The notes below the pieces were generated by a model, which saw nothing but the letters and a program-made list of their open reading frames with translations, was not told the DNA's origin and did not search any database. Of a stretch of DNA of 50,968 bases, positions 1-50,968 are shown piece after piece. The DNA is from a virus, in IMG/VR virus record IMGVR_UViG_3300020711_000014, positions 1-50,968 of that record; one strand, given 5' to 3'. Both the position numbers and the translations under genes were made by a program. The first letter of the stretch is position 1. The number at the start of each line of letters is the position of its first letter.

Positions 1-98
1 ATTTCCGTTAATTGGCGCTCGCTTTCGGCTTCAATTACTAAGCCGACGCGCTGCCATACTGTTATTTTTTCGTCCGTATAAATTCTAAATTTAGGCAT
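1..98 (-). CDS. Small conserved early protein, 3' end cut by window edge
   Basis: Leftward ORF starting MPKFRIYTDEKITVW. Only about 32 residues are present before the window edge. It is nearly identical (2 base differences over 103 bp) to the N-terminal part of the complete 79-aa gene at 50433-50672, so it is a paralogue or a second allele of that gene. The start codon lies inside the end of the upstream gene at 91-387 (8-nt overlap), which implies translational coupling. Function is unknown and no domain is recognised. Confidence 0.75.
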   Translation of the reverse strand, partial: MPKFRIYTDEKITVWQRVGLVIEAESERQLTE

Positions 99-387
99 TT
101 TCTAGCCCCCTTACTTTATCCATTAAAGAATTGATTTCTTCGCATAATTGCCCTAAGTTATAAATAGAGCCGAAAACAATCCCGCCGCCATATTGTTTAT
201 TATGAAAACGGCGCCCGCCCAATGGTTTAGCGCGTTTTAATGCTAGCTCATATTTTTTGCTAATTCTATCTAGCCCTGAATAATCGGCTAGATCGTCGCT
301 TGTGGTAAACGCTAAAAAGTGGCAAACATAGCGCGGATTGCCGTTAATGTCGTTATTAACGCGGGTGAAATCCTCTTGTGTAATCAT
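91..387 (-). CDS. Conserved hypothetical protein (98 aa)
   Basis: Starts MITQEDFTRV after the leader TTAACTAGAGGA. The C-terminal part carries a glycine-rich YGGGIVFGS segment. That C-terminus recurs almost exactly in the partial gene at 50873-50968, so the two belong to a duplicated or allelic cassette. It overlaps the following MPKFRIY gene by 8 nt. No transmembrane segment or catalytic motif is visible. It is probably an early host-takeover protein judging by size, strand and neighbours, but that is inference only. Confidence 0.8.
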   Translation of the reverse strand: MITQEDFTRVNNDINGNPRYVCHFLAFTTSDDLADYSGLDRISKKYELALKRAKPLGGRRFHNKQYGGGIVFGSIYNLGQLCEEINSLMDKVRGLENA

Positions 388-416
388 GGTTTTTTATCCT
401 CTAGTTAATTGATTGT

Positions 417-1028
417 TTAGGCGTAAGCCGTCCATTCGCTAGGCTTATAGATTGCCTTGCCTTCGATAACCGCGACGGGTTTAAACCGGCGGGCGCTTGA
501 AAATGAGTTAATCCTAAAATATGGCTCTGAATCTTCACTATATCGCTGGATTTTTTTGTTTAATATCTTGCCGATAAATTGATTGGGCGCCGGTATGCTC
601 TCGCCTTGCATAAAGCATTCGCGGCTATCCTCTGATATATCGCGAATTTGGCTAATTTTTGCCATTTGACCAGATACGCTCAAAACCTGATAAAAATCTA
701 TATTAGTTTGATCGTAACCCCATGAGCACCGGAAAACGTCCCCCGCTTTTACATCATGCGCGGCGCTTAATTGCTTGATTTTCTCGCGGCGCTCTAGCTT
801 ATCGGCGGCGGCTTTTTCTAGCTTGCTCAATTCTTCGCTAATGTAGGCGTCGCGTTTTTCGATTGTCGCAAATCTATAATGGGCGCGGGGCTTGTTAGAT
901 TTGCCACTAAAAATCAACGCGACGGGGCGCGGCTCATTAGCGCCATAAGCTGCAAATCCTAGCTCTAGGCTTTCGGCTAATAGCTTGTAGCTTTCAGGAA
1001 TAAAAAATTCTCTATCGTATGTTTTCAT
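417..1028 (-). CDS. Conserved hypothetical phage/plasmid protein (203 aa)
   Basis: The start is placed at the ATG giving MKTYDREFFIPESY; a TTG two codons upstream is also open. The AACTAGAGGA leader lies just ahead. A charged helical stretch (about residues 65-95) separates an N-terminal region with the basic segment SGKSNKPRAHYRF from a C-terminal half containing FRCSWGYDQTNIDFYQV. This type of protein recurs in phages and plasmids, but I know no assigned function. It is the largest gene in the leftward early cluster. No membrane segment is seen. Confidence 0.8.
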   Translation of the reverse strand: MKTYDREFFIPESYKLLAESLELGFAAYGANEPRPVALIFSGKSNKPRAHYRFATIEKRDAYISEELSKLEKAAADKLERREKIKQLSAAHDVKAGDVFRCSWGYDQTNIDFYQVLSVSGQMAKISQIRDISEDSRECFMQGESIPAPNQFIGKILNKKIQRYSEDSEPYFRINSFSSARRFKPVAVIEGKAIYKPSEWTAYA

Positions 1029-1058
1029 TTTCAATTTTTCCTCTAGTTAATTGAATGT

Positions 1059-1205
1059 TTAACCGCAAAACCACGCGTCCGGGTTTGCCTTTAGAAATTC
1101 GCGGGCAGCCTTTACAGTGTCAAAACGCAAGTGTCTAAAATAATTGTTTTCTTCGATCGCGATCACAATCCAGCCCGCGCGATTAAATGTTAATTTTTGA
1201 GCCAT
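1059..1205 (-). CDS. Small hypothetical protein (48 aa)
   Basis: MAQKLTFNRAGWIVIAIEEN start. A longer upstream extension in the same frame is open, but it runs through two other small genes and has no better start. The ATG sits 2 nt past the stop of the 34-aa gene upstream, and the purine-rich CAGGGGGA before that stop gives a ribosome site. A fold of beta strands plus one helix (residues 28-40) is likely. Function unknown. Confidence 0.65.
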   Translation of the reverse strand: MAQKLTFNRAGWIVIAIEENNYFRHLRFDTVKAAREFLKANPDAWFCG

Positions 1206-1207
1206 GA

Positions 1208-1312
1208 TTAAAATCCCCCTGAAATAGCATAAGCAAACATTAAACCCAAAACGGCACCCAATAGAGCCGCGCCGATCCAATCCCAAATTGTGATTTTTTT
1301 GTTTTCCATCAT
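1208..1312 (-). CDS. Small single-pass membrane protein (34 aa)
   Basis: MMENKKITIWDWIG followed by one hydrophobic helix (about residues 13-31). Its start overlaps the stop of the preceding gene (TAATG), so the two are translationally coupled. Tiny membrane proteins of this sort are common in phage early regions. Function unknown. Confidence 0.6.
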   Translation of the reverse strand: MMENKKITIWDWIGAALLGAVLGLMFAYAISGGF

Positions 1313-1428
1313 TACACCCCCAATAAAACGCGCCCAAATACAATAAATGGCACAAGCGCGATATAAATAAAAGGCGCTGCCAATGCGCCCATTAAAATTA
1401 AAAAAATCTGGCTTTCGTATTTGCTCAT
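1312..1428 (-). CDS. Small membrane protein (38 aa)
   Basis: Starts MSKYESQIF after the leader AGAGGATTAAACAAA, a leader also used by the genes at 49646 and 49912. Residues 8-36 are almost entirely hydrophobic, with two short helices or one long one broken by Pro. It overlaps the next gene through TAATG. Function unknown. Confidence 0.6.
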   Translation of the reverse strand: MSKYESQIFLILMGALAAPFIYIALVPFIVFGRVLLGV

Positions 1429-1444
1429 TTTGTTTAATCCTCTT

Positions 1445-1690
1445 TTAATTGTTTTTAAAAAAATCTAAACATTCGTTAGAGTATTGACCGGCATCGAGCA
1501 TAGACTCAACAGTAGCCGTATAAATTGCATACCATTCGGAGGTATTAAATAGAAAACCTTGCTCCGCGCCTGTATCGTCAGCATTGTTTTCACCTGAAAA
1601 AATAACACTCTCAATTTCGTTGTATAAGTCATAGGAAATAGCACCTTTTAATGCCTCTAGCGCTTTATGCTGTTTGCCATTATTCATCAT
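1445..1690 (-). CDS. Hypothetical protein (81 aa)
   Basis: MMNNGKQHKALEAL start with AAAGGGAT ahead as ribosome site. Mostly helical and acidic (Glu/Asp rich), with no membrane segment or Cys motif. It is the first gene of the leftward unit that starts at the promoter at 1740-1769. The repeat GGTCAAATTGTCAT lies between that promoter and the gene, so repression by a factor binding the repeat is plausible. Function unknown. Confidence 0.75.
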   Translation of the reverse strand: MMNNGKQHKALEALKGAISYDLYNEIESVIFSGENNADDTGAEQGFLFNTSEWYAIYTATVESMLDAGQYSNECLDFFKNN

Positions 1691-1706
1691 TTTTTATCCC
1701 TTTATA

Positions 1707-1720
1707 GGTCAAATTGTCAT
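1707..1720. repeat. Copy of 14-bp element GGTCAAATTGTCAT
   Basis: The element sits between the leftward promoter and the gene at 1690. Matching or near-matching copies lie at 2238-2248, 2353-2366 and, inverted, at 2638-2651. Placement downstream of a promoter suggests an operator. Confidence 0.55.
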
Positions 1721-1739
1721 TACTGAACTACTAGGCTCT

Positions 1740-1769
1740 AGTGTAACAGATTTTTTTGCAAAATGTCTA
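1740..1769 (-). promoter_or_regulatory. Predicted leftward early promoter
   Basis: Minus strand: TAGACA (1764-1769), 18-bp spacer, TACACT (1740-1745). The -10 lies in AATCTGTTACACT, the same 13-mer found at the promoter at 41390-41402 and, with one change, at 39206-39218. It would drive 1690 and the downstream small genes. Confidence 0.6.
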
Positions 1770-1804
1770 GTTTTTTTCTAGGTGTTTTCCCTAAATGTTG
1801 CTAT

Positions 1805-2122
1805 TTAGTCAAAATCGGGGCGCGGGCTAGAATTAAGCCAATTTCTATAAGCGCGATCTATACGGACAGCGCGGGCGGCGGCTTTCTCATCGTCGCGGGC
1901 TTGCGTTTGCGCGCGGCGTGTTTGCGCGGGGTCAATATATTGTCCATTCGCGATATTAAAAATTAGATCATCTAAGGCGGCGCGGGCTTGCAATTCGCTC
2001 TCATACATTCCTAGATGCTTATATTTTCCGTTAATCATCATACGGGCGCGCCATTTATTGGATTGTGCAATATAGCTTATGGCGCCCGTCCTATTCTTGC
2101 GGGTTTTTACGGTATCAGTCAT
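1805..2122 (-). CDS. AP2-like DNA-binding protein (105 aa)
   Basis: The N-terminal half (about residues 8-53) has the AP2/ERF-like pattern seen in phage homing enzymes and regulators: TGAISYIAQSNKWRARM, then a short strand pair and GMYESELQARAALDDLI. The C-terminal third is Arg/Gln/Ala-rich and basic (RRAQTQARDDEKAAARAV), consistent with nucleic-acid contact. No HNH nuclease core is present, so it is either a regulator or the remnant of an AP2-HNH enzyme. It is transcribed from the promoter at 2156-2184, whose spacer holds an ATTGTCAT half element, so autoregulation is conceivable. The AP2 call is by pattern only. Confidence 0.65.
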   Translation of the reverse strand: MTDTVKTRKNRTGAISYIAQSNKWRARMMINGKYKHLGMYESELQARAALDDLIFNIANGQYIDPAQTRRAQTQARDDEKAAARAVRIDRAYRNWLNSSPRPDFD

Positions 2123-2155
2123 TTTTAGCCTTTTTAGGTGTTTATCAAAGGTTAA

Positions 2156-2184
2156 ATTTTATGGCAATAATGACAATATGTCTA
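2156..2184 (-). promoter_or_regulatory. Predicted leftward promoter for the AP2-like gene
   Basis: Minus strand: TAGACA (2179-2184), 17-bp spacer, TAAAAT (2156-2161). The -35 matches the one at 1764-1769. The spacer contains ATTGTCAT, the core of the GGTCAAATTGTCAT repeat, so a binding protein there could block RNA polymerase. Confidence 0.6.
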
Positions 2185-2237
2185 GTTTATAAAACGGTAA
2201 TTTATAGGGGCGATAGATGATGACTAATAGTTTTTTG

Positions 2238-2651
2238 CAAATTGTCATTTTTAAGGGGTTTTTAAAGTTTTTTGGGTTATGTTTTGGGTTATGTTTTTGG
2301 GGTTTTGACCTATTGGCGGGGGCTTATAGCTATTAGCTTATAGCGGGTTATTGGTCAAATTGTCATTTTTTATTTATTTATTAGAATTGGAAATATAAAA
2401 AATAGGGTTTTTACAATGTTATCGGCTAGCGGTTTAAATTGCCATGGCAATTTAGCCTATTTAGCCCATGCCATTTTGACCATGCTATCAGGCGCAAGTT
2501 TTGGGCTATTGGCTATCAGATAAGAGCTAATAGCTAGGGGCTTTTTTAATCTAGGTGAATTTTGATCGCGCCCCGCTCCGGTTTTAAATTTCAAGCCGAT
2601 AGCCCCTAGCTTATAGCTTGTAGCTAATAGCTAGCATATGACAATTTGACC
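2238..2651. repeat. Three copies of the TCAAATTGTCAT element
   Basis: CAAATTGTCAT at 2238-2248, GGTCAAATTGTCAT at 2353-2366 and the inverted ATGACAATTTGACC at 2638-2651; a fourth copy is at 1707-1720. Two of the flanks share GACCTATTG. All four are intergenic, which is typical of operator sites for one regulator. Confidence 0.5.
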
Positions 2652-2740
2652 TATTGTTGTTTGACATAACACCGGTTATACGCAACAAGCTAGCAGCTTT
2701 TAGCTAAAGGCTTATAGCTAGGGGTTTGCAGGGCGATAAC
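2320..2740. repeat. Cluster of AGCTAATAGCTA / AGCTAGGGG repeats
   Basis: AGCTAGGGG occurs at 2532-2540, inverted at 2603-2611 and at 2716-2724, interleaved with AGCTAATAGCTA and TTATAGCTA variants that form many overlapping palindromes. Further AGCTAGGGG copies lie inside genes (3657, 4437, 8512) and at 49428. Confidence 0.55.
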
Positions 2741-2850
2741 GCCCGCTAGCCCTTATTCTATATGCGCCCGCTTTTTTGCCATATAAAATCGAAAAAGGGG
2801 GTCATTAAAATAGGTGGGTACGATGATGGGGTTTTTTATTCTATAAAATA

Positions 2851-2869
2851 TGCAAAAAAGTGTTTTGCA
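2851..2869. promoter_or_regulatory. Inverted repeat TGCAAAA-N5-TTTTGCA
   Basis: Perfect 7-bp arms around AAGTG. A second inverted repeat, GTTAG-N6-CTAAC, lies at 2904-2919. Both are operator-like sites in the gap before the terminase genes. No binding protein can be assigned. Confidence 0.4.
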
Positions 2870-2928
2870 AAGTCCAAAAAATTTTTGTAATTTTTAAAAC
2901 TAAGTTAGCAGTCACTAACATAGCTAAT

Positions 2929-2991
2929 TTCCCGATCGGGAACTTTCTTGAAATTTCATGCACTTTTTCAACATATATTCCCGATCGGTAA
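2929..2991. promoter_or_regulatory. Paired operators TTCCCG-NN-CGGGAA, 49 bp apart
   Basis: Site 1 at 2929-2942 (TTCCCGATCGGGAA, perfect palindrome) and site 2 at 2978-2991 (TTCCCGATCGGTAA). Centre-to-centre distance is 49 bp, exactly that of the related pair at 36499-36561. GCACTTTTT occupies about the same internal position in both pairs. They are probably operators of a phage or host regulator of the late module. Confidence 0.65.
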
Positions 2992-3052
2992 ATTTATGTT
3001 GAAAAACAGCCCCTAGCCCAAAACTGTCATATATAAGGTAAACCCTAGCATC

Positions 3053-3080
3053 TTGCATATTTAAGGGTTTATGCTAATAT
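3053..3080 (+). promoter_or_regulatory. Predicted promoter of terminase/late operon
   Basis: TTGCAT (3053-3058), 16-bp spacer, TAATAT (3075-3080). The same 16-bp spacing and TAATAT -10 occur at 13799 and 34937. The transcript would begin about 25 nt before the terminase small subunit, whose RBS is AGGAGGT. Confidence 0.6.
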
Positions 3081-3109
3081 CGAACCATCGTCAATCTTAG
3101 GAGGTAATC

Positions 3110-3523
3110 ATGGAGCGTTTTACACCAGATCCCCTATTTTATTCAATTGACCATAAGACCGATAAAATCGAAGCTACCGAAGAAGAGATTGCCAACATCT
3201 ATGATGCTGCCTATCGCGGTCTTGCCGGTGACGCACTAGCTATCGCTGCTGGCTTTTTGCCCGTAGACTTCAATCGTCTTTGCCAATTTGACCCAAAAGC
3301 TGCCGAAGCAGTGATTTATGGTCGTGCTAAAAATCATGCAGATGTAAGCGGATCCTTAATGAGAAACGCTCTCAATGGCGACACTAAAGCAGCAACGACA
3401 GTGCTCACTCACTTACATGGCTGGAAACCTGCCAAGCCAGAAGCTGATAGCTCCAATGAATTACGCATCGTCATTGAGAATACGCTGCCAGACCCCACCC
3501 CCGAACAGAAAGCTATTAGCTAA
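3110..3523 (+). CDS. terS: Terminase small subunit (putative)
   Basis: 137 aa. Placed directly before and overlapping TerL (TAATG), preceded by a very strong AGGAGGT site. The acidic N-terminus contains EATEEEIANIYDAAY, followed by helices and a basic region around LHGWKPAKPEA, as in small terminases that recognise DNA and regulate TerL. Assignment rests on position, size and helical character rather than a signature motif. A classic helix-turn-helix is not obvious by eye. It would bind the pac/cos site, possibly in the repeat-rich region upstream. Confidence 0.7.
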   Translation: MERFTPDPLFYSIDHKTDKIEATEEEIANIYDAAYRGLAGDALAIAAGFLPVDFNRLCQFDPKAAEAVIYGRAKNHADVSGSLMRNALNGDTKAATTVLTHLHGWKPAKPEADSSNELRIVIENTLPDPTPEQKAIS

Positions 3524-4809
3524 TGGCTAATACCCGACGGGTCACACTTCCAGTTTTACATTCAGGGCAACATGCCCTGTTTTTACAGCAACAACGCTTA
3601 AACGCAGTACGGTGCGGACGACGCTGGGGAAAGACACGCTTTCTGGAATGGCTTGCAGCTAGGGGCGCGGGCAACGGGCAATCCGTTGGAATCTTCGCGC
3701 CCGAGCACAAACAGCTTGCCGAACCATGGGATCACTTGCGCGACATGTTAGACCCCATCATTAAAAGTGCCAATCGCAACGACGGTACTATCAAATTGAT
3801 GAGTGGCGGCAAGATTGACTTCTGGACACTGAACGACAATGAGCTAGCAGGTCGCGGGCGCGAGTACAACTTGGTGCTCATTGATGAGGCGGGATTTACC
3901 AAGTCGCCGCAGATGAAAGACGAGATTTGGTTCAAGTCCATCAAACCAACGATGTTGACAACTCGCGGCGTATCGTGGGTGTTCTCTACCCCGAATGGCT
4001 TGGATCCGGACAACTTTTTCTACGCAGCCTGTCAAGAACCAGACCTTGGGTTTAGCTCGTTTCATGCGCCGACTAGTACAAACCCTTACGTTCCACTGGA
4101 CGAGCTTGAGCGCGAACGCGAACGCAACCACCCAATGGTATTCCAGCAAGAGTTTTTGGCGGAATTCGTGGATTGGTCAAACATCGCGCTGTTTGGTGCT
4201 GACAAGCTACTAGTTGAGGGTTTACCCGTACAATATCCAACCAATTGCGACGCGGTGTACGCCGTACTCGATACCGCGGTCAAAGGCGGCAAACAACATG
4301 ACGGCACGGCAGTGGTGTTCTTTGCGCTCAACGAGTTTGGCATTCCGCTGACCATCCTCGATTGGGATGTCGTTCAGATTGATGGCGGCTTGCTCGAGCA
4401 TTGGATCCCCAGTGTGTTCTCGCGGCTAGAAGAGTTAGCTAGGGGCTGTGGGGCAAGGTATGGTAGCGCGGGCGTGTTCGCCGAGGACACCGCAACTGGT
4501 TCAATCTTGTTACAACAAGCTGCCAACCGCGGTTGGGCGATGCGCCCGATTGATAGCAAGTTGGTGCAAGCGGGCAAGGATGAAAGAGCCGTCAGTGTGT
4601 CAGGTTACTACCATCAAGAAAAGCTCAAGATTAGCGAGTATGCGTTCAACAAAACGATAGCATTTAAAGGCTCAACGCGAAATCACTTGCTGACACAATT
4701 AGCTTCCTTTAGACTAGGGGATCCAGATGCCCACAAGAGAAGTGACGATCTGTTAGACGCAACCGTCTATGGAATTGCGCTCGGATTAGGTAACAAACTC
4801 GGATTCTAG
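3523..4809 (+). CDS. terL: Terminase large subunit (ATPase-nuclease)
   Basis: 428 aa, normal for TerL. The N-terminal ATPase has a Walker A variant CGRRWGKT (residues 31-38) and Walker B LVLIDEAG (117-124). The coupling region contains VFSTPNG. The C-terminal RNase H-like nuclease has AVLDTAVKGG, VFAEDTATGS and the final RSDDLLDATVYG acidic cluster. It translocates DNA into the prohead and cuts concatemers. Translationally coupled to TerS. AGCTAGGGGC occurs twice inside this gene (3657, 4437). Confidence 0.95.
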   Translation: MANTRRVTLPVLHSGQHALFLQQQRLNAVRCGRRWGKTRFLEWLAARGAGNGQSVGIFAPEHKQLAEPWDHLRDMLDPIIKSANRNDGTIKLMSGGKIDFWTLNDNELAGRGREYNLVLIDEAGFTKSPQMKDEIWFKSIKPTMLTTRGVSWVFSTPNGLDPDNFFYAACQEPDLGFSSFHAPTSTNPYVPLDELERERERNHPMVFQQEFLAEFVDWSNIALFGADKLLVEGLPVQYPTNCDAVYAVLDTAVKGGKQHDGTAVVFFALNEFGIPLTILDWDVVQIDGGLLEHWIPSVFSRLEELARGCGARYGSAGVFAEDTATGSILLQQAANRGWAMRPIDSKLVQAGKDERAVSVSGYYHQEKLKISEYAFNKTIAFKGSTRNHLLTQLASFRLGDPDAHKRSDDLLDATVYGIALGLGNKLGF

Positions 4810-4844
4810 TGGTATGATGGGCAATATATTTTTGGGAATAATCT

Positions 4845-6260
4845 ATGTCTGATATAAGCATCTCCAATACATCCCTGCCTTCCCCACTAATGTCGTTTCT
4901 TCAGACGGATTCAATTGAGCCGGGAACTCCCGCGGGCTACGAAACTTGTAAAGCTATTTTCGAGTATCACCCATTAGCCCCTAAGATTATTGAAAAACCC
5001 ATCGTTTTAGCGTTGTCCAAACCACGCATTATTACAATGGATTGCCATCCAAAAGAGATGTTGATTAAAGCATTTCAGGATGAGTGGGATAGTTTAGATG
5101 CTACCAACATTATTCGCGACGTGACGTTTCTCAAACGCGTGTACGGCGTATCCGCCGTCATCTATGGCGCCGAAGGTATTCCAACAGATAAAGAAATTGA
5201 CCCTTGGCAATTGCCGTATTTAAATTTGTACTTTAATAAACTTGACCCGTTAAACCTTGCTGGCTCAACCGTCACCAACCAAAACCCAAACGCGCCAGAC
5301 TTTCAAAAGCCGCTAGAGTACATAACGGCTGCGGGTCAGCCATACCATCCAAGTCGTAGCAAAATTGTGTATAACAATGCGCCGATTTATTTAAGTTTCC
5401 AGCCATCCGGTTTTGGTTTCACAGGTCGTTCTGTATTCCAGCGCGCCCTGTATCCTTTGAAATCATTCGTTCAGTCTATGGTCACTGACGATTTGGTCAC
5501 TTTCAAAGCGGGTCTGCTGGTCATTAAACAAAAGCAATCTGGCTCAATTGTTAATCGCTTGATGCAAACAGCCGCTGGCATTAAACGTAGCTACTTACAA
5601 CAAGGTGTTACGGGTAACGTATTGTCAATTGATATTGACGAGGACATCGAGTCTATCGACTTGAACAATACCGACACCGCGATGACTACCGCGCGTGACA
5701 ACATCATCGCCAACATTGCCGCAGCTACTGATGTACCAGCTATTCTCTTAAAAGATGAAGCCTTAGCTAACAGCTTTGCAGAAGGTAGCCAAGATGCGAT
5801 TGCAATTGCTCAATACGTCACTAGTTTGCGTAACGATATGAGAACGCTGTTTGACTTCTTTGACAAAATCGTGATGCACCGCGCATGGAACAAAGAGTTT
5901 TTTGACGCCGTTCAAGCAAAATACCCAGACATGTACGCTGGTAAAACATACGAACAAGCATTTTACGAGTGGAAAGATGCGTTTATACCAATCTGGGATT
6001 CCATGATTGAAGAAACTCCAAGCGAATTGGTCAAGACTGAAGAAGTCAAGCTCAAAGGTATGACCGAACTCTTGCGTACTATTTTGCCTGTAGTGAACCC
6101 CGAAAACCGCGCCCGCGCGATCCAATGGGCGCAAGATAATCTTTCCGAAATGAATGATATGTTCACTTCATCCATGCAACTCGATATTGAAGAGATCATG
6201 GAATATGAACCGCCTGAGCCACTAACAGCCCCAACTGAGCCGCCACACGCTAAGGACTAA
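4845..6260 (+). CDS. Portal protein, DUF1073 (Phage_portal) type
   Basis: 471 aa, located between TerL and a Mu F-like head protein. Family-like features include KIIEKPIVLALSKP near residue 45-60, the mid-region LQQGVTGNVLSIDIDEDIES, and AATDVPAILLKDEALAN followed by a helical C-terminus. The portal forms the dodecameric vertex for DNA entry and tail attachment. DUF1073 portals occur together with DUF2213 and DUF2184 proteins in contractile-tail phages, matching the genes that follow. The C-terminal tail is Pro/Glu-rich. Confidence 0.85.
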   Translation: MSDISISNTSLPSPLMSFLQTDSIEPGTPAGYETCKAIFEYHPLAPKIIEKPIVLALSKPRIITMDCHPKEMLIKAFQDEWDSLDATNIIRDVTFLKRVYGVSAVIYGAEGIPTDKEIDPWQLPYLNLYFNKLDPLNLAGSTVTNQNPNAPDFQKPLEYITAAGQPYHPSRSKIVYNNAPIYLSFQPSGFGFTGRSVFQRALYPLKSFVQSMVTDDLVTFKAGLLVIKQKQSGSIVNRLMQTAAGIKRSYLQQGVTGNVLSIDIDEDIESIDLNNTDTAMTTARDNIIANIAAATDVPAILLKDEALANSFAEGSQDAIAIAQYVTSLRNDMRTLFDFFDKIVMHRAWNKEFFDAVQAKYPDMYAGKTYEQAFYEWKDAFIPIWDSMIEETPSELVKTEEVKLKGMTELLRTILPVVNPENRARAIQWAQDNLSEMNDMFTSSMQLDIEEIMEYEPPEPLTAPTEPPHAKD

Positions 6261-6262
6261 TC

Positions 6263-7063
6263 GTGACTTTCTACGAAGTCCTTACGCAAGCGGTCAATTA
6301 CTACATCACATATGGCTTTGAAAACGAAGCTAGGCTCAAATATTGGATGGAAGAGCTTAGAAATGCGGCTGTAAAATCATTAATTACGCCTGAAAAGCTG
6401 CAAAAAGAATTAGAACGCTCTTTGAAGGGCGCTTTTGACCGATTAGTGACCAAAGGCGGGCTTGTAAACAAAGATGTTAGCCGCTTTACCGTAGCTAAAC
6501 TAACCCCCAAAATGCGCGCCGAATTAGATCGTCGCATCGTAGCAAGCGCCAACTTAATCAAGTTTAATCGTGAAGAGTCTATTAGCAATACATTGCGACG
6601 ATTTGCTGGTTGGGCTACTTCGATTCCGCCCGGCGGAAATAAAGATGTCAAACGTCAAGAAGAGAAAAAGCACATTAAAAAAGAGCTTGGGATGTTGCCG
6701 TTTAAAGAACGACGCGTCATTATTGACCAAACTCACAAGCTAATAGCCAATATCAACGAGATCGTAGCTGTTGATAGCGGTGCTATTGCAGCGCAATGGC
6801 ACAGTAATTGGCGTCAAGCAAACTACGATTATCGTGAAGATCACCGCGAATTAGATGAAAAAATATTTTTAATACGCGGTAGTTGGGCTGTAAAAGATGG
6901 TTATGTAAAATCAAAAAACGGATATACTAATGATGTAGTCGCGCCCGGCGAAGCGGTTTATTGCCGGTGCAGGTATAAGTATTTATACCGGGTGAGTCAA
7001 CTGCCCGACGAAATGATTACCCAAAAAGGTAAAGAAGCGTTACAATCCAAGAAAATTTACTAG
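6263..7063 (+). CDS. Head morphogenesis protein (Mu gpF / SPP1 gp7-like)
   Basis: 266 aa with a GTG start 2 nt after the portal stop and AAGGA as RBS. The C-terminal region has the family signature: IAAQWHSNWRQANYDYREDH, then GEAVYCRCRYKYLYR, with the Cys-x-Cys typical of the Mu F domain. The protein is thought to be a minor head component ejected or used at the portal vertex. The N-terminal part is helical. Position directly after the portal supports the call. Confidence 0.85.
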   Translation: MTFYEVLTQAVNYYITYGFENEARLKYWMEELRNAAVKSLITPEKLQKELERSLKGAFDRLVTKGGLVNKDVSRFTVAKLTPKMRAELDRRIVASANLIKFNREESISNTLRRFAGWATSIPPGGNKDVKRQEEKKHIKKELGMLPFKERRVIIDQTHKLIANINEIVAVDSGAIAAQWHSNWRQANYDYREDHRELDEKIFLIRGSWAVKDGYVKSKNGYTNDVVAPGEAVYCRCRYKYLYRVSQLPDEMITQKGKEALQSKKIY

Positions 7064-7074
7064 GGTTTTAACCT

Positions 7075-8589
7075 ATGCCATTTCAGTCGGAAAACCAACG
7101 AAAAGCGATGTACGCTGCTGCCGCGGGCAAATCTAATATTGGTATTCCAAAATCAGTAGGTGAAAAATTCATTAAACATAAAGATGACGGCGAAGCCGAA
7201 AATCTTGAATGGTTAAATGAACTTCTATTAAAAGAAATGGAAGTAAAAGCATTAAAAGAGGATTCTTTGGTATCTGCGCCCGTTCTTTTGGCGCCTACAG
7301 AGTTTGAAACTGATAGCAATATCGTGGTTCGCAAAGGCGAATTAAGCCACGAATTACGAAAATTGCAAATTAAAGATATTGGCGAAAAACTATATCAAGT
7401 TGCCCAGCACATTAAAGATCTTAAAAAAGACGATGATTGCGACGAAGAAGCTGTCCCGCGTTTTGGTGTAGAAGATAAAAACGATGCAGACCCATGCTGG
7501 GAAGGCTACAAACAATACGGCATGAAAGAAAAAGACGGTAAAAGCGTACCAAATTGCGTACCAGATGCCGAAAATGAACCAATTGAACAAAATGCTCAAT
7601 TAGTTCCAGAACCACCAAAAGAAGTAAAACCCGAAGATAACATGGGCGGCGCTCAAGGTAGAGCTGCTGGCATTATGTTTATCACCCCAAACGAAGAAGT
7701 TTTGATGATTCGTAGAGGCATGGGTGGTGGTGACTATCCCGGCACTTGGTGTATTCCGGGCGGGCATCAAAAAGGCGATGAAACCCTTGAAGAATGCGCC
7801 CGCCGTGAATGTAAAGAAGAAACTGGTATTGACTATAAAGGCAAACTAGAAGTTCTTTATGACGACGGACAATTCTGCTATTACGTTGCTCACAACTTCC
7901 CTAAAGAAGAAGTAAAACTAAATTACGAATCTTCTGGATCTGATTGGTGCAGCCCAACAGTTCCGCCAATGCCATTACATCCGGGTTTAGAAAATGCGTT
8001 CAAAATTGCAATGGCTAAAACCGAAACCGATGTAGCTAAATTGATCGCTGAGGGTTTATTAGCTAGCCCACAGATGTATGCCAATATTGCTTTGTTAGCA
8101 ATTCGCATCACCGGTACAGGTTTAGCGTTCCGTTCAAGTATCGGTGAACACGTTTGGCGTGATCCATCTTTGTATTTAAACGATGAGTTTTTACAGCGTT
8201 GTAACGGCTTGATGGTAATCATGGATCACCCCGAAACTCAAGTATTAACAACCGAAGAATTTAAAAATCGTGCAGTTGGTTCTGTTTTGCTACCTTACAT
8301 TAAAGGCGATGAAGTCTGGGGTATTGCAAAGATCTATGACCAAGATGCAATTTCCGAAATTTTGGAAGGCGAAGTATCGACTTCCCCAGCAGTTGTTTTT
8401 GACCAAACTGCTGGTAACATTACACTTACAACCGAGAATGGCGAGCCACTCTTGATTGAGGGTGTGCCATTCCTACTGGATCACATAGCAATCGTTACGA
8501 AAGCTAGGGGTTCAAAGGGAGTATGGGACAAAGGCGGCGACGCCGCTGGAGTTTTATTAACTAACAATGAGGTGTCTGAAAATGACTGA
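7075..8589 (+). CDS. DUF2213 prohead-protease-like protein with internal Nudix domain
   Basis: 504 aa in three blocks. N-terminal about 190 residues: MPFQSENQRKAMYAAAAGK plus a charged linker with a Cys-containing CWEGYKQYGMK segment. Residues about 195-300: Nudix hydrolase with a complete box G-x5-E-x7-REUxEExGU at 230-252 (GGHQKGDETL... REC KEETGI), including all metal-binding Glu. Residues about 310-490: DUF2213, a family found where the prohead protease sits, with LAFRSSIGEHVWRDPS and MVIMDHPETQV. It lies between head morphogenesis and scaffold genes. Maturation protease is inferred from family and position; a Nudix domain inside it is unusual. Confidence 0.8.
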   Translation: MPFQSENQRKAMYAAAAGKSNIGIPKSVGEKFIKHKDDGEAENLEWLNELLLKEMEVKALKEDSLVSAPVLLAPTEFETDSNIVVRKGELSHELRKLQIKDIGEKLYQVAQHIKDLKKDDDCDEEAVPRFGVEDKNDADPCWEGYKQYGMKEKDGKSVPNCVPDAENEPIEQNAQLVPEPPKEVKPEDNMGGAQGRAAGIMFITPNEEVLMIRRGMGGGDYPGTWCIPGGHQKGDETLEECARRECKEETGIDYKGKLEVLYDDGQFCYYVAHNFPKEEVKLNYESSGSDWCSPTVPPMPLHPGLENAFKIAMAKTETDVAKLIAEGLLASPQMYANIALLAIRITGTGLAFRSSIGEHVWRDPSLYLNDEFLQRCNGLMVIMDHPETQVLTTEEFKNRAVGSVLLPYIKGDEVWGIAKIYDQDAISEILEGEVSTSPAVVFDQTAGNITLTTENGEPLLIEGVPFLLDHIAIVTKARGSKGVWDKGGDAAGVLLTNNEVSEND

Positions 8590-9421
8590 AAATAAGATTG
8601 AGCCAAAGGCAGATGCCCAAGGCGATAAATTAGATGCCATTATGTCTTTATTGGGAAAAACAATGTCCCGTTTAGATGAAATGGAAAAAAACCTTCCTGC
8701 GCCACCCCTAGTAACTGCGGCTGATAAAAAAGCTAAAGCGAAAAAAGATGACGACATGGAAGCATGTGACGATGATGAAGAAGAAGAAGCTAAGAAAGAT
8801 GACGATGAGTCTGAAGCTAAAGCTAAGAAATTCATGATGCGTAAGGCTAAGAAGGACGCAGAGGGATCTGATCCTAAAGAGCACGGCAAAGCTGGCGAGA
8901 TCAAGCCAGATGACGAAGGCGAAGTTGAACATCCGGGTCATATGGAGTTCAAAAAAGACGACGACGAAGAAGATGACCGTAAAGATGATGACGAAGAAGC
9001 AGCTAAGAAAGATGACGAAGAAGCCGCATACGCTGATTGTCAAGCTAAAGCTGATTCTGTTTACTCAGCTTTTGGTAAATCTGCATCACGTCCATTACAA
9101 GGCGAAAGCTTAATGGCTTATCGCAAACGTATGCTCCGTGGTTTGCAAGCTCATAGCGACGAAATGAAAAACGTAAACATCAACAAGATTGCTGACGAAA
9201 CAATGTTGCAAATCGTTGAAAAACGTGTTTATGCTGACGCTCTTGCTGCTTCCCGTGGAACTGGCGCAATCGCAAAAGGTCAATTGATCGCGTTGCACAA
9301 GAAAGACCAAGCTGGTCGTACCATCACTGAATACCGTGGTGATATGGAAGCATGGTTAGGTGACTTCAAGCTCCCAACTCATCGGGTCGTGAAGTTTAAT
9401 ACTGAAAATGTTAAGCGATAA
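8582..9421 (+). CDS. Putative scaffolding protein, Asp/Lys-rich
   Basis: Start set at the ATG giving MTENKIEPKADAQG; it overlaps the protease gene by 8 nt. 279 aa. Residues about 45-150 form an extreme Asp/Glu/Lys-rich coiled region (many KKDDDEE repeats), followed by a compact helical C-terminus (MAYRKRMLRGLQAHSDEM, then NINKIADETMLQIVEKRVYADAL). Highly charged helical proteins between protease and capsid genes are usually scaffolds, removed by the protease. No sequence family is recognised, so the role is inferred from place and composition. Confidence 0.7.
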   Translation: MTENKIEPKADAQGDKLDAIMSLLGKTMSRLDEMEKNLPAPPLVTAADKKAKAKKDDDMEACDDDEEEEAKKDDDESEAKAKKFMMRKAKKDAEGSDPKEHGKAGEIKPDDEGEVEHPGHMEFKKDDDEEDDRKDDDEEAAKKDDEEAAYADCQAKADSVYSAFGKSASRPLQGESLMAYRKRMLRGLQAHSDEMKNVNINKIADETMLQIVEKRVYADALAASRGTGAIAKGQLIALHKKDQAGRTITEYRGDMEAWLGDFKLPTHRVVKFNTENVKR

Positions 9422-9431
9422 GGAATAAGCC

Positions 9432-10091
9432 ATGACCGCACAAATTTCTCTACAACCAATGGTAACAACCAACGCTGCTGGCTTATTTAATGTCAACTCC
9501 GCTGGTTTTACACAAGGTGATGCACTCGACGATCCAGCAGTTAAATTCTGGTTGGCTGGTGGTGTTCTTTCAACTTCTGCTACTTCTCCTTTATGGGGCG
9601 GAGTTCCAATTGCTGAATTGATCCCAACTGCACAATCTGGTGTTTACTCTGGTGACACACAACCCGGTACTGACACATTAGGTTCTACCATTATCCAAGC
9701 ATCTACTGTAGCTGCTCCGACTGGTATTTCCGTGTTTAACCAAGCTTTCCAAGGTATCACAACCCCACAAAGCACAGCACCGTTGTACTCTCCCGGCATG
9801 TCTGTAAACTTCTACCGTTTCGGTTCAGGCGCTCGTATTCCATTGCCTTGCGATGCTTCTATCGTAGCTTTGGCTGGCAGCTCTATCACTGAAACTGTGT
9901 ATTGGGATACAACAAACCTCCGTTTAACAACAACAGCAACGAGCAACTTTGCAGTACCTTGCAAAATCTTGCGTATTAGCACTTCTGGTAACAAAATTGT
10001 TAACTACAATTCTGGTACTGGCAATGCTAACTGGTCTAACACCATCGTTGGTGGCTCATCTGCTGCTCCTGTAGCAGTTGTTCTAATCTAA
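9432..10091 (+). CDS. Probable head decoration / structural protein
   Basis: 219 aa, rich in Ser, Thr, Ala and Gly with beta-strand alternation and no charged coiled coil. RBS AAGGA. Placed between scaffold and major capsid genes, where decoration (cement) proteins lie in DUF2184-type phages. No catalytic motif. High expression is suggested by good ribosome sites and codon choice like that of the capsid gene next to it. Confidence 0.65.
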   Translation: MTAQISLQPMVTTNAAGLFNVNSAGFTQGDALDDPAVKFWLAGGVLSTSATSPLWGGVPIAELIPTAQSGVYSGDTQPGTDTLGSTIIQASTVAAPTGISVFNQAFQGITTPQSTAPLYSPGMSVNFYRFGSGARIPLPCDASIVALAGSSITETVYWDTTNLRLTTTATSNFAVPCKILRISTSGNKIVNYNSGTGNANWSNTIVGGSSAAPVAVVLI

Positions 10092-10105
10092 GAAAGGAAT
10101 AGATC

Positions 10106-11131
10106 ATGTCAGGTTTTGCACCTTCATATGTAACAGTAAATCCACACTTCATGATGCCTGAGCTGATTATGCAGTACAGCTTGGCTTCTGGTGCGTTTAC
10201 AACTCTGGCAACAGAGAACCCAATGCCACGCTTAGGCGAGGCTGACCTTTATGTTTACGCTAAAAAGGTTCAGTTGACGACTCAAGTATCTGCTAACCAA
10301 TCGACTGCTAACCAGTTGCCAAGCGCATCTGTTATCCCTTCGATGATTAGTACTGCTACTTATCGTCTGCAAACCCGCGCTCAGTACGACAACTTCGATG
10401 AAGCTGCTACTGGTGCTTGGGGCTATGCACTCCCAGAGGCTCTCCGTCTTGCTGCTCGTCAAGGTATCGCCCAGCAGTTGCGTAACGCTCTTCTCTATGG
10501 CTACAACCCAGCCAACGGCGAAGGCTTGCTCAATACTTCTGGCGCTACTCGCATCAACTTAGGTGCAGACAGCAACGGTAACGTAGGCTACAGCACATGG
10601 GATTCTGGTCAATTAGCTCAGTTCTTGCTAAATGCAATCGGTAACTTAAAAACTACTACATTGCAAATTGGTCAACCTTTGCGCTTGGTATTCCTTGCTC
10701 CACAGCGTTTCATTCAACAGATCAGCTACGGCGGCATCGTGTCATTGACACAATTCCAACGTATCGGCGCTGGTGTTGAAACTGCTGCTGGCTTGGTTGA
10801 AACCGTAGCTCAGTGGGCAGGTGGTGACGATGTATCTTTTGCTGCTGATGACACACTCATCGGTCAAGGTTACGGCGGTACTGACGCAATCATCTTGATT
10901 GCTCCAGAACTCAAGATTCCTAAAGCAAACTCACGCATCAACACCAACGTATTTGCTGAATTGACACCAAATACAACTGCAACATCTTTGATGCTCTGCG
11001 ACGTGGCTGCACCTACAGAGATTCCTACTCCATTGCCAGACGGTGGTATTACTACCCTCTACACAATGCGTAGCACCTCTGGTTGGGGTATCCGTCCAGA
11101 AGGCATGACGATTATTTCGGCTGCCTATTAA
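10106..11131 (+). CDS. Major capsid protein, DUF2184 type
   Basis: 341 aa. Family-like segments: MMPELIMQYSLASGAF near the N-terminus, TRAQYDNFDEAATGAWGYAL (about 92-111), LLYGYNPANGEGLLN (about 130-144), and a C-terminus ending TSGWGIRPEGMTIISAAY. The start carries AGAAAGGAAT as RBS. It is followed at once by a strong terminator, as expected for the most abundant virion protein. The fold should be HK97-like; a processed N-terminal delta domain is not obvious. Confidence 0.88.
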   Translation: MSGFAPSYVTVNPHFMMPELIMQYSLASGAFTTLATENPMPRLGEADLYVYAKKVQLTTQVSANQSTANQLPSASVIPSMISTATYRLQTRAQYDNFDEAATGAWGYALPEALRLAARQGIAQQLRNALLYGYNPANGEGLLNTSGATRINLGADSNGNVGYSTWDSGQLAQFLLNAIGNLKTTTLQIGQPLRLVFLAPQRFIQQISYGGIVSLTQFQRIGAGVETAAGLVETVAQWAGGDDVSFAADDTLIGQGYGGTDAIILIAPELKIPKANSRINTNVFAELTPNTTATSLMLCDVAAPTEIPTPLPDGGITTLYTMRSTSGWGIRPEGMTIISAAY

Positions 11132-11151
11132 TAAAATCTCGTGAGGATTTT

Positions 11152-11175
11152 AACCACCCTTCGGGGTGGTTTTTT
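11152..11175 (+). terminator. Rho-independent terminator after major capsid gene
   Basis: AACCACCC-TTCG-GGGTGGTT followed by a T run. An 8-bp perfect stem with a UUCG tetraloop. Confidence 0.9.
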
Positions 11176-11195
11176 GTTAATATATGAGAACCCAA

Positions 11196-11261
11196 GTGAT
11201 GCTGGGAAACATTCTTTATGGGGAGCCGGGGGTTCAAAAGACCCCGCATCATCGGCTTCCC
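11196..11261 (+). ncRNA. Structured intergenic RNA with competing helices
   Basis: Several complementary segments: GGGGAGCCG (11220-11228) with CGGCTTCCC (11253-11261); inside it GGGGT/ACCCC (11229-11233/11241-11245); GTGATGC (11196-11202) with GCATCAT (11246-11252); and TGGGAA (11203-11208) with TTCCCA (11257-11262). The second and third helices would form pseudoknots with, or compete against, the first. There is no U tract. It is probably a leader element controlling the next gene. No Rfam identity is known to me. Confidence 0.5.
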
Positions 11262-11281
11262 ACCCATACTAGGGGAAAATA

Positions 11282-11788
11282 ATGGATTTATTTATCGCAA
11301 ATTGCAGTAAACAGGACTTTTTGTTCACATATATGTTGCCTGAGAACATTAGACCTTTTTCACACAAAATCCGTGCTGGAGCACAAATTAAGCTAGTTCA
11401 AGATCAACTTCAAGTCGATGCGATCATTAAACAGCATGAGTTGTATGGAATGATGGAAGTCACTAAAGTTAAAAAAGGCTTTGGTGGACTATGCTATCGT
11501 TTTAATAAACCAATTAATGTTGAAGCAATTGAAGCCGGTATTAGTCAATCTGACCAAGAAAATATTGACCGCGCTCAAGAAGCCCGTAGTATCACTGCCG
11601 CAGCGCAAGATCAAATCATTTCAATGAAAGCACAAGAAATGGGAATCAAACAAAAGGGCGGTATTGAGTTTGAAATTACGGAAGATAAAAAGAACGCAGC
11701 CGATCAATCCGAAAAGTTTGACCAAAAAATTGAAGTGATTCATGAAGGTGAAGCACCAAAAGGACGTGGTAGACCAAGAAAAGGATAA
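11282..11788 (+). CDS. Hypothetical protein with C-terminal AT-hook-like motif
   Basis: 168 aa. N-terminus MDLFIANCSKQDFLFTYMLP. The middle contains helical segments (ENIDRAQEARSITAAAQDQI) and the last residues are KGRGRPRKG, matching the minor-groove AT-hook core GRP flanked by basic residues. It is bracketed by terminators at 11152 and 11794, so it has its own transcription unit, led by the structured RNA element. It lies between capsid and connector genes. It may be a head-associated DNA-binding protein, but the function is unknown. Confidence 0.7.
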   Translation: MDLFIANCSKQDFLFTYMLPENIRPFSHKIRAGAQIKLVQDQLQVDAIIKQHELYGMMEVTKVKKGFGGLCYRFNKPINVEAIEAGISQSDQENIDRAQEARSITAAAQDQIISMKAQEMGIKQKGGIEFEITEDKKNAADQSEKFDQKIEVIHEGEAPKGRGRPRKG

Positions 11789-11793
11789 TAAAT

Positions 11794-11814
11794 AGCCCCC
11801 TTGCGGGGCTTTTT
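11794..11814 (+). terminator. Rho-independent terminator
   Basis: AGCCCC-CTTGC-GGGGCT followed by TTTT, 6 nt after the stop of the AT-hook protein. Confidence 0.88.
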
Positions 11815-11850
11815 CATTTAGAATATAGAAAATCTTTCTAGGATGGTTCT

Positions 11851-12309
11851 ATGGCTGATCCAATTGTTTCGCCACCCTCGTTAAACGGCTTTATTGCGTG
11901 GGCGCAAGCCGTTATGGGTATTCCCACTCAGGCTATGTCACCAACCGACCCCGGCTGGAATTACGCTTATGTATTGGCTTTGGATATTGTTCCAACCGAT
12001 TTTGCGGCAACTGTACCTGATATTTATACGCTGACAGTTTATAACTGGGCAGGAAGTCAGCTTTTACAGTTTCAACAAGATTACGCTGGACAAAGCTATT
12101 TCACTACATTACGCGCTCAATTTGGCATTAACAACTTTATTGCCGGTGTAGTCACATCTGCGGGCGACGTAAGCACGAATGAAGCGCTTGCCGTAGGTCA
12201 TGGCTTGCGTGATCTTAGCTTATTGGATTTGCAACGCATTAAAGACCCATACGGGCGCGTAGCGCTGTCATACATGCAACAACTTGGCACACTCTGGGGC
12301 TTAACCTAA
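11851..12309 (+). CDS. Head-tail connector protein (putative)
   Basis: 152 aa. MADPIVSPPSLNGFIAWAQA start after CTAGGATGG. Mainly helical with aromatic-rich segments (SQLLQFQQDYAGQSYFTTLR). It is the first gene after the capsid block and is directly coupled to the next gene (TAATG), where adaptor proteins that bind the portal are encoded. It resembles DUF4054-type adaptors in position and size; no motif decides this. Confidence 0.6.
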   Translation: MADPIVSPPSLNGFIAWAQAVMGIPTQAMSPTDPGWNYAYVLALDIVPTDFAATVPDIYTLTVYNWAGSQLLQFQQDYAGQSYFTTLRAQFGINNFIAGVVTSAGDVSTNEALAVGHGLRDLSLLDLQRIKDPYGRVALSYMQQLGTLWGLT

Positions 12310-12779
12310 TGAAGCTACATTTAGGCGTTGTAGAAGTACCTGAAATTGAAGGTACTACCTATACCGTAGGACAAGACCTTGAAAAAAGATACGGTCTATT
12401 TTCAATGTTTTATAACGCCCATCAACAAGAGATTGCCGATTTAATCGCTAAAGACGCCGCAATAGGTTTAGAAATGGCAGAAAAAAACATGCCAATTTCT
12501 GTAAAATCTGTTTTTGCAGTTAGCGGGGAAACAATTACCGATAAAATGCACAACTTTTTGACTAGTCAAGAAATCGAACGCGTGGCGGGAAAATACGGCG
12601 AAGAAGGTATTCCAACCAAAGCCGCATTAGAAGGCATTAACACTCGCACTGCAACCGGAAAAGCTCCTAAAAGAATACGAAAAGGTCAAAAATTTAAAAA
12701 GGTGGTTACAGGTGTTCGCCGCCCATCTTTTATTGATACCGGTATTTTTGAGCGATCTTTAAAAGGATGGATTGAATAA
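12309..12779 (+). CDS. Neck / tail completion protein (putative)
   Basis: 156 aa. MKLHLGVVEVPEIEGTTYTV start, overlapping both neighbours by 1 nt (TAATG). The C-terminal half is basic (RIRKGQKFKKVVTGVRRPSF) and ends in a short strand, FIDTGIFERSLKGWI, like tail-completion proteins of the HK97 gp10 group, which often end near TGxLxxSI. Function inferred from position between connector and sheath genes. Confidence 0.55.
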   Translation: MKLHLGVVEVPEIEGTTYTVGQDLEKRYGLFSMFYNAHQQEIADLIAKDAAIGLEMAEKNMPISVKSVFAVSGETITDKMHNFLTSQEIERVAGKYGEEGIPTKAALEGINTRTATGKAPKRIRKGQKFKKVVTGVRRPSFIDTGIFERSLKGWIE

Positions 12780-13780
12780 TGGCATCCGCAGTCGAAGCAG
12801 CAGGAGCAAAACCGCAACTTGGCGCTGGATTAGCCCAAGGTGTTGAAACTATATCCAACTACGAAGAGGTTACATTTACGCTTTATGTAAAGCTAGTGTT
12901 GCCTTTAGACGGCTATGTTTTTTGGGTAAATGCCAGTCTTTTGACTGACTCTGCTCTTTATAACGCATCGCAATATAACAAACTGCTTTATAACAACTAC
13001 CCAACTGGAATACCCCCAAAGCAAATTACGGCTAAAGGTTCATTCCATGTGCATCAAGATATGCACCAGTTGGCGGATAGAACAACCGTTTACAACCATA
13101 TTATTTTTACTTCTTTGCAACCTATACAAGATTTCAATTTAGTAAACCCACAGTTTTTGTATATTGCAAACTATCAGGGCTATAAATACGCTTTTAGCCG
13201 TAGGGAAAACTACTACAAACAAGCTGATTTATACCACTATCGTGGCGACGCGCTCTATTCCATTATGGATACGCAGGTCATTGATTCCATGACTGGATTC
13301 GATACTACCAGCGTAATCGTATCCAATAGCCTTCCAATTTGGCTTGGTTTAAATCAGTTTTTCCCTATGTACCCATCGTATTTGGTGGAACAAAACTTGC
13401 CTCCAGTGTACGCGTCGGTAGATATTGATCCGCGACAAACCACTGCACTGCAAGATTTCCCGCTATTAGACCCAGAATCTAACCCATATCAGTTAGTAAA
13501 AGATACGGTAAAAATTGAGCTTTTTGGGGTTAGAAACCACGATGCCCTTAATTTTGTTAACTACATACTGGATTACAGTCGAAATACAGACAATATTGGC
13601 TTAATGAATATGCCTGTAATGCAAGACGAAAAAGTTACCCAACCTGAATTAACTATTTTGGCTCAAAAGAAAACGATTACTTTTGAAGTCAGCTATTTTC
13701 AGACTACAGTAAATAATGTTGCAAGACAATTAATTGAACATGCGTTTATTACCCTTACACCGGGTACTATTCCAAGTTAA
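12779..13780 (+). CDS. Virion structural protein, connector region (333 aa)
   Basis: Mixed alpha/beta protein rich in Tyr, Asn and Gln (e.g. NASQYNKLLYNNYPTG), typical of virion proteins. Coupled to the preceding gene by TAATG. It ends the connector operon; a promoter-like sequence overlaps its stop (13777-13804). No family is recognised. It could be a neck protein or tail terminator. Confidence 0.65.
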   Translation: MASAVEAAGAKPQLGAGLAQGVETISNYEEVTFTLYVKLVLPLDGYVFWVNASLLTDSALYNASQYNKLLYNNYPTGIPPKQITAKGSFHVHQDMHQLADRTTVYNHIIFTSLQPIQDFNLVNPQFLYIANYQGYKYAFSRRENYYKQADLYHYRGDALYSIMDTQVIDSMTGFDTTSVIVSNSLPIWLGLNQFFPMYPSYLVEQNLPPVYASVDIDPRQTTALQDFPLLDPESNPYQLVKDTVKIELFGVRNHDALNFVNYILDYSRNTDNIGLMNMPVMQDEKVTQPELTILAQKKTITFEVSYFQTTVNNVARQLIEHAFITLTPGTIPS

Positions 13781-13804
13781 AATTAAGTAGTAAGATGTTA
13801 ATAT
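13777..13804 (+). promoter_or_regulatory. Predicted late promoter ahead of tail genes
   Basis: TTAAAA (13777-13782), 16-bp spacer, TAATAT (13799-13804). Same geometry as the sites at 3053-3080 and 34915-34942. A strong AAGGAG RBS for the next gene follows. Confidence 0.5.
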
Positions 13805-13833
13805 CTCAACCTAGTGTATAAAAGGAGTTACAA

Positions 13834-14148
13834 ATGGCAATCGTTACCAACCCAACCGTTCAAAATGGTGCTTTACTGACAGCCCAAGGTCAAAAAACAT
13901 TTTTCAATATCACTGCTGATACTTTAGTAAAAGCGACTGCTGGTCGTGTTGCTAAGGTTAGCGTTTTAGTTGCTGGCTCTGTTGCTGGCTCTGTAAACGA
14001 CGCTGCAACTATTGGCGGTGCTGCTACTGCAAACGAAATTGCAGTAATCCCAAACACTGTTGGCGTTTATAACATTGACTTCCCTGTTTCTAATGGCATC
14101 GTCATTAAAGCTGGTACAGGCAATACTATCGCTGTTAGCTACATCTAA
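13834..14148 (+). CDS. Small beta-rich structural protein (104 aa)
   Basis: Rich in Ala, Val, Thr and Gly, with repeated VAGSVAGSV and strand-like alternation. No Cys and few charged residues. AAAAGGAG RBS. Placed just before the sheath gene. It may be a decoration or tail accessory protein. Composition and position support a virion component; no family is recognised. Confidence 0.6.
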   Translation: MAIVTNPTVQNGALLTAQGQKTFFNITADTLVKATAGRVAKVSVLVAGSVAGSVNDAATIGGAATANEIAVIPNTVGVYNIDFPVSNGIVIKAGTGNTIAVSYI

Positions 14149-14161
14149 TTAGGGGGCAACT

Positions 14162-15472
14162 ATGCCAAATATTGTAAACGTAGTTGTCACCCAACAGGTG
14201 GCAAGTGCGCCAAGTCAGCTACAACAAACTGGCGCACTTGTTTCCCAAGGGGGAACAACTTTAGCTGCTGGAACAAGTCAACTATTGACCCAGCTTTCAG
14301 ATTTAACTTCTATTCTTAGAAGCTCTAGCGCTATTGCTTCAGCATCTTGGACAGGCGGAACTGTAACAGTAACTACTACCGCAGCTCACGGCGTTCCTTC
14401 TGGCGATACTATTCAAGGTATTATTGCTGGCGTTACCGTTAGCGGTAGCACTAATAACGGATATAACGGCACTTTCGCTATTACATCTACTGGTACAAAT
14501 ACTTTAACTTACGCTGTTGCAAGCAACCCCGGCACTGCCGTAACAACTTCAGCTTTCTTTACTATTGAAGATGTTTCTGAATTAGTAGCGATGGCTACTA
14601 CATTCTTTGCTCAAGGTTCTACTGTTTCAGTTTATGTATTAGAGTTGGGTGTTGATACTGTAGTTAACGGCGTAACTGCTTTAGAAGCGTATATAGCCAA
14701 TCCAACAATTAGATTTTACAGCTATTTGTTGCCTAAATCGTGGGATGTTACAGCAGCTCAAACAATGGCTAAGTTGTATACAAGTACAACTTCTCAATTG
14801 TATTTCTATGTAACTTCTACTTTAGCAACATACTCTGGTTGGGCAGGTATTAAATCAGCTTTTGTAACATTACAAAGCCCTGCTGCTCCATCAACAGAGT
14901 TTACTGCCGCTGCTATTTTCTGGGCTTCTTTGGCTTATAACCCAAGTGCAACTAATTTAGCGCATCCGTTTGAATACACTTATGTTTATTCTGTAACACC
15001 TTACGCTTTAACCAATTCTGTCCAAACAACTTTATTGGCAGCAGGTGTAAACTGGGTTGGTACAGGCGCACAAGGCGGTATTTCAAATACGCTAATTGAA
15101 GGCGGTACGTTTATGGATCTCAATCCATTTAACTACTGGTATTGCGTAGATTGGTTATCAATTAATGTGGCTCAGTCTTTATCTGCCGCAATTATTAACG
15201 GTTCTAATCTGCCTACAAATCCTTTGTACTATAATCAAGCTGGTATCAATACCTTGCAAAAGGTAGCTCAAGCAACAGTTAATAATGGTATTTCGTTTGG
15301 ATTGATCCTATCTCCAGCAAGCGTCGCTGCTGTTCCATTTACTACTTATGTAGCGCAGCACCCCGGAGATTACAGCACTGGTACTTACAACGGTTTGAGC
15401 CTAACATTTGTTCCATTGCGTGGATTTAGCTCCATTACTATTTACTTAACTGCATCTAACATTCCAGTTTAA
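14162..15472 (+). CDS. Tail sheath protein, DUF3383-like
   Basis: 436 aa. It begins MPNIVNVVVTQQVASAPSQL and has GALVSQGGTTLAAGTSQLL, as in DUF3383 sheath-like proteins of contractile phages. Residues about 60-125 form an inserted beta domain (TVTVTTTAAHGVPSGDTI ... GYNGTFAITSTGTNTL) similar to one in the baseplate J-like protein at 21179-22576. The C-terminal region AATVNNGISFGLILSPASV resembles the conserved sheath end. It contracts around the tube at infection and implies a myovirus morphology. Confidence 0.8.
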   Translation: MPNIVNVVVTQQVASAPSQLQQTGALVSQGGTTLAAGTSQLLTQLSDLTSILRSSSAIASASWTGGTVTVTTTAAHGVPSGDTIQGIIAGVTVSGSTNNGYNGTFAITSTGTNTLTYAVASNPGTAVTTSAFFTIEDVSELVAMATTFFAQGSTVSVYVLELGVDTVVNGVTALEAYIANPTIRFYSYLLPKSWDVTAAQTMAKLYTSTTSQLYFYVTSTLATYSGWAGIKSAFVTLQSPAAPSTEFTAAAIFWASLAYNPSATNLAHPFEYTYVYSVTPYALTNSVQTTLLAAGVNWVGTGAQGGISNTLIEGGTFMDLNPFNYWYCVDWLSINVAQSLSAAIINGSNLPTNPLYYNQAGINTLQKVAQATVNNGISFGLILSPASVAAVPFTTYVAQHPGDYSTGTYNGLSLTFVPLRGFSSITIYLTASNIPV

Positions 15473-15484
15473 GGAGAATAAATA

Positions 15485-15928
15485 ATGTTAAATCCACAAA
15501 TTCAACAAGGCACGTTAAATAGGCTACTAGCCAGCGTTGTTTACGCTACTTTTCCGCAACTAAACGTAACGGCTGGCTACTTATCTAAAGAAGCAATTAG
15601 CTTGGCTTTTGATGGTGATACTTCTCAACTTATTCCGACTTTAACGGGCGCTGTAACCAGCCCAGAGCCGTATATTTTTGGGACTGTCACTATGCATTTG
15701 CTAAGAACTCAAGCTCTTGGTGAAGCATATAGCAGTCAAATTCGTACTAACACTACATTAGGTTCTGTTACGGTTTACCCTGATACACAAGTATTACAGC
15801 CGTTCCAGTTAAATAACTGTGTTTTAATGAGTATTCAAGAAACAACTTTTGATGGTAATCAAGCGGGTTTAGTAGTACGCTTGCGTGGTGTATACAGTAT
15901 TAATAGCGCCTTATTTGCGGCAAGTTAA
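15485..15928 (+). CDS. Tail tube protein
   Basis: 147 aa, directly after the sheath gene with AAGGAGAATAA as leader, the normal sheath-tube order. Mostly beta strands (PYIFGTVTMHLLRTQALG; TLGSVTVYPDTQVLQPFQ), fitting a tube monomer that stacks as hexameric rings. A terminator follows. No distinctive motif; the call relies on order and size. Confidence 0.75.
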   Translation: MLNPQIQQGTLNRLLASVVYATFPQLNVTAGYLSKEAISLAFDGDTSQLIPTLTGAVTSPEPYIFGTVTMHLLRTQALGEAYSSQIRTNTTLGSVTVYPDTQVLQPFQLNNCVLMSIQETTFDGNQAGLVVRLRGVYSINSALFAAS

Positions 15929-15950
15929 CGTAAACTAGGCTAAAGCAATC

Positions 15951-15983
15951 TCCCCGGATTAGTAACTTTTTCCGGGGATTTTT
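15951..15983 (+). terminator. Rho-independent terminator after tail tube gene
   Basis: TCCCCGGA and TCCGGGGA arms (8 bp) with a 12-nt loop, followed by a T tract. It would limit read-through after the highly expressed sheath and tube genes. Confidence 0.88.
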
Positions 15984-15996
15984 ATAAAAGAAAACG

Positions 15997-16572
15997 ATGA
16001 AAATTAATCGCAAACTAAACATAGTTCTTCCTGTAGATATTGGCGAAGGCGAAAAAATATTTGTTCATTCAACACCTATTAGCCGAGATGTATTTGAAAA
16101 CTATTATTCGCAATTAGGCGCCGTTTTTACCAAATGTTTTGATGCCATCAATCAAGCGCATTTAGCGCTTACAGCACCTCAATTAGCTTATCCAGCGTTG
16201 AAAAAAATTTCTTTAGATAGCGGCACATGGGATAGCGTACAAAAAGGGCTAATAAATGAAATTATTAGGCTTTCCAACGTTATAATGGCGACAGAAAAAG
16301 GGTGGGAATCTGTACCTCTTGATTTAGTAATTAAACGTGAAATGTTAGACGAGGACACCGTAGCGGAGGTGCTAAGTTCGCTAGTTTTTTTTACGTCAAT
16401 TTGGCGGACAGCGCCAAAGGAATTAAGAATTTCCTTTTTGGAAATGGCAGGGTCGCTAAGGAATTGGGAGTTTATATCATTGGATTCTTCGGAGTATCTG
16501 AATGGCTTACCGACATTGACAATCAAAGAGAATATTGGAAAGAAAGCCAAAGCATCGTCCATTGCATCTTAG
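15997..16572 (+). CDS. Tail assembly chaperone, short form (gpG-like)
   Basis: 191 aa, helical, between tube and tape-measure genes where the tail chaperone pair is encoded. The reading frame contains an 8-T run at codons 130-132 (GTT TTT TTT ACG). A ribosome slipping -1 there enters a second open frame ending at 16694, giving a fused product of about 232 aa. Such a G/GT frameshift pair is a hallmark of tail assembly chaperones, which bind the tape measure and recruit tube protein. Confidence 0.8.
   Translation: MKINRKLNIVLPVDIGEGEKIFVHSTPISRDVFENYYSQLGAVFTKCFDAINQAHLALTAPQLAYPALKKISLDSGTWDSVQKGLINEIIRLSNVIMATEKGWESVPLDLVIKREMLDEDTVAEVLSSLVFFTSIWRTAPKELRISFLEMAGSLRNWEFISLDSSEYLNGLPTLTIKENIGKKAKASSIAS
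16386..16392 (+). promoter_or_regulatory. Programmed -1 frameshift site T TTT TTT
   Basis: Perfect slippery heptamer in the zero frame (X XXY YYZ with all T) inside the chaperone gene. The -1 frame is open from 16341 to 16694 and has no good start or RBS of its own, which favours frameshifting over re-initiation. Confidence 0.75.
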
Positions 16573-16694
16573 ATAAGCTATCAACCAGTGGATTTAGTGA
16601 TTTTGTTAACGAATATGGTTTAAAATGGATAGACGCAAGCGAATATAGGCAAAGGCACCTGATTCGAGCGATTAATAACAAATCTTTGTTTTAA
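16392..16694 (+). CDS. Tail assembly chaperone, frameshift extension (T-like domain)
   Basis: The -1 frame after the slippery site: YVNLADSAKGIKNFLFGNG and on to INNKSLF, about 100 codons. It overlaps the short form by 181 nt and stops 8 nt before the tape-measure ATG. It contains an aromatic-rich helix with VSEWLTDIDNQREYW. A TTG at 16401 is the only possible independent start and lacks an RBS. The extension would bind the tape measure in the fused GT form. Frame relation and location are seen; function is from the family. Confidence 0.75.
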   Translation, partial: YVNLADSAKGIKNFLFGNGRVAKELGVYIIGFFGVSEWLTDIDNQREYWKESQSIVHCILDKLSTSGFSDFVNEYGLKWIDASEYRQRHLIRAINNKSLF

Positions 16695-16702
16695 GGCACA
16701 TC

Positions 16703-18280
16703 ATGGCTGTTAAATCCGTTATAGAAATTGATGTCAATGACGAAAAATTTAAAGCGTTTCAGGCTGCCTTTGATAGATATCAAAAAACATTAGATTTACA
16801 GCAAAAAAGATGGTCTGAAGTAAATAAAACTTTTGACCAACTTAACAAAAAGCAAAAAGATTTTAATAAGTTAGTTAAAGATAACGCTAAAAATTTAAAA
16901 GATGCCGTATCTACTACCAGCAATATAGCTCGTAATATGGCGTCTGCTGCGCTTTCGGCGGCTAAATGGGTAGCTTATGGTGCTTTAGGTGGTGGGTTTG
17001 GTCTTGGTGCATTAGCTTCTTCTGCTTCTGACTATCGTCGCCAAGCTTTAGGTTTAGGCGTTTCTACAGGTCAATTACGGGCAGCTAACGTAGCCTATGG
17101 ACGAGCTTTTGACGCTCAATCCGTAATGAACAGTATTGCTAATATGCAATATGACCCTATAGGACAAGCTACGTTAGCCCGTTTAGGCGTTGCTAGAGGT
17201 GCAAATCCCGCTGAAAATTTGGGAGAAACTTTTAAAAACGCTGTAGCATTATTTGAAAAATTTGGCAAAAACCCTGTATTTGCCAAAAATTTAGGTTTAA
17301 CAGATATATTTAGTTTGGAAGAGTTACGCCGCGGATCAAATATGACTGCCAAAGAATTAGATGAAATGGCAGAACAGTTTGAAAAAGATAAAAAGATTTT
17401 TGAGTTAGATGATCGCGTTAGTAAAGCATGGCAAGATTTTTGGTATACGTTAAAGAAAAACGTCAATGTTTTAGAAGTTGGTTTTTTAAAATCGCTTAAA
17501 GATTTAGTACCTCAATTAAGTGAGCTTTCAGAAACTATTGCCAATGCTATTGTCAATCTATTGGCAAGTAAAGAATTTCAACAAGCCGTTAAAGATTTTG
17601 CAGATCAAATTTCTTCAGGAGAATTTCAAGAAAAAGTAAGTAAATTTTTTACTGCATTAGGGCAATTAGCTGACGGCATGATAACTATCATGCGAAAACT
17701 AGGGATATTACCTGCTGATGAAGCGGCAGAAATGGCAAAAGCAAAAGCTTATCAAAAAAGTTTAGCTCAAAAACAATACGATGAAATGACCCCCGCGCAA
17801 CGAAAATTGTTGGGATTACATGACCCTTCACTTTCTCCAGCCGAAGTAAATTTTAATCCGGGAAATATACGTTATATTGGGCAAAGCAACGCTGCTAAAG
17901 GGTATATGGGCTTTGCAAAATATAACTCTTGGCAAGAAGGTTTTAGCGCTCTTAATAAACAGTTATCATTGTACGAAACAGGGCAGTCAGCAGCGGCAGG
18001 AAACAGAAAATTACAAACTATTGCAGATATTATTTCTACTTATGCTCCTTCAAGTGAAAATAATGTTGAAGAATATATTAAATATGTCGCAAAACAATCA
18101 GGATTTGGGGCAACAGAACAACTAAATATTAATGATCCAAATACAAACTATAAGTTAATGTCGGCAATTGCTAATTATGAAATCGGTAAAGGAACTTCAT
18201 TTACACCACAAGGTGTACAAGTTATCATTAACAATAACACCGGTAACAATGCGATTGCTACCGCCGCAGCATTAAAATAA
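16703..18280 (+). CDS. Tape measure protein with C-terminal muramidase domain
   Basis: 525 aa. N-terminal coiled coil rich in Lys/Gln (about 1-75), then a hydrophobic glycine-rich segment SAAKWVAYGALGGGFGLG (about 88-105), more helices, and a C-terminal domain from about residue 375. That domain has FNPGNIRYIGQ, a DGWEGF-like SWQEGFSAL, YETGQSA, and YAPSSENNVEEYIKYVAKQSG, the pattern of the small phage muramidases related to PRD1 P5. It would set tail length and open peptidoglycan during DNA entry. At about 0.15 nm per residue it predicts a short tail of roughly 80 nm. Confidence 0.82.
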   Translation: MAVKSVIEIDVNDEKFKAFQAAFDRYQKTLDLQQKRWSEVNKTFDQLNKKQKDFNKLVKDNAKNLKDAVSTTSNIARNMASAALSAAKWVAYGALGGGFGLGALASSASDYRRQALGLGVSTGQLRAANVAYGRAFDAQSVMNSIANMQYDPIGQATLARLGVARGANPAENLGETFKNAVALFEKFGKNPVFAKNLGLTDIFSLEELRRGSNMTAKELDEMAEQFEKDKKIFELDDRVSKAWQDFWYTLKKNVNVLEVGFLKSLKDLVPQLSELSETIANAIVNLLASKEFQQAVKDFADQISSGEFQEKVSKFFTALGQLADGMITIMRKLGILPADEAAEMAKAKAYQKSLAQKQYDEMTPAQRKLLGLHDPSLSPAEVNFNPGNIRYIGQSNAAKGYMGFAKYNSWQEGFSALNKQLSLYETGQSAAAGNRKLQTIADIISTYAPSSENNVEEYIKYVAKQSGFGATEQLNINDPNTNYKLMSAIANYEIGKGTSFTPQGVQVIINNNTGNNAIATAAALK

Positions 18281-18288
18281 AGGTTTTT

Positions 18289-18939
18289 ATGAGCGCATCT
18301 TTAGGACAAACACTTTTTGAAAATGCGTATCAAAATACGCCTATTATTTTTCAAGGTGGAATTGCTAGCAGTTTGCCGGGACAAATACTACCAATCATTG
18401 CAATCACCGAACTTTTAGATATTGCAGGTTTACCTAGCGGGCAATTATTTGCTCAATATCGTCCTTTACCGGGCGGTACTTTAACTGAATGGCAAGTCGC
18501 TGAATACCCTTTTGCTAGTTTTCAAACGGCGGCAAATGCGGTAGTTCAACAACCATTAAAAATTAGTATGCAAATGATTTGCCCCGCGCAAAATGGCGGC
18601 GGCTATGTTTTAAAAATAGCTATTTTAAGTGCTTTAAAAGCAGTCATAGATCAACACATGTTAACAGGAGGAAGTTTTACGGTTGTTACGCCCGCGTATA
18701 CTTATACAAACTGTTTATTAACCTCAATACGAGATATTTCAAGTTCTTCTGAAAAACAAGTTCAATACATGTTTCAGTGGGATTTTGTGCAACCTTTAAT
18801 AACAGCTTCTGGCGCGCAATCTGCTTTAGGAACGCTTTACAAACGCTTTCAAGATCAAGTACCTAATACTTATCCACTTACATTTCAAGCTACCCCGCCA
18901 GTTAATTACAGCTATGATTCGATAACTCCAACTGTGTAA
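18289..18939 (+). CDS. Baseplate / tail-tip protein (216 aa)
   Basis: Directly follows the tape measure with an AAAGG site. Alpha/beta composition with a central QQPLKISMQMICPAQ strand region and a C-terminal SEKQVQYMFQWDFVQPL. Position corresponds to tail-tip or hub adaptor proteins (LysM-like or gp53-like) in contractile phages. No motif is recognised beyond context. Confidence 0.6.
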   Translation: MSASLGQTLFENAYQNTPIIFQGGIASSLPGQILPIIAITELLDIAGLPSGQLFAQYRPLPGGTLTEWQVAEYPFASFQTAANAVVQQPLKISMQMICPAQNGGGYVLKIAILSALKAVIDQHMLTGGSFTVVTPAYTYTNCLLTSIRDISSSSEKQVQYMFQWDFVQPLITASGAQSALGTLYKRFQDQVPNTYPLTFQATPPVNYSYDSITPTV

Positions 18940-18947
18940 ACGATATA

Positions 18948-19220
18948 ATGGCTACTTTAACGACATTTAACCCAGCACCTAACGTAAATTTTCAATTTAA
19001 TTGCACGTTAGACGGGAACCCTTACACAATAATTGTTAACTGGAATAACTACACTCCGCGTTATTACATCAATGTTTATGATACGGCAGGTCAGTTAATA
19101 GTTATTAACCCGTTAATAGGCTCACCTAATGATTTTAATATTAATTTAGTTTTTGGTTATTTTCAAACATCCACTCTTGTATACAAAGCTTCTAGCAATC
19201 AATTTGAGGTTACGCCTTAA
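18948..19220 (+). CDS. Baseplate plug-like protein
   Basis: 90 aa, nearly all beta: NVNFQFNCTLDGNPYTIIVN, then YYINVYDTAGQLIVINPLI. This matches the small baseplate plug family found between tail-tip and hub genes in contractile phages. It ends in TAATG with the next gene, so the two are coupled. Likely a ring or plug at the tube-hub junction. Confidence 0.7.
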   Translation: MATLTTFNPAPNVNFQFNCTLDGNPYTIIVNWNNYTPRYYINVYDTAGQLIVINPLIGSPNDFNINLVFGYFQTSTLVYKASSNQFEVTP

Positions 19221-20212
19221 TGCGGTACTACGAAATTGTTATCTCTCCGCCAGAAGGTGTTAAAGTAAACTCTAATACAACATTAAAATATTCGTCCCTT
19301 GCAAGCAATGGTCAAGCAAACGGCGCTGCCTTACAAATTGATTTAGACATATTTCAAACTTGGTATAACCAACCTGCACAAAACGGATACATAAAAATAC
19401 ATGGGGTTGATTTTAATGCGCTTACGCAAAATTCTAACTTTAACCCTATTGGCGATAAATATTTTTCTATTAAAGTTTATGTAGGAATGTCTAAGGGTTT
19501 ACCCTATGCTAACCCTCAACAAGCGGGGTTAATTTTAGATGGATCTATTTTGCAAGCTTTTGGAAATTGGCAAGGCAATCAAACAAGTTTAGATTTAATT
19601 GTCATTCCAACTGCATACATACAAACCAAAAATATTAATTTAGATTGGTATTGGACTACTGATAGAACGCTACAACAAGCTGTCGAACGTACGTTAAACA
19701 TTGCCTATAACAACCCTATTATTGAGGGTGGGTTTAGCCCAGATTTAAAATATCCACAAATGCAATGGGGACAATATTTAAGTTTGACTAGTTTTGCAAA
19801 GCAAATCTATAAATATAGTAAAGAGATAAACCCTGACCCCAAATATAAAGGCGCTTCTATCACCGCAACGCCAAAAGGATTTTTTTTATGGGATGGCACT
19901 CAAACAACAAAAACAGAAGTGATTAATGTTGATTTTCAAGATTTAATAGGTAATATAACTTGGATTAATACTTATACTATTCAAGCTAAATTAGTTATGC
20001 GAGCTAACCTACAAATAGGCAATTTAATTAAGTTTCCTAAAGGAGTACCTTATATTAATACTACTGGAAGCTATGCTCAATTGCGCGACGATGTAAATTT
20101 TAATGGTGAATACACAATTAGCCAAATTCGTCATTTAGGCTCTAGTCGTCAACCTAACGGTGATTCTTGGTGCACTATTGTTGAGTGTGTTATTTTGAAT
20201 GCTGTGCCATGA
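19220..20212 (+). CDS. Baseplate hub protein (gp27/gpD-like)
   Basis: 330 aa, between plug and spike genes, overlapping both by 1-4 nt. The sequence has hub-like features: QWGQYLSLTSFAKQIYKYSK, a KGASITATPKGFFLWDG strand pair, and a final beta region QLRDDVNFNGEYTISQIRHL followed by GDSWCTIVECV, as in late-control-D/XkdQ-type hubs that hold the spike trimer. Family assignment is by pattern and order. Confidence 0.72.
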   Translation: MRYYEIVISPPEGVKVNSNTTLKYSSLASNGQANGAALQIDLDIFQTWYNQPAQNGYIKIHGVDFNALTQNSNFNPIGDKYFSIKVYVGMSKGLPYANPQQAGLILDGSILQAFGNWQGNQTSLDLIVIPTAYIQTKNINLDWYWTTDRTLQQAVERTLNIAYNNPIIEGGFSPDLKYPQMQWGQYLSLTSFAKQIYKYSKEINPDPKYKGASITATPKGFFLWDGTQTTKTEVINVDFQDLIGNITWINTYTIQAKLVMRANLQIGNLIKFPKGVPYINTTGSYAQLRDDVNFNGEYTISQIRHLGSSRQPNGDSWCTIVECVILNAVP

Positions 20213-20859
20213 GTATTGGACAAAAACGCCCTTTTGCACGAACAATTAATGAGTTCGTCGATAACAGCATTGATGAAGCTAATCAATCTTATGGATTAGT
20301 TTTGCCTTGCCGCGTCATTGCCGTAAATGGCGCAATTGTTACCGTCAACTTTGAGATTACTAACGGAAAACAAACTTTTCCCCCTATAACTTGCCCAATT
20401 GCAGAATCAACTTATATACGTTTACCCGTACAAATTAATGATTTTGGTATAGTAATATCCGCAAATACTCGCCTTGGCGGTATTACAGGAATGGGGGATG
20501 GTAAACCTCGTTTATCAAACCCCAGTAATTTAGGCGGAATGGTATTTGTTCCGATAGGAAATGTTAATTGGTCATCAGTAGATCCTAATGCAGTTAATAT
20601 CAATGCTCCTAATGGAGTAGTTTTGAGGGATACTAATAATAATTGCACAGTTACTTTAACTCCTTCTGGAGTGACTGTGGCAATCGGAAGCACTAGTCTT
20701 ATAGTAAATAGTACAGGCGTAACAGTTAATGGTAAATTTACGGTTAATGGCGACGTTGCTACAACAGGCGCTTTAACAAATAATGGCAAAAATGTCGGTA
20801 GCACTCATAAACATTCGGGTGTTACATCAGGCTCAAGTAATACAGGGAATCCAGTATGA
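20209..20859 (+). CDS. Baseplate spike protein (gp138/gpV type)
   Basis: Start set at the ATG overlapping the hub stop (ATGA), giving MSIGQKRPFARTINEFVDNS, 216 aa. N-terminal OB-like domain (RVIAVNGAIVTVNFEI, then IGDFG-like QINDFGIVIS), a beta-helix stretch with repeated TVTLTPSGVTVAIG-type rungs, and a C-terminal tip STHKHSGVTSGSSNTGNPV. The H-x-H tip is the iron-binding apex seen in contractile-tail spikes. It forms the membrane-piercing trimer. Confidence 0.85.
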   Translation: MSIGQKRPFARTINEFVDNSIDEANQSYGLVLPCRVIAVNGAIVTVNFEITNGKQTFPPITCPIAESTYIRLPVQINDFGIVISANTRLGGITGMGDGKPRLSNPSNLGGMVFVPIGNVNWSSVDPNAVNINAPNGVVLRDTNNNCTVTLTPSGVTVAIGSTSLIVNSTGVTVNGKFTVNGDVATTGALTNNGKNVGSTHKHSGVTSGSSNTGNPV

Positions 20860-21179
20860 GAACTTATGGCGTAGATCCAGTTTCAAAACAATGGATAAAA
20901 ATAACCGAAACCGGATATGTTTGGCTGGCTACTTTGGCGCAAACTTTACGTTTAGAACAAGGCGAAAGCCCTGTCTATGGAAACTACGGTATTCCGGGAC
21001 ATCAATCCATAATGAGTCAAATTGCGCCTGACGCTGCAGTAAATAGAACACAAAATCAATATTCACCTTATTTTGCAAATTTGACAGTTTTAAAACAACA
21101 AAATACAGCCAACCCCACTTATAATATCAATGCTGTATTCCAGAATGGAACAATTATTTCTACAACGGTGGCAAGCTAA
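20856..21179 (+). CDS. Baseplate wedge protein (gp25/gpW-like position)
   Basis: 107 aa, coupled at both ends (ATGA and TAATG). It starts MRTYGVDPVSKQWIKITETG and contains TLAQTLRLEQGESPVYGNYG, a segment typical of the small wedge proteins that precede baseplate J proteins in Bcep781-like phages; the conserved Glu-Gly turn recalls the gp25 EPR region but EPR itself is absent. It probably joins the J-like protein in the wedge core. Confidence 0.68.
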   Translation: MRTYGVDPVSKQWIKITETGYVWLATLAQTLRLEQGESPVYGNYGIPGHQSIMSQIAPDAAVNRTQNQYSPYFANLTVLKQQNTANPTYNINAVFQNGTIISTTVAS

Positions 21180-22576
21180 TGGCACAAATTACTTCTGCTG
21201 GAGCAATACCAGCTTCACCAACAGATCTGCTTAATGCTGAAATAGCGGCAGCAACAGCCCTTGCTCCCGGTCTAACAGCCAATTTACCCGGCAGTCTTGT
21301 AGAAGATATGGCATCCACAGCCGCTGGTGCTGTGGTAATTCAAGATCAAGCTTTTGTAGACCTAGTTAACTCTATTAGCCCTGCAACCGCTAACCCTTCA
21401 ATTCTTTACCAATTGGGGCAAGTCTATGGCGTACAACAAGGTCAAGGTTCAAATACTTCTGTATATGTTGTGTTTACAGGGCTTGCTGGTTTTGTTATTC
21501 CTATTGGATTCACAGTTTCTGACGGAACTTACCAATATACCGTGCAAGATGGCGGCATTATTGCTTCCTCTGGGCAAAGCGCACCTTTGTATTGTTTAGC
21601 AACAGTTCAAGGCTCTTGGGCTATTCCAGCAGGAACTGTTACTCAAATCATCACATCTGTTCCAGCAGGGTTTACCCTTACTTGCACAAACCCTTCTGCT
21701 GGTTTAGCGGGTTTAACAGCACAGACTATTGCTTCTTATCAAGCTCAAGTCATGCAAGCTGGAATGGTAACTGCTCAAGGTGTTCCAGCTTTTATTAAAG
21801 CTCAACTACAGCAAGTATCAGGTGTGCAACCAAGGCTTATATCTGTCCGTTTGGTAGCCACAAATCAATGGGAAATTATCTGCGGTGGTGGAGATCCTTA
21901 TCAAGTAGCTAATGCTATTTTTAACTCTGTTCCAGATATTTCTAATTTAGTAGGGTCTACCCTAACTGTTACAGGAATTACTTCTGCAAACCCAGCAGTA
22001 GTGACTACTTCTTTAAATCATGGCTATGCTTCAGGTCAAACAGTTACCATTGCTGGAGTAAGCCCAAGTGGATTTAATGGCACTTTTACAGCTACAGTTT
22101 TAACTGAGAATACTTTTAGTGTTCCATTAAATGCAACTGCATTAACTTATGTAAGTGGCGGTGTAGTAACCCCTGATTTAAGAAATGTAACCGTAGCTAT
22201 TGATGATTATCCTGATACTTACAACATTACTTTTGTAAACCCACCAGCACAAACAGTAGCAGTTACTATTACTTGGAATACTATTTCAACCAATTTAATT
22301 AATCCAACTGCTGTGGCTACTTTAACTGCCCCAGCAATTGCTGATTACATTAACAGTATTCCTGTAGGCGTTCCAATTAATACTTATGAATTGCAAGATG
22401 CTTTTCAAAATGCTGTAGAACCAATTATTCCGCCAAGTCAAATTTCTAAAATTAACTATGTAGTGGCTATTAATGGTATTGATACATCACCAGTTTCTGG
22501 AACTTTATTGATCTATGGTGATCCTGAAAGTTACTTTACAACCAATACCAGCTTGATTACTGTAGTTCAAGGCTAA
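21179..22576 (+). CDS. Baseplate J-like protein
   Basis: 465 aa. Baseplate J pattern: LPGSLVEDMASTAAGAVVIQ near residue 40, NSISPATANPSILYQLGQVYG, then a beta domain with GFVIPIGFTVSDGTYQYTV and IPAGTVTQIITSVPAG. Residues about 260-325 hold an inserted beta domain (TTSLNHGYASGQTVTIAGVS, then GFNGTFTATV) similar to the one in the sheath protein. The C-terminal part ends with helical and strand segments of the family. It is a core component of baseplate wedges. Confidence 0.85.
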   Translation: MAQITSAGAIPASPTDLLNAEIAAATALAPGLTANLPGSLVEDMASTAAGAVVIQDQAFVDLVNSISPATANPSILYQLGQVYGVQQGQGSNTSVYVVFTGLAGFVIPIGFTVSDGTYQYTVQDGGIIASSGQSAPLYCLATVQGSWAIPAGTVTQIITSVPAGFTLTCTNPSAGLAGLTAQTIASYQAQVMQAGMVTAQGVPAFIKAQLQQVSGVQPRLISVRLVATNQWEIICGGGDPYQVANAIFNSVPDISNLVGSTLTVTGITSANPAVVTTSLNHGYASGQTVTIAGVSPSGFNGTFTATVLTENTFSVPLNATALTYVSGGVVTPDLRNVTVAIDDYPDTYNITFVNPPAQTVAVTITWNTISTNLINPTAVATLTAPAIADYINSIPVGVPINTYELQDAFQNAVEPIIPPSQISKINYVVAINGIDTSPVSGTLLIYGDPESYFTTNTSLITVVQG

Positions 22577-22577
22577 T

Positions 22578-23276
22578 ATGCAAACCCAAGTGCTACCAGC
22601 TTATCTTTATCAGCAATATACGCAAGATCCGTATAGTGAAGATTTGCAAGCATTTTTTACTGCATACAATACTGAATCTCAAACTAGGCTAGATGCTACC
22701 AATAATCTAGATTTACCTATCTATACAGGTCAATATGCACCTTTGTTAGATTGGACTGTTTATGGCATTTATGGTTACACAAGACCAACTCTAGGCACTC
22801 CAACGCAATTTTCACCTTCTAATGTCTACAATACTGTTCCTTATAACACTATTGCCTATTCCCAAGATACTGAAATTGCCCCATCAAATTACTATGCAGT
22901 AAATGATGATATTTTTAAAAGAATTGTGACTTGGAATTTTTACAAAGGCGATGGATTTCAATTTAATTGCCAATGGCTAAAAAGAAGAATTAAACGGTTT
23001 CTTTTTGGCTACAATGGAATAGATTTCCCAATAGATAATACTTATGAAATTAGCATCAGTTATGGGGCTAATAATGTGATTAACATTTTGATACCCCACA
23101 CTTCTGTTAGTGGAGTTTTTGAATCTGCATTACTTTCTGGTGTATTAAATGTGCCTTTCCAATACACCTACACTATTGCACTTTCAGGAACAATTTCATG
23201 GTTAAATAATTCTAGTGCAACAATTGGATGGAAAAATAATTCCAGCACACCTATTACTTGGTTTGCTGTGGAATAA
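22578..23276 (+). CDS. Tail protein, DUF2612 / gpI-like
   Basis: 232 aa immediately after the J-like gene. N-terminal LDLPIYTGQYAPLLDWTVYG and the central DDIFKRIVTWNFYKGDGFQF plus WLKRRIKRFLFGYNGIDF match the DUF2612 tail family that takes the place of gpI in many contractile phages. It would link the wedge to the fibres encoded downstream. The C-terminal repeats SWLNNSSATIGWKNNSSTPI look like a short fibre-binding strand repeat. Confidence 0.75.
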   Translation: MQTQVLPAYLYQQYTQDPYSEDLQAFFTAYNTESQTRLDATNNLDLPIYTGQYAPLLDWTVYGIYGYTRPTLGTPTQFSPSNVYNTVPYNTIAYSQDTEIAPSNYYAVNDDIFKRIVTWNFYKGDGFQFNCQWLKRRIKRFLFGYNGIDFPIDNTYEISISYGANNVINILIPHTSVSGVFESALLSGVLNVPFQYTYTIALSGTISWLNNSSATIGWKNNSSTPITWFAVE

Positions 23277-23286
23277 AGGATAATTT

Positions 23287-23799
23287 ATGACAGTTCCGTA
23301 TACTTTTGCTAGTGCTGTAGCTCCCCTTCCTTTATCGGAATTGGATGCTAACTTTGCTACTCCAATAACTTTGGGTAGTACCGTAATGATTTTGGGTGGA
23401 ACTTATACCACCATATCAGGGTTAACCCTTAATTCACCAGTATTTACAGGTACTATTGCTTTAGGAACTCCAGTATCTGGAGATCTTTCAAATTGCACAG
23501 GAAGTTTGGCAAATTGCACGGGATACACTTATGCAAATTTAGCAGGAACAGTTCCCACTTGGAATCAAAATACTACTGGTAATGCCGCAACAGCTACTAC
23601 TGCTAATAGTGCCATTAATGCTACTAATGCTACTAGAATTACCAATTCAGGTGGATGGTCTGTAACGCCTAGCGGAACAAAATTGTATTTTAATTACAAC
23701 GGGTCTAATGTAGCTTCATTAGATTCTTCTGGTAATTTTACAACCTTGGGCAACATTACTGGTTTGTCTGCAATAGGTTCTGATTCACCTACACCTTAA
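23287..23799 (+). CDS. Small tail fibre protein
   Basis: 170 aa. MTVPYTFASAVAPLPLSELD is a start typical of phage fibre proteins. Low-complexity beta stretch with TGTIALGTPVSGDLSNCTGS and NTTGNAATATTANSAINATN, as in trimeric fibre shafts. Very few charged residues. Part of the fibre cluster 23.3-30.1 kb. Confidence 0.7.
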   Translation: MTVPYTFASAVAPLPLSELDANFATPITLGSTVMILGGTYTTISGLTLNSPVFTGTIALGTPVSGDLSNCTGSLANCTGYTYANLAGTVPTWNQNTTGNAATATTANSAINATNATRITNSGGWSVTPSGTKLYFNYNGSNVASLDSSGNFTTLGNITGLSAIGSDSPTP

Positions 23800-23812
23800 T
23801 TTAGGAGTTTAA

Positions 23813-24478
23813 ATGGCAAATACAACAATTAACAGTTCTGGAGTAACTTTTCCAGACGGAACAACTCAAGGCACTTCTGGCGCACCTTTTATTAAAGGTC
23901 AAGCATTTACATCTAACGGCACATTTACTATTCCTACTGGAGTTACTGCACTTAAAGTTACAGTAGTAGGCGGTGGCGGTGGTGGTGGTGCTTCAGGTGG
24001 TGCTCTTGGAGGAAGCGGTGGTGGTGGCGGTACTGCTATTTCTTATTTAACAGGATTAACTTCTGGTGGAACTTTAGCAGTAACTATTGGCGGTGCTGGT
24101 TCTGCTGGCTCAGGGAATGGTGGCAGTGGCGGTACATCTTCTGTTGCTTCAGGAACACAATCTATTACTACTATTTCTGCTACTGGTGGGAGTGGTGGAA
24201 TAAATCAAGGTGCAGGAGGTGCTGGTGGTGTTGGTTCTAATGGAACAATAAATATTGGCGGTGGCGGCGGTGGTGGTGGTGGAGTTCAAAGTGCTGGCGG
24301 AAATGCAGGAGGTGCAAATGGCGGATGTTCTACATTAGGTGGAGGAGGTCAAGGCACTACTGGTACTGGAGGTGCAGGTAGAAGTTATGGTGGAGGTGGT
24401 GCAAGCGGTCAGACAAGTGGATGTGGTACAAACAATGGCGGTGCTGGTGCTGCTGGTGTAGTTGTATTTGAATGGTAA
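23813..24478 (+). CDS. Glycine-rich fibre tip / adhesin-like protein
   Basis: 221 aa. N-terminus NSSGVTFPDGTTQGTS is a common fibre motif. From residue about 55 on it is dominated by polyglycine runs (e.g. GGGGGGASGGALGGSGG) interrupted by short strands, ending GAGAAGVVVFEW. Such glycine-rich modules occur in phage receptor-binding tips that pack polyglycine helices. Probably an adhesin or tip, but receptor binding is inferred. Confidence 0.7.
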   Translation: MANTTINSSGVTFPDGTTQGTSGAPFIKGQAFTSNGTFTIPTGVTALKVTVVGGGGGGGASGGALGGSGGGGGTAISYLTGLTSGGTLAVTIGGAGSAGSGNGGSGGTSSVASGTQSITTISATGGSGGINQGAGGAGGVGSNGTINIGGGGGGGGGVQSAGGNAGGANGGCSTLGGGGQGTTGTGGAGRSYGGGGASGQTSGCGTNNGGAGAAGVVVFEW

Positions 24479-24490
24479 TAGGAAAATAAA

Positions 24491-24784
24491 ATGACAACTC
24501 AAAACTATTTAGTAGTTGAAAGCAATGTTGTAACCAATATTTGTGTTTGGGATGGCGATACAAATACATGGACACCCCCAGCAAATTCAACAATGCTAAT
24601 TCAAGCCGATACACCAACTAAAGTATGGACTTACGATAAAGCATCAAATTCTTATGTTCTTACAGAACAATTAGGTGGTGGGGATATTGGATTTACTTGG
24701 GATGGTTCTGTATTAACAACTAATGAGCCACAGCCTGCACCTCCAAAAGCACAACCAATAGCTAGTGGAACTACAACTGCATAA
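24491..24784 (+). CDS. Hypothetical tail-associated protein (97 aa)
   Basis: N-terminal strands NYLVVESNVVTNICVWDGDT and Trp-rich NTWTPP, then a linker and a Pro-rich C-terminus (EPQPAPPKAQP). Placed between adhesin-like and cupin genes; overlaps the cupin start through TAATG. Similar short proteins accompany fibres in many phages. Possibly a fibre chaperone; function unknown. Confidence 0.6.
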   Translation: MTTQNYLVVESNVVTNICVWDGDTNTWTPPANSTMLIQADTPTKVWTYDKASNSYVLTEQLGGGDIGFTWDGSVLTTNEPQPAPPKAQPIASGTTTA

Positions 24785-25065
24785 TGGTTACTCATATAGG
24801 AACTGCCCATAGCTTTACTTATGATGGAGCACAATTAAATATTTACCATGCAAATAAAGGTGAGGGTTTGCCAAAGCATGAACATATTTATAGTCATGCA
24901 ACTATGTGTAATGCTGGTTCTTGTTTGGTTAGTCTTGAAGGTCGTAGCTACACAATCAACAAAAATAGCCAACCTTTAAATCTTCCTGCTGGACAATGGC
25001 ATGAAATTGAAGCATTAGAAGATGGCACAGTATTTGTAAATGTATTTGCTGAAGGTAAGTACTAA
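24784..25065 (+). CDS. Cupin-fold protein
   Basis: 93 aa, one cupin domain: GEGLPKHEHIYSHATMC (cupin motif 1 with H-x-H and a further His), beta turn, then LNLPAGQWHEIEALEDGTVF (motif 2 with His). These residues could bind a metal. Coupled to the gene before by TAATG. In a fibre cluster, a cupin might modify sugars or act as a structural or assembly factor; no substrate is evident. Confidence 0.75.
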   Translation: MVTHIGTAHSFTYDGAQLNIYHANKGEGLPKHEHIYSHATMCNAGSCLVSLEGRSYTINKNSQPLNLPAGQWHEIEALEDGTVFVNVFAEGKY

Positions 25066-25133
25066 ATTTAGGAATTTTTAGCTACAATATGTAAAATTGC
25101 TTGGTGATGCGGGCATAAAATTAAGGAAAAGTT

Positions 25134-26303
25134 ATGACTGTTCAGCTTTTTGCCAATAATGCGAAAACAACGCTGGCATCACCGATTAACGCTACCCAGA
25201 CTACCATTACAGTAGCTCCGGGGACAGGAGTGCTTTTTCCTTCTCCAAGCTCTGGTCAAGGTTTTAAAGTTACTTTAGTTAGCGCAACTTCCGCTTCTGT
25301 ATACGAAATTTGCCTTTGTACTGCTAGATCAGGCGACACTTTAACAGTAGTTAGAGCCCAAGAAGGCACTTCTGGAACACCTTTTCTTTTAAACGATATT
25401 GTTGGCAACTATGACACAGCAGATGTCATGGCTAATTTGGTTCAAGTTTTACAGCTACAAAACCAATATTATTTATATGCTGTAGCTAGCGGATCAGCCA
25501 ATGCTTTAGCGGCGACAATCCCTTCACCTTTGACATCTATTCCAGATGGAATGTCTATTGTTGTCAAAGCTACTGCTGCGAATACTGGCGCAACCACTTT
25601 AAATTTAACCCTTGGAAGCACTTCAACAGGTGCTCAAGCTATTGTTACAGGAAATAATACTGCTTTAGTTGGTGGTGAAATTCCCGGTTCTGGCTATCCT
25701 ATAACTCTTTCTTATAGCTCTACTTTTGGTGCTTGGGTTATTACTGACGGTAATATTAATTTAAGCCTTTATGCTTATATTAACAGCCCAACATTTACAG
25801 GTACTCCAAGAGTTCCAACAGCGGCATTTAACGATAACAGCACTATTATTGCCAGTACCTCTTGGGTTCAAAATCAATTGGCTAACTATGCGCCAATTTA
25901 TAACCCCACATTTACTGGTACTCCTGCCGCTCCGACTGCTCCATCTGGAACTAGCACAACTCAAATAGCTACTACTGCTTTTGTGCAAAATCAAATTGCT
26001 ACTCAAGTTAAAGGTTTAGGATTTGGTGGCACTACTTGGCATGATGTTACTGGAAGTAGAGCGGCAAATACCACTTATACAAATTCATACTCTTACCCAA
26101 TTATGGTAAATGTGAATTTAATTACTGGTTCTTCTGGAATTACAAATCCTTCTTATTTTTATGTTAACGGAATTGCGGTTGCAGATGCTAATAGCGGCGG
26201 TTGGACAGGAGCAACAAGTTTTACCGTTTCAGTAATAGTTCCACCGGGTAGTACATATTCAACAAATTCAAATGGTATTGCTATTTGGGCAGAACTTTAT
26301 TAA
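25134..26303 (+). CDS. Tail fibre protein 1
   Basis: 389 aa. The N-terminal domain (about 1-105) starts MTVQLFANNAKTTLASPINA and has the TARSGDTLTVVRAQEGTSG segment, also present in the large fibre at 26608, so both probably use the same baseplate anchor. The middle has two SPTFTGTPxxP repeats with SGTSTTQIATTAFVQNQIA, a common fibre-shaft module. The C-terminal about 100 residues form a beta domain that may be the receptor-binding tip. AAGGAAAAG RBS. Confidence 0.78.
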   Translation: MTVQLFANNAKTTLASPINATQTTITVAPGTGVLFPSPSSGQGFKVTLVSATSASVYEICLCTARSGDTLTVVRAQEGTSGTPFLLNDIVGNYDTADVMANLVQVLQLQNQYYLYAVASGSANALAATIPSPLTSIPDGMSIVVKATAANTGATTLNLTLGSTSTGAQAIVTGNNTALVGGEIPGSGYPITLSYSSTFGAWVITDGNINLSLYAYINSPTFTGTPRVPTAAFNDNSTIIASTSWVQNQLANYAPIYNPTFTGTPAAPTAPSGTSTTQIATTAFVQNQIATQVKGLGFGGTTWHDVTGSRAANTTYTNSYSYPIMVNVNLITGSSGITNPSYFYVNGIAVADANSGGWTGATSFTVSVIVPPGSTYSTNSNGIAIWAELY

Positions 26304-26312
26304 GGAAAAATT

Positions 26313-26585
26313 ATGACTTATAACTATGGTAGCCCCATTACAGGCACTCTTACTGGAACAACAGCTACTGTAGGCGTTCCAGCTTTAGTTTACCCAGCAA
26401 CTATTGTGTTGAACTCCACAGCAGGTGGCAGAGCAATTCAATTTTCTTTGGATAACGGTACAACTTTTTATACCGCAGTAACTCCTACAGGAACAGAAAC
26501 AAGTCAAATTTATTATGTTCTGACTTTCCCTGTGACTACACTTAAATTTACTGGCGCAGCAAACGACACTTATTCAATTCTTTAA
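26313..26585 (+). CDS. Small fibre-associated beta protein (90 aa)
   Basis: Starts MTYNYGSPITGTLTGTTATV. Almost all strands, with FSLDNGTTFYTAVTPTGTE. Lies between the two fibre genes that share an anchor. Could be a tip subunit or accessory to fibre 1. No family is recognised. Confidence 0.6.
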   Translation: MTYNYGSPITGTLTGTTATVGVPALVYPATIVLNSTAGGRAIQFSLDNGTTFYTAVTPTGTETSQIYYVLTFPVTTLKFTGAANDTYSIL

Positions 26586-26607
26586 TAGTGTTGTATAAGG
26601 GTTTACC

Positions 26608-29600
26608 ATGACAATACTATTATTTGCAAACCAAGCGCAGACCACTCTTGCGTTACCAGTAGCCCCTTCTGATACTACTATCTATGTAGCTAGTGGTACT
26701 GGTAATTATTTTCCCAACCCACAGGCTGGGCAAGGTTTTAAATTAACATTAGTTAATTCAACAAATTCATTAATAGATGAAATTGTTTTGGTAACAGCCC
26801 GTTCTGGCGATGTCATGACTGTTGTTCGTGGTCAAGAAGGAACAATTCCTCAAGCTTGGAAGTTTGGAGATTTTGCAGTTAACTTAGATACTGCTGGTTC
26901 TTCTGATGCTTTTGTTCAGTTCGATCAAATTGAAAATGGTTCTATTAATGCGTACTTTAATAGTATGCGAACCACTACAGGACAAGTGGATTCTGTTCCT
27001 GTAAACCCAACAGATTTAGTAAATAAAGCATATGCCGATTATTTAATTCAAGGCATGACACCAAAAAAAGAATCTCAATGTGCCACAACGACAATTGCAC
27101 AAGGTGGTGGAAATATTGCTTTATCTGGTTTGCCCATTATTGATGGTTATCAAACTGTTGCAGGAGATCGGGTTTTAGTTAAAAACCAAGACAGCCCTGC
27201 TCAAAATGGTATTTATGTAGCTAGTGCTGGAGCATGGCTCAGAGCTACAGATATGGATGTTTGGTCAGAAGTTCCAAGTGCTTTTACTTTTGTTCAAAAC
27301 GGTACATACAATGTCAATACAGGTTGGGTAGCTATTGCTCCAGTAAACGGAACAATTAATGTAACTCCAATTAATTGGACACAGTTTTCTGGGTATGGAA
27401 TTTCAGGTTACTCTGGTTATTCAGGTTATTCTGGCTATTCTGGCTTTAGTGGTAGCTCTGGCTATTCTGGATCAGGTACATCAGGCTATTCAGGCATAAG
27501 CGGATTTAGCGGTTACTCTGGCTGGTCAGGAATCTCAGGATACAGCGGTCAATCAGGTTTTAGCGGCACTTCTGGTTATTCTGGATCAGGTGTATCAGGA
27601 TTCTCTGGCTATAGTGGCTACAGCGGATTTAGTGGCATTTCTGGCTATTCTGGAATTAGTGGCTATTCTGGCATTAGTGGATATAGCGGCATATCAGGCT
27701 ATTCTGGTATTTCGGGATACAGCGGATCTGGCATTAGCGGATATAGCGGTTCTGGTATTTCAGGATATTCAGGAACATCAGGCTGGTCTGGCATCTCTGG
27801 CTGGTCAGGCTATTCAGGCATTAGCGGTGCATCAGGCACTTCAGGTTGGTCTGGTTATAGTGGTTATTCAGGCACATCAGGTTGGTCAGGTATTTCTGGT
27901 TGGTCAGGCTACTCTGGCACATCGGGTTGGTCAGGAATTTCTGGCTATTCTGGATATTCTGGAACTTCTGGTTTTAGCGGTTATTCAGGAATTTCTGGGT
28001 ATAGCGGAATTTCTGGTTACTCAGGCATTTCTGGCTATTCAGGAGTATCAGGTTTATCAGGATATTCAGGATCAGGTATTAGTGGGTATAGCGGATTTTC
28101 TGGTTTTAGTGGCGCACAAGGTACATCCATTAATATCAAAGGAACTGTTGCAACTCCAGCAGATTTACCAGCAACAGGCAATCAAGTTAATGATGCCTAT
28201 ATTGTTACTTCCAATGGCGATCTCTATGTATGGAATGGCACAGCTTGGTTTAACGCTGGTCAAATTGTAGGTACATCGGGCTATTCAGGTTACTCTGGAA
28301 CATCAGGATTTTCTGGTATTTCTGGCTACTCTGGCACAAGTGGATTTAGCGGTATCTCTGGTTATAGTGGCACAAGTGGCTATAGCGGATTCTCAGGTAT
28401 TTCTGGTTATTCAGGCTCTGGTGTAAGTGGATATAGCGGTTGGTCTGGTATATCAGGCTGGTCTGGCTATTCGGGCTATAGTGGCACTTCTGGCTACTCT
28501 GGTACATCAGGCTGGTCTGGTTACTCAGGAACTTCAGGATGGTCTGGTATTAGCGGATATAGCGGTTATTCTGGCACTTCAGGATGGTCTGGTATTAGCG
28601 GTTTTTCTGGTTACTCTGGCATCAGCGGAACTAATGGCGCTTCTGGATTTTCAGGAATTAGTGGTTACAGCGGTTACTCTGGAAGCGGTGTATCGGGGTA
28701 TTCTGGATTTTCTGGTTATTCTGGAAGCGGTGTATCTGGTTATAGTGGATATAGCGGAAGCGGTGTAAGTGGCTATAGCGGATATTCAGGATATTCTGGT
28801 TCTGGTGTAAGCGGTTATAGCGGATATTCTGGTTTGGGATATTATGGATTAACCGCAACAGGATCAAATTCATTAAGCCTTGGTAGCAAATCTTTTACTA
28901 CCAATTTAGATGCTTCTACTACAGCTTTTTCTGTTGGGCAATATGTCAGAGTATTTTCTACATCTGTGCCATCTCAATTTATGGAAGGCTTAATAACCGC
29001 ATTTACAGGAACTTCACTAACAGTCAATATGACTTATGTAAATGGGGTAGCATCTTTTAGCAATTGGACAATTACTGATTCTGGTGCTGTTGGAACTTCT
29101 GGCTATTCTGGCTATTCTGGTATTAGCGGGGCAAATGGCGCTTCTGGATTAAGTGGCTATTCAGGATTCAGCGGCATATCTGGGTACTCTGGATTCTCAG
29201 GAATTAGCGGATATTCTGGATCAGGTGTAAGCGGCTATTCTGGATACAGCGGAACAAATGGAACTAATGGCGCATCTGGATTAAGTGGTTACTCAGGATT
29301 TAGTGGCATATCCGGATATTCTGGTACAAACGGTTCTACCGGTATAAGCGGTTATAGCGGTTACAGCGGGGTTAACGGATCAACTGGAACTTCTGGTTAT
29401 TCAGGCTATTCAGGTTTAAATGGTGCAACAGGAACATCTGGTTATAGCGGTTATTCAGGAGCTACTGGAGCAACTGGCACTTCTGGTTACTCTGGTCAAA
29501 ACGGTGCAACAGGTACTTCTGGCTATTCTGGTTATTCAGGACAAAATGGCGCAACTGGAACATCGGGATACAGCGGATATTCTGGACAAAATGGATCTAC

Positions 29601-30126
29601 AGGAACATCAGGCTACAGCGGATATTCTGGAGCTACAGGTTCTGCTGGAACTTCTGGATACTCAGGTTATAGTGGTGTAGCCCCATCAACAGTTACTACT
29701 ACCAGCACTTCTTCTGGTTCAACATTCTATTTAGATTTTGTAGCTGCCAATGGCGGTTCAGGACAAACTTTATATAACAACGGATCTTTAACTTATGTTC
29801 CTTCAACAGGAACATTAACAGCTACATCTGTTGCTGGCTCATCAGATGAAAGATTAAAGAAAGATTGGGAAGATCTACCTGAAAACTTTATTGAGTTGCT
29901 TGCACAAGTGAAACATGGGGTATTTACCCGTATCTCTAGCGGCAATAAAGAACCCGGTGTATCTGCTCAATCTATGCTAAATGCTTTAGCTCAAGCAGTT
30001 ATTGAAGGCGAAGATGGTATGCTGGCAGTTAATTATGGCGGAGCAGCATTAGTTTCTGTTATAGAATTAGCAAACTTGGTTCTCAAACTTAAACAAGATA
30101 TTGAGGAATTGAAAAACAAACCATAA
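26608..30126 (+). CDS. Giant collagen-like tail fibre with S74 chaperone end
   Basis: 1,172 aa. Residues 1-105 are an anchor domain like that of fibre 1. Residues about 110-260 contain phage fibre segments including SMRTTTGQVDSVPVNPTDL. Then come three blocks of Gly-X-Ser triplets (X mostly Tyr, Ile, Phe, Trp, Thr), separated by two small beta domains (about 505-555 and 745-825). The third block mixes in GAT, GQN and GST triplets. The last about 94 residues, from SSDERLKKDWEDL (S1079, D1080, K1084), are a peptidase S74 intramolecular chaperone that normally trimerises and cleaves itself off. This suggests a trimeric, triple-helical shaft without proline. The glycosyltransferase operon follows after only a few bases. 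Confidence 0.88.
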   Translation: MTILLFANQAQTTLALPVAPSDTTIYVASGTGNYFPNPQAGQGFKLTLVNSTNSLIDEIVLVTARSGDVMTVVRGQEGTIPQAWKFGDFAVNLDTAGSSDAFVQFDQIENGSINAYFNSMRTTTGQVDSVPVNPTDLVNKAYADYLIQGMTPKKESQCATTTIAQGGGNIALSGLPIIDGYQTVAGDRVLVKNQDSPAQNGIYVASAGAWLRATDMDVWSEVPSAFTFVQNGTYNVNTGWVAIAPVNGTINVTPINWTQFSGYGISGYSGYSGYSGYSGFSGSSGYSGSGTSGYSGISGFSGYSGWSGISGYSGQSGFSGTSGYSGSGVSGFSGYSGYSGFSGISGYSGISGYSGISGYSGISGYSGISGYSGSGISGYSGSGISGYSGTSGWSGISGWSGYSGISGASGTSGWSGYSGYSGTSGWSGISGWSGYSGTSGWSGISGYSGYSGTSGFSGYSGISGYSGISGYSGISGYSGVSGLSGYSGSGISGYSGFSGFSGAQGTSINIKGTVATPADLPATGNQVNDAYIVTSNGDLYVWNGTAWFNAGQIVGTSGYSGYSGTSGFSGISGYSGTSGFSGISGYSGTSGYSGFSGISGYSGSGVSGYSGWSGISGWSGYSGYSGTSGYSGTSGWSGYSGTSGWSGISGYSGYSGTSGWSGISGFSGYSGISGTNGASGFSGISGYSGYSGSGVSGYSGFSGYSGSGVSGYSGYSGSGVSGYSGYSGYSGSGVSGYSGYSGLGYYGLTATGSNSLSLGSKSFTTNLDASTTAFSVGQYVRVFSTSVPSQFMEGLITAFTGTSLTVNMTYVNGVASFSNWTITDSGAVGTSGYSGYSGISGANGASGLSGYSGFSGISGYSGFSGISGYSGSGVSGYSGYSGTNGTNGASGLSGYSGFSGISGYSGTNGSTGISGYSGYSGVNGSTGTSGYSGYSGLNGATGTSGYSGYSGATGATGTSGYSGQNGATGTSGYSGYSGQNGATGTSGYSGYSGQNGSTGTSGYSGYSGATGSAGTSGYSGYSGVAPSTVTTTSTSSGSTFYLDFVAANGGSGQTLYNNGSLTYVPSTGTLTATSVAGSSDERLKKDWEDLPENFIELLAQVKHGVFTRISSGNKEPGVSAQSMLNALAQAVIEGEDGMLAVNYGGAALVSVIELANLVLKLKQDIEELKNKP
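27391..29685 (+). repeat. Three blocks of 9-nt repeats encoding Gly-X-Ser triplets
   Basis: Blocks at about 27391-28119, 28273-28833 and 29092-29685, together roughly 200 triplets. Codons vary synonymously (TCT, TCA, AGC, AGT for Ser), so the protein pattern, not the DNA, is conserved. The blocks are likely to vary in length by slippage or recombination. Confidence 0.9.
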
Positions 30127-30135
30127 GGATTAGTG

Positions 30136-31377
30136 ATGCAATCCCCAAAGTATTCGGTAGTGATACCGACTTACAATAATTGTGAGAAATATCTAAAACC
30201 GTGTATTGATTCCATAATTAAATACACCGAAATGACCGACATAGAGTTGGTCATTTCTGCTAATGGCTGTACCGATAACACTGCAAAATATCTAGAATAT
30301 TTAGCAACAGCGATTCCTAACTTATATGTCGTTTGGAATGACGAACCTTTAGGTTTTGCCAAAGCTATTAATCAAGGCATAGTAAATACTATTGGGCATA
30401 AAATAGTGTTTTTAAATAACGACACTTTGCTGTTAGAACAACCAAAAAATGATTGGTTAAAACGACTAGATATTGGCGACATTGCGTCGGTTCTAACGCT
30501 AAACTCTCCTATTACAAATCAATCGTTTGCGGTTTTCTTTTGTACCATGATTGATCGCCAAGTATTTGATGATATTGGCGTACTAGATGAATCATTTAAA
30601 ACAGGTGGCTGTGAAGATATAGACTTTTGCAAACGAGCTACAGATGCGGGCTTTAGGCTAATAGATGTGGGCTATCGGGGTGATTTTCCAATATATCACG
30701 CTGCTGAAGGCACTGTTCACGATACTAGTCTTGTACAAGATTGGAGCCAAAAATTCCATGCCAACGAGCTGCGTTTAGCCAAAAAATGGAATACGGATCA
30801 TTACCGCTATTTGCTATCCAATAATTACGAACGAGCTGTATTTCTAAAGGGCGATCCTGTATTTCCCCGAGAAACTACACGCTATGAATGGGCGGCAAAA
30901 AATCTTGATGACAGAACAAACGTCGTAGAAATTGGCTGTTCTACCGGTTACGGAAGTCAATTTTTCCCGAACTACTATGACTATGTTGGTATTGATTACG
31001 ACCCCATTATTGTGCAAGTAGCTAAAGAACAAGATTGGGGTTTTACAAGGGCTTTTACCCACGCTGACATTAATAATTGTGACTTAGGAACGGCAGCCAC
31101 TATTGTTGCTTTTGAAGTCATTGAGCATTTAGATAATGGTTTAGAGATTGTTGAAATGCTAAAAACAAAATGCCATCGGTTATTAATTTCGGTGCCGTGG
31201 AATGAGCCTAAAGGCTTTTGGGGTGAACATCACAAATTGCATGGCTTAAACGAAAGCCACTTCCCCGGCTTTATGTTTTGGTACATTAACCACGCCGGAG
31301 TTTTATCTGCGGAGCCGCAAGCAATTACCCCTGAAAATCCTAGTAATTTAATGCTTTGCAGGTGGGATCATGAGTAA
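30136..31377 (+). CDS. Glycosyltransferase family 2 fused to methyltransferase
   Basis: Start at the ATG giving MQSPKYSVVIPTYNNCEKY with AAGGA 6 nt upstream; a GTG one codon earlier is less likely. N-terminal GT-A fold: VVIPTYNN (8-15), IELVISANGCTDNTA, FLNNDTLLL (DxD-like), and GGCEDIDFCKRA. From about residue 255 a class I SAM methyltransferase: VVEIGCSTGYGS (263-274), YVGIDYDP, VAFEVIEHLDNG. The enzyme could transfer a sugar and cap or methylate the glycan. It begins 9 nt after the giant fibre gene and overlaps the next GT by 8 nt. Confidence 0.85.
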   Translation: MQSPKYSVVIPTYNNCEKYLKPCIDSIIKYTEMTDIELVISANGCTDNTAKYLEYLATAIPNLYVVWNDEPLGFAKAINQGIVNTIGHKIVFLNNDTLLLEQPKNDWLKRLDIGDIASVLTLNSPITNQSFAVFFCTMIDRQVFDDIGVLDESFKTGGCEDIDFCKRATDAGFRLIDVGYRGDFPIYHAAEGTVHDTSLVQDWSQKFHANELRLAKKWNTDHYRYLLSNNYERAVFLKGDPVFPRETTRYEWAAKNLDDRTNVVEIGCSTGYGSQFFPNYYDYVGIDYDPIIVQVAKEQDWGFTRAFTHADINNCDLGTAATIVAFEVIEHLDNGLEIVEMLKTKCHRLLISVPWNEPKGFWGEHHKLHGLNESHFPGFMFWYINHAGVLSAEPQAITPENPSNLMLCRWDHE

Positions 31378-32341
31378 AGTTCTTTGCTCAATAGCTACCA
31401 GAGGTAGATACCAGTCCACCCTGCCGCTTGTTTTACAGGCGGTTATTAATCAAACTTGGCTACCTAATAAGGTAGTTATTTTTGATGACAACGATGAACC
31501 TCAAGACATGCGGCAAGAGTTCATCTATCAGCATTTATTTAAACAGATGCAAATCAAAGGTATTGAATGGGAGTGGCTGTTTGCCGAAAAGAAAGGGCAG
31601 CACCATATCCATCAAAAAGCCAACTTGATGGGCTATGAGTGGGTATGGCGCGTCGATGACGATTGCGTTCCAGAACCAACTGTTCTTCAAAGCCTGTATA
31701 GCCATGCATCCCAAATAGACAATGTGGGGGCAGTAGGTGGTGCCATCATTACAGGACAGCCTATTAACGCAGTTAATTCCACCGGATTAATTAAAAATAT
31801 TAATTTAGAACCTAATATTCAATGGGACTTTATTAAAGGTATCCGCGAGGTAGAGCATCTGCATTGCTCTTTCTTGTACCGCGCTGGAGTGCATGATTTT
31901 AATACCGGGTTATCCCGTGTAGCGCACCGTGAAGAAACGCTGTTTACTTATGGGTTATATCAAAAAGGTTATAAAATTTTAGCTGTTCCCTATGCTACAT
32001 CTTGGCATATGAAGAACCCCCAAGGCGGCATTCGGGCTGAAACTAACGGAGAAATGTATCACCATGACGAACAAATTTTCAGAAACCACCTTAGCTATAG
32101 TGGGCGTACTATTGTGGTACTTAATGGTGGTCTTGGGGATCACATTGTGTTCAGTCGTATATTGCCTGAAATTCATAACCCAATTGTTTTTGGCTGCTAT
32201 CCTGAAATTATTGAAAGCGATTCCATAGCTAAAGCGCAACAGCTTTTTGGCAGCTTAGATCAATGGAATATCTACGCCAAGATGGATCAGTGGAAGTGGA
32301 CTGATAGCTTAGAAAATGCTTATAGAAAGCTCTATCTATGA
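31370..32341 (+). CDS. GT2 glycosyltransferase with start of a GT-B domain
   Basis: 323 aa. N-terminal GT-A domain: LCSIATRGRYQSTLPLVLQA, VVIFDDNDEP, and the metal-binding WRVDDDC (93-99), ending near YHHDEQIFRNHL. The last about 75 residues begin a different fold, IVVLNGGLGDHIVFSRILPE (from about 248), which is how GT9-type (heptosyltransferase-like) GT-B enzymes start. The rest of that fold appears in the next gene, read from an ATGA overlap. Confidence 0.82.
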   Translation: MSKVLCSIATRGRYQSTLPLVLQAVINQTWLPNKVVIFDDNDEPQDMRQEFIYQHLFKQMQIKGIEWEWLFAEKKGQHHIHQKANLMGYEWVWRVDDDCVPEPTVLQSLYSHASQIDNVGAVGGAIITGQPINAVNSTGLIKNINLEPNIQWDFIKGIREVEHLHCSFLYRAGVHDFNTGLSRVAHREETLFTYGLYQKGYKILAVPYATSWHMKNPQGGIRAETNGEMYHHDEQIFRNHLSYSGRTIVVLNGGLGDHIVFSRILPEIHNPIVFGCYPEIIESDSIAKAQQLFGSLDQWNIYAKMDQWKWTDSLENAYRKLYL

Positions 32342-32772
32342 TTTTAATACACCCTTTTGCCAAACCTTTAGTAAAAGGTAGGGAAAACCCTAAAAACTAT
32401 CCATATTGGGAAGAACTTGTATACGAATTGCAAAAAACTATGCACGTCGTTCAAATTGGGCTAGAGGGCGAACGTCAATTAGTTCCTGATTTTCGCAAAG
32501 GGTTATCCATGCCCCAATTGCGTCAGCTCATTAAAGAGTGCAAAACGTGGATTGGTATTGACAGTTTTTTTCAGCACTTGGCTTGGAGTGAGGGCAAACC
32601 GGGCATTGTGCTTTGGTCAGTTTCTGACCCAAACATTTTTGGGCATCCGGAAAACATTAATTTACTAAAAGACCGTAAATATTTGGCGTCAAATCAATTC
32701 CTTTGGTGGGACTTTACAGAGCATAATCCAGACGCTTTTGTAAAACCGCAAGAAGTGTTAAACTTTCTGTAA
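32338..32772 (+). CDS. C-terminal half of a GT9-like GT-B glycosyltransferase
   Basis: 144 aa. MILIHPFAKPLVKGRENPKN, then VVQIGLEGERQL, LIKECKTWIGIDSFFQHLAW and GKPGIVLWSVSDPNIFGHP: the nucleotide-sugar binding half of heptosyltransferase-like enzymes. The matching N-terminal half is fused to the end of the upstream GT2. The ATGA overlap suggests both halves are made together and assemble. Activity of a split enzyme is inference. Confidence 0.8.
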   Translation: MILIHPFAKPLVKGRENPKNYPYWEELVYELQKTMHVVQIGLEGERQLVPDFRKGLSMPQLRQLIKECKTWIGIDSFFQHLAWSEGKPGIVLWSVSDPNIFGHPENINLLKDRKYLASNQFLWWDFTEHNPDAFVKPQEVLNFL

Positions 32773-32800
32773 CTTTTAGTGTTTAAATGAGGGGTAGGCT

Positions 32801-33064
32801 ATGTCTTGGGAGTCCATAATCGCAGCGATAACGCTAGCCTACATGTTTATTAGTGGACTCATCGGTTGGTGGACAAATAGCATTTCCCGTAGTCAAAAAG
32901 AAGTTAGTGATGCCCAAGCGCAGCTTGCTAGGGATATGAAAAAACTAGAAGTAATGCTTCCAAATGAGTATGTTAAAAAGGCTGACTTAGACCAACGATT
33001 ATCAAGAATGGAACATACATTAGACTTGATAATGGCAAAATTAGATACTAAACAGGATAAATAA
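32801..33064 (+). CDS. Membrane-anchored coiled-coil protein, lysis region
   Basis: 87 aa. One N-terminal membrane helix (about 4-24: IIAAITLAYMFISGLIGWW), then a charged coiled coil SRSQKEVSDAQAQLARDMKK and LDQRLSRMEHTLDLIMAKLD. GAGGGG RBS. It precedes the holin-like genes and overlaps the next gene by TAATG. Resembles small phage membrane proteins near lysis genes; could be a holin or antiholin partner. Confidence 0.65.
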   Translation: MSWESIIAAITLAYMFISGLIGWWTNSISRSQKEVSDAQAQLARDMKKLEVMLPNEYVKKADLDQRLSRMEHTLDLIMAKLDTKQDK

Positions 33065-33246
33065 TGTTCTCTAAAATCTGCACCCTCCTCCGTAAAAAGC
33101 CTGTAGAAACCAAACTTCCTGAGTTTCCCGTAGAAATACCGGTAAAAGCTAAAAAAGAATTAGTTAAAAAAGCTACTACTCGTAAGCCTGTAGCTAAAAA
33201 AGCAACTATTGTTGCCAAAAAGACAACTATCAAAAAGAAAAAATAG
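33064..33246 (+). CDS. Small Lys/Ala-rich basic protein (60 aa)
   Basis: About one third Lys, with repeats like KKATTRKPVAKKATIVAKK, similar to histone H1-like tails. Coupled to the gene before. It could bind DNA or simply be a charged adaptor. Low complexity prevents an assignment. Confidence 0.6.
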   Translation: MFSKICTLLRKKPVETKLPEFPVEIPVKAKKELVKKATTRKPVAKKATIVAKKTTIKKKK

Positions 33247-33247
33247 T

Positions 33248-33616
33248 ATGGAAAATAAACCTGATATTTCTTTTGATTCAGCAAAAGAAGTTGCTGGACG
33301 TTCCATTGGTAAGCATGGTCTTGCTTATATTACAGCCATTATTGTTATTTCTGTAGCTGCCAGTATATTTTTAGATACTGCCAAAATAGCCGCCGTAATC
33401 GGTATGGCGGGCGGTGCAATTATGGCAATTATCAATATGATGAATGCAGTATCTGGCACAACCGAAAAAGAAGAAAAGCCAGAATTTGCGGTTATTCAAA
33501 ATTTGATTGATAAGTTAGACCATCTTGCAGATAAAGAGCCTCCAATGTCAGTTACAGTTGATGGCGATAAAGTCACTGTCACTAAAGGTGAAGATACGAT
33601 TACGACCAAAAAATGA
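33248..33616 (+). CDS. Putative holin, two membrane segments
   Basis: Start at the ATG 1 nt after the previous stop (MENKPDISFDSAKEVAGRS); an earlier in-frame ATG lies inside the previous gene. 122 aa. Hydrophobic helices at about 26-42 (YITAIIVISVAASIFL) and 46-66 (AAVIGMAGGAIMAIIN), then an acidic soluble tail. Length and topology suit a class II holin. A second holin-like gene follows, so one of them may be an antiholin. Confidence 0.62.
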   Translation: MENKPDISFDSAKEVAGRSIGKHGLAYITAIIVISVAASIFLDTAKIAAVIGMAGGAIMAIINMMNAVSGTTEKEEKPEFAVIQNLIDKLDHLADKEPPMSVTVDGDKVTVTKGEDTITTKK

Positions 33617-33858
33617 ACAAAATATTAACCCACCTTCTTACAGGTAAAGATAATGAAACTCATGATATTGCTCGTTGGGCTTGGGCTTTGGGCTTTATTG
33701 TGGTTGCTATTGCTGCCATTTATTTAATTTATAGCGGCAAAGAAATTAGCCTTACAGAGCTTGCTGGCGCGCTGGGTATTGTTTCTGGGTCTGGCGCCGC
33801 GTCTGTAGCTGCTAAACAAATGTCAGGATCAGAGCCAAATGTTCCCTCTTCCAATTAG
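33613..33858 (+). CDS. Second holin-like membrane protein (81 aa)
   Basis: Helix at about 23-41 (ALGFIVVAIAAIYLIYSG) and a weaker Gly/Ala-rich segment at 46-70. Coupled upstream (ATGA) and overlapping Rz by 20 nt. Position immediately before the spanins and lysozyme fits a holin. Role between the two candidates cannot be decided by sequence. Confidence 0.65.
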   Translation: MNKILTHLLTGKDNETHDIARWAWALGFIVVAIAAIYLIYSGKEISLTELAGALGIVSGSGAASVAAKQMSGSEPNVPSSN

Positions 33859-34252
33859 CGCATATATCTATGCCGGTTTAGTTTTAATAGCTTTAGCTGG
33901 TGTAGGCTATGGCAGACATGAACATACTGTGTTTGAAGAGTACAAAGCTGAAGAAATTGCTAATGCACGGCTAAAAGAACATCAACTTCAAGATGCCACC
34001 GATCAAATAAGGAAAGACAAAGATGCTCAAATCAACGCTATTAATGACCAGCTTGCTACTGTTCTTGTGCAGTTGCGCTCCCGAACCAGTAGGAACGATA
34101 AAGTATCCAACAATGGACAAGGTGGAACTGGGATGTCCCTTTTTGCCGAGGATGCAGCTTTTCTTGACGGGGAATCTGCCCGTGCCGACAAATTGCGGTC
34201 AGCCCTTGACGCCTGTTATAAACAGTACGACGAAGTAACTGGGAATAAATAA
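33839..34252 (+). CDS. Rz: Rz-like inner-membrane spanin
   Basis: 137 aa. N-terminal signal anchor (ISAYIYAGLVLIALAGVG), then a periplasmic coiled coil (EEYKAEEIANARLKEHQL, RKDKDAQINAINDQLA) and C-terminal ALDACYKQYDEV. Overlaps lysozyme through TAATG. It works with the nested Rz1 to fuse inner and outer membranes, showing a Gram-negative host. Confidence 0.85.
   Translation: MFPLPISAYIYAGLVLIALAGVGYGRHEHTVFEEYKAEEIANARLKEHQLQDATDQIRKDKDAQINAINDQLATVLVQLRSRTSRNDKVSNNGQGGTGMSLFAEDAAFLDGESARADKLRSALDACYKQYDEVTGNK
34023..34238 (+). CDS. Rz1: Rz1-like outer-membrane lipoprotein, nested in Rz
   Basis: 71 aa in the +1 frame wholly inside Rz. Signal peptide MLKSTLLMTSLLLFLCSC with a lipobox ending LCSC, then a Pro-rich mature part. 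Embedded Rz1 is the classical spanin arrangement. Cys at about position 18 would be lipidated. Confidence 0.8.
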   Translation: MLKSTLLMTSLLLFLCSCAPEPVGTIKYPTMDKVELGCPFLPRMQLFLTGNLPVPTNCGQPLTPVINSTTK

Positions 34253-34698
34253 TGGAGTACTCTAAAGATGGTTTACACCTTACTGAGCAGTTTGAAGGAG
34301 TACGGCTTACTGCTTATCCAGACCCCGGGACTGGTGGAGATCCTTGGACTATTGGTTACGGTCATACTGGGGCTGATATACACGCGGGATTGACCATCAC
34401 TCAGGCGCAAGCCGAAGAGTATTTGCGTCAAGACGTGCAAAAAGCAGCCGCCAATGTAAACACCCATGTCAAAGTTGAAATCACTCAAGACGAGTTTGAT
34501 GCACTTGTGGACTTTGCATTTAACTGCGGATGCGGCAACTTGGACACTTCTACGCTATTAAAGAAACTTAATGCTGGCGATCACGAAGGTGCCGCGCAAG
34601 AGTTTCTTAAATGGGATATGGCTGGCGGACACCATATGGCGGGTTTGCTGCGCCGCCGTCAAGCAGAAGCAGCATTATTTTTGACTAAACTAGCATGA
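34252..34698 (+). CDS. Endolysin, GH24 lysozyme
   Basis: 148 aa. MEYSKDGLHLTEQFEGVRLT with the catalytic Glu15, then YPDPGTGGDPWTIGYGHT giving Asp24 and Thr33 of the T4-type E-D-T triad. Later VEITQDEFDALVDFAFNCG and a final LLRRRQAEAALF, all standard for the family. No signal peptide or SAR anchor, so it needs a holin for release. Confidence 0.93.
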   Translation: MEYSKDGLHLTEQFEGVRLTAYPDPGTGGDPWTIGYGHTGADIHAGLTITQAQAEEYLRQDVQKAAANVNTHVKVEITQDEFDALVDFAFNCGCGNLDTSTLLKKLNAGDHEGAAQEFLKWDMAGGHHMAGLLRRRQAEAALFLTKLA

Positions 34699-34910
34699 GC
34701 GCCGACTTTTTTGATGAGGCTTCAGACATGGAAGCCTTGCATCGTGACTTAGCTATTAAGGCTATTCGTAACGAAAAGAAAACGCCCTATACCGGGCATT
34801 GTTTGTGCTGTAATGAATTGATACCCCAAGGCAGATTCTGTTCCGCAGAATGTCGTAAAGATTGGGAAATGGAACAAAAAATTAGAAAAATAGCTGGAAA
34901 ATCTCTATAA
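34695..34910 (+). CDS. Small zinc-finger protein (71 aa)
   Basis: Overlaps the lysozyme stop (ATGA). C-terminal half: GHCLCCNELIPQGRFCSAEC, four Cys in a CxxC-x9-CxxxC arrangement expected to bind zinc, followed by a charged helix. It resembles small phage zinc-ribbon proteins near lysis genes (DksA/TraR-like or DUF2116-like), but the family is uncertain. Confidence 0.7.
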   Translation: MSADFFDEASDMEALHRDLAIKAIRNEKKTPYTGHCLCCNELIPQGRFCSAECRKDWEMEQKIRKIAGKSL

Positions 34911-34914
34911 GTCA

Positions 34915-34942
34915 TTGAATTTCCATATAGTTCGTTTAATAT
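34915..34942 (+). promoter_or_regulatory. Predicted promoter with overlapping inverted repeat
   Basis: TTGAAT (34915-34920), 16-bp spacer, TAATAT (34937-34942). AGTTCG (34929-34934) and CGAACT (34944-34949) form an inverted repeat around the -10, a likely operator. It serves the metallophosphoesterase-SprT pair. Confidence 0.5.
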
Positions 34943-34967
34943 GCGAACTATTGTCATAAGGATTACT

Positions 34968-35951
34968 ATGCCGTTTAAGCCTGTGTGTTCCGATGAAGAG
35001 TTTATTGCGTTATGGAAAAAACTAGGTTCTCCTACGCTTGTGGGTAAAGAACTAGGTATAAACCCTAGGAGCGTCAGTAACAGAAAAAGCGCTATTAAAA
35101 TTCGACACAATATTGAGCTACCTACGCATGGATCATTAAGAGATCCCAAAAAAGAAAAACCCAAAAAAATAGAGCTTGCCCCTCATAACGTCCGAAGAGG
35201 CATAGACGTTGACAAAGTTAAACGCGTTATTGTGTTCTCAGACGCGCATTTTACTGATACCACTACCACGGCGTTTAAAGCGCTGCTGGCAATGATTAAG
35301 AAGTTTAAGCCACAGGTTATCATCTGCAACGGCGACGCCTTCGATGGGCAGGTTTTGAGCCGCTTTCCGTCGATTAATTACGATGCCAAGCCTAGCGTAT
35401 TGCAAGAGTTAGAATCGTGCCGTTATCACCTAGATCAAATCGTTAAGCATAAACCTGCGGGCTGTCGGCTAATATGGACACTGGGAAACCATGATATGCG
35501 CTACGAGTCATGGTTGGTTAACAAAGTACCCGAATATAGCGGCGTAGATGGTTTTAGTTTGAAATACCATTTCCCCGAGTGGGAAACCTGTTGGAGCTTT
35601 TGGATTGGTGAAGAAACCGTGGTCAAGCACCGTTTTAAGGGAGGACGCACTGCGGGTTATAGTAACTTGCTGGCGGCGGGTAACACAAACATCATTACGG
35701 GGCATACGCACGTTCTCGCTTGCCAACCGATTTCAAATTATCAAGGCAACTTTTATGGGGTTCAGACCGGCTGTTTAGCTGATCCTATGAGCCCTACCTT
35801 TGAATATTGCGAAGATAGCCCCAAAGATTGGCGTTCTGGCTTTGTTATGCTTTCGTTTGACCAAGGCAGAATGCTCATGCCCGAGCTAATTATGGTTAGC
35901 GACGAGCAAAACGGCGAATACGAGTTCCGCGGGGAAATTCACGCGGTATGA
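34968..35951 (+). CDS. Metallophosphoesterase with N-terminal HTH-like segment
   Basis: Start at the ATG giving MPFKPVCSDEEFIALWKKLG with AAGGATT upstream; the ATG at 34941 lies within the promoter-like site. 327 aa. Residues about 22-43 (LVGKELGINPRSVSNRKSAI) look like a helix-turn-helix. The catalytic domain has FSDAHF (D92, H94), NGDAFDG, GNHD, VKHRFKG and GHTH, the five metal-binding motifs of calcineurin-type enzymes. It could act on DNA ends, nucleotides or phosphoproteins; the HTH favours a DNA-linked role. Confidence 0.85.
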   Translation: MPFKPVCSDEEFIALWKKLGSPTLVGKELGINPRSVSNRKSAIKIRHNIELPTHGSLRDPKKEKPKKIELAPHNVRRGIDVDKVKRVIVFSDAHFTDTTTTAFKALLAMIKKFKPQVIICNGDAFDGQVLSRFPSINYDAKPSVLQELESCRYHLDQIVKHKPAGCRLIWTLGNHDMRYESWLVNKVPEYSGVDGFSLKYHFPEWETCWSFWIGEETVVKHRFKGGRTAGYSNLLAAGNTNIITGHTHVLACQPISNYQGNFYGVQTGCLADPMSPTFEYCEDSPKDWRSGFVMLSFDQGRMLMPELIMVSDEQNGEYEFRGEIHAV

Positions 35952-36295
35952 AAATCACACCTAAAATTCTTGAGTCTATCTATTTGACTTTGGCAAAGTG
36001 TGAACCTTTTATAAAATGGGATTTGCCGCCAAGTGAATTGTGCCGTTACGATATTGTTGACGATCATCAAGTAATGGCTACTTATGAATACGATGAATCA
36101 ATGTCTAAACCGCATATTTTTAGTATCTCTAAAGCTCGCTGCGGTCATTACGATACGGTGGTGCGATCTATGGCTCACGAAATGATCCATTGTTCTAGGC
36201 ACAAATCTGGTAAATGGACGCTTCATGACGCCACTTTTAAACGTAGAAAAATGGCTGTGGGCTTGGAGCTAGGGTTTGACGGTCATGAACTCTAA
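35948..36295 (+). CDS. SprT-like zinc metalloprotein
   Basis: 115 aa, overlaps the previous gene (ATGA). MAHEMIHCSRHKSG carries the HExxH zinc motif (H77, E78, H81) with a later His in WTLHDATFKRR as third ligand. SprT-like proteins include proteases for DNA-crosslinked proteins; here only the short catalytic core is present. Last gene of the rightward late module. Confidence 0.82.
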   Translation: MKITPKILESIYLTLAKCEPFIKWDLPPSELCRYDIVDDHQVMATYEYDESMSKPHIFSISKARCGHYDTVVRSMAHEMIHCSRHKSGKWTLHDATFKRRKMAVGLELGFDGHEL

Positions 36296-36365
36296 ATATA
36301 TAAAATTTGCAGTTTTGTAGACATATTGTCGATATATGTACGTTTTTGTCGACATTTTGTACATG

Positions 36366-36389
36366 AAATGTGTAATTAATTACACATTT
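36366..36389. promoter_or_regulatory. 24-bp perfect palindrome with TGTGTAA-N4-TTACACA core
   Basis: AAATGTGTAATT and AATTACACATTT. The same TGTGTAA-N4-TTACACA core is at 49062-49079 in the other large gap. A candidate operator for a dimeric regulator. Confidence 0.55.
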
Positions 36390-36498
36390 GTTGACTTATT
36401 AAACAGTCCTTAAATAACTTAAAGCCTTATTAATGAATCATTTAACATACTGTTGTTATTATTAACATACAGTGCGTTAACACTTTTTCTTACAAAAT

Positions 36499-36561
36499 AC
36501 CCCGTTCGGGAATATTTTCCTATTTTTGCACACTTTTTTATCAATTCTTCCCGTTCGGGAA
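36499..36561. promoter_or_regulatory. Paired operators CCCG-NN-CGGG, 49 bp apart
   Basis: Sites at 36499-36512 (ACCCCGTTCGGGAA) and 36548-36561 (TTCCCGTTCGGGAA). Centre spacing is 49 bp, as in the pair at 2929-2991 on the other side of the late module, with a GCACACTTTTTT stretch between. Confidence 0.65.
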
Positions 36562-36691
36562 ACTTTTTCTTATGAAGCTGACCTATTTTAAAAACGCTTG
36601 TAAGTGCATGAAATTTCAATAAAAAGTCATGCAAAAATAGGACATTGTTGTCCGATATTTGTATATTTTTTTCATACTTATAGGTATGAAA

Positions 36692-36714
36692 AAAGGTTCC
36701 GAATTGGAACCTTT
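36692..36714 (-). terminator. Leftward rho-independent terminator
   Basis: AAAGGTTCC-GAATT-GGAACCTTT, a perfect 9-bp stem. Read leftward it ends in a run of T. It overlaps the arm of an adjacent hairpin, TTTTTTCATAC...GTATGAAAAAA (36667-36694). It terminates the leftward operon just after the 43-aa gene. Confidence 0.85.
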
Positions 36715-36731
36715 AGGTATTAAAACTAATT

Positions 36732-36863
36732 TTATTTAGTTTTTACTATTTTAAAAAACTCTTTAATAGTAGACAAAGTTGACTGTAACCAAAACTCGTT
36801 TACTTCTTTAACGCGCTCTACCAACTCTTCATATTGTTTAAATGGTTTTTCAAAATCAAACAT
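36732..36863 (-). CDS. 43-aa helical protein in its own transcription unit
   Basis: Starts MFDFEKPFKQYEELVERVKE, ends EFFKIVKTK. Entirely amphipathic helix with aromatic residues; loosely phasin-like, but that is weak. It has an excellent RBS (AGGAGA, 6 nt from ATG), a near-consensus promoter at 36895-36923 and a strong terminator directly after it. This organisation suggests strong expression independent of the operon upstream. Confidence 0.7.
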   Translation of the reverse strand: MFDFEKPFKQYEELVERVKEVNEFWLQSTLSTIKEFFKIVKTK

Positions 36864-36894
36864 AGCAATCTCCTATTTATGTTGCAATGCAATA

Positions 36895-36923
36895 ATTATA
36901 AAACATTATTTTGTAGCTAGCAA
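36895..36923 (-). promoter_or_regulatory. Strong sigma70-like promoter for the 43-aa gene
   Basis: Minus strand: TTGCTA (36918-36923), 17-bp spacer, TATAAT (36895-36900). Perfect -10 and the best match to consensus that I found in the window. It lies over the end of the preceding gene. Confidence 0.7.
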
Positions 36924-37052
36924 GTACGCTCCATAATTGGCAAAAGCATAGCCCGCGTACATAAAAGCCAAACCGTAGTCGCCTTTAAATAAGTTTTCTA
37001 CAAAAATATAAGCGTAAATTAGCCCTGTAACGACAATTAACCAAGGCGTCAT
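36906..37052 (-). CDS. Small membrane protein (48 aa)
   Basis: MTPWLIVVTGLIYAYIFVEN, then FMYAGYAFANYGAYLLATK: two membrane helices with a short charged turn. Start overlaps the stop of the DUF7220-like gene (ATGA). Function unknown. Confidence 0.65.
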   Translation of the reverse strand: MTPWLIVVTGLIYAYIFVENLFKGDYGLAFMYAGYAFANYGAYLLATK

Positions 37053-37279
37053 ATGTTAGCTAATAGCTTATGGATACGAGCATTGAACCAACGGCGAATG
37101 CAATAGCTGCGAATTACTGAGATGACAGTGTATAGCAGACCCATATAGAAGTTAGCTAACAGACTAATGTGAAAGCCAAACAGCGGAAATATCAACAAAT
37201 TGGCGATGTAATTAATGGTAAACCCTATTAGTACATTTACCCATGCCTCAATAAAAGAGCCTAGTTTAGTTTGACTCAT
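37049..37279 (-). CDS. DUF7220-like membrane protein
   Basis: 76 aa. MSQTKLGSFIEAWVNVLIGF, a hydrophobic middle ANLLIFPLFGFHIS, and VISVIRSYCIRRWFNARIH: the pattern of a widespread small phage membrane protein (two helices, conserved RSYxxRRxF). Coupled at both ends by ATGA. Function unknown. Confidence 0.78.
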   Translation of the reverse strand: MSQTKLGSFIEAWVNVLIGFTINYIANLLIFPLFGFHISLLANFYMGLLYTVISVIRSYCIRRWFNARIHKLLANI

Positions 37280-37434
37280 ATCAAAGCATCCTCAAACTTA
37301 TAATCTTCTGCTTTCTTTGCCCGCATGAATTTAAACCACCAGCCTTTACGCAGTGAGCAAATAGCAATGGCTTCTTCACGCCTTGCAGCGATTCGCATAG
37401 GCTGATCGTTTTCGTCAAACACAATGTAGCTCAT
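37276..37434 (-). CDS. Small hypothetical protein (52 aa)
   Basis: MSYIVFDENDQPMRIAARRE, then basic/aromatic SLRKGWWFKFMRAKKAED. ATGA overlaps on both sides place it firmly in the coupled leftward operon. Function unknown. Confidence 0.65.
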   Translation of the reverse strand: MSYIVFDENDQPMRIAARREEAIAICSLRKGWWFKFMRAKKAEDYKFEDALI

Positions 37435-37925
37435 GGCATTAGCTCCTTAGGTGGTCTATCGTCGCCTTCGGAATAGGTTTTGGCATACAAAGTCAACATC
37501 CGCAAGTTGCACATGGCGTGAGCAAGATGAGGCAATCCAGACTCGGCGTCGTTTTCTTCCCCACGCTGCCATGCTGCTAAATGGCGCATAGCACAAGCAA
37601 ACGGAACTGACCAATCCATGCCTTTAGCCCAGTTCCATGCAGCATACTTTTGTTTGCCATACGCCCAGACCTTAGCTTCATCTTCAAGAGTGCATAAGGG
37701 AATCAAGCTAAAGTCTGGTTTGCCGGTGTTGTATCGAGCTCCAGACCCTTTGGCAGTGCTATTAACGTCGCCAATTCCACCAACCCCAGCGCCACTTGGT
37801 TGCGAATTACCGGCGCCTGTACTAGATAAAGCTTCTGCAATTGCCAAAATAGATTTTTGCGCGTCAACAGGGTCGTATTCCATCACGGCTACGTTGCCCG
37901 GATTATTCGGTTCAAAATGACTCAA
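37431..37925 (-). CDS. DUF5664-type dATP/dGTP diphosphohydrolase-like protein
   Basis: The start is set at TTG, preceded by GGGGAGG at good distance and overlapping the upstream stop (TTGA); an in-frame GTG lies further up without such support. 164 aa. After a Gly/Ser linker comes GARYNTGKPDFSLIPLCTLE, KVWAYGKQKYAAWNW, MRHLAAWQRGEENDAESGLP and HLAHAMCNLRML: the family core with His and acidic residues for metal binding. It would hydrolyse purine dNTPs and shape nucleotide pools. Confidence 0.8.
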   Translation of the reverse strand: MSHFEPNNPGNVAVMEYDPVDAQKSILAIAEALSSTGAGNSQPSGAGVGGIGDVNSTAKGSGARYNTGKPDFSLIPLCTLEDEAKVWAYGKQKYAAWNWAKGMDWSVPFACAMRHLAAWQRGEENDAESGLPHLAHAMCNLRMLTLYAKTYSEGDDRPPKELMP

Positions 37926-38086
37926 AATGTTTTTCCTCCCCACACTTGTTGTTCTAAATGGCGTACATAACTGTTTTGATGGTCAATGTGCTTGATTAGC
38001 TTGTCATACATTAGACGCCAATAGTCTGCATCGGCTAAAGCTTTAGCCAATCGTTCTTGCAATTTAGCAATCTCGATCTCGTCCAT
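37922..38086 (-). CDS. Small coiled-coil protein (54 aa)
   Basis: MDEIEIAKLQERLAKALADA, then DKLIKHIDHQNSYVRHLEQQ: a single charged helix. Overlaps both neighbours (TAATG upstream, TTGA downstream). Function unknown. Confidence 0.65.
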   Translation of the reverse strand: MDEIEIAKLQERLAKALADADYWRLMYDKLIKHIDHQNSYVRHLEQQVWGGKTF

Positions 38087-38259
38087 TAGAACTCCCACGT
38101 CTTTTTAATTTCAATCTTGGTTTCGCCATTTTCGGCACTTAAAGAAAAGTGCCAAACCTCTTGATCGGGCTTACTTAGATCAGCATGCCCCGCAAACGGG
38201 ATGGGTTCTTTTTCAAGCTCTTGCGCTGCTTTTCTGTCGTCAGTAGTAAAAGTTGTCAT
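38086..38259 (-). CDS. Small hypothetical protein (57 aa)
   Basis: MTTFTTDDRKAAQELEKEPI, ending KIEIKKTWEF. Short helix then strands. ATGA with the gene before and TAATG with the gene after. Function unknown. Confidence 0.6.
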   Translation of the reverse strand: MTTFTTDDRKAAQELEKEPIPFAGHADLSKPDQEVWHFSLSAENGETKIEIKKTWEF

Positions 38260-38363
38260 GCCCATCCTCCCAATCGTATGCCAAGACGAATAGCAGAAAT
38301 AAGAATGACGGTGGCTATTACCATAAGGGCAATAACCACCTTATCAGCCCAACTAGTCTGCAT
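38256..38363 (-). CDS. Small single-pass membrane protein (35 aa)
   Basis: MQTSWADKVVIALMVIATVI then basic ending RLGIRLGGWA. One membrane helix (9-25). Overlaps its neighbours by 4 and 11 nt; the GGAGG inside its last codons serves the next gene. Function unknown. Confidence 0.6.
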   Translation of the reverse strand: MQTSWADKVVIALMVIATVILISAIRLGIRLGGWA

Positions 38364-38523
38364 AGTTCGCCACCTGAATTTCTAGTCGGATAACTGCTAC
38401 TTTAATCTCTTCTACAGCGTCTGTAATTAATTTTTTTCCGACCAATCCGGGATTGGCATTCAATACTTCTAATTGGTTTAAAAGCTTTTTGAGCTTAATT
38501 AAATCGTGTGATAGATCATTCAT
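38353..38523 (-). CDS. Small helical protein (56 aa)
   Basis: MNDLSHDLIKLKKLLNQLEV, turn at ANPGLVGKK, then a second helix. ATGA coupling upstream. Helical hairpin; function unknown. Confidence 0.62.
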   Translation of the reverse strand: MNDLSHDLIKLKKLLNQLEVLNANPGLVGKKLITDAVEEIKVAVIRLEIQVANYAD

Positions 38524-38729
38524 TTGATCCTCGCCACTTTAGCTTTTTGTAATGCCATCTCATAGACTTCACGCATGTCGGCATCTAAATCGCGCAACGG
38601 AAGGTTTTGATAGTACTTCCACTTGTCTTTGTACTCTTGCAACTCGGATGGTGGTACCCAGCCGTATTGAGTGCGCCAACGCTTGGTAATGTCGGTTCCA
38701 GCTTTAGTCCAGATATAAGGTGTTCTCAT
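38520..38729 (-). CDS. Hypothetical protein (69 aa)
   Basis: MRTPYIWTKAGTDITKRWRT with Trp and basic residues, then PPSELQEYKDKWKYYQNLP. Preceded by the leader TTAACTAGAGGA (38736-38747). Phage-type orphan; function unknown. Confidence 0.7.
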   Translation of the reverse strand: MRTPYIWTKAGTDITKRWRTQYGWVPPSELQEYKDKWKYYQNLPLRDLDADMREVYEMALQKAKVARIK

Positions 38730-38753
38730 GATTTTTCCTCTAGTTAAATCAGT

Positions 38754-38972
38754 TTAAGCAGCTATTTGTTTGCGAAGCTCTTCCCGTTCTCTTGCTGCAC
38801 GGAGAATGGTGTACCGTTGATGTAAGCGTTGTACGATAGACCAACGCTTGGCACCTTCCAGTTCTTGTTCCAATAGATTGCCAACTTCCTCTTCATCCAA
38901 AGTGGACAAAATATCGGTTAATGATCTCCAGCTATAAGTCTTTGCTGGTTCTTTCTTTTTAAGCCATTTCAT
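38754..38972 (-). CDS. Hypothetical helical protein (72 aa)
   Basis: MKWLKKKEPAKTYSWRSLTD, then acidic and basic helices up to REREELRKQIAA. Overlaps the upstream gene by 14 nt. RBS GAAAGG. Function unknown. Confidence 0.68.
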   Translation of the reverse strand: MKWLKKKEPAKTYSWRSLTDILSTLDEEEVGNLLEQELEGAKRWSIVQRLHQRYTILRAAREREELRKQIAA

Positions 38973-39180
38973 TTAATGCCTTTCTTAACGTAATTAATTC
39001 AGCTTGCATTTCGGCTAATTTATTTGATGGCACAAGCACAGAGTTACCACGAATAGTTTTAAGTTCCTCTATTTCAGCTTGTTGCTGGCGTAGCATGGTG
39101 GCTGCTTGCGTTAAAGTTAAATCATCAAACCATCCAGTAGTCATATTTTCTAAAGCATCAGCTAGTTCATTTGCGTTCAT
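38959..39180 (-). CDS. Hypothetical coiled-coil protein (73 aa)
   Basis: MNANELADALENMTTGWFDD, TLTQAATMLRQQQAEIEELK, then KLAEMQAELITLRKALNEM. Similar helical pieces are common in phage small-gene clusters. AAAGGAAA RBS. It is the first gene after the promoter at 39206-39233. Confidence 0.7.
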   Translation of the reverse strand: MNANELADALENMTTGWFDDLTLTQAATMLRQQQAEIEELKTIRGNSVLVPSNKLAEMQAELITLRKALNEMA

Positions 39181-39205
39181 TGCTATTTCCTTTCAGCTTT
39201 TAGCT

Positions 39206-39233
39206 AATGTAACAGATTTATTTGTATTGTAAA
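39206..39233 (-). promoter_or_regulatory. Predicted leftward promoter of the small-gene operon
   Basis: Minus strand: TTTACA (39228-39233), 16-bp spacer, TACATT (39206-39211), with AATCTGTTACATT matching the promoters at 1740 and 41390. Confidence 0.6.
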
Positions 39234-39252
39234 GCATTGTGTTGCTTTTTAG

Positions 39253-40608
39253 TCACTTTAGCTCTTCAATTGCTATATCGCTAATTGCGCGTTTGTCCGC
39301 CAACGCCGCCCAGATGCGCTCATCAATGGTTTTGTTGGTCAGCAGGATGTAGCACCATACATCTTGTGTTTGTCCGCTGCGATGGAGGCGCCCAATGGTC
39401 TGCTCATACAGCTCCAAACTCCAAGGTAAACTGATAAATACCAGCTTATTGCCGCCATGCTGAAGATTCAAGCCATGACCTGCGGACTTGGGGTGAATTA
39501 GTAGCAACTCGATCTTGCCCGCGTTCCAACGCTCGATAGCGTCTGTATCGTCTAGCGTTACAGCATGTGGATAGCGGCGTTTGAGTTCGGCTAGCTCTTC
39601 CTTGTAGTTATAGACAATCAGCGTATTGGCTCGTTGGTTCTCGGCTAACAGATCATCTAGCAGTTCAAATCTGTGGTCTGAAAACCACACTGGCGTTTGT
39701 TTGATGTCAAATTGACCGGGAATACTAGACGCCGATTTCTCCGTGTAGTAACAAAAGCCAGAAGCCATCTGTTGTAATTTCTGCGTAACTACGGCAGAAT
39801 TGGCAGCTACTACTTTTGCTTCAGGAAATTGATGCACAAAGTCTTTTTTCATTTTCTCGTAGGGTTCGCGATCTGGCAAATCGCAACGTATCTCTACGGT
39901 TCGCAATGGTGGCAACTTATCTTTATATTCACTGGATTCAAGTAAAAATGTCGCAGGGCGAATACGTTGCATTACTGATTCTAACGATCCTAATCTGGGT
40001 TGCCATTCACCAAAATCGCGATTGATACATACAAAGTATTGCTGTAGGAACGCACCCTTGCTTCTGCCTAACAGCTTTTGGTCAACAATTTTGCACTGAC
40101 CAAAGACATCCTCCAAGCCATTGCTGGTAAAGCTGCCCGTCAAACCCCAACGTATTGGTACAAGGTCTAGCACTTTTAACAATGCCTTAAAGCGTGTTCC
40201 CGATGGGTTCTTGAGCTTGGTTAACTCATCAAACACAATACCGTCAAAATCAAGGTATTGTTCAGTGAGCCATTGAATGTTGTCGTAATTAATGACTACA
40301 ACTTGGGACTTACTTCTCAAGGCTTCTAGCCGTTGCTTAGGAGTGCCAATACAAACTGATAAGGATAAACCCTTAGCCCACTTGTCACGCTCTTGTCGCC
40401 ATACATCGGTGCATACGCGCTTGGGGGCTAATACTAACCAACGCTTAACTATTTTGGTGTCAAGCATTTCCTTCATGGCAGTTAAAGCAATCGCGGTTTT
40501 ACCCGCGCCTACTGATGCTAAAATCATCGCCCTATCGTTCTCGTACAAGAAGTCAACGGCTTTTTCTTGATAATCCCTAAGTTTAAGCATGGCGGGCGTA
40601 TTCTCCAT
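39253..40608 (-). CDS. SNF2-family DEAD/DEAH helicase
   Basis: 451 aa. Helicase motifs in order: RDYQEKAVDFLY (Q-like), ASVGAGKTAIA (motif I, K37), WLVLAPKRV (Ia), VFDELTKLKN (II, D127-E128), GLTGSFTSN (III), then a C-terminal RecA domain with LLIHPKSAGHGLNLQ (V) and YEQTIGRLHRSGQTQDVW (VI). Companion of the VRR-NUC nuclease upstream, as in many phage replication modules. The true start may be the second Met (40590), since the first lies inside the HNH gene end. Confidence 0.92.
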   Translation of the reverse strand: MENTPAMLKLRDYQEKAVDFLYENDRAMILASVGAGKTAIALTAMKEMLDTKIVKRWLVLAPKRVCTDVWRQERDKWAKGLSLSVCIGTPKQRLEALRSKSQVVVINYDNIQWLTEQYLDFDGIVFDELTKLKNPSGTRFKALLKVLDLVPIRWGLTGSFTSNGLEDVFGQCKIVDQKLLGRSKGAFLQQYFVCINRDFGEWQPRLGSLESVMQRIRPATFLLESSEYKDKLPPLRTVEIRCDLPDREPYEKMKKDFVHQFPEAKVVAANSAVVTQKLQQMASGFCYYTEKSASSIPGQFDIKQTPVWFSDHRFELLDDLLAENQRANTLIVYNYKEELAELKRRYPHAVTLDDTDAIERWNAGKIELLLIHPKSAGHGLNLQHGGNKLVFISLPWSLELYEQTIGRLHRSGQTQDVWCYILLTNKTIDERIWAALADKRAISDIAIEELK

Positions 40609-41089
40609 GATATTTATGCCGCGCTTCTTGAGCTACTAAATCTGCTAACTCTAAATCATCAAAATAACCTAAACATCTTTTTCCTGCATCTGTAGATACT
40701 TGAACAATCCATTTTTTATCTCTTGAACACCAATGAACGCCTTTTACGCCAGACTTATTATTGCGATTTATGCCTCGATTCCATAGATTTTGTAGCTTTG
40801 TGGCTGGGCGTAAATTGTCAATATTGTTATTAAGCCTATTTCCATCTATGTGATCTAAAAATTCCGGAACCCATTTATGGTGCATAAAAAATATTAACCG
40901 ATGGCTTAAATAACCTATACCATCAAATTTTATTTTCATATACCCTTGATCGTTTACATGCCCCGCTATATCACCAACTTTAATACAATTACTTCTTGCA
41001 ATTTTCCAGTAAAGCGCTCCATCTTTATATTCAAATAGCTTATGTAAATACTCTAATGGGGGCATGGGTTTGTTACTTTTGCTAGCCAT
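40583..41089 (-). CDS. HNH homing endonuclease with AP2 domain
   Basis: 168 aa. N-terminal strand domain, then HRLIFFMHHKWVPEFLDHID followed by GNRLNNNIDNLRPAT: the HNH core with the usual D-H-I-D-G-x-x-x-N-N. The C-terminal AP2-like domain is SGVKGVHWCSRDKKWIVQVS and onward to the end. It overlaps the VRR-NUC end by 37 nt and the SNF2 start by 26 nt, splitting a gene pair that usually touches. Typical free-standing phage homing enzyme. Confidence 0.9.
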   Translation of the reverse strand: MASKSNKPMPPLEYLHKLFEYKDGALYWKIARSNCIKVGDIAGHVNDQGYMKIKFDGIGYLSHRLIFFMHHKWVPEFLDHIDGNRLNNNIDNLRPATKLQNLWNRGINRNNKSGVKGVHWCSRDKKWIVQVSTDAGKRCLGYFDDLELADLVAQEARHKYHGEYARHA

Positions 41090-41352
41090 TCGTTAATCTC
41101 CAATTTTGTACTTAAACAGGCGTACCGTTGTTTTAAAGCTACAACATCATCTTTAAATATTTCTTGCATCGGCGACAGGTATCCACCCTTTGGTCGCTTT
41201 AATTCTACAAACCATGTATTGCCATTCGGCATACAAGCAATACGGTCTGAAACGCCGCGTTGTGTTGGTGATTTAAACTTATAGGTCTTTCCACCAATAG
41301 ACTCAACTGACCAAACAAAATACTTTTCTATTTCACGTTCGCGTTCGTTCAT
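41053..41352 (-). CDS. VRR-NUC nuclease
   Basis: 99 aa. MNEREREIEKYFVWSVESIG, then SPTQRGVSDRIACMPNGNTW and FVELKRPKGGYLSPMQEIF: the G-x-S-D and ExK of the PD-(D/E)xK VRR-NUC fold. It probably cuts branched DNA together with the SNF2 helicase. The start lies 4 nt from the -10 of its predicted promoter, so its mRNA may be leaderless; no RBS is present. Confidence 0.9.
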   Translation of the reverse strand: MNEREREIEKYFVWSVESIGGKTYKFKSPTQRGVSDRIACMPNGNTWFVELKRPKGGYLSPMQEIFKDDVVALKQRYACLSTKLEINEWLAKVTNPCPH

Positions 41353-41356
41353 AAGA

Positions 41357-41384
41357 AATATATCATAAAAAGTGTTGCACTCAA
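41357..41384 (-). promoter_or_regulatory. Leftward promoter of VRR-NUC
   Basis: Minus strand: TTGAGT (41379-41384), 16-bp spacer, TATATT (41357-41362). Its -35 overlaps that of the rightward promoter. Confidence 0.5.
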
Positions 41385-41402
41385 AAAATAATCTGTTACA
41401 CT
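41375..41402 (+). promoter_or_regulatory. Rightward promoter of replication module
   Basis: TTGCAC (41375-41380), 16-bp spacer, TACACT (41397-41402) within AATCTGTTACACT, the motif shared with the leftward promoters at 1740 and 39206. Confidence 0.62.
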
Positions 41403-41433
41403 GACAGTTCTAAAGAAAAAAGGATAAAGAAAA

Positions 41434-42558
41434 ATGGCAAAGCATTCAGCAATTGTAGGCGGTTCCACCGCTTCTCGGGTAATCAAATGCCCTGCATCTG
41501 TAGCGCTCTGCGCCAAGATGCCGCCAAAGCCTTCAAGCAAATACGCCGACGAAGGAACATTACTTCACAACGCAATCGCAGAAATTTTAGAAAAAGATTT
41601 AGAGCCAAGCGAAATCATTGGTTTTAAGTACAAAGAACTTGAAGTAACTCACGAATTATTTGCTGACAAAATTATTCCCGCTTTGCGTAGTTTGGATGAA
41701 GTTGATCCTGATTGCGAAATGAAAATAGCAGTCGAGTCAGAAGTAGATTTCGGTGAATATCTTCCCGGTGTATTTGGTTCTGCTGACGTTATTGGGCGCC
41801 TTGGAGATAAAGCAATTGTTCTGGATTGGAAGTTTGGTTCTGGCGTAATCGTTAATGCCGAAGAGAACAATCAAGGTATGTTCTATGCCGCGGCAGCCAT
41901 GCGTACAGAGAAAACCAAGTGGGCATTTGAGAGCGCTAAAGAGATTGAGATCATTATTGTTCAACCTCCAGAGATGCGTCGTTGGGTTACAACTCCCGAG
42001 CGCATCAAAGAGTTTGAACAGCAACTATCTATTGCCGTTAAAGAAGCTGGACGCAAAGACGCACCGATGCAATCAGGTAGCCATTGTCGTTGGTGCGCTG
42101 CGAAGCCTGTTTGCCCCATCATGACCGATTCTGTAGCTCGATCAACACAGATTGCATTGAAAGATCTAAAACCCGATTTGATTGCAACTTATTTGCAACA
42201 AGCCGATGTGCTTGAGGATTGGATTAAAGAGCTGCGTGACTTAGCTCATCAGATGTTGGAAGCGGACGTTAGGGTTCCGGGCTATAAGCTAGTAGCTAAA
42301 AGAGCCATACGCCAATGGGCTGACGAACATGAAGCAGCCATAGCGTTATCGACTAAAGGTATTTCACCTCATAAGCCATTAGAAGTCATTTCTCCTGCAC
42401 AAGCAGAAAAGCTTCTTGGTAAAAGCGGCAAAGACGCAATTAAAGATTTAGTAGTAGCAGTAAGCAGTGGCAGTACGTTGGTACCGGAGAGTGATCCCCG
42501 CCCAGCGGTTTTACAAATCGGCAAGCAACTCACCGCTGCCTTAAACAAACTTAACTAG
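41434..42558 (+). CDS. DUF2800 nuclease-like protein (Cas4/RecB-type)
   Basis: 374 aa. N-terminal RVIKCPASVALCAKMPPKPS with the DUF2800 Cys, YADEGTLLHNAIAE, then the nuclease core GVFGSADVIGRLGDKAIVLD (D) and WKFGSG (K), and HCRWCAAKPVCP with three Cys that may hold an iron-sulphur cluster as in Cas4-like enzymes. First gene of the rightward replication module. It probably processes DNA ends for recombination or replication. Confidence 0.88.
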   Translation: MAKHSAIVGGSTASRVIKCPASVALCAKMPPKPSSKYADEGTLLHNAIAEILEKDLEPSEIIGFKYKELEVTHELFADKIIPALRSLDEVDPDCEMKIAVESEVDFGEYLPGVFGSADVIGRLGDKAIVLDWKFGSGVIVNAEENNQGMFYAAAAMRTEKTKWAFESAKEIEIIIVQPPEMRRWVTTPERIKEFEQQLSIAVKEAGRKDAPMQSGSHCRWCAAKPVCPIMTDSVARSTQIALKDLKPDLIATYLQQADVLEDWIKELRDLAHQMLEADVRVPGYKLVAKRAIRQWADEHEAAIALSTKGISPHKPLEVISPAQAEKLLGKSGKDAIKDLVVAVSSGSTLVPESDPRPAVLQIGKQLTAALNKLN

Positions 42559-42570
42559 GAGCAAAGAGCA

Positions 42571-43245
42571 ATGAGCAATTTAACAACATTTAAAAACGCA
42601 GGTTTACCAGCAGTAGCAGATTTATCCAAGGCTTTGAAGTCTAACTTAGCAACCGTTACCGATGTTGGTACTGTGATTATTAAGATGGACAAGACAGGTC
42701 ATTGGGTATTTGGTTCAGATCAAACTGAAACGCAAGATGGTTCCGAATGGGCTATCAATCCTTTTAGCTTTGTACATGGTTACATCGCTTGGGGCGCGTC
42801 TGAAGTATTGGGTGAGAAGATGGTTCCCATTAATCAACCACTACCTGAACTCGAGCCAGCACCAGCCAATGCTAAAAAAGGTTGGGAAGTACAAGTCGGT
42901 TTAGAAATGAAGTGCATCAATGGTGACGACAAGGGGCTAACAGCTCGTTGGGCAACCACAGCAACCGGCGGCAAACGCGCCATCCAAGCATTGGGTGTTG
43001 AGATTGCCGAGCAGATCGAGAAAGACTCTAGCAAGCCAGTTGCCATCGTTGCATTAGAAACTGAGCATTACACTCACAAGTCTTATGGTAAGGTATACAC
43101 CCCAAAGATTCGTGTAATTCGTTTTGAGTCTATGGAAGTGGAATCAGCTACCGATGCGCCTGAACTTGAGGCACCAGAAGCAGATGAACCAGAAGTAGCA
43201 GCAGCTCCAGCAGCGCCAGTGCGTCGTCGCAGAGCAGCCGTATAA
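42571..43245 (+). CDS. Possible ssDNA-binding protein (224 aa)
   Basis: MSNLTTFKNAGLPAVADLSK start with GGAGCAAAG leader. It lies between the DUF2800 and polymerase genes, where single-strand binding (DUF2815) proteins usually lie. Beta-rich middle with VGTVIIKMDKTGHWVFG and KPVAIVALETEHYTHKSYGK, then an acidic tail PELEAPEADEPE and a final VRRRRAAV. SSB role is inferred from place and the acidic tail only. Confidence 0.6.
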   Translation: MSNLTTFKNAGLPAVADLSKALKSNLATVTDVGTVIIKMDKTGHWVFGSDQTETQDGSEWAINPFSFVHGYIAWGASEVLGEKMVPINQPLPELEPAPANAKKGWEVQVGLEMKCINGDDKGLTARWATTATGGKRAIQALGVEIAEQIEKDSSKPVAIVALETEHYTHKSYGKVYTPKIRVIRFESMEVESATDAPELEAPEADEPEVAAAPAAPVRRRRAAV

Positions 43246-43259
43246 ACTTGTATAAACAC

Positions 43260-43332
43260 GGGGTGAAAGTACTGACACTATTCAGCTCAAGTACTCGAGG
43301 ACGAACGACTAAAAAGACTTGCGAGTAGCCCC
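43260..43332 (+). ncRNA. Structured RNA element A (73 nt)
   Basis: GGGGT (43260-43264) can pair with GCCCC (43328-43332). Inside are AGTACT...AGTACT (43268/43290) and ACTCG...CGAGT (43293/43322). Its 3' end GCGAGTAGCCCCAC is identical to that of element C at 49042-49055, whose outer helix changes the U-G pair to C-G. Followed by an AACTAGAGGA ribosome site. Confidence 0.5.
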
Positions 43333-43357
43333 ACCTAATTTAACTAGAGGACAAATC

Positions 43358-43561
43358 ATGGTAGACAGATCAAATTTAAACCCGACAGAGCGTCGGCAAA
43401 TCAGCGAAGTAAAGATGGCGATGGTTCGCGCCGCGCAAGTCAATATTAAGAATATTTTCCCAAGTCTTGGCGCCAAGAGCGAAAAAGTGCACCACACTAA
43501 GAGCTTGTCGCATACGCGTAAGGGTTCAGGACGTAAGCACCAGCAAGGTAAAGTAGTATAA
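43358..43561 (+). CDS. Small basic protein (67 aa)
   Basis: Start at MVDRSNLNPTERRQISEVKM with CTAGAGGA ahead; longer forms run into the RNA element. Helical N-terminus and a basic C-terminus (HTRKGSGRKHQQGKVV) suggest DNA or RNA binding. Flanked by structured RNA elements on both sides. No family is recognised. Confidence 0.7.
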   Translation: MVDRSNLNPTERRQISEVKMAMVRAAQVNIKNIFPSLGAKSEKVHHTKSLSHTRKGSGRKHQQGKVV

Positions 43562-43568
43562 CGATTAC

Positions 43569-43689
43569 GGGGGAAATAATCGGCTCGCGAAAGTGGATAC
43601 ACAAGTAAGCCTTGTCCAAAGCGGGAAGCCTAACATCCTAGGAAAAATGGTTAGGTAGCAAGAGGATAGTAAACCGATTAAAGTACCCC
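43569..43689 (+). ncRNA. Structured RNA element B (121 nt)
   Basis: Outer GGGG/CCCC, then TAATCGG (43577-43583) with CCGATTA (43674-43680). Inside are ACAAG-TAAGC-CTTGT (43601-43615) and CCTAAC...GTTAGG (43629/43650). The 3' flank CCCCACCTAAATTAGAGGA resembles that of element A. A leader or small RNA of unknown role. Confidence 0.5.
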
Positions 43690-43712
43690 ACCTAAATTAG
43701 AGGATTAGGATA

Positions 43713-43880
43713 ATGAGATTCATTATTGGATTTATTGCTAGTGCAATTTTATTAACTTTTACATGGTGGCTGGCTGGATATAACTTTGACCAACGAAATA
43801 TTGATGTTGCTTTTGGATTTGGTATGAGTGTAATTCTCAGCTTTATTGCTGGTATGGGTGCGGAAACCACTAAATACTAA
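43713..43880 (+). CDS. Small membrane protein (55 aa)
   Basis: MRFIIGFIASAILLTFTWWL, hydrophilic turn NFDQRNIDVA, then GFGMSVILSFIAGMG: two membrane helices. AGGATTAGGATA leader. Function unknown. Confidence 0.7.
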   Translation: MRFIIGFIASAILLTFTWWLAGYNFDQRNIDVAFGFGMSVILSFIAGMGAETTKY

Positions 43881-43894
43881 AAAGGATTAGGACA

Positions 43895-44230
43895 ATGATT
43901 GTAGATAACAAAGACGGTACATTTAGTATTAAACGCCTTACTGTATGGGAAATGTCCGCTGACGAAGTAAAGATTTTGCAAGAGCAAAATAAACAGCTTA
44001 AAGAGTTTGTTAAAGCAATATTAGTTCATGGCGGTGACGGCGTTGGTGATTGGGATGGCTATGAATTACAAGAGTTGGCAGTTAAATCAGGGCTGTTTAT
44101 AGAAAAGACAATGACCGAGCCATGTAATTTAGGTAAAGAAGAAACCGAAAGCTGTTTATGCCGCGAGTATTGCTATGGCGAAGAATCGTGGGAATGCTAC
44201 AGAATTAATAGATTCTTGTTGGAGGATTGA
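43895..44230 (+). CDS. Hypothetical Cys-rich protein (111 aa)
   Basis: MIVDNKDGTFSIKRLTVWEM, a coiled coil KILQEQNKQLKEFVKAIL, then a Cys-rich end EPCNLGKEETESCLCREYCY with WECY, four to five Cys that could bind zinc. Overlaps the polymerase start by 1 nt (TGATG). Function unknown. Confidence 0.7.
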   Translation: MIVDNKDGTFSIKRLTVWEMSADEVKILQEQNKQLKEFVKAILVHGGDGVGDWDGYELQELAVKSGLFIEKTMTEPCNLGKEETESCLCREYCYGEESWECYRINRFLLED

Positions 44231-46176
44231 TGTCAATTCTTTGGATTGACTTTGAAACCAAGTCCCGTTGTAACTTGTTAACGCGAGGCGTATACAACTA
44301 CGCGCAAGACATCTCTACGGAAGTCTTGTGTATGTCGTATGCGTTTGATGATAACGAAGTTATAACGTGGACGCCTGACATGCCGTTCCCAGAAGAAGTC
44401 ATGCGGCATGAAGGCATGATTTACGCTCACAATGCCGCGTTCGAGCGTCTTATCTTTTGGTATGTCTTGCAGGTCAATTTCAAGCTCGAGCAATTCTATT
44501 GCACCGCTACGCAAGCGCGAGCCAATTGCGCTCCCGGATCATTGGAAGATGTTGGTCGTTTTGCTGGCGCCTCGATGCGGAAGGATTTCAGAGGATCTCA
44601 ACTGGTTCGCGCTCTATCTATTCCGCAATCGGATGGAACATTTAATAATGATCCTGAATTGATGAAAGAAATGATTGAGTACTGCGAGCAGGACGTTCGA
44701 GTGATGCGAAACATTAGCAAACTGATGCGTCCATTATCAAAGGAAGAATTAGATGATTACCATATCAACGAGCGCATTAATGATAAGGGCGTATTGGTCG
44801 ACGTATCACTTGCCCAAGCTGCTATGTTGTACTCGGAAGAAGAGATCGCGGAAGTACAAAAGCTTGTCGTTGAAATTACCGAAGGCGAAATCACCTCTGT
44901 ACGTTCTCCCAAGATGCGGGAGTGGGTTCAGTCGCGGGTTGGTAGCGAAGCGCTCAAGCTCATGGAGAGCTATAAAGAGGGTCGAAAAAAGTATTCAATC
45001 GACAAGAATGTACGAAATACTCTCCTCGCTTTTGCAGACGAAAACCCAGACGAAGTTCCGCCGCATGTAGCCGATGTTATTCAATGTGCCGATGATTTGT
45101 GGGCATCTTCAGTAGCGAAGTTTCAGCGTATGGTGAACTTGGCTGACATCGAGGATCACCGCGTTCGTGGTGCCTTTATGTTTAACGGCGGTTCAGCTAC
45201 GGGAAGGGCTTCTAGCTTTGGGCTACAGGTGCATAACTTTACTCGTAAATGTGCTAAGAACCCTGAAGCTGTTCGCGCTGCGATGGTTAAAGGCGACGAT
45301 ATTGTGCCGCAATATGGTAAAAGAGTGACCGATGTGCTAAAAGGAATGTTGCGTCCAGCGATTGTTCCATCTAAGGGTAAATACTTAGTAGTGGCAGACT
45401 GGGCAGGTATTGAGGCACGATGCAATCCGTGGTTATCTAACAAACCTCAAGCCGAAGAAGTCCTCGATATTTTTAGGACTGGAAAGGATATTTATGTTCG
45501 AGAAGCTGCGGGAATTTTCCATTGTGATGAAGCAGACATTACGCCTGATCGCAGACAGATTGGCAAGGTCGCTATTCTTTCATGTGGTTATGGTGGTGGT
45601 ATTGGTGCTTTTGCTGCGATGGGTCGTAACTATGGTGTGGTTCTACCCGAATCTGACGCCAAGCGAACGGTGGATGCGTGGCGTAGGGCAAACCAGTGGG
45701 CGGTGCATTACTGGCAGGAACTTGAGTCAGCCTATACCCGTGCAATGCGTAATCCGGGTTACGAATTTTCTGCGGGTCGAGTAACTTATCTATATGACAC
45801 ACAACATCTTTGGTACGCACTTCCAAGTGGGCGCGTGTTATGCTATCCATATGCGCGCTTAGATGACGAGGGGATCTCCTACGCCAAAGCAGCGTGGAAA
45901 CCGGCTGCAATGGCTACAGAATGGGCGAGAGCTAGACTCTGGAAAGGGCTTGCTTGCGAGAATATTACGCAAGCTGTTGCCAATGATATTCTCCGCAATT
46001 CGCTACGACGATTAGATAACGTGGTTTTGCACGTTCATGACGAAATAGTTATCGAAACTGATAGTCCAGAAGAAGTAAAATTACAGATGGAAAAAATTAT
46101 GTGCGAGCCACCCGTTTGGGGTCAGGGCTTACCCTTAGACGTAGAAGTAAACATTATGACAAGGTACGGAAAGTAG
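44230..46176 (+). CDS. Family A DNA polymerase with 3'-5' exonuclease
   Basis: 648 aa from ATG 44230 (GGAGG RBS). N-terminal exonuclease with WIDFETKS (D7, E9) and MIYAHNAAFERL, EYCEQDVRVM. Polymerase motif A VADWAGIEARCNPW (D390), motif B RRQIGKVAILSCGYGGG, motif C VLHVHDEIVIE (H603-D604-E605). A replicative T7-type enzyme for the phage. Overlaps the gene before by 1 nt. Confidence 0.93.
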   Translation: MSILWIDFETKSRCNLLTRGVYNYAQDISTEVLCMSYAFDDNEVITWTPDMPFPEEVMRHEGMIYAHNAAFERLIFWYVLQVNFKLEQFYCTATQARANCAPGSLEDVGRFAGASMRKDFRGSQLVRALSIPQSDGTFNNDPELMKEMIEYCEQDVRVMRNISKLMRPLSKEELDDYHINERINDKGVLVDVSLAQAAMLYSEEEIAEVQKLVVEITEGEITSVRSPKMREWVQSRVGSEALKLMESYKEGRKKYSIDKNVRNTLLAFADENPDEVPPHVADVIQCADDLWASSVAKFQRMVNLADIEDHRVRGAFMFNGGSATGRASSFGLQVHNFTRKCAKNPEAVRAAMVKGDDIVPQYGKRVTDVLKGMLRPAIVPSKGKYLVVADWAGIEARCNPWLSNKPQAEEVLDIFRTGKDIYVREAAGIFHCDEADITPDRRQIGKVAILSCGYGGGIGAFAAMGRNYGVVLPESDAKRTVDAWRRANQWAVHYWQELESAYTRAMRNPGYEFSAGRVTYLYDTQHLWYALPSGRVLCYPYARLDDEGISYAKAAWKPAAMATEWARARLWKGLACENITQAVANDILRNSLRRLDNVVLHVHDEIVIETDSPEEVKLQMEKIMCEPPVWGQGLPLDVEVNIMTRYGK

Positions 46177-46203
46177 TAAACTGTCCGTCCAATAAAGCGA
46201 AAA

Positions 46204-46230
46204 AGTCTGAACCCTTATGAGATTCAGACT
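46204..46230 (+). terminator. Hairpin between polymerase and primase genes
   Basis: AGTCTGAA (46204-46211) with TTCAGACT (46223-46230), 8 bp, then ATTTCT. The weak U tract suggests attenuation or RNA processing rather than full termination. Confidence 0.5.
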
Positions 46231-46257
46231 ATTTCTAACCAATAACTAGAGGATTAA

Positions 46258-48597
46258 ATGGCTGCCAAAATAATATCACAAATTGACTTTATTGAATATT
46301 TAGCAAAACTCCCAGCAGAAGGTGAAACACTACTTTTAGTTCAGCAAAAGCCTGTTAAGAAAGAAGGTAAACCTGTTCTGCATAACGATGGGACACCGAA
46401 GTACACTTGGTTGCCTTCATTGCCAACTAAGGTAAAACCCGATACCGCGTTGTATGTCAACACGGGTAGTTTTATTATTGATCGCTTCGAAGGCGGCAAG
46501 TTATCGGCGTCATCTGCCAACTGCGAGCATGTGCTGTTTTTGATGTTAGACGACATCGGAACCAAGTCTAAGACACCGCCGTTAGAACCTACATGGAAGA
46601 TCGAAACGTCCCCCGGCAATCAGCAGTGGGGCTACATATTTGACTTTGATAACCAGCCATCCAAGGGTGAGTTCACCGCTGCAATCACCGCTATTGCTGC
46701 CGCTGGATACACCGATGGCGGAGCCACCAATGCAGTGCGTAACGTGCGTGTCCCCGGCTCAATTAACTTGAAGGCTGGTAAAGATAACTTTGCTGCCAAA
46801 TTATTAGAATTTCATGCCGAGCGTGAGTTTACGCTTGAGCAAATCTGCGACGCGCTGGGGGTTGTGCCGAATGATGCAGACACAGCCTCCATGCAGCGTA
46901 TCGCGCTCACCGACGACGGTGACGATGACATCTTGCAGTGGATTTCCGATAACGGCATGTTGCTCGAGAAAGCCAACGGTGCTGGTTGGTACGGTATTGT
47001 TTGCCCTAACAGCGGCGAGCATAGTGATAACAATCCAATGGCTCGCTATCATCCTGTCAATCGCGCGTTCTGCTGCTATCACGAACATTGCCAGACGTTT
47101 GACTCGGCGGCTTACCTCGAGTGGGCAGCAGAGAACGGCGCACCCAAACACCAGCCCGGAGTTCGCTCCGAGCTATTAACAGAAAAGATGGCAAAAGCTT
47201 TAGAGCTCATTACGCCAACGGCTATGTTCTCCGATACTTCCAAAATCATTGCTGAAGTAGAGCGGAAAGAACTAGCAAGAATAGAAAAGGAAGAGTGGTA
47301 TGAGCGATTCGCGTATGTCCAAGATGACGACGCATACTTTGATCTTGTTGAAAGACGGGAGATCTCTCGAGGCACGTTTAACGCAATATTTCGACACATT
47401 AATTGCCGATCAGTTCATACAGGACGCAAGATCGAAGCCTCAGTCTGCTACGATGAGAACAGACAAGCTCACAATGCCAAAGCTGTAGTCGGCATTACCT
47501 ACGCTGCTGGTGAGTCCGTGCTGGTTGGGCGCGAAGGCGACATTTACGGCAATCGTTGGGTTGATGCTAGACCTAACGTCGAGGACGTAGAAGTACAAGA
47601 TATTTCCCTATGGGAAGAGTTGATCGAGCGCCTTGTGCCAGACGAGCATGACCGCAACCACCTGCTTGACATCATGGCGTTCAAGTTGCAGAACCCACAG
47701 ATCAAGATCAACCACGCAGTGTTGCATGTTGGCGATGAAGGTTGCGGTAAGGACACCATGTGGGCGCCGTTTATCTGGTCAGTGTGTGGCGCGCGTTTAA
47801 AGAACCGCGGTTACATGGATAGCGACTCTTTGCACTCGCAGTGGGGTTATGACCTTGAGTCAGAGATCCTGATTATTAATGAGTTGAAAGAACCGGACGC
47901 AGCAGCTCGCCGTGCATTAGCAAACAAACTCAAGCCAATTATTGCGGCGCCACCTGAAATGCTGAACATCAACCGTAAGGGTTTACACCCATACCAAATG
48001 GCTAACAGGCTATTTGTACTGGCATTCTCGAACGAGCAAATTCCCATCAGTTTGGCGTCGCAAGATCGTCGTTGGTTTGCTATCTCATCAAACGCCCCTC
48101 GTATGGAAAACCACGAAGGTAAAGCTATCTGGGATTGGTATTTAGCTGGGGGCTTTGGGCAAATAGCTGCGTTCTTGTGGGATCGCGATGTATCGAAGTT
48201 CAATCCGGGCGCTGTACCGGGCATGACTGAGTTCAAGATGAACTTGATCGAGCATGGTAGGTCAATGGCTGAGTCATTCATTGTGGAAATGCTTCACAAA
48301 CGTACTGGCGAGTTTGCCCGTGGAGTCATTGGCTCACCCTTCCATGTTGTCTGTGACAAGCTAGCGAGCGTAGCGCCATCAGGAACCAAAGTACCCCAAA
48401 GCGCTTTGCTTCACGCACTCAAAGAGGCGGGCTGGATTGACATGGGGCGGATTGCTTCAGCCGACTACCCCAACAAGAAGCATATCTTTGTAGCCCCTGA
48501 TGTGCGGGATCAATACAATAAATCGGAACTTCGGCGTATGATTGAAGTACCACCAGAGCCAAAAGCGGTGGTATTGGATATGAAACGGAGCGCATAA
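46258..48597 (+). CDS. Primase-helicase (RepB-type primase plus DUF5906/SF3-like)
   Basis: 779 aa. The N-terminal part has VLFLMLDDIGTKSK and NAVRNVRVPGSINLKAGK, as in phage primase-polymerase domains of the RepB/DUF type. Around 250-290 are Cys/His elements (VCPNSGEH, FCCYHEHCQTF) of a zinc finger. From about 470 the helicase: HVGDEGCGKDTMW (Walker A, K498), EILIINELKE (Walker B), LFVLAFSNEQIPIS and SQDRRWFAI (sensor/Arg finger) of the DUF5906 type. Led by AACTAGAGGA and coupled to a small gene downstream. Confidence 0.88.
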   Translation: MAAKIISQIDFIEYLAKLPAEGETLLLVQQKPVKKEGKPVLHNDGTPKYTWLPSLPTKVKPDTALYVNTGSFIIDRFEGGKLSASSANCEHVLFLMLDDIGTKSKTPPLEPTWKIETSPGNQQWGYIFDFDNQPSKGEFTAAITAIAAAGYTDGGATNAVRNVRVPGSINLKAGKDNFAAKLLEFHAEREFTLEQICDALGVVPNDADTASMQRIALTDDGDDDILQWISDNGMLLEKANGAGWYGIVCPNSGEHSDNNPMARYHPVNRAFCCYHEHCQTFDSAAYLEWAAENGAPKHQPGVRSELLTEKMAKALELITPTAMFSDTSKIIAEVERKELARIEKEEWYERFAYVQDDDAYFDLVERREISRGTFNAIFRHINCRSVHTGRKIEASVCYDENRQAHNAKAVVGITYAAGESVLVGREGDIYGNRWVDARPNVEDVEVQDISLWEELIERLVPDEHDRNHLLDIMAFKLQNPQIKINHAVLHVGDEGCGKDTMWAPFIWSVCGARLKNRGYMDSDSLHSQWGYDLESEILIINELKEPDAAARRALANKLKPIIAAPPEMLNINRKGLHPYQMANRLFVLAFSNEQIPISLASQDRRWFAISSNAPRMENHEGKAIWDWYLAGGFGQIAAFLWDRDVSKFNPGAVPGMTEFKMNLIEHGRSMAESFIVEMLHKRTGEFARGVIGSPFHVVCDKLASVAPSGTKVPQSALLHALKEAGWIDMGRIASADYPNKKHIFVAPDVRDQYNKSELRRMIEVPPEPKAVVLDMKRSA

Positions 48598-48773
48598 TGA
48601 CTCAAGAAGAACTGTTTGATTTGAGCGAAGAGGCAGGGTTTAATGCACTAGAGATTATCTCTGCCGAACCAGAGCTGATGAAGTTAGCCGAGCTCATTGA
48701 GGGCAGAGCCATTACGCGTTTGCTGTCAGCGCCTGAAGGTTATGTTATGTATACCCCATGTAGGTTACACTAG
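48597..48773 (+). CDS. Small hypothetical protein (58 aa)
   Basis: MTQEELFDLSEEAGFNALEI, helical and acidic, ending MYTPCRLH. Overlaps the helicase stop by TAATG, so made together with it. Function unknown. Confidence 0.65.
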   Translation: MTQEELFDLSEEAGFNALEIISAEPELMKLAELIEGRAITRLLSAPEGYVMYTPCRLH

Positions 48774-48817
48774 GGTACCTTAAGCGCTTAGGTTTAGCAT
48801 TTTTCGCGGACAATAAT

Positions 48818-48979
48818 ATGAACAAACCAACTCGTAACGATTCTGGAGCCGTGAAGTTTACGCTGTCAAAAGCAGCTAAAGCTTTAGGCACAAAGGGCGG
48901 GCATGTATCCTCCCCTGCCAAAACTCAAGCTGTACAAAAGAATGGTGCCTTGGGCGGACGCCCTACCAAAGCAAAATAG
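48818..48979 (+). CDS. Small basic protein (53 aa)
   Basis: MNKPTRNDSGAVKFTLSKAA, then GGHVSSPAKTQAVQKNGALG and GRPTKAK. The PAKTxAxxxNGxxGGRP pattern recurs in short phage and plasmid proteins that may bind nucleic acid. Last gene of the rightward replication module. Confidence 0.7.
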   Translation: MNKPTRNDSGAVKFTLSKAAKALGTKGGHVSSPAKTQAVQKNGALGGRPTKAK

Positions 48980-48987
48980 TCCTCTTA

Positions 48988-49054
48988 GGGGCAAAAGCGG
49001 ATGCTATCAGCCGATTTAGTTCGCGCTTTAATGATAGACGCAGCGAGTAGCCCC
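48988..49054 (+). ncRNA. Structured RNA element C (67 nt)
   Basis: GGGGC (48988-48992) with GCCCC (49050-49054), CTATCA (49004-49009) with TGATAG (49032-49037). 3' end identical to element A (GCGAGTAGCCCCAC), here followed by a run of six T, so it could also end transcripts of the replication operon. Confidence 0.5.
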
Positions 49055-49061
49055 ACTTTTT

Positions 49062-49079
49062 TGTGTAATTTGTTACACA
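49062..49079. promoter_or_regulatory. Palindrome TGTGTAA-N4-TTACACA
   Basis: Arms of 7 bp, core shared with the palindrome at 36366-36389. Located downstream of the replication operon. Confidence 0.55.
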
Positions 49080-49456
49080 TTGTCAGATTGCAGCGTGGTT
49101 TTTATACCACATGTCGTATAAATACCACACTTTGACCTAAAATCAATGACTTAGCGCGCATTCTTCAAGTTTTACATTAACTTTACGCAAGCGCGCAAGC
49201 CGCCGCGCCCCGTTTTATAAGGGTTTATAGGGCGCGCCCCTGATACCATAAGGCGCGGGCGCGTATATCGCGCCGGTATATATCCGAATTTTTAAAGGGC
49301 GCAAGGGATCGCGCAAGGCGCGCGGCTTGCGAATAGAGCACGGGGCGCCATTCTCGCCAATAACCCGCGCGCCTGATAACGCGCCCGATATTCGCGACAA
49401 TAGCCCGCCGGATAGCCGCTAGCGTATAGCTAGGGGCTAGGGGCTAATAATAGATA

Positions 49457-49479
49457 GCCGCCTTATGGCGGCGCTTTTT
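49457..49479 (+). terminator. Rho-independent terminator, rightward
   Basis: GCCGCC-TTAT-GGCGGC followed by GCTTTTTA. It closes the rightward replication module against the convergent leftward genes. Confidence 0.8.
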
Positions 49480-49481
49480 AA

Positions 49482-49646
49482 TCAGTATCTTTCAAAGGTG
49501 CATAGATCATATTGCCCAAAATAAAACCACCGGGCGGGGTTTTCGGCTAGCGCTGCCGTCCTATTTGATCGCTTAATATAGCGGGTGCCGTTACAGTAAA
49601 ACGCGCCGCCCTTGCATAGGTTTTTAAAAATGTAGTATTTGCTCAT
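49482..49646 (-). CDS. Small hypothetical protein (54 aa)
   Basis: Start at MSKYYIFKNLCKGGAFYCNG after AGAGGATTAAACAAA; a longer version extends into the terminator. Aromatic and basic: two Cys near the start and Arg-rich middle. Function unknown. Confidence 0.65.
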   Translation of the reverse strand: MSKYYIFKNLCKGGAFYCNGTRYIKRSNRTAALAENPARWFYFGQYDLCTFERY

Positions 49647-49684
49647 TTTGTTTAATCCTCTATTGCCGGTCAAAATTAACCGCC

Positions 49685-49707
49685 AAAAAACCCCGCGCAA
49701 GGCGGGG
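49685..49707 (-). terminator. Leftward terminator
   Basis: Minus strand: CCCCGC-CTTGC-GCGGGG followed by six T. It ends the unit containing the 61-aa gene. Confidence 0.85.
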
Positions 49708-49726
49708 CGTTTTAACTGGTAATTTA

Positions 49727-49912
49727 TTATGGGGTTAAATGGTTTTGGCTTAAAAATTGGCTTACATATTCGGCGGTAGATTGCCCCCTATAACTAGGAA
49801 AACCGCGCCCGCTAATATTGTTCCAGCGCCTTTTATAACTACTCATTAACTTTTTAATTTCCTTGCTTTCTACCATTCCTTGATCCGCTACTAATTCGCT
49901 TAATGTTTTCAT
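49727..49912 (-). CDS. Small hypothetical protein (61 aa)
   Basis: Start at MKTLSELVADQGMVESKEIK with the AGAGGATTAAACAAA leader; a longer version starts before the leader. Basic middle SYKRRWNNISGRGFPSYRGQ with an ISGRGFP-type strand, then STAEYVSQFLSQNH. Similar to short phage DNA-binding or modification-subunit fragments; unassigned. Confidence 0.65.
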   Translation of the reverse strand: MKTLSELVADQGMVESKEIKKLMSSYKRRWNNISGRGFPSYRGQSTAEYVSQFLSQNHLTP

Positions 49913-49917
49913 TTTGT

Positions 49918-50205
49918 TTAATCCTCTATAAAAGTAAAATCCACAATATCCCCGCAAGCGATCCACAATAGGCGCTCTAGGTTATCGGCATGGTTTGATA
50001 ATTCGGCATAGCTCCAGCCGCCATACTCTTGCAAGGCGTCGGCTACTAGCTTAGGGCTAAAAGCTAATAGCTGGCGGCTAATAGCCGGATCGCGGCTCAA
50101 TTCGAAAATGTCATTATCACAAGCGCCCGAATGATAGCCGCGCCGCGCTTGCTCCAGTGTTAATTGCAGCTCTAGCCGCCCGCTTGAATCTGTCCAAAAT
50201 TCCAT
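49918..50205 (-). CDS. Conserved hypothetical protein (95 aa)
   Basis: MEFWTDSSGRLELQLTLEQA, then SGACDNDIFELSRDPAISRQ and ALQEYGGWSYAELSNHADNL. This pattern recurs in phage and plasmid small proteins of the same style as the gene at 417-1028. AAAAGGGG RBS. Function unknown. Confidence 0.75.
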   Translation of the reverse strand: MEFWTDSSGRLELQLTLEQARRGYHSGACDNDIFELSRDPAISRQLLAFSPKLVADALQEYGGWSYAELSNHADNLERLLWIACGDIVDFTFIED

Positions 50206-50217
50206 TTTTAACCCCTT

Positions 50218-50430
50218 TTAAATTTTTGCCTCTTGTTTTAATAATTCGCTTAATTGCTGCCTTAAAAATATAACAGTGTCCCATTCGGCGTTATCGCGCC
50301 CCCGTGCTCTTTCTTGATTTGTTAATTTATCCTGATACCAATAGAGCGCCCGCGTGATTGCTAAAAATTCCTCTGAATCTAGGCTAATAGAAAATCTATT
50401 AGTGTCTATATCGTTTTTTAAGTTAATCAT
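50218..50430 (-). CDS. Hypothetical protein (70 aa)
   Basis: Start at MINLKNDIDTNRFSISLDSE, chosen because GGGAGG lies 5 nt upstream; a GTG two codons earlier falls inside the RBS. Helical with ITRALYWYQDKLTNQ and VIFLRQQLSELLKQ. Function unknown. Confidence 0.7.
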   Translation of the reverse strand: MINLKNDIDTNRFSISLDSEEFLAITRALYWYQDKLTNQERARGRDNAEWDTVIFLRQQLSELLKQEAKI

Positions 50431-50432
50431 TT

Positions 50433-50672
50433 TCACCTCCCAATTAAAGTTACATCGGCGCTATCGTGATCCCATTCGGCGTGATCCTCTGATTCCCAAT
50501 AGGGCTGGACGTCCCCGTTATATTCAATTTTTCCGGCTCGCATAGCTAATTCGAATAATGGCGGCTCGTTTAATATTTCCGTTAATTGGCGCTCGCTTTC
50601 GGCGTCTATTACTAAGCCGACGCGCTGCCATACTGTTATTTTTTCGTCCGTATAAATTCTAAATTTAGGCAT
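50433..50672 (-). CDS. Conserved hypothetical protein (79 aa)
   Basis: Start at MPKFRIYTDEKITVWQRVGL; upstream Met is inside the preceding gene. Beta strands then helix, with late acidic YWESEDHAEWDHDSADV. Its N-terminal part matches the truncated gene at 1-98 except for two bases. Function unknown. Confidence 0.75.
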   Translation of the reverse strand: MPKFRIYTDEKITVWQRVGLVIDAESERQLTEILNEPPLFELAMRAGKIEYNGDVQPYWESEDHAEWDHDSADVTLIGR

Positions 50673-50676
50673 TTTC

Positions 50677-50880
50677 CTAAAGCCCCCTTGCATTGTCTAA
50701 AATGTCATACTCATGTTTTAATTCTGATTCGCTCATATTTGCTAAACCCTTAAACCCAAATAAAATAAGATCATGTAAAGTGTTATCGTTATAGGCGCTA
50801 TCGTTATAACAATTATCCAGTGTCATGTTTAATACATCTTTTATAAGATTTTCCCGCGTTAATTTTTCTAAATTAGGCAT
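50677..50880 (-). CDS. Hypothetical protein (67 aa)
   Basis: MPNLEKLTRENLIKDVLNMT, acidic and Asn-rich, helical. Inserted between the paralogue of the 91-387 gene and the MPKFRIY gene; the copy at the left end lacks it. Overlaps the upstream stop by 8 nt. Function unknown. Confidence 0.7.
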   Translation of the reverse strand: MPNLEKLTRENLIKDVLNMTLDNCYNDSAYNDNTLHDLILFGFKGLANMSESELKHEYDILDNARGL

Positions 50881-50968
50881 TTTCCAAAACCCCCCTTATT
50901 GAATTGATATCGGCGCATAATTGCCCTAAGTTATAAATAGAGCCGAAAACAATCCCGCCGCCATATTG
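50873..50968 (-). CDS. C-terminal part of a paralogue of the 91-387 protein
   Basis: The frame reads QYGGGIVFGSIYNLGQLCAD to a stop at 50873. The last 55 bp of the window are identical to 141-195. The rest of the gene is beyond the window, or is the same locus seen at the other end. Confidence 0.75.
   Translation of the reverse strand, partial: QYGGGIVFGSIYNLGQLCADINSIRGVLENA

What the first reader, a model, noticed from the sequence alone, without database searches (positions are those of the whole stretch)
26608..32772. Collagen-like Gly-X-Ser fibre linked to its own glycosyltransferase operon
Seen: a 1,172-aa fibre with about 200 Gly-X-Ser triplets (X mostly Tyr, Ile, Phe, Trp, Thr) and an S74 chaperone end. 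Starting 9 nt later is a coupled set of three genes holding a GT2-methyltransferase, a GT2 with a GT-B start, and a GT-B half, before lysis genes begin. Known: Ser/Thr-rich repeat adhesins and collagen-like proteins of bacteria are often glycosylated by neighbouring GTs. Inference: these enzymes decorate the Ser/Tyr of the fibre shaft, giving a stiff, protease-resistant or receptor-mimicking glycan fibre. A proline-free Gly-aromatic-Ser triple helix is unusual in itself.
Basis: partly seen in the sequence, partly recalled or inferred. Interest (0 to 1): 0.82.

Follow-up and report, generated by a model that had tools for sequence, protein, structure and literature searches.

The report
Phage Gly-X-Ser fibre glycosylation cassette
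A lake phage carries a long collagen-like tail fibre in which almost every third residue is serine, directly followed by sugar-transfer genes that track this fibre type across many otherwise unrelated phages, so the phage probably coats its own fibre with sugars, although no sugar has been measured yet.

Summary
The fibre is real: 1172 aa, 198 Gly-X-Y triplets in runs, 166 of them with Ser at Y, no proline, and an S74-like end. It is followed after 6 nt by three overlapping genes: GT2+methyltransferase, a GT2 protein, and a GT9 C-terminal half. GT to fibre: all 31 relatives of the first GT gene with at least 8 kb of upstream sequence carry a Gly-X-Ser array; the 10 of 80 without one are cut off near the gene. 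Fibre to GT: 57 of 90 records picked only for Gly-X-Ser repeats encode the second GT family, against 0 of 50 with proline-type phage collagen. Among 42 relatives sharing the window's baseplate gene, the cassette occurs only with Gly-X-Ser (11/20, the other 9 cut at a contig end) and never without it (0/22). The isolated phage P19250A has the same pairing with an unrelated fibre backbone. Best reading: the enzymes O-glycosylate the fibre. Not shown: any sugar, the acceptor residue, or stabilisation. Some complete-looking Gly-X-Ser phages lack the cassette. The 'GT-B start' has motif support only. New variant of a known kind (self-encoded collagen glycosylation).

The parts
26608..30126 (+). Collagen-like Gly-X-Ser tail fibre, 1172 aa
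   Evidence: Pfam Collagen 3e-74; PHROG tail fibre families
26608..26937 (+). N-terminal anchor domain of the fibre (residues 1-110), shared with the preceding fibre gene at 53% identity
27397..28128 (+). Gly-X-Ser array 1 (residues 264-507), with short G-S-G breaks
28129..28269 (+). Non-collagen insert (residues 508-554) between arrays 1 and 2; a similar insert lies between arrays of the P19250A fibre
28270..28806 (+). Gly-X-Ser array 2 (residues 555-733)
29083..29682 (+). Gly-X-Ser array 3 (residues 826-1025), with GAT/GTN/GQN triplets towards its end
29842..30000 (+). S74 intramolecular chaperone-like end (residues 1079-1131), sub-threshold
30133..31377 (+). GT2MT: family-2 (GT-A) glycosyltransferase fused to a class I methyltransferase; conserved NNDT, GCEDID and E-x-GCSTGYG motifs
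31370..32341 (+). GT2B: family-2 (GT-A) glycosyltransferase with invariant DDD motif and a ~77-aa Rossmann-like tail carrying G-x-GD; core of the cassette
32338..32772 (+). GT9C: C-terminal half of a family-9 (heptosyltransferase-like) enzyme; 4-nt overlap with GT2B
25134..26303 (+). Second fibre with the same N-terminal anchor, no Gly-X-Ser; conserved upstream partner in related phages
26313..26585 (+). 90-aa protein of unknown role, conserved just before the fibre in related phages

Best explanation
The three genes form a virion-fibre glycosylation cassette. During late infection the phage makes the Gly-X-Ser fibre and, from the same gene string, soluble glycosyltransferases that use the host's nucleotide sugars. 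The constant pair GT2B + GT9C builds the conserved part of a glycan on the fibre, most likely starting at Ser in the Y position of Gly-X-Ser. The variable first module (here GT2-methyltransferase) extends and methyl-caps it. On a triple helix with no proline or hydroxyproline, sugars at the Y position would stabilise the shaft and cover it with a phage-specific glycan. Shown: gene content, conserved active-site motifs, the tight link between cassette and Gly-X-Ser fibre across phages, and selection on Ser. Inferred: that the fibre is the acceptor, that Ser is the site, which sugars are used, the order of steps, and stabilisation.
For: Adjacency of 6 nt with overlapping GT genes. GT to fibre: 70/80 relatives have a Gly-X-Ser array, 31/31 when at least 8 kb upstream is held; in 59 the nearest array is upstream (half of them within about 50 nt) and in 11 just downstream. 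Fibre to GT: 57/90 against 0/50 proline-collagen records (Fisher 6e-16, records not fully independent). Same lineage: 11/20 with Gly-X-Ser, 0/22 without, including one GXT/GXQ fibre; the 9 misses end at or near the fibre. P19250A has the cassette next to a Gly-X-Ser protein with an unrelated N-terminus. Large phage contigs up to 494 kb keep the GT2B+GT9C core near Gly-X-Ser genes, several within 50 nt on either side. Active-site motifs are invariant; the models are confident GT-A folds. Ser:Thr at Y is 11422:421 over 74 fibres.
Against: No glycan has been measured. Several Gly-X-Ser phages lack the cassette and any detected GT2, so Ser-rich Y positions do not by themselves require it. Gene linkage does not identify the acceptor: a cassette that alters host LPS could travel with a fibre that binds that LPS. 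GT2B+GT9C as one GT-B enzyme is not established.
Confidence: 0.75

Rival explanations
1. The cassette modifies host LPS or surface glycan late in infection (superinfection exclusion, or freeing progeny from receptors), and it travels with the fibre because the fibre recognises that glycan.
For: GT9 enzymes are typically LPS heptosyltransferases; GTs in tail-fibre islands of aquatic phages are usually read this way (PMC7029224); weak PHROG hit to GtrB-like O-antigen conversion.
Against: The link is to the shaft repeat, not to the phage lineage: it holds across unrelated backbones and anchors (P19250A; large phages), while 0/50 other collagen-type records and 0/22 lineage mates without Gly-X-Ser have it. 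None of the three cassette genes matches a membrane flippase or GtrA-like family.
Confidence: 0.15
2. The enzymes glycosylate another virion protein or phage DNA, and the Gly-X-Ser link is a passenger effect of a shared fibre island.
For: Phage GTs are known for DNA glycosylation; one structural neighbour of GT2B is a TET-associated glycosyltransferase (rank 39).
Against: Best structural matches are protein or polysaccharide GTs. The cassette sits by the fibre, not by replication genes, and covaries with the repeat among phages that share the baseplate gene.
Confidence: 0.06
3. The Gly-X-Ser shaft is functional without sugar; linkage to GTs reflects recombination hot spots, and the cassette has little to do with the fibre.
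For: Gly-X-Ser phages without any detected GT2 (G001, G006, G031, G034).
Against: 31/31 and 0/22 are hard to obtain by chance linkage; the core pair stays intact in very divergent large phages and its motifs are invariant in the family alignment.
Confidence: 0.04

Closest known systems
BclA exosporium collagen-like glycoprotein of Bacillus anthracis/cereus
   Same: Collagen-like protein of a prokaryote that is glycosylated; sugar thought to aid hydration and stability of the shaft (PMC8968730)
   Different: Bacterial spore protein, Thr typical at Y; here a phage fibre, Ser at Y, no proline. Enzyme relationship to the BclA pathway was not tested
Mimivirus collagen glycosylation (L230, R699)
   Same: A virus encodes both a collagen and the enzymes that glycosylate it (PMC9546862; PMC8968730)
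   Different: Acts on hydroxylysine in a eukaryotic virus; here the arrays contain no lysine, the acceptor is presumed Ser, the virus is bacterial
TibC/AAH autotransporter heptosyltransferases (BAHT)
   Same: GT-B enzymes that put sugars on Ser, not Thr, of a repetitive adhesin (PMC4358343); one fused GT2B-GT9 relative matches TIGR04414 weakly (E 0.0045)
   Different: Single-chain dodecamer; here a GT9 C-half made separately and a GT2 partner; family cut-off not reached
LPS heptosyltransferases WaaC/WaaF/WaaQ (GT9)
   Same: GT9C aligns with the C-terminal domain of heptosyltransferase I (residues 180-294; E 0.016)
   Different: N-terminal domain not recognisable by profile; genomic partner is a fibre, not LPS core genes
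Annelid cuticle collagen with galactosylated threonine (Riftia)
   Same: Sugar on hydroxyl residues of the repeat helps collagen stability (PMC10141479; 'Sweet is stable' cited in PMC3368898)
   Different: Animal protein, Thr not Ser
Collagen-like tail fibres of E. coli prophages (EPcl proteins)
   Same: Trimeric phage fibres with Gly-X-Y shafts
   Different: High proline at X, shown non-glycosylated when expressed in E. coli (PMC3368898)

Membership tests
Collagen-like proteins (Gly-X-Y)n | Long runs of Gly at every third residue | tested here: met
   198 triplets in runs, longest 50; PF01391 E 3e-74
Collagen-like proteins (Gly-X-Y)n | Forms a triple helix | not testable with these tools
   needs CD or structure; no proline in the runs makes this less certain
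S74 chaperone-terminated phage fibres | Peptidase_S74 domain at the C terminus | tested here: inconclusive
   19.8 bits against cut-off 22, whole domain aligned
GT2 family, GT-A fold (GT2MT and GT2B) | Pfam GT2 over cut-off, acidic catalytic motif, GT-A fold | tested here: met
   invariant motifs; Foldseek
Class I SAM methyltransferase (GT2MT C-terminal half) | Methyltransferase profile and glycine-rich SAM motif | tested here: met
   PF13489 1.4e-7; EIGCSTGYG columns conserved
GT9 heptosyltransferases | C-terminal nucleotide-sugar-binding domain | tested here: met
   PF01075 in 52/52 members; WaaC-type chain 180-294
GT9 heptosyltransferases | N-terminal GT-B domain with catalytic Asp | tested here: inconclusive
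   invariant GxGD motif and Rossmann-like elements on GT2B; no profile match
GT9 heptosyltransferases | Uses ADP-heptose | not testable with these tools
   needs an enzyme assay
BAHT (TibC/AAH) protein O-heptosyltransferases | TIGR04414 over cut-off | tested here: not met
   16 bits against cut-off 200, in one relative only
Self-encoded protein glycosylation of a surface adhesin | GTs co-occur with their acceptor protein across lineages | tested here: met
   31/31; 57/90 vs 0/50; 11/20 vs 0/22
Self-encoded protein glycosylation of a surface adhesin | Sugar present on the acceptor | not testable with these tools
   needs mass spectrometry

The most novel reading that the evidence does not exclude
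A phage-specific, modular O-glycosylation machine for proline-free collagen: a constant GT2B+GT9C core, possibly including a GT-B enzyme assembled from two chains, starts glycans on Ser of Gly-X-Ser. Exchangeable GT2 and methyltransferase modules (from a lone methyltransferase to chains of several GT2 domains in one ~1,400-aa protein) set the glycan's length and capping. Sugars take the place of hydroxyproline in stabilising the fibre.
Probability: 0.4. Interest if true: 0.85.

Novelty: new variant of a known kind. Interest (0 to 1): 0.7.

Why it matters
If right, many freshwater phages, including very large ones, carry glycoprotein fibres made by their own enzymes. Phage GTs in tail-fibre regions are at present usually read as host LPS modifiers or DNA protectors. 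It would give a third natural way, besides hydroxyproline and charge or hydration networks, to hold a collagen triple helix together, and a compact toolkit for making O-glycosylated collagen in bacteria. A cultured phage with the pairing (P19250A) makes it directly testable.

Tried and rejected
DNA similarity of the fibre 5' part to phage records: no match. GT proteins in phage records: only P19250A is a relative of the cassette. A frame-shifted or broken gene as the cause of the GT2B/GT9C split: rejected, since the split is conserved across the family with a short overlap, though two divergent relatives carry both in one ORF (L432, L116). GT9 N-half in the GT2B tail: not confirmed by profile searches against PDB and NCBIfam. 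A bacterial origin or host paralogue: the scan of 84,980 species genomes found two loci only, both in MAG contigs, one with a Gly-X-Ser gene and so likely phage. A different glycosylation system in cassette-free Gly-X-Ser phages: 30 neighbouring proteins scanned, no GT found among them; G003 has UDP-galactopyranose mutase, an epimerase and a sulfotransferase in its neighbourhood. Literature: no paper found in the held library that describes Gly-X-Ser phage fibres or their glycosylation; absence there is weak evidence.
Full report
WHAT IS THERE. The window is a 50,968-base virus record of a phage with a contractile tail (sheath and baseplate families). ORF 26608-30126 is a 1172-aa fibre with three Gly-X-Y arrays (198 triplets in runs of four or more; 74 GYS, 29 GIS, 23 GTS, 17 GFS, 12 GWS; no proline; short G-S-G breaks), two non-collagen inserts, and a C-terminal S74-like domain just below Pfam's cut-off. 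Its N-terminal anchor is shared with the preceding fibre gene at 53% identity. Three overlapping genes follow: GT2 + methyltransferase (GT2MT), a GT2 protein (GT2B), and the C-terminal half of a GT9 enzyme (GT9C). The lysozyme gene follows at 34252-34698.

IS IT MORE THAN A DNA REPEAT. Ser at the Y position uses both codon families, TCN and AGY, which cannot interconvert by one synonymous base change. They are mixed in random order in the window (119 and 47; 70 runs, 68.4 expected). Over 74 fibres from related loci Ser is 11,422 and Thr 421 of Y positions, and Pro is rare. Ser is therefore kept at the protein level. This differs from the Thr-rich Y positions reported for many prokaryotic collagens (PMC8968730).

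ENZYMES. Across 52-56 distinct relatives the catalytic-type motifs are conserved: NNDT, GCEDID and E-x-GCSTGYG in GT2MT; DDD in GT2B; D-S-x-x-Q-H in GT9C. AlphaFold2 models are confident (pLDDT 89 and 92) and match GT-A enzymes in the PDB, among them ppGalNAc transferases (for GT2B also TarP and COLGALT1); these matches are generic for the fold. GT9C matches Glyco_transf_9 in 52 of 52 members and aligns with the C-terminal domain of heptosyltransferase I. The tail of GT2B has an invariant G-x-GD motif and Rossmann-like elements, as a GT-B N-terminal half would, but only about 77 residues and no profile support. Two divergent relatives have GT2B and GT9 in one ORF (L432, L116), which suggests that the two chains work together.

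DOES THE CASSETTE GO WITH THE FIBRE? (a) From GT to fibre. Of 80 viral loci with GT2MT relatives, 70 hold a Gly-X-Ser array. The 10 without one are cut by the contig end 0.3-4.4 kb upstream. All 31 with at least 8 kb upstream have it. In 59 the nearest array is upstream, often 10-50 nt away, and in 11 it is just downstream of the cassette. (b) From fibre to GT. Records were picked only by a DNA pattern for GYSGYSG(Y/F)SG. Of 90 distinct records, 57 hold a GT2B relative, all but two with E below 1e-77. Of 50 control records of at least 15 kb with proline-type collagen arrays, none does. (c) Same lineage. Of 42 records of at least 12 kb that share the window's baseplate gene, 20 have Gly-X-Ser and 11 of these have GT2B. 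The other nine end at or soon after the fibre, and two of those already hold part of GT2MT. None of the 22 without Gly-X-Ser has GT2B, although several are 31-73 kb long; one of the 22 has a GXT/GXQ collagen. Fisher tests give 6e-16 for (b) and 4e-5 for (c); the records are not fully independent.

ACROSS UNRELATED PHAGES. The cultured Methylophilaceae phage P19250A has MT + GT2B + GT9C (59-66% identity) after a 1201-aa protein with 225 Ser-type triplets whose N-terminus is unrelated to the window's fibre; the record calls it a tape measure and the GT genes hypothetical. In large contigs (up to 494 kb) the GT2B+GT9C core is kept, with Gly-X-Ser genes mostly within about 9 kb and several within 50 nt. 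What varies is the first module: GT2-MT, MT alone, MT fused to GT2B, GT2MT fused to GT2B, or chains of three to four GT2 domains with methyltransferases in one ~1,400-aa protein, sometimes with GT17 or FkbM domains. This pattern, a constant core with exchangeable extension modules, is what a system that starts and then elaborates a glycan would show. The family is nearly absent from cellular genomes: two loci in 84,980 species, both MAG contigs (that scan relies on short conserved peptide patterns, so distant relatives could be missed).

LIMITS. Gly-X-Ser fibres also occur without the cassette, in records of 30-60 kb with no GT2 at all (G001, G006/G027/G041, G031, G034). Either these shafts do without sugar, or other enzymes act; G003 carries UDP-galactopyranose mutase, an epimerase and a sulfotransferase in the neighbourhood of its array. 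Gene linkage cannot name the acceptor. Nothing here measures a sugar, a triple helix or a melting point.

MECHANISM AND COMPARISON. The most likely reading is self-encoded glycosylation of the fibre shaft, with Ser at Y as the probable site. Precedents for parts of this are BclA (collagen-like, glycosylated; PMC8968730), mimivirus L230/R699 (a virus that glycosylates its own collagen; PMC9546862), TibC/AAH (GT-B enzymes that modify Ser but not Thr of a repetitive adhesin; PMC4358343), and annelid collagen with galactosylated Thr (PMC10141479, and 'Sweet is stable' cited in PMC3368898). None of these combines a bacterial virus, a proline-free Gly-X-Ser shaft and this GT core. The usual reading of phage GTs near tail fibres, host O-antigen modification (PMC7029224), is the main rival; it does not readily explain why the cassette follows the shaft repeat rather than the lineage.

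Noticed in passing
L002 (KX815270.1) 5759-9364 and 9379-11409: P19250A's Gly-X-Ser protein is annotated as tail tape measure and its MT/GT2B/GT9C genes as hypothetical; both look misannotated.
   Followed up: partly
L428 4798-9036; L433 4728-9134; L423 14051-16657; L434 11144-13348: Large phages carry single proteins of 700-1,470 aa chaining GT2 domains with methyltransferase, GT17 or FkbM domains next to the cassette core, resembling glycan assembly lines.
   Followed up: partly
L405 (record G003) 4364-5269, 8017-9123, 17544-18365: A Gly-X-Ser phage record without GT2B encodes an NAD-dependent epimerase, UDP-galactopyranose mutase and a sulfotransferase around its array.
   Followed up: no
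L403 (record G001) 4537-12576: Four consecutive Gly-X-Ser genes in a 42.8-kb record with no GT2 detected.
   Followed up: partly
L413 4849-7062: A 738-aa RCC1-like beta-propeller protein lies near a 3,374-aa Gly-X-Ser protein.
   Followed up: no
L420: A contig binned as Candidatus Nitrosotalea carries the full cassette plus a Gly-X-Ser gene and is probably phage DNA in a MAG.
   Followed up: no
window 24784-25065: 93-aa cupin-like protein with weak similarity to FdtA/WxcM sugar isomerase C-terminus (E 0.002, below cut-off) among the tail genes.
   Followed up: no
window 7075-8589: 504-aa head-region protein matching PHROGs for both NUDIX hydrolase and head maturation protease, possibly a fusion.
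   Followed up: no
L402 6859-10296: A lineage mate has a Gly-X-Thr/Gln collagen fibre in place of Gly-X-Ser and lacks the cassette.
   Followed up: partly
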